DNA of 40,855 nucleotides, taken from positions 1 through 40,855 of the forward strand of contig CANQMZ010000002.1 in NCBI GenBank assembly GCA_947625105.1. Reading direction: 5' to 3'. The notes beneath the pieces were generated by a model. It had not been told where the DNA came from. It searched no databases and saw nothing but the letters and a program-made list of their open reading frames with translations. Position numbers and translations under genes: made by a program. Positions 1 to 40,855 of this stretch are shown in pieces. This stretch comes from an uncultured Parasutterella sp. GTDB taxonomy: Bacteria; Pseudomonadota; Gammaproteobacteria; Burkholderiales; Burkholderiaceae_F. Positions within the stretch are counted from its first letter, which is position 1; each line of letters opens with the position of its first letter.

Positions 1-117
1 GGTGTTGAAGGCCATTTAAGCGAAAACCTGCTGGGTTGGTTTAATGCAGGTTTGCGCGTAGGCACCAAGGGCTACCATGATGAAATGGTGGCAGTAGGTG
101 TCAAGTACATGTTCTAG
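1..117 (+). CDS. C-terminal end of an outer-membrane beta-barrel (autotransporter-like) protein, partial
   Basis: Frame 1 is open from the window edge to TAG at 115-117 and gives 38 residues. The tail reads as amphipathic beta strands separated by a short turn and ends in VGVKYMF, with a terminal phenylalanine. An aromatic last residue on an alternating strand is the BAM recognition signal of outer-membrane barrels, and this spacing resembles the end of autotransporter translocator domains. Everything upstream lies outside the window, so the passenger and exact family cannot be named. A strong terminator follows at 204-241. Confidence 0.6.
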   Translation, partial: GVEGHLSENLLGWFNAGLRVGTKGYHDEMVAVGVKYMF

Positions 118-203
118 TTGAGTCTATTGGCAAGAGGGAGGATAAAGAATCTTTCCTTATTGCCGAAAGGCCGAGACAATAAACTAGAAAATTGCGTTGT
201 TTG

Positions 204-241
204 ATCTTGGGATGTCTGGGGGAGGTGTCCCAAGATTTTTT
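204..241 (+). terminator. Rho-independent terminator of the barrel gene
   Basis: A perfect 9-bp inverted repeat, ATCTTGGGA (204-212) and TCCCAAGAT (228-236), encloses a 15-nt G-rich loop and runs into six T residues (236-241). It lies 87 bases after the barrel stop codon and isolates that gene from the acyl-CoA synthetase downstream. Confidence 0.85.
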
Positions 242-564
242 CATGCTCCCTGTGTGGGTTTCCAGAATGTCCAATCACCGTCTAAACCAGAGGGATCTTT
301 ACAAAAACTTTTCTAGGGAATCTGACCATAAGCCTAATTAGCCACGGGGTAATATGCTTCACTCTTTGCCATTAAATACTCTTGCAAGGTCTCCGAGCTA
401 ATTTACGAAGGCGGTAACGGTTGGAAACAGAGTACAAGGCTACGGAATAGCCGTTTAAAGCAAAGTTTCTCTCATAGAATATTAGGGTAAGTACCCATTT
501 TTCCGTAACGGATTGGGCGTTGTTGTTAGTTAGTCTACCGTAGAGGCAGGATTCGGAGAAAAAA
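242..564. other. Gene-free leader upstream of the acyl-CoA synthetase
   Basis: I see no convincing coding sequence here. Small symmetrical elements are present: GGCTA-cggaa-TAGCC at 438-452 and GGGT-AAGT-ACCC at 485-496, the latter followed by ATTTTT. A possible -10 box TAGAAT lies at 475-480, but its best -35 (TTTAAA, 454-459) is only 15 bp away. GGAG at 555-558 is the ribosome-binding site of the next gene. The hairpins could belong to a 5' untranslated region, but I recognise no riboswitch class. Confidence 0.4.
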
Positions 565-2403
565 TTGATCGATACAAAAGAAGAACGAGCCAAGGCGTTG
601 GATCAATTAAAAACTCTTTGTGAGTTTTTACAGAACAGGGTGATTAAAGGACCGGCTGAAGAGGCCTTGAGGGAATTTAATAAATCCACTCGTCAGTGGG
701 TATCTGTCACCTATAAGGAACTTTCGCAAAAGATTCTTGCTTGGCAAAAGGCTTTTGCTTCCATTGAGCTTTCACGCGGAGATCGTGTGGCCATGCTTTT
801 GCCAAACGGTGTTAATGCCGTCTGCTTTGATCAGGCGGCAATGGCAAACGGTTTGGTGCCAGTACCTCTCCATGCGATTGATACTGCCGCCTCGAGCGCT
901 TATATCTTGCAAGACAGCGGAGCCAGCGTCCTCGTGACTAACCGTAAGAGTAAGTGGGATCTCATCAAAGAATGCAAGTTTGACCTTTCTGCCATTAAAA
1001 GAGTTGTTATTACTGAGGAAGACTCCGAGGATGACGGCTTGGTGATCGGTTTAAGAACATGGTTGCAGAAAGCTAAGCAAGATATCAGACTTCCTGAACC
1101 GCCCACAGAAGAGGATCTTGCCTGTATCGTCTATACCTCCGGGACAACGGGTTTGCCAAAAGGAGTAATGCTCACACATAAAAACGTGGCGAGCAATGTT
1201 CGTTCAACTCTCGCCCATGTCAAGCCCAATATCGGCGATGTGTTTTTGTCCTTCTTGCCACTTTCTCACATGTTTGAAAGAACTGCGGGTTACTACCTCG
1301 CTTTGGCAACGGGCTCCACCATTGTCTACAACAGATCACTTCAATATTTGGCGGAAGATTTCAAAATTGCGAAACCGGATGTTCTGATTTCTGTCCCTAG
1401 AGTCTACGAGCGAATTTACGCCAAACTCAACGAAGCATTGGCTAAAAAGGGAAAAGCCTCAAAACTGCTTTTTGGTCTTGCGGTCAATTCTGGTTGGAGG
1501 GCCTTTTGTAAGCGCAACAAGATTCAGACTCCGGCAATTAAGTTTCCATTGGTCGATAGTTTGGTTTTAGGGACAGTGGGTAACAAAATTTCCAAGATGC
1601 TTACTTCCCAATTCGGCGGCAAACTTCGTGTGGCAATCAGCGGGGGCGCTTCCCTTAACCCTAAGGTTGCCAAGGTGTTTTGTGGTCTGGGTTTGCCAGT
1701 GATTCAAGGTTACGGAATGACGGAGACTTCTCCGATCATCTCCGGCAATAATGTCACTGATAATGATCCCGCAACGGTCGGCCGTGCACTGAAGGATGTT
1801 CAAATTTGTCTTGGCGACAAGAACGAGATTTTGGTCAGGGGCGATCTGGTCATGAAGGGTTATTGGAAGCGGGAAAAGGATACCCGGGATGCAATTACTG
1901 CGGACGGATGGCTTAAAACCGGTGATCAGGGACAATACGATGAGCAGGGCAGGCTGAAGATCGTCGGAAGAATTAAAGAGATTCTTGTAACCTCCACCGG
2001 GGAGAAAATTTCTCCCGTGGACATCGAAAGCGCAGTCGAAACTTTACCTTTGGTTAACCAGTGCTATGCGGTTGGAGACGGGAAACCATACATTGCTGTC
2101 CTTGTTTCTTTGAATAAAGATTTTTGGGCAAACCTTTGCGAAACGCTAAATCTTGATCCCAACAATCCCGAGTCTTTGAAAGACACGAAAGCTCGACATG
2201 AGGTTCTCTCGCAGGTAAAAAAGGCTTGTGGTGCTTTTCCTAATTACGCGGTGCCTAGAAATGTCTCTTTGACGCTTGATGAATGGACAATCGAAAATGG
2301 ATTGCTCACTCCGACATTAAAACTCAAGAGAAAACCTATGGAAGAAAAGTACGAAAAACTCCTTGCCGAAATGTATTCGGGCATCCGCAAAAGTAAAGCT
2401 TAA
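565..2403 (+). CDS. Long-chain fatty acid--CoA ligase (AMP-forming, FAA1/COG1022 type)
   Basis: Activates long-chain fatty acids to acyl-CoA through an acyl-adenylate, feeding phospholipid synthesis, fatty-acid salvage or degradation at the cytoplasmic face of the membrane. The 612-residue protein carries the ANL-superfamily motifs in order: the phosphate-binding loop YTSGTTGLPKG at 190-200, GYGMTETSP from 382, the GD of motif A7 at 453-454 followed by the hinge-region GRIKE, and the catalytic-lysine region GEKISP with K481. The layout resembles the eukaryote-like long-chain synthetases more than E. coli FadD. The start is TTG at 565, supported by GGAG 6 nt upstream; no ATG near it fits as well. 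No other beta-oxidation gene is adjacent, so the direction of flux cannot be told from context. The exact chain-length preference is not visible. Confidence 0.9.
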   Translation: MIDTKEERAKALDQLKTLCEFLQNRVIKGPAEEALREFNKSTRQWVSVTYKELSQKILAWQKAFASIELSRGDRVAMLLPNGVNAVCFDQAAMANGLVPVPLHAIDTAASSAYILQDSGASVLVTNRKSKWDLIKECKFDLSAIKRVVITEEDSEDDGLVIGLRTWLQKAKQDIRLPEPPTEEDLACIVYTSGTTGLPKGVMLTHKNVASNVRSTLAHVKPNIGDVFLSFLPLSHMFERTAGYYLALATGSTIVYNRSLQYLAEDFKIAKPDVLISVPRVYERIYAKLNEALAKKGKASKLLFGLAVNSGWRAFCKRNKIQTPAIKFPLVDSLVLGTVGNKISKMLTSQFGGKLRVAISGGASLNPKVAKVFCGLGLPVIQGYGMTETSPIISGNNVTDNDPATVGRALKDVQICLGDKNEILVRGDLVMKGYWKREKDTRDAITADGWLKTGDQGQYDEQGRLKIVGRIKEILVTSTGEKISPVDIESAVETLPLVNQCYAVGDGKPYIAVLVSLNKDFWANLCETLNLDPNNPESLKDTKARHEVLSQVKKACGAFPNYAVPRNVSLTLDEWTIENGLLTPTLKLKRKPMEEKYEKLLAEMYSGIRKSKA

Positions 2404-2462
2404 AAAAACTTATCACCTAAACATATAATTGGGTCTGTAGCAATTAATTAAAAAAAAGAAAA

Positions 2463-3803
2463 GTGCGTTCCACAGAAACGATAAAAGCGGCGTACAAGGG
2501 TACTGAAAAGCATGAGCGTTCGGAAGCAATGGCTCCCGAATGGATGCTTCATGCAACCGATATGGTGATGCAGTATTACCTAGATAGGGAGTTGGTCCTT
2601 GATCATTGCGTTTTGCGTAAATTCCCAAAGCCGCAAGACAATCACAGATACATGCTTTATGCGCATGTTCCTTTTTGCCGCACGCTGTGTTCTTACTGCA
2701 CTTTCCATAGATTTCTGTTTAAGGAATACAAGGCTCGTGAATACTTCATCAATCTCCGAAAAGAAATGACGGAGGTTCATGATTTGGGCTACGACTTCAC
2801 TTCGATGTACATCGGAGGCGGTACGACAACCGTCTTGATGGATGAACTGGTTAAGACTATCGAGCTCGCAAGGAAACTCTTCCCCTCAATGAAAGAAGTC
2901 TCTTGCGAAACCGATCCTCAAGCCATGGGCGATCCGAGCATTAAGCTGCTGAAGGGCTTAGTTGATCGCATGTCCATCGGTGTGCAAAGTTTCAATGACG
3001 ATATTTTGCGCATGACCGAAAGGGATAAATTCGGTACCGCAGAACAGGTGTTCGAGTACATCGCCAAGGCCAAAGAGGACTTCCCCATTTGCAACGTTGA
3101 CATGATGTTTGGTTTCAGAGGGCAGACTGATGAAATCTTGCAGCATGACATGGATACGGTTTTAAAGCTTCTTCCTCGCCAAATCACTACTTACCCGTTA
3201 ATGGTGACTAGCCAGACTAGGCGGAGTGTTAAGGACAAAATTGCTGCTCCGACTAGCATTCTGGCCCGTCAATACAGAATCATCTTGGATACGCTAAGCA
3301 AGGAATACACCCAACTGTCTTCCTGGGCTTTCGGTCAAGCCACCAATGAGGGCTTTGACGAGTACGTGATTGACAATGACGAATACCTAGGCATCGGCTC
3401 CGGCGCTTTTAGTTTCTTGGGCGATAGCCTATACGTCAATACATTTTCGTTACGGCGCTATAGCGAAAGGCTTCGTGAAGGTCACTGCGGAGTGGAAAGA
3501 AAGAGAACATTTACCAAGCCCAATATTCTGCGCTACAGGTTGCTTTTATCGCTATTTGCCGGAAGGCTTACCCGGAAGTATTTTAGGCAGGTTCACCACG
3601 TGTCGTTGGATCGGGTGCTCTTCAAAGAGATGGCCGCATTGAAGCTTATCGGTGCTATCAAGGAGAATCCAGACGATAAAGACCAACTCATTGTGACCGA
3701 TCGCGGAAAGCTGATTGGACTTTTCATGATGAAGGATTTCTATTCGGCGATGGATAACATCAGGGCCGAGTTAAGAAAGCCTCTGAAAGAGTCCGATATG
3801 TAA
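2463..3803 (+). CDS. HemN/HemW-like radical SAM protein (coproporphyrinogen III oxidase family)
   Basis: Radical SAM enzyme of the coproporphyrinogen-oxidase superfamily. The [4Fe-4S] ligand motif is C72-x3-C76-x2-C79 (CRTLCSYC, numbered from the GTG at 2463), followed by the SAM-binding glycine segment YIGGGTTT and the family's MSIGVQSFND and GIGSGAFSF segments. The C-terminal third matches the HemN C-domain in outline. Members include true anaerobic oxidases, the haem chaperone HemW and several uncharacterised subgroups; I cannot assign this one. Start is uncertain: GTG 2463 has only a weak AAGAAAA upstream, while ATG at 2529 sits only 2 nt behind GGAAG. It lies 59 bases after the acyl-CoA synthetase, and its stop is in the same frame as bcsA downstream. 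Iron-sulphur chemistry fits an anaerobic or microaerobic gut life. Confidence 0.75.
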   Translation: MRSTETIKAAYKGTEKHERSEAMAPEWMLHATDMVMQYYLDRELVLDHCVLRKFPKPQDNHRYMLYAHVPFCRTLCSYCTFHRFLFKEYKAREYFINLRKEMTEVHDLGYDFTSMYIGGGTTTVLMDELVKTIELARKLFPSMKEVSCETDPQAMGDPSIKLLKGLVDRMSIGVQSFNDDILRMTERDKFGTAEQVFEYIAKAKEDFPICNVDMMFGFRGQTDEILQHDMDTVLKLLPRQITTYPLMVTSQTRRSVKDKIAAPTSILARQYRIILDTLSKEYTQLSSWAFGQATNEGFDEYVIDNDEYLGIGSGAFSFLGDSLYVNTFSLRRYSERLREGHCGVERKRTFTKPNILRYRLLLSLFAGRLTRKYFRQVHHVSLDRVLFKEMAALKLIGAIKENPDDKDQLIVTDRGKLIGLFMMKDFYSAMDNIRAELRKPLKESDM

Positions 3804-3823
3804 AGGTTTGTTACCTTAATTTT
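3803..3823 (+). terminator. Possible weak terminator after the radical SAM gene
   Basis: AAGGT (3803-3807) and ACCTT (3813-3817) form a 5-bp stem with a 5-nt loop and are followed by AATTTTTG. The stem is short and the T run is offset by two bases, so read-through into bcsA is likely. Confidence 0.3.
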
Positions 3824-3887
3824 TGTTGGGTTTGTTTTAAGAAGTTTTTCGGGAGGAAAATATCCCAGTAGTCGTTTCCTTTTTTCT

Positions 3888-6566
3888 ATGCTATTTCTAG
3901 ATCTGTATAGTCGTTTGCGGTGCAACCTCAGGGATGCGTCCAGGTTTCTACGGCATAACTGCCGTGGACAGTGGAGCTATTGGATCAATTTTTTGTTTTT
4001 AATGTTGGCATGGCTTTTACTGCCGCTTGAAAACAGGTTTTTTAAAAAACTAATCAAAAACAAAGAGTTTTATTTCCCTCAAATCAATTTCCAGGCCCTA
4101 AGACCACTCGATGGGATAAGGATGTTCATTCAGGTTTTGTACCTGTTGATTTTTTCTGTTAGTAAGGCTTCTGCCGCCTCCAGGGTTGGAAAAAAACGCG
4201 CAAAAAGATTCTTTGTCTTTGCTTGGTTCACCAAATTCCGACTGAAGTTGATCAATAAGCTTAGAAGCCAATCTCAATTGCTTTCTAAGCAGTTGCTTTC
4301 AGAAAAGGCAACTGGCCACGCTTCAGGACCCAAAATCAGCATTTTTAAAAAGATCATTATTGGGTTGCTTCTTGCTATAGGGTTGGTGCTTTACGTCGTT
4401 TGCGTCACTCAACCGTTCAGTTTGGAAGAGCAGATCATATTTCTGATGATTCTTTGGCTAAGCGCCCTGCTGCTTTTCCAGGCCCAAACAAGACTGACGC
4501 TGTTGATGTTGATGGTGATCTCGATTATTGTGTCTTCCCGTTACATGTGGTGGCGCTATAACGAGACCCTCAATCCTAATAGTTATCTTTCAGTCATCTT
4601 CACATGGATGTTGGTTTTGGCTGAAACCTACGCTTTTGTGGTCATGCTCTTGGGGTATTTTCAGGTTTGTTGGGTCTTAGATAGGAAGGCCCGGTCAATG
4701 CCTCCGGACCCGACCACCTGGCCGCATGTGGATATTTTTATCCCGACATACAATGAGCCGCTTGATGTGGTCAAACCTACGGTTTATGCGGCCCTTTGCC
4801 TAGATTGGCCTAAAGAGAAGCTTCATGTCCATGTGTTAGACGATGGGAGCAGAAAGGAATTTGAGGATTTTTCCAGAGAAATCGGCGCCAATTACATCAA
4901 AAGGGAAATCCACAACCACGCTAAAGCAGGCAATATCAACCATGCGATGGGAGTCACTCATGGTGAATTTATTGCGATTTTTGACTGTGACCATGTGCCG
5001 GTAAGATCTTTTTTGCAGAAGACGATGGGTTGGTTTTTGAAGGATGAGAAGATCGCTCTCGTGCAAACGCCTCACCATTTTTATTCTCAAGATCCTTTTG
5101 AGAAAAATCTTCACTTTAAGGAAAATGTTCCAAACGAGAATTCCTTATTTCATGACTTTATCCAAAAGGGTAACGACACATGGAACGCCACGATGTTTTG
5201 TGGCTCTTGTGCTGTAATAAGGCGTAAGGCTTTGGAAGAGGTTGGAGGTATTGCGGTCGAGACGGTGACAGAGGATGCTCATACTTCATTGAAATTAAAT
5301 CGCAAGGGCTGGTCTTCTGCATTTTTGAGTACTCCGCTTTCTGCGGGATTAAGCACGGAGACGCTAGCCGCGCATATCGGTCAGAGGATCCGTTGGGCAA
5401 GAGGAATGGTTCAGATCTTCCGATTGGATAATCCTCTTTTTGGCAAAGGCTTGAGTATTCCGCAACGGCTTTGCTTTCTTAATGCCATGATCCATTTTTT
5501 CCACGGCTTGCCAAGGATCATCTTCTTGATAGCGCCTTTGCCATTTCTCTTCGCCAATATCTATGTCATTTACGCCAGTGCGGTGGCTATATTCGTTTAT
5601 CTGATACCCCATATGGTTCATTCAACCATGACCACTTATGCGATTCATCGTGGTTATCGGTTCCCTTTTATTAGTGCGCTTTATGAAACCATTCTGTCTT
5701 GGTACATTTTTGTGCCTACCTTGGTTGCTATTTTTGCTCCTCATAAAGGGAAATTTAACGTCACCGCCAAGGGTGGAGTTATTGATAGAGCCTACCTGGA
5801 TTGGTCGATTACCAAGCCGTATTTGTGGTTATTAATTCTGAACGTGGCCGGATTCGTCATTGGTCTGTACAGAATGATTGGCTCTAGCCCCTACGAGATG
5901 GTCATGTTAGGTATCAATGTGGGATGGATAGCCTATAACCTTTTAATCTTGTTTGCCGCAATCGCAGTTTCGGTGGAAAGCGTCCAACAAAGGAAATTCC
6001 CCCGTGTTTCCTTTACAGAAAGCGTGAGATTAAAGATTGGAGAGGAGCTGGTTAATGGTACTCTGACAGCCTTTTCCCAGAAGGATTGTTTGGTTCAAAT
6101 CAAGCCGGCGGATTTGGAACTAATTCCTGAAGACCGAAGTGTTGAATTGATTTTTGGGTCAAAATCAAAAGAGGTGCGTTTTAATTGCACCGTGACAACC
6201 ATGTTTTCCAACGGGATTTTGGAGCTGCTCGTTCACCAAGAAACTTTAGCTAAAGAAATGCAATTTACTGCTTGCACTTTTGGTACCCCGGAGATTTGGA
6301 TACAAAAGCAAAGCAAAGTTAGAGGCTACGGAATGCTCGATGGTCTAGTCGCTTTGCTGCGGATGGCTAGGCTTGGAGTAAGTGCCTTCATTGAGTATGC
6401 TCCTCGTAACACTAGTTTGTTATTCCGTATCTTCGCAGGTTCGCTCGGGTGGACGATGAGTTTCCTTCCTCGCTATCCGACACTGAAAGTGAACAAATCA
6501 GGCAATTGCTTTGAGCCTCAGGGCGTCAGATATCCTCTTTTCCGACCTAATCGGAAAATACTCTGA
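3888..6566 (+). CDS. bcsA: Cellulose synthase catalytic subunit BcsA (UDP-forming)
   Basis: Inner-membrane GT2 processive glycosyltransferase that polymerises UDP-glucose into beta-1,4-glucan and threads it through its own channel. At 892 residues it is close to E. coli BcsA (about 870) and resembles it along its length. The catalytic motifs are present: D318-D319 (DDGS), D366-x-D368 (FDCDH), TED with D463, and Q499-R-I-R-W503. The gating loop F623-N-V-T-A-K-G629 is intact. A PilZ domain follows: the arginine motif R702-K-F-P-R706 is kept, but the expected D-x-S-x-x-G reads A728-F-S730-Q-K-D733, so c-di-GMP binding may be weakened. About four N-terminal and four further TM helices flank the GT domain. 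ATG 3888 is the first start after the previous in-frame stop; GGGAGG at 3851-3856 is too far away to serve it. Confidence 0.97.
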   Translation: MLFLDLYSRLRCNLRDASRFLRHNCRGQWSYWINFLFLMLAWLLLPLENRFFKKLIKNKEFYFPQINFQALRPLDGIRMFIQVLYLLIFSVSKASAASRVGKKRAKRFFVFAWFTKFRLKLINKLRSQSQLLSKQLLSEKATGHASGPKISIFKKIIIGLLLAIGLVLYVVCVTQPFSLEEQIIFLMILWLSALLLFQAQTRLTLLMLMVISIIVSSRYMWWRYNETLNPNSYLSVIFTWMLVLAETYAFVVMLLGYFQVCWVLDRKARSMPPDPTTWPHVDIFIPTYNEPLDVVKPTVYAALCLDWPKEKLHVHVLDDGSRKEFEDFSREIGANYIKREIHNHAKAGNINHAMGVTHGEFIAIFDCDHVPVRSFLQKTMGWFLKDEKIALVQTPHHFYSQDPFEKNLHFKENVPNENSLFHDFIQKGNDTWNATMFCGSCAVIRRKALEEVGGIAVETVTEDAHTSLKLNRKGWSSAFLSTPLSAGLSTETLAAHIGQRIRWARGMVQIFRLDNPLFGKGLSIPQRLCFLNAMIHFFHGLPRIIFLIAPLPFLFANIYVIYASAVAIFVYLIPHMVHSTMTTYAIHRGYRFPFISALYETILSWYIFVPTLVAIFAPHKGKFNVTAKGGVIDRAYLDWSITKPYLWLLILNVAGFVIGLYRMIGSSPYEMVMLGINVGWIAYNLLILFAAIAVSVESVQQRKFPRVSFTESVRLKIGEELVNGTLTAFSQKDCLVQIKPADLELIPEDRSVELIFGSKSKEVRFNCTVTTMFSNGILELLVHQETLAKEMQFTACTFGTPEIWIQKQSKVRGYGMLDGLVALLRMARLGVSAFIEYAPRNTSLLFRIFAGSLGWTMSFLPRYPTLKVNKSGNCFEPQGVRYPLFRPNRKIL

Positions 6567-6642
6567 ATGCGGATAAGTAATTAAAATAAGGAAATTAGTC
6601 TGATTTTTTAGAAGTTAGAACCTTTTTCGAAAGAAATTTTTA

Positions 6643-8913
6643 ATGGAAATGGCGACCAGAAAAAAGCTGACAAATAACTTGAGAATCTCGTTATCAACAG
6701 CCCTTATTTGTTGTTTATCTCTTTGTTGTCTGAATCTTGGTGCCCAAGAGACAAAGTACTCAAGAGATGTTATCCCGAACTACCGCACGGATGTCATTCC
6801 TGTTATCAAGAAAGATACGCCGCTCTTTAACTACTCTACTGAGGGCGCGATTGAACAGATCAAGATGACGGGTATCTACAACGAGAGAAGTTTTCGGTTT
6901 TATTCAACCAAAAATGAAGTCATTTCCAAAGCTTCGGTGACTGTTCGTTATACCCCCTCTCCGGCACTGATCCCACAGCAAAGCCAACTCAATGTTTATT
7001 TGAATGGTCAACTGCAGAAAAGTTTGCCGATAACTAAGGAACAGTTGGGTAAGCAAGTATCTGAGACCGTTGAATTTAATCCTAAGCAGATCGAGGATTC
7101 AAACAGGATTACCTTGGAGTTCGTTGGACAATACACAACGGTATGCGGCACTATTGCCAATCCCGCCCTTTGGCTTACAGTGGATAAATCAAGTTATCTC
7201 ACTTTGAATACCCAAAAGATCAGACTGGCCAACGATTTATCGCTTTTTCCAATTCCCTTTATAAATACTCAGAATCCCTCTTCAACCTCTCTTCCGATCG
7301 TTTTTGCTAATAAACCGAGCGATTTGATGAAGACTGCGGCTGCGGTATTTGCTTCCATGGGCGGGGTTAAAGCCCAGTGGCGCGGTATCGAATACCCCGT
7401 CTACATTAACGAGCAGCCCTCTGAACAGAACTACGTGGTCTTCGCGACTAATTTGGACCGACCCGAATTTCTTAAAAACCTGCCTAAAGTCCAGGCTCCG
7501 ACCATATCCATCATTGATGCGCCCAACAGCCTTTATGCCAAGATTTTAGTGATTTCAGGTCGAGACGAGGCCGATCTGATCACGGCAACTCGATGGCTTG
7601 CTACAGCCGACAAAGGCCTGGCTGGTGACACGGTCAGCATTGTCGGATTCAAAGCCCTGCCTGACAGGCTTCCTTACGATGCGCCCGACTGGATCAGAAC
7701 TGATAAAAAGGTAAGCTTTGATCAAATTGCCAAGTACAAGGGGCAATTGACGAGCTCGGGTTTCCATCCGGCTCCCATCAAGCTGGAATTGAAGTTGCCG
7801 CCCGATCTCTTCATGGTCAATCAAAGCAATGTGAATCTAGATCTGCGCTATCGCTACACCAAGCCGACAACGGGCGAGCCGGCACAGATGAGATTCCTCC
7901 TGAATGATCACTTGGTTGAATCTTATGATCTGAGTCCTAAGAGTACGAGTAGCTCCTTTAATTCCCAGTTCTCTTTGTTAAACGGATTAGCCAACCTGTG
8001 GAATGGGACGTCAATCCCTAGCGACATGCTTTCCCCGGAAAACATGCTCACTTTTGACTTTCAGTACGGATTGGCTGTCGCAGGTGGTTCTCCTGAAAAC
8101 TGCAAATCAGTGGCGCTTATTCCCAACCAAGTTGAGGTTGATCCCAATTCTACGATTGATTTCAGTGGCTTCTACCACTTCGCGAAACTTCCCGATTTGA
8201 AACTGTTTACGGTAAGTGGTTTCCCATTTACTAAGTATGCAGACTTGTCACAGACTCTTGTGCTGATTGAGGAAAATGCCCCGGCAAACGTTTTATCAAC
8301 CCTGTTTACCGCCTTGGGTCGCCTGTCTGCGCAAACTGGCTACCCGGCGACCAAAGTGACTGTCGCCTCTTCCGTCAGCAAGGATAATGCTAAGGACAAG
8401 GATATTTTGGTCATTGCTGAGACAGACAGAAAAATCGGTACGATGGATAAGGCCGATCCTCTCATTATTCTCGATGCGTTGAGGCAGAAATTAAAGAGTA
8501 CGTTTTCTCCGGATGCTGACAAGGTGGCCTACAGCACTTACGCTGAAGATACGGGCATTGCGGCTATGGTGCAGTATGAGTCCCCATATAGCTCGGAAAG
8601 GTCAATAGTCGGCCTGTTCGGTGACGGCCAGGATGGAAGTTTCTTGCTCAATAAGCGCCTGATGAATCCGGGAGATTTAAAGCAGATCGGCGGAGCGGTG
8701 GCGATTATTAAACCGAACGCGGAACCGGCTAGCTATATGGTCGGAGAGACGTATTTTTCTGGTTCCCTGCCTTGGCATCAAAGAATTTGGTACTCGTTGC
8801 TTGATCAACCTTTGCTGTTGGTGCTCTTCTCTCTGATCTGCGCGTTGCTGATTGCCGGTGGTGTCTTCTACATCATGCACTCGGTTATACGGTTGCGTAG
8901 CCGTCGTCACTAG
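6643..8913 (+). CDS. bcsB: Cellulose synthase periplasmic/regulatory subunit BcsB
   Basis: Periplasmic partner that anchors to BcsA through a C-terminal TM helix and guides the nascent glucan away from the membrane. The 756-residue product has a signal peptide (hydrophobic run about 15-32, then AQ), alternating carbohydrate-binding and flavodoxin-like regions typical of BcsB, and one terminal TM helix (about 728-750) ending in a basic tail. It follows bcsA by 76 bases. Two start codons sit six bases apart (6643 and 6649), and the ribosome-binding site is only a GAAAGAAA stretch, so the first residues are uncertain. Its stop is 9 bases before bcsZ. Length and motif order are ordinary for the family, and nothing suggests a fusion or truncation. 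Confidence 0.95.
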   Translation: MEMATRKKLTNNLRISLSTALICCLSLCCLNLGAQETKYSRDVIPNYRTDVIPVIKKDTPLFNYSTEGAIEQIKMTGIYNERSFRFYSTKNEVISKASVTVRYTPSPALIPQQSQLNVYLNGQLQKSLPITKEQLGKQVSETVEFNPKQIEDSNRITLEFVGQYTTVCGTIANPALWLTVDKSSYLTLNTQKIRLANDLSLFPIPFINTQNPSSTSLPIVFANKPSDLMKTAAAVFASMGGVKAQWRGIEYPVYINEQPSEQNYVVFATNLDRPEFLKNLPKVQAPTISIIDAPNSLYAKILVISGRDEADLITATRWLATADKGLAGDTVSIVGFKALPDRLPYDAPDWIRTDKKVSFDQIAKYKGQLTSSGFHPAPIKLELKLPPDLFMVNQSNVNLDLRYRYTKPTTGEPAQMRFLLNDHLVESYDLSPKSTSSSFNSQFSLLNGLANLWNGTSIPSDMLSPENMLTFDFQYGLAVAGGSPENCKSVALIPNQVEVDPNSTIDFSGFYHFAKLPDLKLFTVSGFPFTKYADLSQTLVLIEENAPANVLSTLFTALGRLSAQTGYPATKVTVASSVSKDNAKDKDILVIAETDRKIGTMDKADPLIILDALRQKLKSTFSPDADKVAYSTYAEDTGIAAMVQYESPYSSERSIVGLFGDGQDGSFLLNKRLMNPGDLKQIGGAVAIIKPNAEPASYMVGETYFSGSLPWHQRIWYSLLDQPLLLVLFSLICALLIAGGVFYIMHSVIRLRSRRH

Positions 8914-8922
8914 GAGTTAGTC

Positions 8923-10023
8923 ATGAAAGTAAAGCAATTCTTGATTTTTCTCTTTTGTGCCCTCCTCAGCACGAGCGTTTTTGCTTGGGACCTTTGGGAC
9001 GAATTCAAGGCGGTCAATGTGACCGAAGAGGGGAGAGTGGTTGATTACTCGGATACAAAACTCATCACCACTTCTGAAGGTCAATCCTACGGTATGTTCT
9101 TTGCACTGGTGGCCAATGACCGTCAGTCTTTTGACAAGATACTTCAGTGGTCGGAAAAGAATCTCGGAGAAGATCAACCTGCATGGCTGTGGGGAATCCC
9201 CGACGGTAAAAAAGACGGGCAGGGAAAAATCCTTGACACTAACAATGCCACGGATGCCGATATGTGGATCGCTTACAGTCTTCTTGAGGCGGCCCGCATT
9301 TGGCACGAACCAAAATACATGAGTTTGGCTAACAAATATTTGGCAAAACTCAAAGAGATGGTTCGTGATATACCGACGATAGGGAAGGTGATTCTTCCCG
9401 GAAGAGTGGGTTTTGAAGATAAGGGCATTATCACTCTTAACCCAAGCTACTATCCGCCTCACATCTTGAGAAGGTTTGCTGAGCATGATTCCTATTGGTT
9501 GCCTGTGCTCGAGGGATCGATAAATGCCATGATCAGATCGGCTCCCACTGGAGTTGCCCCGGACTGGTCCAAATTTAATGCCGAGGGTGTTCTTATCGAC
9601 GAAAACAAAATGATCGGTAGCTACAACGCCATCAGAACCTATCTGTGGGCTTCGATTCTCTCGCCGAAAGACCAAAACTATCAGGTACTTGCCAAATTGT
9701 ATGCCCCGATGATCGGAATCGTAAGGCAAACGAACATACCTCCCGAGGAAGTGAACATTTCGGATATGACCGTTAGCACGAGGGATGTTAATGCCTTCGG
9801 TGCATGTTTTTTACCATATCTCAGTAACGAGAAAAGCGGTGGAATTATCCGCACGGTGCTGACCGCGAGCAAGATGAAAGGTGATAACTACTACCGCAAC
9901 GTGTTGACGCTGTTTGGCCTAGGCTTCGACTACAAGCACTACGCCTTTAATGAAAAAGGCGAGTTGTTCTTCCCGAAAGTCGACTTGATGGTCCAGGGCG
10001 ATACACCCAAAGCCAATGAATAG
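8923..10023 (+). CDS. bcsZ: Periplasmic endo-1,4-beta-glucanase BcsZ (GH8)
   Basis: Secreted cellulase that trims or relaxes nascent cellulose and is required for correct output in bcs systems. The 366-residue precursor begins with a clear signal peptide ending around VFA at residue 21. GH8 features are present: TTSEGQSYG with the probable acid E52, and the family signature ATDADMW at 109-115 with its two aspartates. The start has GGAG six bases upstream and overlapping the bcsB stop (TAGGAG), indicating translational coupling. A 270-residue ORF on the opposite strand here is a codon-bias shadow. Confidence 0.95.
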   Translation: MKVKQFLIFLFCALLSTSVFAWDLWDEFKAVNVTEEGRVVDYSDTKLITTSEGQSYGMFFALVANDRQSFDKILQWSEKNLGEDQPAWLWGIPDGKKDGQGKILDTNNATDADMWIAYSLLEAARIWHEPKYMSLANKYLAKLKEMVRDIPTIGKVILPGRVGFEDKGIITLNPSYYPPHILRRFAEHDSYWLPVLEGSINAMIRSAPTGVAPDWSKFNAEGVLIDENKMIGSYNAIRTYLWASILSPKDQNYQVLAKLYAPMIGIVRQTNIPPEEVNISDMTVSTRDVNAFGACFLPYLSNEKSGGIIRTVLTASKMKGDNYYRNVLTLFGLGFDYKHYAFNEKGELFFPKVDLMVQGDTPKANE

Positions 10024-10033
10024 GAGCGGCTAA

Positions 10034-11674
10034 ATGGCAGAAACAAGAAGGAGATCAATCAAGTGGACGGGACTTGGTCTCTGGAATGTTTTTTTCATTT
10101 CTGAGTTTTTGCTTTCTAGCTTTTCCTACCTGTCGCTCAATTTTCAATACAACATCATCCTGATAGCCTTTGTTCTTTTTCCTGTCGGGAATCGTTATTT
10201 GCATTGGCTAAGGAATTTCATTGCCATTATCGCTGCGGTTGCTCTTGTCTACAACGAGAGTTGGCTCCCCGGGATTGACAGCATTCGCGGCAATTTCCAC
10301 AATCTTGTGGCGATGGATACCAGCTATTTGTTGGAGTCGGTCTACAACTTCATCAATTGGCAGATGGTGGGGATCGTACTGGCATTGATTATTTTCTATT
10401 ACGCCCTCAGGGATTACATTCGCGTTACCACCTTCACCATCGCTTATTTTCTGATACTTTTTTGCGCTCCGCTGTGGCAGCCTTGGTTTGAACAAACGCC
10501 CCAGGTGCAAACGGCTCAGGTGGTTGAGCCCGTCCACCAAGTTGCCGAACAACAACCCGCTCAAAAGAGCTCTGACTTGATACCGCAAAACGAACCGGCC
10601 AACTCCAAGAATTTAAGCGAGTGGCTGAGGGCTTTTTATTTTTCCGAAAAGGAAAGGCGTGCGGTTTGGCCTGAGCAACTCGGTAAGGAAGATACCCCGT
10701 TCGATATTCTGTTGCTGAACATCTGCTCTTTGTCAAATGATGATATGGCGGCCGCAGGCTTGGATAAGCACCAGGTTTTATCCAAATTTGATATTGCTTT
10801 CGATAATTTCAATTCCGCGACGTCCTATTCAGGTCCCGCTGCTCTAAGGCTATTGAAGTCGGCTTGCGGGCAACCATCGCACGACGATCTCTATGAGGCT
10901 AGAAATCCTGACTGCGAAATAATGAACCGTTTAGCCAGACTCGGATACAACCAATACGTTTTTATGGACCACAGCGGTCAATACGATAATTTTTATCAGA
11001 GTCTCAGGCATCTTGCCGGTCTGAGTCCTCAGTTAAAACCAATGACTTATCCCAAGGCCTACGACTCTTTTGATGAAGAACCGATTGGGAATACGAAGGC
11101 TGTTTTTCAAGACTGGGAAAAGAGCCTGCAAGCCAACAAAGATCAAAGGACCGTTACATTTATAAATCTCATCGCTTTGCATGATGGCAACCGCTTTGCC
11201 GGAAAGAGGAGGCTGGCCGCTTTCAAACCCCGAGCCCAAACCATGCTGGATGATTTGGACGCCCTTATTTCGGATGTGCAGAAGACGGGTAGAAAAGTGA
11301 TGTTGGTGGTCGTGCCGGAACATGGTGCGGCGGAAAGAGGCGACAAGGTCCAAGTTGCTCACCTTAGGGATATTCCCTCTCCCGCGATCACCAAGGTACC
11401 TGTTTTAATCAAGTTTATCGGCCTCACACCGAAGGGTGCTCCTGTCCAGGTTAAGGAACCCACGAGCTATTTGGCGCTCAGCACCCTAATCGGAAGAGTT
11501 TTACAGACAAACTATTTTGCTAAGCCGGAAGGTGAGATCCCATTGACAGACCTCGTTAAGGATCTTCCGCAGACGTATCCGGTTTCTGAAAACGCCAATG
11601 CCGTTGTCCTCAAGTACCAAGATAAGGTCTTCGTCAAGATGGACAAGGGAGATTGGAGAGAATACGCAAAATAG
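10034..11674 (+). CDS. bcsG: Cellulose phosphoethanolamine transferase BcsG
   Basis: Inner-membrane, zinc-dependent enzyme that transfers phosphoethanolamine from phosphatidylethanolamine to cellulose. The 546-residue protein (E. coli about 559) has roughly five TM helices in the first 150 residues, a Pro/Gln/Val-rich linker (about 160-195) and a periplasmic alkaline-phosphatase-fold domain. Characteristic motifs are NICSLS with C231, the ATSYSGPAA nucleophile segment at 262-270, SACGQPSH just after it, and PEHGAA with E429-H430. It has GGAG at 10023-10026 overlapping the bcsZ stop, so it is coupled to bcsZ. In enterobacteria bcsG sits with bcsE and bcsF in a separate divergent operon; here it is the fourth gene of the synthase operon and neither partner is present. 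Confidence 0.93.
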   Translation: MAETRRRSIKWTGLGLWNVFFISEFLLSSFSYLSLNFQYNIILIAFVLFPVGNRYLHWLRNFIAIIAAVALVYNESWLPGIDSIRGNFHNLVAMDTSYLLESVYNFINWQMVGIVLALIIFYYALRDYIRVTTFTIAYFLILFCAPLWQPWFEQTPQVQTAQVVEPVHQVAEQQPAQKSSDLIPQNEPANSKNLSEWLRAFYFSEKERRAVWPEQLGKEDTPFDILLLNICSLSNDDMAAAGLDKHQVLSKFDIAFDNFNSATSYSGPAALRLLKSACGQPSHDDLYEARNPDCEIMNRLARLGYNQYVFMDHSGQYDNFYQSLRHLAGLSPQLKPMTYPKAYDSFDEEPIGNTKAVFQDWEKSLQANKDQRTVTFINLIALHDGNRFAGKRRLAAFKPRAQTMLDDLDALISDVQKTGRKVMLVVVPEHGAAERGDKVQVAHLRDIPSPAITKVPVLIKFIGLTPKGAPVQVKEPTSYLALSTLIGRVLQTNYFAKPEGEIPLTDLVKDLPQTYPVSENANAVVLKYQDKVFVKMDKGDWREYAK

Positions 11675-11695
11675 AAATTAAAGAAGGGCAGTCAA

Positions 11696-12910
11696 TTGTC
11701 AAGTCTTAACGAGACGCCTAAGGGCTCAAGAGTTCATATAGGTATTTTTGGAAGAAGAAATGCCGGTAAGTCGAGTCTGATCAATCGATTGACAAAACAA
11801 AGCATCGCGCTAGTCAGTGAGGTGGCTGGAACGACTACCGATCCGGTGTTTAAAGCAATGGAGCTCTTGCCGGTGGGCCCGGTCATGTTGGTGGACACCG
11901 CCGGCATTGACGATGTTGGTGATTTGGGAAAACTTCGAATTGCTAAGACCCGACAGGTGATGGGGCAGATTGATATTGCTCTGCTCGTGATAGATGCTAC
12001 TGGCGAGTATTCCGAGTTCGAGGCAACTTTGCTCAAAGAGCTTCATGCTCTCGGAGTTGAGACTATTGTGGTACTCAATAAAGCAGATATCGCCGCAAAT
12101 ATCGAGATCAAGGCCACAGAAATCAAAAATCGTGCAAACGAACCGGTCTACATCGTCAGTGCCGAGAAAGACACTGGTTTTGACGATTTGAGGGCAAGGA
12201 TTGTTGAGTTGGCCCCTAGGGCCTTTGATGATGCCCCGCTGTTAAGAGATTTGCTACGCCCCGGAGATACGGTAGTTTTTTGCGTTCCTATTGATACCGC
12301 CGCACCGAAAGGAAGATTGATCCTTCCTCAGGTCCAGGCAATAAGGGATACGCTAGACGCAGGTGCCAACGCTCTTGTCGTAAAAGAAAATCAGTTATCA
12401 GGGCAACTGGCAAACCTAAAAAATCCGCCTTCTTTGGTTGTTACCGACAGCCAAGTTTTTAAGGCAGCTAATGAGATGACGCCGCCAAATATTCCGCTTA
12501 CATCTTTTTCGATATTGATGGCAAGGAAAAAGGGGGATCTAAGCGCATTGGTTGATGGCGCAAAAGCGATCGAGCGTCTCAAGCCGGGAGACAAGGTGTT
12601 AATTGCCGAGGCCTGTACTCACCAATGTCAGGCCGAAGATATCGGTCGGGTAAAAATTCCGAATTGGCTTCAAAAATATGTAGGTGGAAAGTTGGACTTT
12701 GATTGGTACACCGGAGATTCTTTTCCCGAAGAGGTTAGCCAGTACAAGTTGGTTATTCATTGCGGCGCATGCATGATTAATCGCAGAGCCATGCTGTGGC
12801 GGCAGAGGAAATGTTTGGCTAGCGGTGTCCCGATGGTCAACTATGGGGTTTTGATAGCCAAACTTCATGGCATATTGCCTCGAGTATTGTCTCCGCTGAA
12901 CAAAAGTTGA
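11696..12910 (+). CDS. hydF: [FeFe]-hydrogenase maturation GTPase HydF
   Basis: Scaffold on which the 2Fe subcluster of the H-cluster is assembled before delivery to the hydrogenase. The 404-residue protein has an N-terminal GTPase with G1 G19-RRNAGKSS, switch TTTDP, G3 DTAG, G4 NKAD and G5 SAEK, then the dimerisation domain. The C-terminal cluster domain carries C307-x-H309 and H355-C356-x-x-C359, matching the family CxH-x(about 45-53)-HCxxC ligand pattern (45 residues here). The start is TTG 11696 with AGAAGGG at 11682-11688. It lies 21 bases after bcsG and is probably on the same transcript. HydE, HydG and the hydrogenase are not in the window, although they often cluster with hydF. Confidence 0.92.
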   Translation: MSSLNETPKGSRVHIGIFGRRNAGKSSLINRLTKQSIALVSEVAGTTTDPVFKAMELLPVGPVMLVDTAGIDDVGDLGKLRIAKTRQVMGQIDIALLVIDATGEYSEFEATLLKELHALGVETIVVLNKADIAANIEIKATEIKNRANEPVYIVSAEKDTGFDDLRARIVELAPRAFDDAPLLRDLLRPGDTVVFCVPIDTAAPKGRLILPQVQAIRDTLDAGANALVVKENQLSGQLANLKNPPSLVVTDSQVFKAANEMTPPNIPLTSFSILMARKKGDLSALVDGAKAIERLKPGDKVLIAEACTHQCQAEDIGRVKIPNWLQKYVGGKLDFDWYTGDSFPEEVSQYKLVIHCGACMINRRAMLWRQRKCLASGVPMVNYGVLIAKLHGILPRVLSPLNKS

Positions 12911-12956
12911 TCGGGGCCGGGAAGCCGAATTTGCACACCGGACCGACCACCGTTCT

Positions 12957-12976
12957 AACCGGAGTTGCGGTTTTTT
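12957..12976 (+). terminator. Probable terminator of the bcs-hydF transcript
   Basis: AACCG (12957-12961) pairs with CGGTT (12968-12972) around a 6-nt loop and runs directly into TTTTTT (12971-12976). The stem is short but sits where a transcript must end, between hydF and the convergent prfC. On the minus strand no T run follows the stem, so it would act for the plus strand only. Confidence 0.45.
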
Positions 12977-12985
12977 AGAAGGAAT

Positions 12986-14593
12986 TCAGAGTGTTTGCCC
13001 GTGTTCACGAGTCGTATGGAATTCGACTTTTGGCCAATGCTTTTGTGTAGTTTGCAGGTTATAGACACTCGTAGCCAAATAAACAATATTGCCGTCAGCA
13101 TCGGTGGCTAATCGGGCTGATTGCTCTTTCATGAAATCTTTCTTGGTTTGCTCATCCGGGAAAACCAACCATCTGGCGGTGGAAACCGGGGTGTTCTCAT
13201 AGAGGGCATCCACTTTGTATTCGGTTGCCAAACGCTGTGCGACGATCTCGAACTGCAAGGGACCGACTGCGCCAATGAGTAAACCACCCAGCTCGTCCTC
13301 AAAAACCTGAATGGCGCCTTCCTCTCCAAGCTCCTTAAGCCCTTTATGAAGCTGTTTGGCTTTAAAAGGATCTTTAGCTCGGGCAACGCGGAAAAGCTCT
13401 GGAGCAAAGTAGGGGATGCCCTTGAAGGTCAGAGCCTCCCCTTCAGTCAAGCTATCTCCAATGTGGAGTTGCCCATGGTTATAGATGCCGATAATGTCGC
13501 CGGCTACGGCTTCATTCATGATGACTCTGTCGTTAGCCATGAAGGTAAGCGCATTGGGGATTTTCATCTCTTTGGCTTCTCTTACATGGAAGCATTTCAA
13601 ACCGGACTTGTATTTTCCCGAACAGACACGGAAAAACGCGATTCGATCCCTGTGCTTGGGATCCATGTTTGCCTGGATTTTGAAGACAAAACCGGAAAAC
13701 TTGGCCTCGTCAGGTTCAACCATTCGAAGTTCGCCGTCTCTCGGTTGAGGGATAGGAGCCCAGTTGACTAACGCTTGGAGCACATCTTCCACACCGAAGT
13801 TATTGACCCCGGAGCCAAAAAATACGGGAGTCTGTTCTCCTTTGAGAAATCTTTCCAGTGAAAATGGTTCACTGGCACCTTGGACTAATTCAACACTCTC
13901 CCTAACGAATCCCATCTCCAAAGGAAATAGTTCATCTAATCTTGGATTGTTCAACCCTTTGATAATTTCCACGTCATCGGTAAGTTTTTCTCCACCGGGA
14001 GTGAAACGCTTGAGTTTGTCGTCGAGCAAAGAAAAAACTCCGCGGAATGTTTTTCCCATACCGATAGGCCAAGTAATGGGAGCGCAATCAATCTTCAATA
14101 CGTTTTCGATTTCGCCTAACAATTCGATGGGATCTTTAACTTCGCGGTCGAGCTTATTGATGAAAGTGATGATTGGTGTGTTTCTCAGGCGGCAAACCTC
14201 TAGAAGTTTGATCGTTTGGGCCTCGACACCTTTGGCGGCATCAATGACCATGACTGCGCAGTCCACGGCCGTCAATACTCTGTAGGTGTCCTCAGAAAAG
14301 TCTTCGTGTCCCGGCGTATCCAACAAGTTGATGACGTGGTCTTGATATTCGAACTGCATCACCGAGCTACTCACTGAGATTCCGCGCTGTTTTTCCACTT
14401 CCATCCAGTCACTAGTGGCGTGACGGGCGGCCTTACGTCCTTTGACGGCTCCGGCCAATTGAATGGCTCCCCCGAAAAGCAGAAGCTTTTCCGTAAGAGT
14501 GGTCTTACCAGCGTCAGGGTGGGAAATGATGGCAAAAGTTCTCCGCCTGTTTACTTCCCTGTCTAGTTCGGTGTTTATCGCAGTCATAACCAT
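12986..14593 (-). CDS. prfC: Peptide chain release factor 3 (RF3)
   Basis: Translational GTPase that recycles RF1/RF2 from the ribosome after peptide release. The 535-residue protein starts with the RF3 hallmark [18 protein letters not shown], then switch [16 protein letters not shown] and the G4 motif NKLD; length and order are normal. It faces hydF tail to tail. Two ATG codons lie six bases apart (14591-14593 and 14585-14587 on the plus strand), and neither has a clear ribosome-binding site, so the first two residues are uncertain. Start to start it is divergent from the uracil permease, with 126 bases between the two likely starts. Confidence 0.96.
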
Positions 14594-14719
14594 AAAATGA
14601 AATTCTTAAAGTCTGCGAATTTTAATGCACTGGTAGGGTAGGAATTCTCCCTGATACAAGCAGATTCAGAAAAAGTGTGTTTCCAGCTTTTAAAATTCGG
14701 GAAACCCTTGGAGAAACAA

Positions 14720-16012
14720 ATGTCGAAATCGTATTTTCCTTCATGGACATTAAAGACTGAAGGCGTCATTGCTCCCGATGAAAGACTGCCGGCTCATCAG
14801 ACCTTTGCCATGGGTCTGCAGCATGTGGTGATCATGTTTGGATCAACGGTTCTCGCTCCGTTAATCATGGGGCTTGATCCTAACGTGGCGATCCTTATGA
14901 GCGGCATTGGTACCTTGATTTTTTTCTTTATGGTCGGAGGCCATGTCCCGAGTTATTTGGGTTCTAGTTTTGCCTTTATTGGCGTGGTAATCGCGGCAAC
15001 CGGCTACAGCGGTTCAGGGCCTAACCCGAACATTCCGATTGCGATGGGAGGCGTGATCGCTTGCGGCATGGTTTACGCTTTCATCGGTTTAATTGTTATG
15101 GTCGTTGGCGTCCGTTGGATTGAAAAACTGATGCCTCCAATAGTTACCGGCTCCATTGTGATGACAATAGGTCTGAATCTGGCTCCTGTGGCCATCAAGG
15201 GTATGGGCACAACACAATTTGAACAGTGGTACGCCTCAGTTGCCGTTCTGATCATCGGCTTTATGGCAGTCTACCTCAGGGGCTTTTTGCAAAAGATGCT
15301 GATTCTTGTAGGCATTGTGGTTTCCTACATTCTCTATTGGTTGCTTACCAATATAATGGGACTCGGAAAGCCTATTGATTTTCGTCCTTTGTTTGATGCT
15401 TCCTGGATTGGAGTACCTCAGTTTTCGGCGCCGGTTTTCCAATGGGAAGCGATCATTCTCATTGTTCCTGTTGTGGTCATCCTCGTTGCTGAAAATCTAG
15501 GTCATATCAAGGCAGTCAACATCATGACACACAGAAATTTGGATCCCTATCTCGGTCGTTCCTTCTTTGGCGATGGTATCGCTACGATTGTGGCCGGCTG
15601 TTTTGGTGGCCCTGGTGTTACGACATACGGCGAGAACATTGGCGTGATGGCCGCAACCAAGGTTTATTCCACGCTGATTTTTCCGGTAGCTGCTTTCTTC
15701 GCTATTTGCCTTAGTTTTTCTCCGAAATTCGGTGCGTTGATTCAGACGATTCCCGGTCCGTTGTTAGGCGCTGTCTCGGTTGTGGTTTTTGGATTCATTG
15801 CCGCCGCAGGCGTCCGAATCATGATCGATAATCGACTGGACTTATCTACCAGCCGAAATTTAATCATCGTGGCGGTAACCTTGATCGTGGGTGCCGGAGA
15901 TTTCAGCTTAAAAGTTGGCAGTTTTTCTTTAGGTGGAATAGGAACTGCCACATTGGCCGCGATCCTCTTAAATCTAATCATGGGAAAGGGAAGTACTAGA
16001 TCTCAGGAATGA
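14720..16012 (+). CDS. Uracil permease, NCS2 family (UraA/RutG type)
   Basis: Inner-membrane nucleobase:proton symporter, most likely for uracil. About 14 hydrophobic segments are visible. Family markers include LQHVVIMFGSTVLAP in TM1, AENLGHIKA in TM8 and GGPGVTTYGENIGVMA in TM10, whose glutamates line the uracil site in UraA; the TTYGEN form favours uracil over purine carriers. I chose ATG 14720 (430 residues) because GGAG at 14710-14713 lies six bases upstream; the frame is open back to 14675, but those extra residues are not family-like. No pyrimidine-degradation genes accompany it, so salvage is the simplest role. It is the last core gene before the AT-rich accessory segment. Confidence 0.92.
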   Translation: MSKSYFPSWTLKTEGVIAPDERLPAHQTFAMGLQHVVIMFGSTVLAPLIMGLDPNVAILMSGIGTLIFFFMVGGHVPSYLGSSFAFIGVVIAATGYSGSGPNPNIPIAMGGVIACGMVYAFIGLIVMVVGVRWIEKLMPPIVTGSIVMTIGLNLAPVAIKGMGTTQFEQWYASVAVLIIGFMAVYLRGFLQKMLILVGIVVSYILYWLLTNIMGLGKPIDFRPLFDASWIGVPQFSAPVFQWEAIILIVPVVVILVAENLGHIKAVNIMTHRNLDPYLGRSFFGDGIATIVAGCFGGPGVTTYGENIGVMAATKVYSTLIFPVAAFFAICLSFSPKFGALIQTIPGPLLGAVSVVVFGFIAAAGVRIMIDNRLDLSTSRNLIIVAVTLIVGAGDFSLKVGSFSLGGIGTATLAAILLNLIMGKGSTRSQE

Positions 16013-16239
16013 TTGTGAAGGAAAGGTTCCGGAGCGGGATACCTGGATATTCACCACATGAGCTTTATTTTGTTTTCCGGTGCGTCAATAATATGTGATT
16101 CGAGCTTTATGCTAAGTTCGTATGCAAGATATAAAAAAGAGCTAGGTGGAAAACGGTCTGCCTTTAATTTTCCATCAATTTCTATCGCTATATTTTGCGT
16201 TATTAAAAAGGTGTCGCAACCGTGTCAGGTGACTCAAAG

Positions 16240-19110
16240 ATGAGAACATTGACTCTAAAACAACAAAAGGCTGCTGCTAAGGAATTTGCTGATAAGTGGC
16301 TTGAGATAAAACCGAAAGAAATTGAATCAGACCAGAAATTTTGGGAAGAACTGTTGGAAAAGGTTTTTGGGCTTGAACGTCCTTACGAATACCTGCAATT
16401 TCAACATACTGTAAAACTTGGAGGGAAGAAAACAGGACGACCGAATATTTTGGTTGGAAAAGATGTTGTTAGGGTGCTCGTGGAGCAGAAAAGTTATAAC
16501 GTTGACTTAAAAGCTGAGGAAAGAGGTGGGCGCCTTACACCTTATGAGCAGGCAAAAAGTTATTGGAACAACTACGGTGGAAGCCAAAAGCCGAGGTGGA
16601 TTGTCACTTGTAATTTTCATGAATTTCACATTTATGACATGGATTCAGCTTCCGATCCAGAACCGACAATCGTTTATTTAAAAAACTTTGAGCGTGAGTA
16701 CAAGTATCTTTCCTTTTTGGTCAATCCTAAAAATGACAATATTAGAAAAGAGCATGAACTCTCTGTAGAGGCAGGAAAAATTGTCGCAAAACTCTACGAA
16801 ACCCTACTTCATCTTTATGTGGATGACGAAAAAAGAACCATGCTCGCCAATAGGTTAATCGTAAGATTAGTATTTTGCCTGTATTCAGAAGATGCTGGAC
16901 TTTTTCACAGTAACGATGCTTTTTACCGATATTTAAAGGATGTTGCCCCTGATAGATTCCGATCGGCTATTAAGGAGTTATTTAGGATCCTTAACACTAA
17001 GGAGGAAGATAGAGATCCAAACGAAGACCCCAAACTTTCGCAATTTCCCTATGTAGATGGGGGACTTTTTAAAAATGCGGAAGAGGGGATATCGAATTTT
17101 GATAAAAAAGCTGTAGACATACTATTAAACGAATGTAGTCGTGGGTTTTGTTGGAGCGATATAAATCCCACCATTTTCGGGGCCGTTTTCGAAAGTACAT
17201 TAAACACTGAAACTCAAAAGAAAGGAGGGATGTACTACACGAGCATAGAAAATATTCATAAAGTTATTGATCCTCTCTTTTTAGACGGATTCAAAGCAAG
17301 ATTCCAAAGAGCACGTGCCCTGAAAAAGCACTCTGAGAGGAAGAAAGCTCTTGAAGCGTTGCGTGAAGATATGGCAAGCCATGTCTTCCTAGATCCAGCT
17401 TGTGGAAGTGGGAATTTTCTGACCGAAACATATCTTTGCTTAAGGAAAATTGAAAACGATATTCTGCGAATTTTGGAGCCGTACCAAATAAAAATGATGC
17501 TCGATAATCCAGTCAAAATAGATATTTCTAACTTCTATGGTATAGAAATAAATGATTTTGCCTGTGCTGTCGCAAGAACGGCTTTGTGGATTGCGGACTC
17601 ACAGATGAAGAAGGAAACTCTAGATATTGTCAGCACAGAAAATTTAGATTTCTTTCCGTTAACCACATCGGCTCATATTCTAGAAGCTGATGCCTTGAAG
17701 ACAGATTGGAGTGAATTTGTTCCATTTACGAAAGGGAAAGCGTATATCGTAGGCAATCCACCTTTCATTGGTGCTTCCAATATGGAACCTGATCAGAGAA
17801 ATACTGTGGCAAAACTTTTTCACGAGAAAAGCTACAGTCACTCCTTGGATTATGTGTGCGGTTGGTACAAAAAAGCTTCAGAAATGATAAAAATTCACTA
17901 TTGCGAAGCGGCGTTTGTTTCCACTAATTCTATTACCCAGGGAGAACAGGTATATCCGCTGTGGTCAGAACTGTTTGGAGATGAGATAAAAATAAATTTT
18001 GCTCATCGGACGTTTAAATGGGAAAATGGGATCAAGGGAAGTAACAGTGCGGCGGTCTACTGTGTGGTGATAGGTATTGGTCCAATGGATAGGAATGATA
18101 AAAAATTGTTTATCTATAAGACACCTACCTCTGCGCCCGAAATAAAATGCGTGGATTACCTCAGCCCTTATCTGTGTGAACTTAGTGCTGATACAGCTAA
18201 GGTATTGGTCCAATCCCGTGGCAAATCTCTTTTTAGCCCATTAAAAACAACAATGGGAAATAAGCCGGCTGACGATGGAAATTTCATTTTGAGTGAAGAG
18301 CAAAAGAACGCCATAGAAGGCGAAACACCTGCCATTAAGCCATATATCAGACGTTATGTTGGCGCAAAAGATTTTCTACATGCGAGCAAACAGGAGACAC
18401 GTTATTGTCTGTGGCTCAAGGACGCTCCTGTCGGTCTTATAGAAAGTAACAAAGAGGTAAAGAGAAGGATTCGTAACATAAGGCAATTCCGCCTTGATTC
18501 CGAAGCGGAACCAACTCAAAAAAAAGCCGAATTTCCAATGGAATTCTTCTCTAATCCCCAGAGGGAACGGGATTTTATCGCAATCCCTAGGGTGTCCTCC
18601 GAAAACCGCAAGTACATACCGATGGCTTTTGAGAAGAGCGATGTCATAGCAGCTGATTCATTGTCCATCATAGCAAATGGCGACCTTTTTATTTTCGGCT
18701 TATTAAACTCTTCAGTCCATATGGTATGGGTGCGGGCTATAGCAGGCCGGTTAAAGGGAGATTACCGTTACTCCGGCCATCTCGTATTTAATAACTTTCC
18801 TATTCCGATGGATGCCACGGAAGAACAAAAGAAAAAAATCAAAGAAACAGCGGAAAAAATTCTGAGGGCGAGAAAAACGGAAATGGCCAAGCAAAAAGTA
18901 GATCTAGCTAGTCTGTACGATGTAGATCTGATGCCTAAGAATCTCAAATTGGCGCACAAGGCTAATGACAAGGCAGTTCTTCGCCTTTATGGCTTGGATC
19001 TTCGGTCATCCGATGCAAAGATTTTTGAGACATTACTACGGGCGTACAAGTCGCGATTGGAAGAGATACAGCAAGGTCGCAAAAAGAAAAGCAAGAAACC
19101 AACCATCTAG
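16240..19110 (+). CDS. MmeI-like single-chain restriction-modification protein (type IIL family), possibly nuclease-altered
   Basis: Combined endonuclease/adenine methyltransferase of the MmeI family, in which one chain holds an N-terminal nuclease, a helical spacer, an N6-adenine methyltransferase and a target-recognition domain. Numbered from ATG 16240: nuclease-like segment with E82-Q-K84-S, then LTPYEQAKSYW; methyltransferase motif I D385-PACGSGNFL; motif X region MYYTSIENI before it; GIEINDFA; catalytic N506-PPF; and a C-terminal SGHLVFNNFPIP segment typical of the recognition domain. Relatives usually read I-D-G before the ExK; here the equivalent segment reads R-P-N69-I-L, so the metal-binding Asp may be lost. 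AGGTGA at 16227-16232 supports ATG 16240; GTG 16222 is an in-frame alternative. Codons are AT-rich compared with neighbours, suggesting acquisition. Without nuclease activity it would act as an orphan methyltransferase. Confidence 0.85.
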   Translation: MRTLTLKQQKAAAKEFADKWLEIKPKEIESDQKFWEELLEKVFGLERPYEYLQFQHTVKLGGKKTGRPNILVGKDVVRVLVEQKSYNVDLKAEERGGRLTPYEQAKSYWNNYGGSQKPRWIVTCNFHEFHIYDMDSASDPEPTIVYLKNFEREYKYLSFLVNPKNDNIRKEHELSVEAGKIVAKLYETLLHLYVDDEKRTMLANRLIVRLVFCLYSEDAGLFHSNDAFYRYLKDVAPDRFRSAIKELFRILNTKEEDRDPNEDPKLSQFPYVDGGLFKNAEEGISNFDKKAVDILLNECSRGFCWSDINPTIFGAVFESTLNTETQKKGGMYYTSIENIHKVIDPLFLDGFKARFQRARALKKHSERKKALEALREDMASHVFLDPACGSGNFLTETYLCLRKIENDILRILEPYQIKMMLDNPVKIDISNFYGIEINDFACAVARTALWIADSQMKKETLDIVSTENLDFFPLTTSAHILEADALKTDWSEFVPFTKGKAYIVGNPPFIGASNMEPDQRNTVAKLFHEKSYSHSLDYVCGWYKKASEMIKIHYCEAAFVSTNSITQGEQVYPLWSELFGDEIKINFAHRTFKWENGIKGSNSAAVYCVVIGIGPMDRNDKKLFIYKTPTSAPEIKCVDYLSPYLCELSADTAKVLVQSRGKSLFSPLKTTMGNKPADDGNFILSEEQKNAIEGETPAIKPYIRRYVGAKDFLHASKQETRYCLWLKDAPVGLIESNKEVKRRIRNIRQFRLDSEAEPTQKKAEFPMEFFSNPQRERDFIAIPRVSSENRKYIPMAFEKSDVIAADSLSIIANGDLFIFGLLNSSVHMVWVRAIAGRLKGDYRYSGHLVFNNFPIPMDATEEQKKKIKETAEKILRARKTEMAKQKVDLASLYDVDLMPKNLKLAHKANDKAVLRLYGLDLRSSDAKIFETLLRAYKSRLEEIQQGRKKKSKKPTI

Positions 19111-19124
19111 GTAGAGGAGGCGGA

Positions 19125-19226
19125 TTGTCGAAAGATTCATCCAACGGTGGGGCCATTGTCTCTAGATTGACTCTACTAGAGGTTGAGACTGTTCAAGCTC
19201 TCAACCTCATAGGATTTCTAGAGTAA
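19125..19226 (+). CDS. Tiny ORF (33 aa) with a strong ribosome-binding site, unknown
   Basis: TTG at 19125 is preceded by GAGGAGG (19114-19120), the strongest Shine-Dalgarno sequence in this segment, with 4-nt spacing. It encodes 33 residues starting MSKDSSNGG and ends at TAA 19224-19226, which overlaps the AAGGAG of the next tiny ORF. I do not recognise the product. It starts 14 bases after the restriction gene and contains a perfect inverted repeat. It could be a real micropeptide, the remnant 5' end of a decayed third gene of the locus, or chance. Confidence 0.3.
   Translation: MSKDSSNGGAIVSRLTLLEVETVQALNLIGFLE
19179..19208. repeat. Perfect 10-bp inverted repeat
   Basis: GAGGTTGAGA (19179-19188) and TCTCAACCTC (19199-19208) are exact complements around a 10-nt loop. 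No T run follows on either strand, so it is not a standard intrinsic terminator. It lies inside the 33-codon ORF downstream of the restriction gene and may be an RNA hairpin or a protein-binding site. Confidence 0.6.
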
Positions 19227-19234
19227 GGAGTTTG

Positions 19235-19330
19235 ATGAAGGAAGAGGTTATTTTCAGAACGTTATGGTTTTTCGTTCTGTTGAGTACCGAATCCTATGCA
19301 TCCACAGTCAAATACCTAATCGAACATTGA
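19235..19330 (+). CDS. Tiny ORF (31 aa), signal-peptide-like, unknown
   Basis: ATG 19235 follows AAGGAG (19225-19230) with 4-nt spacing and encodes 31 residues ending at TGA 19328-19330. The sequence has a charged start (MKEE) and then a hydrophobic stretch FRTLWFFVLL and a small-residue segment ending near SYAS, like a short secretion signal or one-helix membrane peptide. Its last 15 bases overlap the 3' end of the minus-strand gene. Not recognised; possibly a toxin-like peptide or a gene remnant. Support is only the ribosome-binding site and composition. Confidence 0.25.
   Translation: MKEEVIFRTLWFFVLLSTESYASTVKYLIEH
19255..19279. repeat. Perfect 7-bp inverted repeat
   Basis: CAGAACG (19255-19261) and CGTTCTG (19273-19279) flank an 11-nt loop, in the gap between two convergent genes. 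No T run follows on either strand. It is the second hairpin within 100 bases. Confidence 0.5.
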
Positions 19331-20782
19331 GGCCAGGCAGCAAAACAGTTGCCATCTAGGATCAAAGCTTTTTCCTTGGCTGTCTTCCCAAGTTTCCATA
19401 AACTTGTCTAGGTCTTCCTGAGGCCCATCTAGTAGCACTTCTCCAAGGTAAGCTCCATACAGATAAAGTCCTCCCTCGTAGTCGGGATCTGCCTCCTCAA
19501 AATAGATGGGCATGACTTTGGTGTTATGCAAATTTTTTGAGATCCATTCCAAAATGTCTTTTCTTCCCGGAATCTCCTCTATGTTGCAGGATTCAGGATT
19601 ATCCCTATCTAAGGCAAAATCAAAACGTAACCAGTACATATCCCGGTCCGGATTTTCTTTATGCCAAACCAAAGAGCTTATGGCATCTTTAGGCAGAAGA
19701 GAACGGATTTTTTTCTGATCCTGTCTGCTCTCTTCATCGGGATCGATCTTGACTTTGGACTCAATTGGGCGAACTCTGTTAAAAGCAATACGATCCAAAC
19801 GGTCCAAATCAGCTTCATCGTCATTGAGGATCCTTCTGTCAAAGATAGTATCAAGCGGAGCTATAAGAGTCGCATTTTGGAGTGCCTCGTTGATCATGTG
19901 AACTCTGTCCCTTTCGTTGTTGGTGTAGGTACGATAAGGAATAATCTTTAAAGTACTTTCAGGCAATAAACTGATAGTTACTACACCTTTCCAACGCTCG
20001 GCAATCCAGTCCATTAATCTCACAAGCTGCGGATTTAAAAATACATTTTGAGATATCCACAGTTCGGTCTGAGTCTTTCTCAATTCGTTAAAACAAAAGT
20101 AATTACTCACTTCGTCGATGAACTTGTCCACGTCGCCCGCTTTGCCAGTGATCCGGTAAGCAAAATGACCGTTATCGTAGGTTCGTATTTGGTAGATGAT
20201 TCTATTAATTTTTTTGATCAACACCAAAGCCAAACTCTTAAAGGGGTAATAACGCTTGTCTATCATCAGTTCGGCAATTGCACACCACCTTCTGTAGAGC
20301 TTGTCAAAGCACATATTAGGCAGTGGCCGTTCGTCTTGAATTTCGAGAGTGTCATAAAACGTGTCGCACTCAGCTATACAACGGATAATTCTGTAGATTT
20401 GAGGAAATTTGTCAGGGTTCGGTTCCTTCAAGCTCTTAATGCTGTAGAACTTTGAACATCGTTTAGCTAAAGTGACAACATAGCGATCTACTCCTTTCCA
20501 GTTGGTTGATTTTGGGAGATCTGCGAGTAAAGTGGCAGCTACCTGAGTTTGTGTTCCTTCGTTTTGAAAAAGCATCAATTCTGCTGCTCGCAAACGAGTT
20601 GCCATATCGGGTTGTGGATTTTTGGCAAGCCACGATATCGCTTTGAGAATTGGTCCATCCAAGTTGGCTAAAGGTTCATGAGGAGGCGACACCCTGATTC
20701 CGCCGTTCAATAGTTCAGTACCGAGCGCAATAGGACGAAAGAATCGTCGATAGGCTTTTTTGAATAGATAAAAGCGATTCAT
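19316..20782 (-). CDS. Protein of unknown function (488 aa)
   Basis: I do not recognise this protein. It has no signal peptide and no clear TM helix. Residues about 40-100 (GPILKAISWLAKNP through TLLADLPK) look like paired amphipathic helices of an alpha-solenoid. The middle is rich in basic and aromatic residues, a short acidic/charged stretch (DDEADLDRLDR and DPDEESRQDQKK) precedes the C-terminal third, and the end is acidic (EEADPDYEGG). The start has AAGGA 11 bases upstream on the minus strand. It is convergent with the MmeI-like gene, and both sit in an AT-rich segment between core genes, so a defence or mobile-element link is possible but not shown. The coding frame is long and uninterrupted, so it is very probably real. 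Confidence 0.7.
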   Translation of the reverse strand: MNRFYLFKKAYRRFFRPIALGTELLNGGIRVSPPHEPLANLDGPILKAISWLAKNPQPDMATRLRAAELMLFQNEGTQTQVAATLLADLPKSTNWKGVDRYVVTLAKRCSKFYSIKSLKEPNPDKFPQIYRIIRCIAECDTFYDTLEIQDERPLPNMCFDKLYRRWCAIAELMIDKRYYPFKSLALVLIKKINRIIYQIRTYDNGHFAYRITGKAGDVDKFIDEVSNYFCFNELRKTQTELWISQNVFLNPQLVRLMDWIAERWKGVVTISLLPESTLKIIPYRTYTNNERDRVHMINEALQNATLIAPLDTIFDRRILNDDEADLDRLDRIAFNRVRPIESKVKIDPDEESRQDQKKIRSLLPKDAISSLVWHKENPDRDMYWLRFDFALDRDNPESCNIEEIPGRKDILEWISKNLHNTKVMPIYFEEADPDYEGGLYLYGAYLGEVLLDGPQEDLDKFMETWEDSQGKSFDPRWQLFCCLASMFD

Positions 20783-20830
20783 AATCGTGTAAATCCTTAT
20801 AGCTGAATTTCCAAAAGATAACTTCAGAAA

Positions 20831-20860
20831 TTCGTTTTTTATCGAGTAATCAAAAACGAA
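20831..20860. repeat. AT-rich perfect inverted repeat
   Basis: TTCGTTTTT (20831-20839) and AAAAACGAA (20852-20860) are exact complements around a 12-nt spacer, lying 49-78 bases upstream of the start of the unknown 488-residue gene. The position suits an operator, but no regulator is encoded nearby. Confidence 0.5.
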
Positions 20861-20974
20861 ATCTCGTATTTCTAGCGGTACTCGTTTCAGAACGTTTTTG
20901 GGCTTGGCTGGGGAGAAATCCCTTAACCCTATGGTTTTTTTGATGGATCTACTTTTCGCCGCTGTTCAACGCAA

Positions 20975-21028
20975 TTTGACTGTTAGAACAATCGGTTTTC
21001 AAATTTTGACCTTTAGAGCGGTAGGTTT
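20975..21028. repeat. Two imperfect 24-bp direct repeats, 30-bp period
   Basis: Bases 20975-20998 and 21005-21028 agree at 18 of 24 positions. The shared core is TTTGAC, then TTAGA, then GGTTT. With only two copies and a short period, this resembles tandem regulator-binding sites or a local duplication rather than a CRISPR array. Confidence 0.45.
20976..21004 (+). promoter_or_regulatory. Candidate promoter for glyQ-glyS
   Basis: TTGACT (20976-20981) is separated by 17 bp from TCAAAT (20999-21004). The -35 is five of six to the sigma-70 consensus and the -10 four of six. It overlaps the first direct repeat and would give a leader of about 165 bases. Confidence 0.35.
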
Positions 21029-21173
21029 AATTTTTAAGTGAGATCGAATTTTGGTTTCACTTTTTGAAGGCGGTTGTTCAATCCACAATTTACTGGCATT
21101 TTCCGCTAATAAAAAGAAGTTCAACGATTAAAATAGCCGAATTATTTGATAAGTAGAAATTCTCACAAACACT

Positions 21174-22076
21174 ATGATTACCTTTCAAGAAGTTATCCTG
21201 CGCCTTCAGGAGTACTGGAACAAGCAAGGTTGTGCGTTATTGCAACCTATTGATGTTGAAGTTGGCGCAGGAACCTCGCATACGGCTACTTTTTTAAGGG
21301 CCTTAGGGCCCGAACCTTGGCGGGCAGCCTACGTCCAACCTTCTAGACGACCAAAGGATGCGCGATACGGAGAAAATCCAAATCGTCTTCACCAGCATCA
21401 CCAGTTTCAGGTGGTACTCAAACCGGCGCCGACCGATATTGTTGATCGCTATCTTGAGTCCCTGCGCGCTTTAGGTATTGATACGGAAGTCAACGATATC
21501 CGCTTGGTAGAAGACAACTGGGAAAATCCTACGCTAGGGGCCTGGGGTCTTGGTTGGGAAATTTGGATGAATGGCATGGAAATAACTCAATTTACCTATT
21601 TCCAGCAGGTGGGAGGTCTTGAATGTAAGCCGATTACCGGAGAGATTACCTACGGTCTAGAGCGCTTGACCATGTACTTGCAACACTGCGATAACGTTTT
21701 TGATCTTGTCTATACCCGTTGGCATGACGCCCGTGGCGAGCACAAGCTTACTTATGGCGATGTGTTCCATCAGAACGAAGTTGAACAGAGCCACTATAAC
21801 TTTGAGGCATCAGATCCCGAAAAACTTCTGAAACAGTTCGATTACTTTGAAGGGGAAGCCAAGCGTCTGATGGACTTGAATTTGGCTTTGCCTGCTTATG
21901 AAATGGTTTTAAAAGCAGGTCATACCTTCAACTTGTTGGATGCGCGGGGAGCGATCAGCGTCACCGAAAGAGCTGCCTATATCAGCCGCATCCGGCAAAT
22001 CTCAAGGGCTGTCGCCCAAAGTTACTATGACTCAAGAGAAAGACTTGGGTTCCCAATGTGTCAAGACAAGCGATAA
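21174..22076 (+). CDS. glyQ: Glycyl-tRNA synthetase alpha subunit
   Basis: Catalytic subunit of the bacterial (alphabeta)2 glycyl-tRNA synthetase, charging tRNA-Gly in the cytoplasm. The 300-residue sequence is highly typical: [15 protein letters not shown] near the start, [41 protein letters not shown] and the [10 protein letters not shown] region of the class II catalytic core. ATG 21174 has no clear Shine-Dalgarno sequence, but the N-terminus aligns with the family. glyS follows 14 bases after the stop. The gene marks the return from the AT-rich accessory segment to core DNA. Confidence 0.98.
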
Positions 22077-22090
22077 GAGGTGCGGATATT

Positions 22091-24181
22091 ATGGGTTCAT
22101 TATTAATTGAGATTCAAACGGAAGAGCTGCCACCGAAAGCGCTAAAAAAACTGTCAGACGCTTTTGCGAAGAACCTGTCGGATGAGTTGAGAGCACAGGA
22201 CTTTTTGGAGCCCTTTTCTGTCGTTACACCTTTTGGTTCACCGAGAAGACTTGCGACTTTGATTTCGGATGTCAGTGAGCGCTCACCTGATAAGCCTTTT
22301 AGACAAAAACTCGTGCCGGTTAAAGTGGGTTTGGATGCTGAGGGCAAGCCGACAGCGGTATTGCAAAAAAAACTTGCGGCGTTGCATTTGGATGTCAAAC
22401 CCTCGGATCTGATCGTGGTTAACGATGGTAAACAGGATCAGCTCGTCTATGACGGCGTTAAGCCCGGGGTCAAATTAAAGGAGGCCCTCCAAAGCACATT
22501 GGAAAGGACAATCAAGAAGCTTCCTATTCCCAAGATGATGACCTATCAGCTTGAGGACGGAAGCACCGTTGAATTTGTCCGGCCGGTTAAGCATGTGGTG
22601 GCCTTGTATGACACAGAGGTTTTGCCGATCAAGCTCTTTGGGTTGGAATCTGGAAGGTTTACCCGCGGTCACCGTTTCCATACAAAGAACGAAATTGAAA
22701 TTGATGGCGCTAAACAGTACTCTGAGCAATTAATCCTCAAGGGTAAGGTGATGCCTTCTTTCCCGGCCCGCCAACATAGGATGGTTGAGGAGCTGAAGAA
22801 GAAAGCGGAGTCTTTGAATTCTGTTCTGATCATGCCAGAGGATTTGGTTGAGGAGGTGGCAGCTCTAACCGAGTGGCCAGTCGTCTACGAATCAATTTTT
22901 GATAGAGAGTTTCTCTCGGTTCCCGAAGAATGCTTGATTTTGACTATGCAGCAAAATCAGAAATATTTTGCGCTTCGGGATAAAAATGGCAAGTTGACCA
23001 ACAGATTCCTAGTGGTCTCGCAGATTGAAGCTAAAGACGGAGGAAAGGCGATCAGTGAAGGAAACACCCGCGTTGTCCGAGCCCGTTTGGCTGATGCCAA
23101 ATTCTTCTACGACCAAGATAGACAGAGCACGCTCGAATCTCGTGTTCCCGGTCTTGAACATGTCGTTTACCACAACAAGCTTGGCAACCAATTAGAAAGA
23201 AGCGAAAGAGTTCGTAAAATTTCAAGCCGAATCGCTAAAAAGATTGGCGCTGATCCGATGATGGCCGAACGAGCGGCTAAGCTCGCAAAGGCGGATTTGA
23301 GAACCTTGATGGTCGGAGAGTTTCCCGAACTTCAAGGAATTATGGGCGAGTACTACGCCAAACACGACAGAGAAGACGAATCGGTGGCTTTGGCTATTAA
23401 GGAGCACTATCAGCCTAGATTTGCAGGAGATGCGCTCCCATCCACGAGAGTAAGTCTTTCGGTTGCTTTGGCCGACAAAATAGAGACGCTCGTAGGGCTT
23501 TTTGGAGTGGGACAACTGCCTACCGGCGACAAAGATCCGTTTGCCCTACGTAGACATGCGTTGGGTATTTTACGTATGCTCGTTGAAAAAGAGCTTCCCA
23601 TCTCTTTGGATGAACTCATTCAAATCGGCACCGAAGAAGAATCTGTTGTTCCTACCGTAAAGGATGCATCCAAGGAGCTAAAGGCTTTCTTCATGGATCG
23701 ACTCCGTGTCATGCTCCGAGATCAGGGCTACAGCGCTTTGGAAATCGAGGCGGTTATTCAGACCGAACCGGATTTGTTGCTTGACGTGCCACGCCGGTTG
23801 CGAGCTGTTCGCCAATTTATGACGCTTCCTGAAGCTGATTCTTTGGCGGCAGCCAACAAGCGTATTGAGAACATTCTCAAGAAGAACGCGGAGAAACTTA
23901 CAGACGCTGTTAATCCCAAGCTCTTTTCCGAAAAAGAGGAGCAAGCGCTTTGGGATGCATTGCAAAAAGTCCGTGTCGAAGTAGATGAAGACTATTTATC
24001 TGGTCGATACGAGGCTGTGTTAAAAGCACTGGCACCGTTGAAAGAACCCGTAGATAAGTTTTTTGATAAGGTGATGGTGAATGTGGAAGACGAGAAGGTG
24101 CGTAAAAACAGGCTTGCACTTTTGAGTACCTTACACACTACGATGAACCAGGTGGCTAAACTTTCCTGCTTAGCTTCGTAA
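22091..24181 (+). CDS. glyS: Glycyl-tRNA synthetase beta subunit
   Basis: tRNA-binding subunit partner of GlyQ. The product (696 residues from ATG 22091) begins with the canonical LLIEIQTEELPPKAL and contains FGSPRRLATL, LTMQQNQKYFALRD, the HD-like ADKIETLVGLFGVGQLPTGDKDPFALRR segment and a C-terminal DALR-type anticodon-binding helical domain. The open frame extends back to 22058 inside glyQ, but ATG 22091 with GAGG ten bases upstream matches the family start. Ordinary length. Followed by a strong palindrome at 24182-24213. Confidence 0.97.
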   Translation: MGSLLIEIQTEELPPKALKKLSDAFAKNLSDELRAQDFLEPFSVVTPFGSPRRLATLISDVSERSPDKPFRQKLVPVKVGLDAEGKPTAVLQKKLAALHLDVKPSDLIVVNDGKQDQLVYDGVKPGVKLKEALQSTLERTIKKLPIPKMMTYQLEDGSTVEFVRPVKHVVALYDTEVLPIKLFGLESGRFTRGHRFHTKNEIEIDGAKQYSEQLILKGKVMPSFPARQHRMVEELKKKAESLNSVLIMPEDLVEEVAALTEWPVVYESIFDREFLSVPEECLILTMQQNQKYFALRDKNGKLTNRFLVVSQIEAKDGGKAISEGNTRVVRARLADAKFFYDQDRQSTLESRVPGLEHVVYHNKLGNQLERSERVRKISSRIAKKIGADPMMAERAAKLAKADLRTLMVGEFPELQGIMGEYYAKHDREDESVALAIKEHYQPRFAGDALPSTRVSLSVALADKIETLVGLFGVGQLPTGDKDPFALRRHALGILRMLVEKELPISLDELIQIGTEEESVVPTVKDASKELKAFFMDRLRVMLRDQGYSALEIEAVIQTEPDLLLDVPRRLRAVRQFMTLPEADSLAAANKRIENILKKNAEKLTDAVNPKLFSEKEEQALWDALQKVRVEVDEDYLSGRYEAVLKALAPLKEPVDKFFDKVMVNVEDEKVRKNRLALLSTLHTTMNQVAKLSCLAS

Positions 24182-24213
24182 CTGACAAGGTGAGGCTTAA
24201 GCCTCACCGTCAG
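24182..24213. terminator. Large palindromic hairpin after glyS (terminator-like)
   Basis: GGTGAGGCTTAAGCCTCACC (24189-24208) is a perfect palindrome (8-bp stem, TTAA loop), extended by CTGAC (24182-24186) and GTCAG (24209-24213) across an AA bulge. It starts right at the glyS stop codon. The T tract is poor (AGAATTTATT), so it may act as a bidirectional, Rho-aided or RNA-stabilising element. Confidence 0.55.
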
Positions 24214-24221
24214 AGAATTTA

Positions 24222-24977
24222 TTGATTCAAGTTGCCCGAAATTTGACTATGGCATTTATTCGATCTGCTTTCTTTTGGCTGGTCTTCAGCGTGGTGATCG
24301 TGGTCTACGGCTTCGGCTTGTTCATCATGATTCCTTTTTCTTCAAGAGAAGTGAGGTATGGCATTATTCGTGCCTGGTGCGCCTTGGTGATTAACTTGAT
24401 GAAAAACATCTGCGGGCTTCGCTACAGGTTTATTAATACTGAAGAGATTCCAAAGAGCGGCCCGATTATTCTTTTGTCTAAACATCAATCAGGCTGGGAA
24501 ACCTTGGCCTTTACAGGCTTTTTGCCAAGAAAACTGAGCTTTGTGTATAAAAGGGAACTCCATAGGATTCCGGTTTTCGGTTGGGGTTTGGCTTCTCTCG
24601 GAATGCTCAGTATTGATCGCTCCAAGGGTAAGCTCGCTTTTGAGCACTTGAAGCAGCAAGTTCCCTCTTTTTTCTCCAAGGGGTGGGCTCTAGTCCTCTT
24701 TCCTGAAGGTACTCGTACAAGGCCCGGCAAAACGGTTAAATATAAGAGCGGCGGGGCGAGAATTGCCATTGATACCGGGACTGAAGTTATTCCGGTAGCG
24801 CTAAATTCTGGGGAATTTTGGCCTAAGGGTTCTTTTGTGATCCATCCCGGCGAAATCAAGGTTGTTTTCGGCCCGAAAATCAATCCTCAGGGTCTTTCCA
24901 CACATGAACTTAACGATAAAGTTTCCGCTTGGATTGAAACTGAGATGAAAAAGATCAGCCCGAAGTATTACAAATAG
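24222..24977 (+). CDS. plsC: 1-acyl-sn-glycerol-3-phosphate acyltransferase
   Basis: Membrane enzyme adding the second acyl chain in phosphatidic acid synthesis. It has an N-terminal hydrophobic helix (about 12-40), block I as SKHQSGWET (an H-x4-E variant common in betaproteobacterial members), block II GWGLASLGMLSIDR, block III FPEGTRT and a valine/proline-rich block IV (VIPVALNSG). The TTG at 24222 opens the frame; ATG 24249 (MAFIRS) is an equally likely true start since its N-terminus looks like family members and neither has a convincing ribosome-binding site. In many Burkholderiales gmhB lies between glyS and plsC; here only a hairpin does. Confidence 0.93.
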   Translation: MIQVARNLTMAFIRSAFFWLVFSVVIVVYGFGLFIMIPFSSREVRYGIIRAWCALVINLMKNICGLRYRFINTEEIPKSGPIILLSKHQSGWETLAFTGFLPRKLSFVYKRELHRIPVFGWGLASLGMLSIDRSKGKLAFEHLKQQVPSFFSKGWALVLFPEGTRTRPGKTVKYKSGGARIAIDTGTEVIPVALNSGEFWPKGSFVIHPGEIKVVFGPKINPQGLSTHELNDKVSAWIETEMKKISPKYYK

Positions 24978-24988
24978 CGGTAGTTTTG

Positions 24989-26125
24989 ATGAGTAACCCC
25001 GTTCACTCATTTTTTAAGCAACTGGAACTGTTTCTTGCCGGATTTGTCAATGGTATTCCCACTGACCCGAAAGAAGATAAAACTCCGGTTGTGCCTCAAA
25101 AACCACAGCCAGAAGGAATGGACCGACAGTCGCCTTCTCCGTCGGGACCTCTTATGGTAACTATCGGGGACCAACTGGTCTCATATGAATTGGTCAGAAA
25201 TGCCAAAAGAAAATACCTAGCTCTGGAAATAGGTTTAGATGGTACCCTTGTTGTTAGGGCTCCTAGGAATGTGACGATTGAATATGTAGAGCAGGTTTTA
25301 AAAACCAAGGCGGACTGGATTTTGGAAAGACTCAAAGAACAGAGCAGTCAAAGGCCGGTAACGCCACTTTATGAAAGCGATTGGGATTGCATCAGAGACG
25401 ATGCGATCCTTATTGACAACGATTGGGTGCCATTGGTTTTTGAGAAAAGCCCCAGAAGACGTTCTGTTTCTATGGTGGTTAGGAATAATACGGTTATTGT
25501 GCATATCCCGGCAAGACAAAGTATCAAGGAGGTCAGAAACTGGGTAATAAGACAAAGAGTCTGGATAGAAAAGCATTACAGGCAACAAAAACAAGTTTCT
25601 GAAACACGGGCAGACACTAGAGAGCAATTTTTTAAAAATCCCCAATTGACCTTGTTAGGAAAAGAATACGAAGTTATTAAAAAAGTGGAAAAAGGTAAAG
25701 ACAGGATTGAGGGATATCAAATTCTGCTTTTCTTTGAACCGATAAATATTGACGACCAAAAAGTTTTTGAAGGCAAATTGGTTGCCGTGTTAAAGGATTT
25801 TGCCCGGCAAGCTTTGGAAAAAGAAATTCGTTTGGTCATGGGGCAAATTCCCTTGATTGGTAGGCAATATCGCCAGATGAGACTGTCTTCTGCTAAAACG
25901 CGATGGGGCAGTTGCTCTTCCCGAGGAGTGATCTGTTTGAACTGGCGCCTGGTTTTGTTGGACTTGGAACTTGTGCGATATGTGATATGCCATGAGCTGG
26001 CTCACTTGGCTCAAATGAATCACAGCAAAAATTTTTGGCAGCTTGTTGGTACTTACTATCCAAATTACAAAGAGGCAGAGAAACGCTTAAAGGCGATCAG
26101 CCTCAAGGATTTTCCTTTGGGCTAG
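24989..26125 (+). CDS. YgjP/UtpA-like (DUF45, M48-type) zinc metallopeptidase with duplicated N-terminal module
   Basis: Putative cytosolic zinc metallopeptidase. The C-terminal half carries SSAKTRWGSCSSRG, then H335-E-L-A-H339 with a third ligand likely H345 in NHSKNFW, all hallmark YgjP features. Family members are usually about 230-280 residues; this one is 378. The excess comes from two copies of the small N-terminal beta module: residues about 64-118 (SYELVRNAKRKYLALEIG through DWILERLKEQ) and about 147-200 (VPLVFEKSPRRRSVSMVVR through VWIEKHYRQQ). A proline-rich stretch precedes the first copy. ATG 24989 lies 12 bases after plsC, preceded by an in-frame TTG. The 3' end overlaps rsmA, both stops sharing a CTAG palindrome. 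Confidence 0.88.
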   Translation: MSNPVHSFFKQLELFLAGFVNGIPTDPKEDKTPVVPQKPQPEGMDRQSPSPSGPLMVTIGDQLVSYELVRNAKRKYLALEIGLDGTLVVRAPRNVTIEYVEQVLKTKADWILERLKEQSSQRPVTPLYESDWDCIRDDAILIDNDWVPLVFEKSPRRRSVSMVVRNNTVIVHIPARQSIKEVRNWVIRQRVWIEKHYRQQKQVSETRADTREQFFKNPQLTLLGKEYEVIKKVEKGKDRIEGYQILLFFEPINIDDQKVFEGKLVAVLKDFARQALEKEIRLVMGQIPLIGRQYRQMRLSSAKTRWGSCSSRGVICLNWRLVLLDLELVRYVICHELAHLAQMNHSKNFWQLVGTYYPNYKEAEKRLKAISLKDFPLG

Positions 26126-26943
26126 TTCCTTTTTTCTCCGGGAAGCGGAATTTCGATGCCTTTTTCCGCTACCACTTTCGTTAGCTGCACGTACTGCTCA
26201 AGCGTGATTGTTTCTGCTCTGGCAGAAGGATCTATGCCAACACCGATAAGAATTTCGTTGGATATCCAACGACCTAGATTGTTTTTCAGGGTTTTTCTTC
26301 TCATCGAAAAAGAGGCGGCTACAACTCTATTAAATACAAAATCATCAATCGGTTCCGGATGCTCTACGGGAACCATCCTGACGACCGATGAAGTGACTTT
26401 TGGCGCGGGGTTGAACGCTTCGGGAGGCACGTCAAAGAGTTTCTCCATCCTGTATTTTCTTTGCAAAGAGACAGACAGTCTGCCGTAATCACGGCCTCCA
26501 GGCGAGGCGACCATCCGATCCACGACCTCTTTTTGGAGCATGAAGTGTTGGTCCAGAACATTTTGAGAAATGGTCGAAAGCGTAAATAACAGCGGACTGG
26601 AGATGTTGTAGGGCAGGTTACCGACTATCCGAAGTTTGGAACCGGCACAGTATTCTGACCAATCAAACTTCAAGGCATCTGCTTCAAAGATGGTTAATTC
26701 TTCGGGAGGAAATTGTTTTCTTAACCAACTTACTAGATCCCGATCTATTTCTACACAATCAATGTGGTGTGTCTTTTCAATCAATAGTTTGGTTAAAGCA
26801 GCCTGACCCGGTCCTATCTCAACGATTTTTTCTCCTACGACCGGATGAATGGCCTCGGCAATTTTCCCGATCCAAAAATCGTCGACAAGAAAATTCTGAC
26901 CGAACCTCTTTCGGGCGTGGTGGTGTTTCAGTACGTCAGCCAT
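26122..26943 (-). CDS. rsmA: 16S rRNA (adenine1518-N6/adenine1519-N6)-dimethyltransferase
   Basis: KsgA/RsmA, dimethylates two adjacent adenines near the 3' end of 16S rRNA during small-subunit maturation. At 273 residues it is normal length. Seen are RKRFGQNFLVD at the start, SAM motif I VEIGPGQAALT, EADALKFD, and the adenine-pocket motif NLPYNIS. The C-terminal domain SFSMRRKTLKNNL is also typical. It overlaps the YgjP-like gene by four bases. The start lies 7 bases after the T run of a strong terminator-like hairpin behind surA and has no visible Shine-Dalgarno sequence, so expression must rely on read-through or a promoter inside surA. pdxA, commonly between surA and rsmA, is absent. Confidence 0.97.
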   Translation of the reverse strand: MADVLKHHHARKRFGQNFLVDDFWIGKIAEAIHPVVGEKIVEIGPGQAALTKLLIEKTHHIDCVEIDRDLVSWLRKQFPPEELTIFEADALKFDWSEYCAGSKLRIVGNLPYNISSPLLFTLSTISQNVLDQHFMLQKEVVDRMVASPGGRDYGRLSVSLQRKYRMEKLFDVPPEAFNPAPKVTSSVVRMVPVEHPEPIDDFVFNRVVAASFSMRRKTLKNNLGRWISNEILIGVGIDPSARAETITLEQYVQLTKVVAEKGIEIPLPGEKRN

Positions 26944-26950
26944 AGGGTAG

Positions 26951-26986
26951 AAAAAGGCGCCTTAAATTACAGGAGAACTTAAGGCG
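26951..26986 (-). terminator. Intrinsic terminator between surA and rsmA
   Basis: On the minus strand CGCCTTAA (26986-26979) and TTAAGGCG (26965-26958) form a perfect 8-bp stem with a 13-nt loop; two C residues and then five T residues follow (26955-26951). It ends just 7 bases before the rsmA start codon, so it could also act as an attenuator for rsmA. Confidence 0.7.
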
Positions 26987-26994
26987 TCACGAAA

Positions 26995-28392
26995 TTAATC
27001 CGGCTCGGGTTTGTTGATACGTTTTTCCACATAGGCCTGGTCAACGAGTCTTTGTTCCCAATCAATGACGGCATCATTAAGTTTCTGTTGTCTGAGGGAT
27101 TCTCGGGCCTGCTGACGCAGTCTTTCATTTACTCCGCTTTGCGAACGTCTATCTAGGACTTGGAATATGTGCCAGCCGTAAGGAGTTTTAATGGGTTCGC
27201 TAATTTCACCCTTCGAGAGCTTCTTAATCTGATCTTCCATCTCAGGAGGGACATCACCCGGATAGAGCCAACCAAGGTCTCCGCCACGTGTGCCGCTAGG
27301 GTCTGCCGAATGCAACCGTGCCAGCGTTTGGAAATCGGCATCTCCCTTATCTAAACGATCTTTAAGATCTTTTAATCTCTGGATAACTACATTTTCCGGA
27401 GTGACATCGGTCGGCCTCATCATGATATGACGAACGTGAGTTTGTTCAACGGACTGATTTTCGATGCTACCCGGATCACGAACAGCGTTGATCTTAAAAA
27501 TCTGGAAGCTGTTATTGGTCCTAACAGGGATAATGTCGCCTGTGTTTCCTTTCTTGATGGCTTCCAGAATCAGCGGGGGAAGGTTACCCGCCGCAATCCA
27601 TCCCATTTGTCCTCCTTCCATAGCCTCAGGAGCTCTGGAGTAACGGGCGGCAAGTTGTCCAAAGTTAACGCCTCGATTGGCCTGATTTAAGACATTGTTA
27701 GCCAAATCTTGGGCTTCTTGTAATTTTGCCTGGCTCGGATTTTGAGGGAAGGCGATGACAATTCTTGAGAGCTGGTACTCGCGCCGTTTCTCTGGTCCCA
27801 ATTGGTCTTTGATGTACTGGTCAATTTCGCTTTCAGGAATCTGGATGGTTTCATCAACATCCTTTTCCCTGAGGCGCTGAGTCAGCAGATCGTTATAGAC
27901 CTGGTTTTTGAATGCGTTAAACGAAATTCCGTCTTGTTTCAGTCGTTGTTCAAGCTGCGGAACGGTAACCCCGTTGTTGTGTGCAATTTGCTCAATTGCG
28001 CCGTTAAGCATTGAGTCGTCAATTCTCAAACCTGTTTCCTTAGCTTTTTGGGCAATGACTCGTTCAACGATCATGCGTTCAAGCACCTGATCTCTGAGAG
28101 CCTCCATTGGCGGCAGTTGAATTTTCTGACGGCGGAGGTTCAAGGCCATCTGGTGAACTCTTTGTTGAAGTTCAATTTCAGTGACAACGTCGTTGTTGAC
28201 TACTGCGGCAATTCGGTCAACTGGGATGGGGCCGCTTTTAGCCGGCTGAGTTTTGGTAGCAGCCTTGGAGTTGTTCTTCTGAGCAAAGGCATTGTCAGGG
28301 CTCAAAGAGCCAAGTAGGCACACCGCACCGAGGGCGAAGATGAATGCGCTAAGTTTTTTCATATGTTTTGACAAGTTATTCATAGTAGTCAT
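26995..28392 (-). CDS. surA: Periplasmic chaperone and peptidyl-prolyl isomerase SurA
   Basis: Carries unfolded outer-membrane proteins, including LptD, across the periplasm to the BAM complex. From ATG 28392 the protein is 465 residues: signal peptide (MKKLSAFIFALGAVCLLG, cleavage near AFA-Q), the SurA N-domain (DRIAAVVNNDVVTEIEL onward), then two parvulin repeats recognisable as GQMGWIAAGNLPP and GGDLGWLYPGDVPPEM with their SFQIFKI and GWHIFQVL ends. The frame stays open into lptD to 28506. ATG 28383, overlapping the lptD stop in ATGAATAA, is an alternative; a GGGA precedes 28392. Either way it is coupled to lptD. Confidence 0.95.
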   Translation of the reverse strand: MTTMNNLSKHMKKLSAFIFALGAVCLLGSLSPDNAFAQKNNSKAATKTQPAKSGPIPVDRIAAVVNNDVVTEIELQQRVHQMALNLRRQKIQLPPMEALRDQVLERMIVERVIAQKAKETGLRIDDSMLNGAIEQIAHNNGVTVPQLEQRLKQDGISFNAFKNQVYNDLLTQRLREKDVDETIQIPESEIDQYIKDQLGPEKRREYQLSRIVIAFPQNPSQAKLQEAQDLANNVLNQANRGVNFGQLAARYSRAPEAMEGGQMGWIAAGNLPPLILEAIKKGNTGDIIPVRTNNSFQIFKINAVRDPGSIENQSVEQTHVRHIMMRPTDVTPENVVIQRLKDLKDRLDKGDADFQTLARLHSADPSGTRGGDLGWLYPGDVPPEMEDQIKKLSKGEISEPIKTPYGWHIFQVLDRRSQSGVNERLRQQARESLRQQKLNDAVIDWEQRLVDQAYVEKRINKPEPD

Positions 28393-30700
28393 AACGTCCC
28401 ACTTCAACCGGCTTCGGTCCAACCGGTTGGTAACCAATGATCCCTTCTCCGATCGCTTTAATCGGGCTCGAACCAAATGAACCGAGACCAACGAGCTCCA
28501 ATTCAAGGAAGAAGTTTGTTGTCGTTCGATTCTCAGTTCTCACGTAACGTTGCACTGCAGCTCTAAGTATCCAACAACCCGCGCGATATTCAAAGCCCAG
28601 TAACGATTCGATAATCTTTTTACTTCTCAAAGAGTAGTTATAACGGCCTACAGCAAACAGATCTTTAACCACCGGCCATTGGAAACCAAGGTCGATTTGT
28701 TTAATGTTGTAATAGTTATCGTACTCGGGACGATTATCAAACGTCGGATTGTAGTTGTATTGGTAGTACAGCGATATGGTCGAATGTTCTTGAGGATGGT
28801 AGCGGAAACCGGCCATAACCTTTGCTAGCTGGGACCAAGCTGAAGAGTACTGGATGGATGCTTCTGCTTTCAATCCCTTTACCAAGGTAAATTGTGTGGC
28901 AGCCAAAAGGTCGCTCTTATTCTGCGTGTTTGCCACTTGTCCCCACCACAGCCCAACTTTCTGATCGTCAAAATAATACCGTTGCCCTATGGTGGCATTA
29001 AACCATTCTTCCCCGGTATCTGCGTCAATGAATCGCGTCGTAATCGTGCCGGATAACTGATTGGCATTACTGATTCTGTCGTAACCGGAATACAGGTTTG
29101 GAGAGAACAGTTCAGCGAAGTTTAGGTCGGCCGCGGAACTCTCGAAGTTAGGCATTCTGCTTTGATTCCGGTAAGGAATATAAACATAGTAGAGCCTAGG
29201 CTCAATGGTCTGATCCATGGCCTTGCCAAAGATATTTGAATTACGTTCAAACACTAATCCGCCATCAATTGAGAAAATTGGCAACATTCTCTCGGAATGC
29301 TCGTCAATCCCACGGGCCTGATTTTTTAGATTGCTGTACCAGGTCATGCTGTATTCAGCTTTCGGGATTAAATGCCAAAATGAGCCTTGAAGAGGGTAGG
29401 AGATTGTCGAATTGATCATCGTCCTGTCGCCATCTCCACTATTTGCCCGATAAGAGGTGTTTTTGTACCCTCTCTTGAATCTGGTGGCCGTCAAGCGGCT
29501 TGAAAGTTCAAAACCATGGAAATCTGCAACGAAAGCACTGAGATTGAACTGAGGTTCTCTCTCATAGGGTTTCTCAACGTATCGTCCCTCCGGTCTTAAG
29601 GTTTGGTTTTTGTAAACACCTAAGGAAGTGCTCCAATAAGTCCTATTAAAACTTAACCACACGTTTTGTGGAAGCACATCTTCACTGGATTCTCTAAGGT
29701 CTGTGGAGAAATCCGAAATAAAATCATCATCCGAGACTTTTTGATAGTCCACTCCTAAATGCGGACCCGATTTGCCAAAACGCTGGTAATGCTTGAAATC
29801 CAATGCGTATCGGTAGTGCTTAGTCTCTTTGTCTTTAAAAAGAACATCATACTTGACGGTTCCGCCAAATGACGGCTGTAAATATCTGAACTCGTTTCCG
29901 ATCATCAACCCGCGCTTTGTCATCGGTTTGGCGGTGATTGTATAGTCGTAGTTAGGCGCGATGTTCCAGTAGTACGGAATCTCAAAGTTCACACCTAAAT
30001 TGGAGTTCATGCCAAAGGTTGGTGTCAACAGCCCTGATCTTCGTTTTTCGCTAATCGGGAATGTCAGATACGGTGAGTAAATAACAGGGATGCCACCGAT
30101 GTAAAGCGCAGAGTTATAAGCGGTTCCCGATTCGTCTATCTGATTCAAATCCAATGTGTCTGCACTAATCCACCAAGCTTTACTGCCTTCTTCGCAGGTG
30201 GTGATGATCGCGTTACACATTTTTGCCTTCCCATCTCCTTCGAGCTCAATTTTCTCTGATGTTCCTCTCATGGAGTTGGGGAGATATCGGAATTTTGCGT
30301 CTGGCATTTCACCGGTTTCGGCGTCTAGCTTGTAAGTGAGCCAAGGACCTTCGAATATCGTTCCGCCTTTGGCGACAAGAGCATGTCCGTTTGAGTAAAC
30401 CTCATCACTGGAAAAAGTGTAGGTAATGGTGTCACCTCGAAGTACTACTCCGCCCCTGCGAACCTCGGCATCATCAATGAGCTTTATGATTTCGTTGGGA
30501 GTGCCAATCTGTTTGAAAGCGGAAAAATAAGTCGGACTGTCATCTTTTTCGGTCGGCGAACCAATATCCAAGCGTCTGGCCAAACTCAGGTCAAGAGCCT
30601 TATTGGCAGAATCTGCCGTTTCCGCGGCAAAAAGACCGTCCGTGGCGACAGCAGCCGCTAGCACGGAGGCATAAAAACAAATAAGGCGAAACCGAGACAT
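28376..30700 (-). CDS. lptD: LPS-assembly protein LptD
   Basis: Outer-membrane barrel that, with LptE, inserts lipopolysaccharide in the outer leaflet. The 774-residue precursor has a signal peptide (cleavage near LFAAE), a jellyroll OstA/LptA-like region (DDAEVRRGGVVLRGDTITYTF, GPWLTYKLD), the plug-to-barrel segment YNSALYIGGIPVIYSPYLTFPISEKRRSG, and many aromatic-rich barrel strands to the C-terminus. Mature cysteines are only C162, C169 and C709; E. coli LptD uses four in two interdomain disulphides, so at most one such bond can form here. It is the first gene of the lptD-surA unit, divergent from amgK. The ribosome-binding site is weak. Confidence 0.95.
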   Translation of the reverse strand: MSRFRLICFYASVLAAAVATDGLFAAETADSANKALDLSLARRLDIGSPTEKDDSPTYFSAFKQIGTPNEIIKLIDDAEVRRGGVVLRGDTITYTFSSDEVYSNGHALVAKGGTIFEGPWLTYKLDAETGEMPDAKFRYLPNSMRGTSEKIELEGDGKAKMCNAIITTCEEGSKAWWISADTLDLNQIDESGTAYNSALYIGGIPVIYSPYLTFPISEKRRSGLLTPTFGMNSNLGVNFEIPYYWNIAPNYDYTITAKPMTKRGLMIGNEFRYLQPSFGGTVKYDVLFKDKETKHYRYALDFKHYQRFGKSGPHLGVDYQKVSDDDFISDFSTDLRESSEDVLPQNVWLSFNRTYWSTSLGVYKNQTLRPEGRYVEKPYEREPQFNLSAFVADFHGFELSSRLTATRFKRGYKNTSYRANSGDGDRTMINSTISYPLQGSFWHLIPKAEYSMTWYSNLKNQARGIDEHSERMLPIFSIDGGLVFERNSNIFGKAMDQTIEPRLYYVYIPYRNQSRMPNFESSAADLNFAELFSPNLYSGYDRISNANQLSGTITTRFIDADTGEEWFNATIGQRYYFDDQKVGLWWGQVANTQNKSDLLAATQFTLVKGLKAEASIQYSSAWSQLAKVMAGFRYHPQEHSTISLYYQYNYNPTFDNRPEYDNYYNIKQIDLGFQWPVVKDLFAVGRYNYSLRSKKIIESLLGFEYRAGCWILRAAVQRYVRTENRTTTNFFLELELVGLGSFGSSPIKAIGEGIIGYQPVGPKPVEVGRYDYYE

Positions 30701-30833
30701 GAGTTTGAGCGTTTTTCTTATCTAGTCAGTAAAATTGCACAGAACTATTTTTTGTGAACGGAATTATAGTTTAAAGGGCTTTAATAACCGATTAATGTCT
30801 CTGTTTAGCAATTTCTTTTAAAGAGGACGTTTC

Positions 30834-31841
30834 ATGACCGATCGCAAAGGGCAACTCGATAGCTGGTTGAAGCGAATAGGACCAAAATACCACTTGAAGC
30901 TCGAATCAATGACCCGAGCTTCATCGGATGCCAGTTTTAGAAGCTATTTCAGAATTCTGTCAGACGAGGGAAGCTATATTGTGATGGATTCTCCTCCCCC
31001 GATGGAAGATGTCAGCCCATTTATCAAAGTGGATCTACTGATGCAGAAGGCAGGGTTAAACGTCCCGAGGATTTTTGAAGAGGACAGAGCCAACGGTTTT
31101 CTTCTGTTGTCGGATTTGGGAACCAAAACTTATCTTGACGTTTTGAGCAAGGACAATGCCCCAAGACTCATGTCAGACGCTACAGATGCTTTGGTGAAGT
31201 TTCAGAAAGCAAGCCAAGAAGGTGTGTTGCCGCCTTACTCGGAGAAGTTACTGAGAACCGAGTTGGAGCTTTTCCCCGAATGGTATGTGAAAAAACATCT
31301 TGGCTGGGAGATATCGAAGGAAGACAGATCAATGTTTGACAAGATGTTTGATCTGATTATCAAAAAGAACCTCGATCAGCCAATGGTTTACGTTCATCGT
31401 GATTACATGCCTCGAAACCTCATGCTAACTGAGGAGAACAATCCGGGAATTTTGGATTTCCAGGATGCGGTCTATGGACCGATCAGCTACGACATCGCAT
31501 GCTTGTTTAGAGACGCCTTTATCTCGTGGACTGAGCCCGAGGTCCTCGATTGGACTATCCGTTATTGGGAAAAGGCAAGGCGGGTAGGTTTACCCGTCAG
31601 GGAAGATTTTGGAGCGTTTTGGGAGGATGTTGAGTGGATGGCCATTCAAAGGCACCTTAAAGTGCTCGGCATCTTTGCGAGAATCAATTATCGGGACGGC
31701 AAACCGAAGTACCTTGGTGATACACCTCGCTTTATTGGCTATGTGAAGACTGTAGCTGGCAGATTTGATGCACTTAAACCCATTGCGAGATATTTTGACC
31801 GGATCACAAATACGGAGCAGAAAGCAGGTTACACGTTCTGA
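30834..31841 (+). CDS. amgK: N-acetylmuramate/N-acetylglucosamine kinase (AmgK-like phosphotransferase)
   Basis: Sugar kinase of the aminoglycoside-phosphotransferase fold that phosphorylates the anomeric hydroxyl of MurNAc/GlcNAc in the murein recycling route that bypasses de novo MurA. Within 335 residues it shows the APH catalytic loop YVHRDYMPRNLM and metal-binding GILDFQDAVYGP. GAGGA at 30823-30827 supports ATG 30834. Assignment rests strongly on context: its stop overlaps the murU start (TGATG), the standard amgK-murU pair of beta- and gammaproteobacteria. The pathway is known to give intrinsic fosfomycin tolerance in Pseudomonas; that is family knowledge, not shown here. The divergent gene is lptD. 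Confidence 0.88.
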   Translation: MTDRKGQLDSWLKRIGPKYHLKLESMTRASSDASFRSYFRILSDEGSYIVMDSPPPMEDVSPFIKVDLLMQKAGLNVPRIFEEDRANGFLLLSDLGTKTYLDVLSKDNAPRLMSDATDALVKFQKASQEGVLPPYSEKLLRTELELFPEWYVKKHLGWEISKEDRSMFDKMFDLIIKKNLDQPMVYVHRDYMPRNLMLTEENNPGILDFQDAVYGPISYDIACLFRDAFISWTEPEVLDWTIRYWEKARRVGLPVREDFGAFWEDVEWMAIQRHLKVLGIFARINYRDGKPKYLGDTPRFIGYVKTVAGRFDALKPIARYFDRITNTEQKAGYTF

Positions 31842-32548
31842 TGAAAGCGTTAGTTTTAGCCGCAGGGCGCGGCAAAAGAATGAGGGAATTGACCGCTAAG
31901 AACTGCAAGCCGTTGCTTGCAGTTTGGGGTCGCCCCATGATTGAGTGGCAACTGCTTCAGTTGGAGAAGGCAGGTTTCAAAGATGTTGTTATTAATGCTG
32001 CCCACTGCAGCCACCTGTTGAAAGAAAAATTTGCTTCTGGTCGCTTTTCTTCTTTGAATATAGAGCTCTCGATTGAAGGGACTCGTTATGAAGACGCCTT
32101 GGAAACAAGAGGAGGAATTGCCAAGGCCCTGTCGTTGTTAACCGATGGTCGAGAGCCGTTTCTTGTGGTCTCAGGTGACATTGTGACCGACTTTGATTAC
32201 CACAGCCTATTGAAAAAAGCCGGAGAAATTAGAGCGGGACGTTTTCTTGCCCACTTGGTCCTAGTGCCGAATCCTGATTATCATCGCAGGGGTGACATGG
32301 GACTGGTTGACGGTAGAGTCGCTCGTGAACCCAAAGAATTCACCTATGGAAATATCGGAGTGTTTTCTCCCTCGTTATTTGAAGGAATTAAGCCTGAATT
32401 TGCGCCTCTTTTTCCTTGGCTCTATGGTTTCGTTGAAAGGGGCTCGGTGAGTGGAGAACTTTACGAAGGCTCATGGGCTAATGTCGGAACACCGGAAGAA
32501 CTGGCAAAAGTTGAAAACCAAGGTTCTTTCTTAGGACAAAATGGCTAA
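31841..32548 (+). CDS. murU: N-acetylmuramate alpha-1-phosphate uridylyltransferase MurU
   Basis: Nucleotidyltransferase that converts MurNAc-1-phosphate and UTP to UDP-MurNAc, the step after AmgK in peptidoglycan recycling. The 235-residue protein opens with the nucleotidyltransferase signature MKALVLAAGRGKRMRELT and KPLLAVWGRPMIEW, has the metal-binding SGDIVTDFD and ends with WANVGTPEELA. It starts inside the amgK stop codon and its own end overlaps dusB by eight bases, so the genes are tightly coupled. Confidence 0.92.
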   Translation: MKALVLAAGRGKRMRELTAKNCKPLLAVWGRPMIEWQLLQLEKAGFKDVVINAAHCSHLLKEKFASGRFSSLNIELSIEGTRYEDALETRGGIAKALSLLTDGREPFLVVSGDIVTDFDYHSLLKKAGEIRAGRFLAHLVLVPNPDYHRRGDMGLVDGRVAREPKEFTYGNIGVFSPSLFEGIKPEFAPLFPWLYGFVERGSVSGELYEGSWANVGTPEELAKVENQGSFLGQNG

Positions 32549-33527
32549 TCAAGGTATCGCAATCGGCAATGTGAAACTCACCGGTAGAGTTTTTCTGGCA
32601 CCTATGGCCGGGTTCAGCGACCTTCCTTATCGTCGTATTTGTAGGAGCTTCGGGGCGGCTTATGCACCAGGAGAAATGGTTGCGTCCCAAGCCAACTTAA
32701 GAAAAACTTCCAAATCAAGTTTCCGCTTTAAGTTGGGTTCTGAGGAACACCCGAGAGCAATACAACTGCTAGGTGCAAACGAAAACGATCTGGCTGAAAC
32801 TGCTCGCTTCGCTATTGAATGCGGAGCGGAAATTATCGATTTCAATGGGGGCTGCCCGGCTAAAAAAGTTTGTTCTGCCGATTGTGGAGCCGCCCTCTTA
32901 AAAGAGCCGGAGAAATTGTTCAAATTGCTAGGGGTTTTAGTCGAAAGTAGCTCGGTGCCGGTAACCCTGAAATTTCGTACGGGTTGGGATCAACAACATA
33001 AAAATGCGGTAGAAGTGGCTAAAGTAGCAGAGGGGCTAGGAATCCAAATGCTCACACTTCATGGACGTACCGCTTCTGATGCATTTAAAGGAGCGGTGGA
33101 CTATTTAAGCATCAAACAAGTCAAAGAAGCGGTGCGGATTCCTGTGGTTGCCAACGGGGATATTGATACGGGCGTAAAAGCTAAGGAGATCGTTGCCAAA
33201 ACCGGAGCTGATGCTGTCATGATTGGAAGAGCCGCCCTGGGGAATCCCTGGATATTTCGAGAGATAGATTGTGTGTTAAAAGGGGTAAAACCTCCCAAAG
33301 TGACAAAAGAAGATATCGCAAAAACAATAAATAAGCATGTTGAAACGCATCTATCTTTTTACGGTGAGGCTAACGGTTTGCGATCCATCAGAAAGCACCT
33401 TATTTGGTACTTCAAACGTTTAAACTTAGAGACTAGTTTTGTGACAGAAAATATTCAGGTAACCGATGGAAAGGTCTATTTGTCCAGGCTGTCGGATTAC
33501 CTTGATTTAAAACTCTCGGATACATGA
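32541..33527 (+). CDS. dusB: tRNA-dihydrouridine synthase DusB
   Basis: Flavoenzyme reducing uridine to dihydrouridine in tRNA D-loops. The 328-residue TIM barrel shows LAPMAGFSDLPYRRICR, the active-site segment NGGCPAKKVCSADCGAALL (family consensus NMGCPAKKV), LKFRTGWD, LTLHGRTASDAFKG and the FMN phosphate-binding ANGDIDTG and MIGRAALGNPWIF. AGGA four bases before ATG 32541 serves as ribosome-binding site. In many beta- and gammaproteobacteria fis follows dusB; here purH begins 31 bases later and no fis ORF fits in between. Confidence 0.94.
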   Translation: MANQGIAIGNVKLTGRVFLAPMAGFSDLPYRRICRSFGAAYAPGEMVASQANLRKTSKSSFRFKLGSEEHPRAIQLLGANENDLAETARFAIECGAEIIDFNGGCPAKKVCSADCGAALLKEPEKLFKLLGVLVESSSVPVTLKFRTGWDQQHKNAVEVAKVAEGLGIQMLTLHGRTASDAFKGAVDYLSIKQVKEAVRIPVVANGDIDTGVKAKEIVAKTGADAVMIGRAALGNPWIFREIDCVLKGVKPPKVTKEDIAKTINKHVETHLSFYGEANGLRSIRKHLIWYFKRLNLETSFVTENIQVTDGKVYLSRLSDYLDLKLSDT

Positions 33528-33558
33528 CAAACACACTTTCCATAAGGAATAAGCACAG

Positions 33559-35118
33559 ATGAAAAAACAGGCCCTGATCAGTTGTTCGGATAAATCCGGT
33601 GTTGTTGAATTCGCCAAGGACTTGGTCGATTTGGGTTATCACATTCTGTCTACCGGAGGAACTGCCCGCTTGATCGCGGAAGCAGGCATCCCCGTTCAGG
33701 AAGTAGCTGACTACACAGGCTTTCCTGAGATGCTTGACGGTAGAGTTAAGACCTTGAATCCCAAGATCCACGCTGGCATTCTTGCGCGTCGTCCCGTAGC
33801 GGAACACATGCAGGCTTTGAAAGAACACGGTATTGAGCCTATTGACATCATCGCCGTCAATCTTTACCCGTTTGAACAGGCGATTGCCAATCCGAAGTGC
33901 ACTTTTGAAAACGCCATCGAAAACATTGATATCGGCGGACCGACAATGATTCGTGCGGCAGCTAAAAATCACGAGAGCGTCACAGTCATCGTTTCTCCTT
34001 CCGATTACCGGAAGGTCATTGATGAAATTAAGGCCAAAGGAGAGGTTTCCAAAGAGACAAGACTGGAACTTGCCAAGAAAGTCTTTGTCCATACGGCTCA
34101 CTACGATGCGATGATCTCCAACTATCTCACCAGCATGAAAGGTGATGATGTAACGACAAGGACGAAATTCCCGGAAAGCCTCACTCGCCAGTGGGTAAAA
34201 GTCCAGGACATGCGCTATGGCGAAAATCCCCACCAAGAAGCCGCTTTCTACAAAGAAAGGAGCGTGGCCCCGGGGTTGCTTGCCGGATATGAGCAACTTC
34301 AAGGCAAGGAACTCTCTTACAACAATATCGCCGATAGTGATGCGGCTTGGGAGGCTGTAAGAAGTTTCGATAGTCCCGCCTGTGTCATCATCAAGCACGC
34401 TAATCCTTGCGGTGCCGCCATCGGAATGGATTCTGCCGAGGCCTATTTGAAAGCATTCAAATGCGATCCGACTTCAGCTTTTGGTGGAATCTTGGCCTTT
34501 AACAGTGTTTTGACCGGACCGGCGGCCGAAGAGATTTCCAAGCAGTTTGCAGAGGTGATCATTGCTCCTGAGTTCAGCAAAGAAGCTCTTGAAATCTTTA
34601 GCAAGAAGAAAAATCTTCGCTTGTTGACGGTTGCGTTAGGTCACGCAAGAAATGACTTTGACATGAAGAGAATCGGCGGTGGATTGTTGGTTCAAACTCC
34701 TGATTCACAGTTAGTCAAGGAATCTGATTTGAAGGTCGTTACTAAGATCAAACCGACGAGCGTACAGATTTCCGACATGATGTTTGCCTGGCGTATTGCC
34801 AAGTTTGTCAAATCCAACACGATTGTCTTTGTCCGCAACGGTATGACGCTTGGTGTTGGCGCTGGTCAAATGAGCCGCGTTGACTCCGCAAGAATTGCCT
34901 CTATCAAAGCTAAAGAGGCGGGACTTTCACTCAGAGGTAGTGTTGCCGCTTCTGACGCGTTCTTCCCGTTCCGTGACGGCTTGGATGTCATCATCGATGC
35001 CGGGGCTACTGCGGTTATCCAGCCGGGCGGCTCCATCCGTGACGATGAGGTGATTGCGGCAGCCGATGAACGACAAATTACCATGGTCTTTACTGGCGAA
35101 CGCCACTTCCGTCATTAA
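33559..35118 (+). CDS. purH: Bifunctional AICAR transformylase / IMP cyclohydrolase
   Basis: Catalyses the last two steps of IMP synthesis in the cytoplasm. The 519-residue protein has the MGS-like cyclohydrolase domain at the N-terminus ([44 protein letters not shown]) and the transformylase domain after about residue 200 ([14 protein letters not shown], the K-H pair in [11 protein letters not shown], and the C-terminal [15 protein letters not shown] with QPGGSIRD). AAGGA precedes ATG 33559 by ten bases. Codon choice looks like a well-expressed gene. Long antisense frames inside it are shadows. Confidence 0.97.
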
Positions 35119-35197
35119 ACCGGCGATTTTGGCGCAGGGGATAGGGTTGGTATTTCGTTTCTTTGAAACTAATTTTTACGTTTAGTTTTGAAGGTTC

Positions 35198-35227
35198 TTG
35201 AAAAGGCGCGCTCTATCCCTTTATATT
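35198..35227 (+). promoter_or_regulatory. Promoter of tolB-pal-cpoB
   Basis: TTGAAA (35198-35203) and TATATT (35222-35227) are separated by 18 bp in the purH-tolB gap, giving a leader of about 35 bases before the tolB start at 35271. This is the best sigma-70-like match I found in the window. Confidence 0.5.
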
Positions 35228-35270
35228 GTCGGAAAATATGTTTTAGCCGAACGTAAAAAGATGGGATTTT

Positions 35271-36572
35271 ATGAACGCTCAGGAATACCTTTTTAAGAGA
35301 AGACTTTTATTGAAAGCCGTGGGCTTGGCAGGGATGGCAGTGGCCATGCCTGCAGCTTATGCTCAACTTCAGGTTGACATCCTGGGAGTTGGTGCTAACC
35401 AATTCCCAATCTCTGTTGAACCGTTTGCAAATAATTCCGAGGCGCCAGAGGATATGGCCAAAATCGTTGGTGGCGACTTGATGCGCTCCGGCGTGTTTAG
35501 GTTGGTAGGAGAACATAGTGGGGCTCCAAGCTTTGACGCTACCCCTAACTGGAAGGAATTAAACTCGATTGGAGCTCAGGCCGAGGTCGTGGGTGAAATC
35601 AAAAAAACGCCGGATGGTCGCTATGAGATTAAGTACAAGCTGTTTGACGTGGTCAAAAAACAGGAAATCGATCAGGCAAGTTTCTTGAGTCCGGTGGAAG
35701 ATCTTAGGCTTTATGCCCATAAGATTGCAGACCGTATCTATGAGCGTATTAGTGGTGAAAAAGGAGACTTTGCGTCTCGCATTGCCTATGTGACACAGAA
35801 CGGTCCGAAGAGCTTTGGGATCATGGTTGCCGATAGCGATGGGCACAATGCTCAAACGGCGTTAAGAAGTCGCGAGCCGATCATCTCCATCACATGGTCT
35901 CCCGATGGCAGGCAGATCGCCTATACGACATTCGAGACGGGGAAGCCAACGGTTTGGGTTCATGACCTGAGTACCGGTAAAAGGCGCCAAGTGGCTGCTT
36001 TCAAAGGTAATAACAGTGCTCCTGCTTTCAGTCCTGACGGAGATACGTTGGCGGTCGCCCTTTCCAAGGACGGTCCTACCAAGATATATCTGATGGACGT
36101 CAACGGCCAAAATGTTCGTCGATTTACCAGCGGTGACTCCATTGATACGGAGCCGGTATTCTCTCCGGATGGACAGTACATTTACTTTACGAGCGACAGG
36201 GGCGGGAATCCGCAAATATATCGACAGGCAGTGTCCGGAGGTTCTCCGCAGAGAGTTAGTTTTGGGAACGCCTACGCCATTAGTCCTGCCATAAGTCCTA
36301 AGGGAGATCTGATCGCCTACATTGTTCGCAGTGGCGGAGCGTTTCAACTGGTTCAACAGGATCTAGCCACGGGTAACTTGATTGCTCTTTCCCAACTCGG
36401 GAAAAACGAGTCGCCAAGTTATTCCCCGAATGGAAATATGATCATATTTGCTACCGATACCGGCGGCAAAGGTGTTCTTTCAACAATATCTTCCGATGGC
36501 AGCGCCCGAACACGTTTGTCCGTTGGAGCCGGTGATATCCGGGAGCCTGCATGGGGTCCGGTAATTCGATAA
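35271..36572 (+). CDS. tolB: Tol-Pal system beta-propeller protein TolB, with Tat-like signal
   Basis: Periplasmic beta-propeller linking TolA and Pal for outer-membrane constriction at division. The 433-residue precursor has the TolB N-domain (VDILGVGANQFPISVEPFANN) and repeated propeller motifs such as ITWSPDGRQIAYTT, PAFSPDGDTLAV, PVFSPDGQYIYFTSDRGGNPQIY, ending AWGPVIR. The leader is unusual: K9-R10-R11-L-L-L-K15 precedes a mild hydrophobic run and AYA31-Q32, resembling a twin-arginine export signal rather than the usual Sec leader. tolQ, tolR and tolA, normally just upstream, are not here; purH is. A promoter at 35198 makes this the first gene of its unit. Confidence 0.95.
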   Translation: MNAQEYLFKRRLLLKAVGLAGMAVAMPAAYAQLQVDILGVGANQFPISVEPFANNSEAPEDMAKIVGGDLMRSGVFRLVGEHSGAPSFDATPNWKELNSIGAQAEVVGEIKKTPDGRYEIKYKLFDVVKKQEIDQASFLSPVEDLRLYAHKIADRIYERISGEKGDFASRIAYVTQNGPKSFGIMVADSDGHNAQTALRSREPIISITWSPDGRQIAYTTFETGKPTVWVHDLSTGKRRQVAAFKGNNSAPAFSPDGDTLAVALSKDGPTKIYLMDVNGQNVRRFTSGDSIDTEPVFSPDGQYIYFTSDRGGNPQIYRQAVSGGSPQRVSFGNAYAISPAISPKGDLIAYIVRSGGAFQLVQQDLATGNLIALSQLGKNESPSYSPNGNMIIFATDTGGKGVLSTISSDGSARTRLSVGAGDIREPAWGPVIR

Positions 36573-36585
36573 AAGGAATAACAAA

Positions 36586-37077
36586 ATGCATTTTGAGAAA
36601 ATTTTTTTAGGTTTGGCAGTTGTGGCGGCTTCTGTTTCTTTGACAGCTTGCTCAACCGTTGATTTGGATAAAGACAAGGATTCTGCAAGTGAGGAAAATG
36701 TTGAGGCGATGCTCAACAGCAAAGACGGTGTTCTCTCAAAGCGTGAAATCCACTTTGACTTTGATAGTTACACGGTTTCTCCACAGGAAATGCCTACTGT
36801 TAACAATCATGCCCAATTTCTTGCAAGACACAAAAACGTGACGATTCGTCTTGAAGGAAACACTGACGAACGAGGCGGCCGCGAATACAATTTGGCCCTC
36901 GGTCAAAAGAGATCTGAAGCAGTAAAACAAAGGATGACTTTGCTTGGTGTCTCCCCTGATCAAATTGAAACGATCAGTTTCGGGAAGGAAAAACCAAGAG
37001 CTCTTGGACACTCTGAGGAGGATTATTATCAGAATCGAAGAGTCGATATTAACTATCAGATTAAAAACAAACAGTAA
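36586..37077 (+). CDS. pal: Peptidoglycan-associated lipoprotein Pal
   Basis: Outer-membrane lipoprotein that binds peptidoglycan noncovalently and partners TolB. The 163-residue precursor has a lipobox LTAC with lipidated C22, a short charged linker, and an OmpA-like domain (IHFDFDSYTVSPQ, GNTDERGGREYNLALGQKRSEAV, ISFGKEKP, NRRVDI). AAGGA precedes the start by eight bases. Thirteen bases after tolB and twelve before cpoB, so all three are one operon. Confidence 0.97.
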   Translation: MHFEKIFLGLAVVAASVSLTACSTVDLDKDKDSASEENVEAMLNSKDGVLSKREIHFDFDSYTVSPQEMPTVNNHAQFLARHKNVTIRLEGNTDERGGREYNLALGQKRSEAVKQRMTLLGVSPDQIETISFGKEKPRALGHSEEDYYQNRRVDINYQIKNKQ

Positions 37078-37089
37078 CCGTTTTTCAAT

Positions 37090-37782
37090 ATGAATCGCTT
37101 AGCACTATCTACGTTAGCTGCCGTTTTTGTATTAACGGCTGCGCCCGCCCATGCGCTTTTTGGCGATGACGAAGCTCGTCAGGCTATCCTGGAATTGCGC
37201 GAACAGTTCAAATCTCAGCAGGAAATGCAGATGAAGCTCTATGAGAGGGTTGAACAGCTGTCCAAAGAAGTCCAGGAACTTAGAGGGCAAGTGGAAGAGA
37301 TGTCCAACTCGCTTGGAAAGGACAGAGTAAATGCAAAAAATCTTTATGGCGACCTCACCAATCGTCTTGATCAGATGGACCCAAAGGCCAGGGCGGCAAG
37401 AGCGGCTAGCGACCGTGAGATAGCGGCTAACCAGGAGTTCGGTACTTGCACCGGATACTTCCAGAAGAAGGAAACAGACAAGGCTATTAAGTGCTTTGCC
37501 GACTTTGGTAAAAAGTATTCAGGTACTAAACTCTACGCCGATTCACTTTATTGGCTCGGAAGCGGCTACTACATAAAAGGTAATCTTGCCAAAGCCGTAG
37601 AAACCGAAAATAAGATGGCCAATACCTATCCAAAGCACGCTAAAGCAGCCGATGCTTTGTTGATTGTCGGTATGGCTCAGATGGATCAGAAGAAGACAGC
37701 AGAAGCTAAAAATACCTTCAATTCATTAATCAAGCGCTACCCCAAGAGCAGTGCGGCAAAAATGGCCAAAGACCAGTTGTAA
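37090..37782 (+). CDS. cpoB: Cell division coordinator CpoB (YbgF)
   Basis: Periplasmic protein that coordinates Tol-Pal constriction with septal peptidoglycan synthesis by PBP1b. The 230-residue precursor has a signal peptide (cleavage near AHA-L), an N-terminal coiled coil (about 26-100, trimerisation region) and C-terminal TPR repeats (FQKKETDKAIKCFADFGKKY, ADSLYWLGSGYYIKGNLAKAVE, LIVGMAQMDQKKTAEAKNTF). Last gene of the operon; a strong terminator follows 24 bases downstream. Confidence 0.95.
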   Translation: MNRLALSTLAAVFVLTAAPAHALFGDDEARQAILELREQFKSQQEMQMKLYERVEQLSKEVQELRGQVEEMSNSLGKDRVNAKNLYGDLTNRLDQMDPKARAARAASDREIAANQEFGTCTGYFQKKETDKAIKCFADFGKKYSGTKLYADSLYWLGSGYYIKGNLAKAVETENKMANTYPKHAKAADALLIVGMAQMDQKKTAEAKNTFNSLIKRYPKSSAAKMAKDQL

Positions 37783-37806
37783 CAGTCAGCTTCTAAAAGC
37801 GAAAAG

Positions 37807-37855
37807 AGAACTGAACGAAGTCGGTTTCCTCCGACAGATGACAGTTCTTTTTTTT
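37807..37855 (+). terminator. Rho-independent terminator of tolB-pal-cpoB
   Basis: AGAACTG (37807-37813) pairs with CAGTTCT (37842-37848); inside, GTCGG (37820-37824) pairs with CCGAC (37831-37835) around a 6-nt loop. The two stems are separated by equal 6-base internal arms, and an eight-T run (37848-37855) follows. Confidence 0.85.
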
Positions 37856-38122
37856 ATGTGGGGGACTGTTTCAAGGAAATTGATGACTTCGTCCGATAGT
37901 GCCTTTTTGTCACTCGACTATAGTTACTGTTTGTATATTTAGGAATATTTCGTTTTCACAAAGTGAAAACGCTGTCAAGGATACGCTGTGGCAGTCGGAG
38001 CGCCGATTTTTACCAAGGCGCCTTTTGGCTCAAATTGCGTGCCTATCTCTAAAAATCCCAAACTTTGTAGTTAAGCTTAAGCAAAAGACAGTGTCCGGGT
38101 TAATTCGGACAAAGGGCTCGAA
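37856..38122. other. Gene-free region upstream of the chloride/proton antiporter
   Basis: With the terminator it makes a 340-base gap between cpoB and the antiporter. No credible gene is present: a 75-codon frame crossing it has no ribosome-binding site and atypical composition. It holds a 21-base palindrome (37951-37971). TATATT at 37934-37939 could be a -10, but no matching -35 sits at the right distance. AAAGGG at 38111-38116 is the ribosome-binding site of the next gene. Confidence 0.45.
37951..37971. promoter_or_regulatory. Palindromic operator-like site
   Basis: CGTTTTCAC (37951-37959), AAA, GTGAAAACG (37963-37971): a perfect 9-bp dyad with a 3-base centre. It lacks a T tract and resembles a dimeric regulator's binding site. 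It lies 151 bases upstream of the antiporter start. Confidence 0.5.
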
Positions 38123-39460
38123 ATGAAGATAGAGAAGCAAACCCTTGAACAGAAATGTTGGTTTTATCTTGTATGCATTTTAGCCGGGCTTTTTACTGGC
38201 CTTGTCGGAGGCTATTTTCAATATTTCCTCCACAAAGCAGACGCATTGCGGTCACTTCTGTCCAGTTGGGGACATGAAACTGGCTGGTTGGGATTTGTCA
38301 CCATACTTGTAGTCTGTTTCCTTTGTGCGGCAGTTGCTCGTTTTTTGGTTCGTTTTGCTCCCACGGCCGAAGGAAGCGGTATTCAGTTTGTAGAAGCCAT
38401 TTGGCGTGACGAAGTGCCTCAAGAGCGGTTCAGAATTGTCGTTGTTAAATTTATCGGCGGTCTTCTTAGTCTGGGTAGTGGCATGGCTCTTGGTCGAGAA
38501 GGGCCGACGGTTCAGATGGGGGCGGCTATTGGATCAACATTCGGTCGTTTGGCACTGCGTTTCAGACCTCTTGAGCTGAAATGCCTTACCATGGCTGCGG
38601 CCGGTGCAGGTCTTGGAGTGGCCTTTTCTGCTCCGCTTGGCGGAGCCATGTTTACATTGGAAGAAGTGACCGAGGATGTTAAGGCTACTCTTTCAATCCC
38701 GACTCTTTTATGCGTTTTTGCGGGTTGTTCGGTTTCAATGACAATCCTTGGAATGCAACCCGACTACATGGTTTTGGACCGAGTGTTCACCATCCCGTCC
38801 GTCTTGACAGCTATCGGGTTTATTCTGTTTGGCATCTTTTTGGGATTTATGGGTACGCTTTACAACCAGATCGTGCTCCTGCTCCTCAATGCCAATGCCT
38901 ACTTCGAAAAAATTCTCCCTGAAATCAAGGCTGGAATCGTAGGAATCGTTGTTGCGTTGCTCGTTTGGTTCGCTCCGGATTTGACCGGCGGCGGGGATGC
39001 CTTAGCCCAGAACATGCTCAATTACTCATTTCCGATTTTGACCATTGTCGTGATCGGAGTAATCCGTTGGCTATTTGCTCCTCTCTGCTATTCAACAGGA
39101 GTTCCGGGAGGTCTTTTCTCTCCATTGTTGCTTATGGGCGGAATATTGGGGCATTTATTCGCATGGTTTTTAAATTTGTTTGGGATGGACTTGAATCCAC
39201 TCGCTTTCTGTGCGGTGGGAATGAGTGCGTTTTTTGCTTCAACTATTCAGGCACCCGTGACTGGAGTTCTGTTGATCCTTGAAATGACCGCGTGTTGGGA
39301 TTTAACACTGCCAATGATATTGGCAACGGCCTTTTCATTTGCGACGGTGAAAGTGACCGGCTGCTTGCCGATTTACACGCTACTTCGCTTGAGAATACCT
39401 GAAGTAAAGGCTTTGATGGCCAAAGGTGTAAATGTTTTAGACGAACCCGAAGAGGTGTAG
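38123..39460 (+). CDS. ClC-family H+/Cl- exchange transporter (ClcA type)
   Basis: Inner-membrane chloride/proton antiporter of the kind used for extreme acid resistance and ion homeostasis. The 445 residues span the ClC fold. The anion-selectivity loops are G84-SGIQ88 (E. coli GSGIP), G124-REGP128 with gating glutamate E126, and G326-VPGGLFSP334; the C-terminal helix has Y418 in LPIYTLLR. The inner proton glutamate equivalent to E. coli E203 appears as E181 in TLEEVTED, favouring an exchanger over a channel. Proline-to-glutamine in the first loop is the only odd motif residue. There is no CBS domain. AAAGGG six bases upstream supports ATG 38123. A palindrome upstream suggests its own control. 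Confidence 0.9.
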   Translation: MKIEKQTLEQKCWFYLVCILAGLFTGLVGGYFQYFLHKADALRSLLSSWGHETGWLGFVTILVVCFLCAAVARFLVRFAPTAEGSGIQFVEAIWRDEVPQERFRIVVVKFIGGLLSLGSGMALGREGPTVQMGAAIGSTFGRLALRFRPLELKCLTMAAAGAGLGVAFSAPLGGAMFTLEEVTEDVKATLSIPTLLCVFAGCSVSMTILGMQPDYMVLDRVFTIPSVLTAIGFILFGIFLGFMGTLYNQIVLLLLNANAYFEKILPEIKAGIVGIVVALLVWFAPDLTGGGDALAQNMLNYSFPILTIVVIGVIRWLFAPLCYSTGVPGGLFSPLLLMGGILGHLFAWFLNLFGMDLNPLAFCAVGMSAFFASTIQAPVTGVLLILEMTACWDLTLPMILATAFSFATVKVTGCLPIYTLLRLRIPEVKALMAKGVNVLDEPEEV

Positions 39461-39560
39461 TTCAGGCTGTACAATCAAGTGGATATTCCTAGGAGCCTGC
39501 TGATTCAGAATCGGGCAGAGGCTTGGTTTTGGAATTAAAGTTATTTTTGGAGATTTGTTG

Positions 39561-40855
39561 ATGTCTAAGATTCTTACAGGAACGGCCGCTTTACGCGATC
39601 CTTATTTCACACAGGGAACAGCATTCTCAAAAGAAGCCAGAGAAAAATACAAACTCAGGGGGCTTTTGCCGCCTCGAGTGTTGACCATGGAATTACAGGC
39701 AAAACGGGTTATGGAACGTGTCCGAGCCACCGACAATGCCCTTGAGAAATATGAATTGTTGGACTCTTTGCGCCATCGTTGCCGTACGCTCTATTTCTAC
39801 GTCATTATTAACAACATTGACGAGTTGATGCCCATCGTCTATACGCCTACGGTTGGAAAAGCCTGCATGGACTTTGACCATATATTCCGTAACACAGACG
39901 GTTTATACGTCAGCATTGAGGACAAAGGACACGTGGCCGAGTGCATAGCTAATTGTCCACAGGAGAAGGTGGACATGATTGTGGTTACCGATGGTGAAAG
40001 AATTCTCGGCTTAGGGGATTTGGGAACCGGCGGTATGGGCATACCTAAAGGGAAATTAGCCTTATACACAGCATGCGCGGGAATTCATCCCGAAAGAACT
40101 CTTCCGGTTTGCATTGATGTTGGCACCAATAATCAGAATTTGTTGAAGTCTCCGCTGTATCTTGGGCTCCAACAGAACAGAGTCGACGGTGATCAATATT
40201 ACGAACTGCTTGAAGAGTTTATTACTGAAGCCAAAAAGCGGTGGCCCGATGTCATTATTCAGTTTGAGGATTTTGCTAACCGTCATGCTTTTGAGCTTTT
40301 AAGCCGTTGGAAAGATAAGATCACATGCTTTAATGACGATATTCAAGGGACTGCTTCGGTTGCCGTGGCCGGTTTCTATTCAGCCGCTCGTATCAAGGGA
40401 ACAAAGATCAGTGATGAAAGAATCTTGTTCCTCGGGGCAGGAGAGGCTGCTTTGGGTACCACAAAACTCTTGGTTGAAGCAATGGTTGCCGAGGGCCTAA
40501 CCGAAAAACAAGCTTGCGAGAGGATATTTCTTTTTGATTCCAAAGGGTTGGTCGTTGAAGGGCGCGAAGGCGTGACGGCTCAGAAGAAATTCTTTGCCCA
40601 CAAACTGGAACCGTGTACAACTTTCTTGGATGCTATCGAGTTGATCAAGCCGACAGCTATTGTTGGCGTGGCAGCTCAGACAGGAGCCTTTAACGCCTAT
40701 GTTCTTGGTGCAATGGCCAGAATCAATGATCAACCGATTATTTTTGCCTTGTCGAATCCAACATCGAAGGCTGAATGTACTGCCCGGGAGGCCTATACCT
40801 ACACGGATGGCAAATGTATATTTGCCTGTGGAAGTCCTTTCCCGCCAGTTGAGCT
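39561..40855 (+). CDS. NAD-type malic enzyme (oxaloacetate-decarboxylating), 3' end outside window
   Basis: Oxidatively decarboxylates malate to pyruvate, a link between C4 acids and pyruvate. The frame runs from ATG 39561, with GGAG at 39549-39552, to the window edge without a stop (431 codons; SfcA/MaeA-type enzymes are about 560). Motifs in order: RGLLPPR, IVYTPTVG with catalytic Y94, TDGERILGLGDLGTGGMGIP followed by catalytic K165 in GKLALYTACAGI, the metal site FEDFANRHAFELL, CFNDDIQGTASV, the Rossmann loop FLGAGEAALG, and ALSNPTSKAEC. The layout is the large eukaryote/MaeA form, so NAD is the likelier cofactor, though NADP cannot be excluded. Absent from simple stop-to-stop searches because it is truncated. 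Confidence 0.93.
   Translation, partial: MSKILTGTAALRDPYFTQGTAFSKEAREKYKLRGLLPPRVLTMELQAKRVMERVRATDNALEKYELLDSLRHRCRTLYFYVIINNIDELMPIVYTPTVGKACMDFDHIFRNTDGLYVSIEDKGHVAECIANCPQEKVDMIVVTDGERILGLGDLGTGGMGIPKGKLALYTACAGIHPERTLPVCIDVGTNNQNLLKSPLYLGLQQNRVDGDQYYELLEEFITEAKKRWPDVIIQFEDFANRHAFELLSRWKDKITCFNDDIQGTASVAVAGFYSAARIKGTKISDERILFLGAGEAALGTTKLLVEAMVAEGLTEKQACERIFLFDSKGLVVEGREGVTAQKKFFAHKLEPCTTFLDAIELIKPTAIVGVAAQTGAFNAYVLGAMARINDQPIIFALSNPTSKAECTAREAYTYTDGKCIFACGSPFPPVE

Follow-up and report, generated by a model that had tools for sequence, protein, structure and literature searches.

Can four bcs genes sustain the synthesis of a phosphoethanolamine (pEtN)-modified cellulose, and where does the polymer go if neither the export pore BcsC nor c-di-GMP control accompanies them? 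The question is raised by a locus of an uncultured Parasutterella sp. (contig CANQMZ010000002.1 of assembly GCA_947625105.1). The window referred to below is the whole stretch of DNA that was analysed, 40,855 nucleotides in length, and its relevant features are the following.

2463-3803: radical SAM gene of the coproporphyrinogen-oxidase family, upstream of bcsA
3888..6566, plus strand: bcsA, 892 aa, catalytic subunit of cellulose synthase, its N-terminal domain of the E. coli type; intact GT motifs (LDDGS, FDCDH, TEDAHT and QRIRW) and intact gating loop (FNVTAKGG)
5970..6290, plus strand: degenerate PilZ region of BcsA, with RKFPR at 5991-6005 and AFSQKD at 6069-6086
6643..8913, plus strand: bcsB, 756 aa, periplasmic co-polymerase subunit
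8923..10023, plus strand: bcsZ, 366 aa, homologue of the GH8 periplasmic endoglucanase with a signal-peptide-like N-terminus; general acid Glu52 kept
9625..9627, plus strand: codon of BcsZ Asn235, which aligns with the E. coli catalytic base Asp243
10034..11674, plus strand: bcsG, 546 aa, phosphoethanolamine transferase; active-site residues Cys231, Ser266, Glu429 and His430 kept (E. coli Cys243, Ser278, Glu442 and His443)
11696-12910: HydF, downstream of bcsG

The first-pass annotation had described a four-gene bcsA-bcsB-bcsZ-bcsG operon with a radical SAM gene on one side and hydF on the other, devoid of bcsC, bcsE, bcsF and bcsQ. The open reading frames and matches to curated models confirm the four genes, and both the flanks and the absences from the operon hold. 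All four genes (3888-11674) lie on the plus strand, separated by 76, 9 and 10 nt. BcsA scores 1022.7 bits against NF008558/TIGR03030 (cut-off 992) and can be aligned with E. coli BcsA over almost its entire length, N-terminal domain included; it has the GT2 residues of a UDP-forming cellulose synthase (D, DxD, TED, QxxRW and the gating loop FxVTxK). BcsB matches PF03170 (2.2e-167), BcsZ matches NF008305 (1.3e-105), and BcsG, which aligns with its E. coli counterpart in the same manner as BcsA, matches TIGR03368/PF11658 over its full length (1e-164; 548.8 bits, cut-off 410.2). Signal-like N-terminal stretches were recognised by eye in BcsZ and BcsB. Rfam and tRNA scans of the window returned no features, and its promoter and terminator signal did not rise above that of shuffled sequences. 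Further downstream the window has its own points of interest: hydF, the gene of an [FeFe]-hydrogenase maturation GTPase, begins 22 nt past bcsG with no neighbouring hydrogenase gene recognised; a single 962-aa ORF at 16222-19110 holds all five domains of an MmeI-type (type IIL) restriction-modification protein; and an adjoining 488-aa ORF on the minus strand (19316-20782) has no Pfam match at 1e-10.

The simplest account of so small an operon is a split locus, with BcsC and BcsF encoded elsewhere or hidden in assembly gaps; the annotation had allowed for a distant BcsC, and a bcsC-bcsF cluster at another site would have reduced its proposal to just this. The genome is indeed an assembly of 215 contigs, and in one relative (G014) bcsC does sit on another contig, but a search of the whole assembly (2.10 Mb, 99.24% complete) found neither BCSC_C nor BcsF at E<=10. 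BCSC_C is likewise lacking from two other genomes of the genus that are 99-100% complete, from 16 minimal-only genomes that are 94% complete or better, from the 10-contig assembly G062 (98% complete) and from the single-contig genome G057. Because BcsC and BcsF are both absent from an entire 99%-complete genome, the split locus was rejected and appears exceedingly improbable. The genome-wide search also found no BcsE, and outside the operon BcsQ is represented only by weak, generic ParA/MinD-type matches; BcsR is not in the operon, and neither BcsD nor BcsK was seen within it. A divergent BcsC was considered as well: a profile built from six full-length BcsC proteins of the family gave only generic TPR matches in BcsC-less genomes, and the match in the Parasutterella genome is a 579-aa TPR protein encoded beside lolB and ispE.

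The arrangement is not a peculiarity of one species. A family sample of 67 genomes contains 35 that encode BcsG and nine with BCSC_C; 25 encode BcsG with neither BcsE nor BcsC and are termed minimal-only here. Synteny across the family, which the annotation had proposed to compare, revealed 30 minimal A-B-Z-G loci, the window included (in one, the contig ends before bcsA), contiguous in six genera (g1, g2, g4, g9, g16 and g17) amid changing flanks. They occur in Parasutterella, Turicimonas, Sutterella, Duodenibacillus and relatives, and a separate scan identified as carriers Parasutterella excrementihominis YIT 11859, P. muris, P. secunda, Turicimonas muris YL45, Sutterella wadsworthensis, S. 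massiliensis, S. seckii, Duodenibacillus and Aphodousia. The suspicion that this was a distinct variant is thus borne out, on the scale of a family. In the BcsG tree the 30 minimal loci form one clade (SH-aLRT 93) whose sister is the BcsG of complete operons; one locus labelled minimal in that run (L039, genome G008) has an adjacent BcsE and belongs with the complete type. Among BcsG-encoding genomes BCSC_C is found in 9/35 within the family versus 21/22 elsewhere in the order (Fisher p=2e-7, a guide only since the genomes are related), and the single exception elsewhere is 85% complete.

While the flanks vary by genus, the four-gene unit holds together, as illustrated by the window and its congeners. 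In Turicimonas and other Parasutterella (L044, L045, L057 and L060) bcsABZG lies directly upstream of murA-hisGD, whereas in the window it is bordered by the radical SAM gene and hydF, and it has therefore moved as a unit; a zinc-ribbon/NUDIX-like gene in g2 and an acetyltransferase-like gene in g4 are further neighbours, the names of all these flanking genes being assigned by eye. No conserved fifth gene accompanies the operon; antisense shadow ORFs in high-GC loci were disregarded in reading the gene order. In one locus (L073 of G057, 5827-8349) BcsA is encoded by two ORFs 9 nt apart, one for the catalytic part and one for the PilZ part; either the gene is truly divided or an indel arose in sequencing.

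A loss of c-di-GMP control is indicated at two levels. No GGDEF protein was found in the Parasutterella genome at E<=10, in a search that covers GGDEF-type cyclases and whose control was positive in E. coli and others, and 24 of the 25 minimal-only genomes are equally devoid of them; the exception, G055, has eight, in a genome that is 79% complete and 5% contaminated. GGDEF tracks BcsE among BcsG-encoding genomes, occurring in 7/8 with BcsE versus 2/27 without (p=4e-5), and the Sutterella genomes with complete operons (G051, G056, G059 and G060) encode one or two GGDEF proteins each. At the level of the synthase, both PilZ motifs (RxxxR and D/NxSxxG) are present in none of 29 minimal BcsA proteins as opposed to 4/4 BcsC-linked ones. 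In the window RxxxR survives as RKFPR, D/NxSxxG is replaced by AFSQKD, and the match to Pfam PilZ (21.6 bits) falls under the cut-off of 22.5; a control fragment from L075 was left out of this comparison. Of the features that characterise a c-di-GMP-activated BcsA, the complete pair of motifs and a genomic diguanylate cyclase of the GGDEF type are both missing. PilZ motifs are imperfect predictors of c-di-GMP binding, as seen with RiGT2 (PMC10374906) and BgsA (PMC5567048); since the binding motif is broken and the genome encodes no GGDEF protein, the PilZ domain would no longer serve as a c-di-GMP switch. The catalytic side of minimal BcsA is unaffected, with GT motifs and gating loop intact and catalytic residues invariant.

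In R. sphaeroides a salt bridge between R580 and E371 helps to keep the gating loop shut until c-di-GMP binds (PMC10374906). R580 (R. sphaeroides numbering), the first arginine of the motif, is also gone from most minimal BcsA proteins; in the window's own clade the equivalents of R580, R584 and E371 are kept and only D/NxSxxG is broken. The synthase of that clade could therefore still be held by the autoinhibitory salt bridge, in which case another activator might be needed.

The pEtN transferase has kept its catalytic residues: the active-site Cys, Ser, Glu and His of BcsG are invariant in all full-length loci, and minimal BcsA retains its N-terminal domain. That BcsG may work without BcsF, as the first-pass annotation proposed, is likely, but this is less of a surprise than was supposed. 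Structures of the E. coli complex show BcsF recruiting BcsE and making no contact with BcsG (PMC11470070), and the N-terminal domain of BcsA suffices for BcsG recruitment (PMC11379886). A requirement of BcsG for BcsF is rejected on these grounds, and the loss of BcsF is unsurprising because its role in E. coli is to recruit BcsE, not BcsG.

BcsZ, on the other hand, has changed at its catalytic centre. E. coli BcsZ requires Glu55 and Asp243, and in the D243A variant cellulase activity is undetectable and secretion is strongly diminished (PMC11379886). All 30 minimal BcsZ proteins keep the acid Glu and carry Asn at the position of the base; among BcsC-linked BcsZ the residue is Asp in 6/7 and Asn in the operon of G008, a protein that was counted on the minimal side in one of the comparisons. 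Of 53 enterobacterial homologues, 50 carry Asp and three carry Asn, and in the loci of these three (L113, L140 and L157) BcsA keeps its c-di-GMP motifs. Asn is thus fixed in the minimal lineage and not unique to it, which disqualifies it as a strict marker, and its presence in G008 and in the three enterobacterial homologues implies that it may be tolerated. No acidic residue specific to minimal BcsZ stands out as a replacement base except at position 165 (Asp/Glu in all minimal proteins and mostly not in others), which is a lead only. By the Glu55 plus Asp243 standard (E. coli numbering) the window BcsZ does not appear to qualify as an active GH8 enzyme; with the canonical base lost, its role is probably to bind chains or to cleave them at a slow rate.

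Taken together, the losses of BcsC, BcsE, GGDEF proteins, PilZ motifs and the BcsZ base could be read as successive steps in the decay of a complete type II system, with the rest to follow; the absence of BcsG altogether from the relatives G053 and G058 and the divided bcsA of G057 would fit such a course. A remnant would hardly be expected to persist in about 30 genomes of six genera with four intact reading frames and invariant catalytic residues in BcsA and BcsG, nor to stay together where the flanks differ between the window and its congeners, and the divided bcsA is confined to one genome and may be an indel. Decay is accordingly an improbable explanation.

The relatives provide both the complete type and what lies between. 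The complete operon of G051 runs A-B-Z-C-EAL-SBP-GGDEF-BcsE...G and has intact PilZ motifs, and the same genome holds a separate minimal A-B-Z-G operon in which they are broken; both types coexist in G051, G056, G059 and G060, a natural control for the role of each part. This coexistence had gone unnoticed in the first-pass annotation, as had the lack of GGDEF proteins, the degenerate PilZ motifs and the Asp-to-Asn change in BcsZ. Between bcsC and bcsE of the G051 operon (L050; G051:C1:455000-474900, 1-15089) lie genes for an EAL protein, for a solute-binding protein of family 3 and for what is apparently the only GGDEF protein of that genome, so that a single operon contains a c-di-GMP circuit of its own. 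In G011 (L071; G011:C20:116000-135900, 5052-15788) the five genes follow one another as A-B-Z-G-C, the PilZ motifs are degenerate and the genome encodes one GGDEF protein, which places this locus midway from the minimal to the complete type. In the related G014 a minimal-type operon is found together with bcsC on a separate contig (L077). As G011 and G014 pair a minimal-type operon with BcsC, export through BcsC is either ancestral or regained.

We give about even credence to the reading that BcsABZG is a complete, vertically maintained pEtN-cellulose synthase module that has come free of c-di-GMP control and of export by BcsC. Judging from the intact motifs, BcsA and BcsB would use UDP-glucose to build a beta-1,4-glucan and pass it into the periplasm, where BcsG, held by the N-terminal domain of BcsA, would by homology add phosphoethanolamine to the emerging chain. 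With pore and switch both lost, the product is probably a modified cellulose that is neither switched nor exported in the textbook way, and with no BcsC it would most likely stay in the envelope. In the least certain step, the polymer may remain between the inner and outer membranes as a zwitterionic pEtN-glucan akin to osmoregulated periplasmic glucans (OPGs).

The main rival to this endpoint is secretion of pEtN-cellulose through an unlinked outer-membrane channel unrelated to BcsC, for instance of the TolC type as proposed for XcsAB. Secretion would make sense of the retention of BcsG and BcsZ homologues, as in secreting systems, and of the BcsC still paired with minimal-type operons in G011 and G014, and there is precedent both in the proposed cyanobacterial XcsAB-TolC route (PMC12430437) and in the BcsC-less type III and alphaproteobacterial operons (PMC7112194, PMC12430437). 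The TolC route is itself a proposal, however; in none of the genera is an outer-membrane gene conserved beside the operon, nor does it have a linked HlyD-like adaptor. Loss of cellulase activity abolishes or much reduces secretion in E. coli (PMC11379886), and here the base of BcsZ is gone. Another exporter, which the first-pass annotation had also allowed for, is possible, though less likely than not. Periplasmic retention is the preferred, if unproven, endpoint; it is favoured by the lack of BcsC and of a linked channel, a change in BcsZ of a kind that would impair export in E. coli, the absence of OpgG and the precedent of Synechococcus sp. PCC 7002, in which a cellulose layer lies between peptidoglycan and outer membrane (PMC12430437), and it is opposed by the pairing with BcsC in G011 (A-B-Z-G-C) and G014 (bcsC on another contig). 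A PF04349 search found no OpgG in the Parasutterella genome, and OpgG occurs in 1/35 BcsG-encoding versus 10/32 BcsG-less genomes (p=0.002, confounded by lineage); genus g15, which lacks both OpgG and BcsG, counts against the pattern. The fullest form of the retention reading, in which a c-di-GMP-independent, constitutive pEtN-cello-glucan with a non-cutting BcsZ replaces the missing osmoregulated glucans in the periplasm, is put forward tentatively, as a possibility that falls short of probable. If true, a biofilm cellulose machine has been turned into an envelope component in gut Sutterellaceae.

Loss of BcsC alone is not new, since alphaproteobacteria (PMC7112194) and type III systems (PMC12430437) already provide operons without it. 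In the open-access literature we found no family of gut betaproteobacteria in which a four-gene version with BcsG and without GGDEF proteins is fixed, and no work on cellulose in Sutterella or Parasutterella. Here a BcsG-type system has been kept family-wide after losing both of its supposed core features, BcsC export and c-di-GMP control, with P. excrementihominis, P. muris, T. muris and S. wadsworthensis among its bearers. Its four proteins may offer a system in which to study pEtN transfer free of c-di-GMP, BcsE, BcsF, BcsQ and BcsC, and the purpose of a non-exported cellulose becomes a testable question.

Compared with the known systems, the module shares the E. coli-type BcsA N-terminus, BcsB, the GH8 BcsZ and the BcsG catalytic residues with the E. 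coli type II machinery (BcsRQABZC plus BcsEFG), but has no BcsC, BcsE, BcsF, operon-linked BcsQ or genomic GGDEF protein, a broken D/NxSxxG and Asn for Asp in BcsZ; lacking BcsC, BcsE, BcsF and the PilZ switch, it would work partly like type II without being a full member. The complete Sutterella operons such as that of G051 have homologous A, B, Z and G and a sister BcsG clade, and differ in possessing BcsC, BcsE and GGDEF and EAL proteins of their own, and in that the PilZ motifs are intact and BcsZ keeps its Asp. Like the type III and alphaproteobacterial operons, for instance of Agrobacterium (PMC7112194, PMC12430437), it is a cellulose synthase operon without bcsC, but one of only four genes, with BcsG among them, with BcsA and BcsG of the E. 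coli type, with c-di-GMP coupling lost, and with a home in gut betaproteobacteria. Cyanobacterial XcsAB and periplasmic cellulose (PMC12430437) provide the example of cellulose made without BcsC and residing beneath the outer membrane, with an HlyD-like partner in place and neither BcsB nor BcsG. The osmoregulated periplasmic glucans (OpgGH plus pEtN transferases) rely on an unrelated synthase and on OpgG, absent from this genome, and resemble the predicted product, by analogy only, as pEtN-substituted periplasmic beta-glucans.
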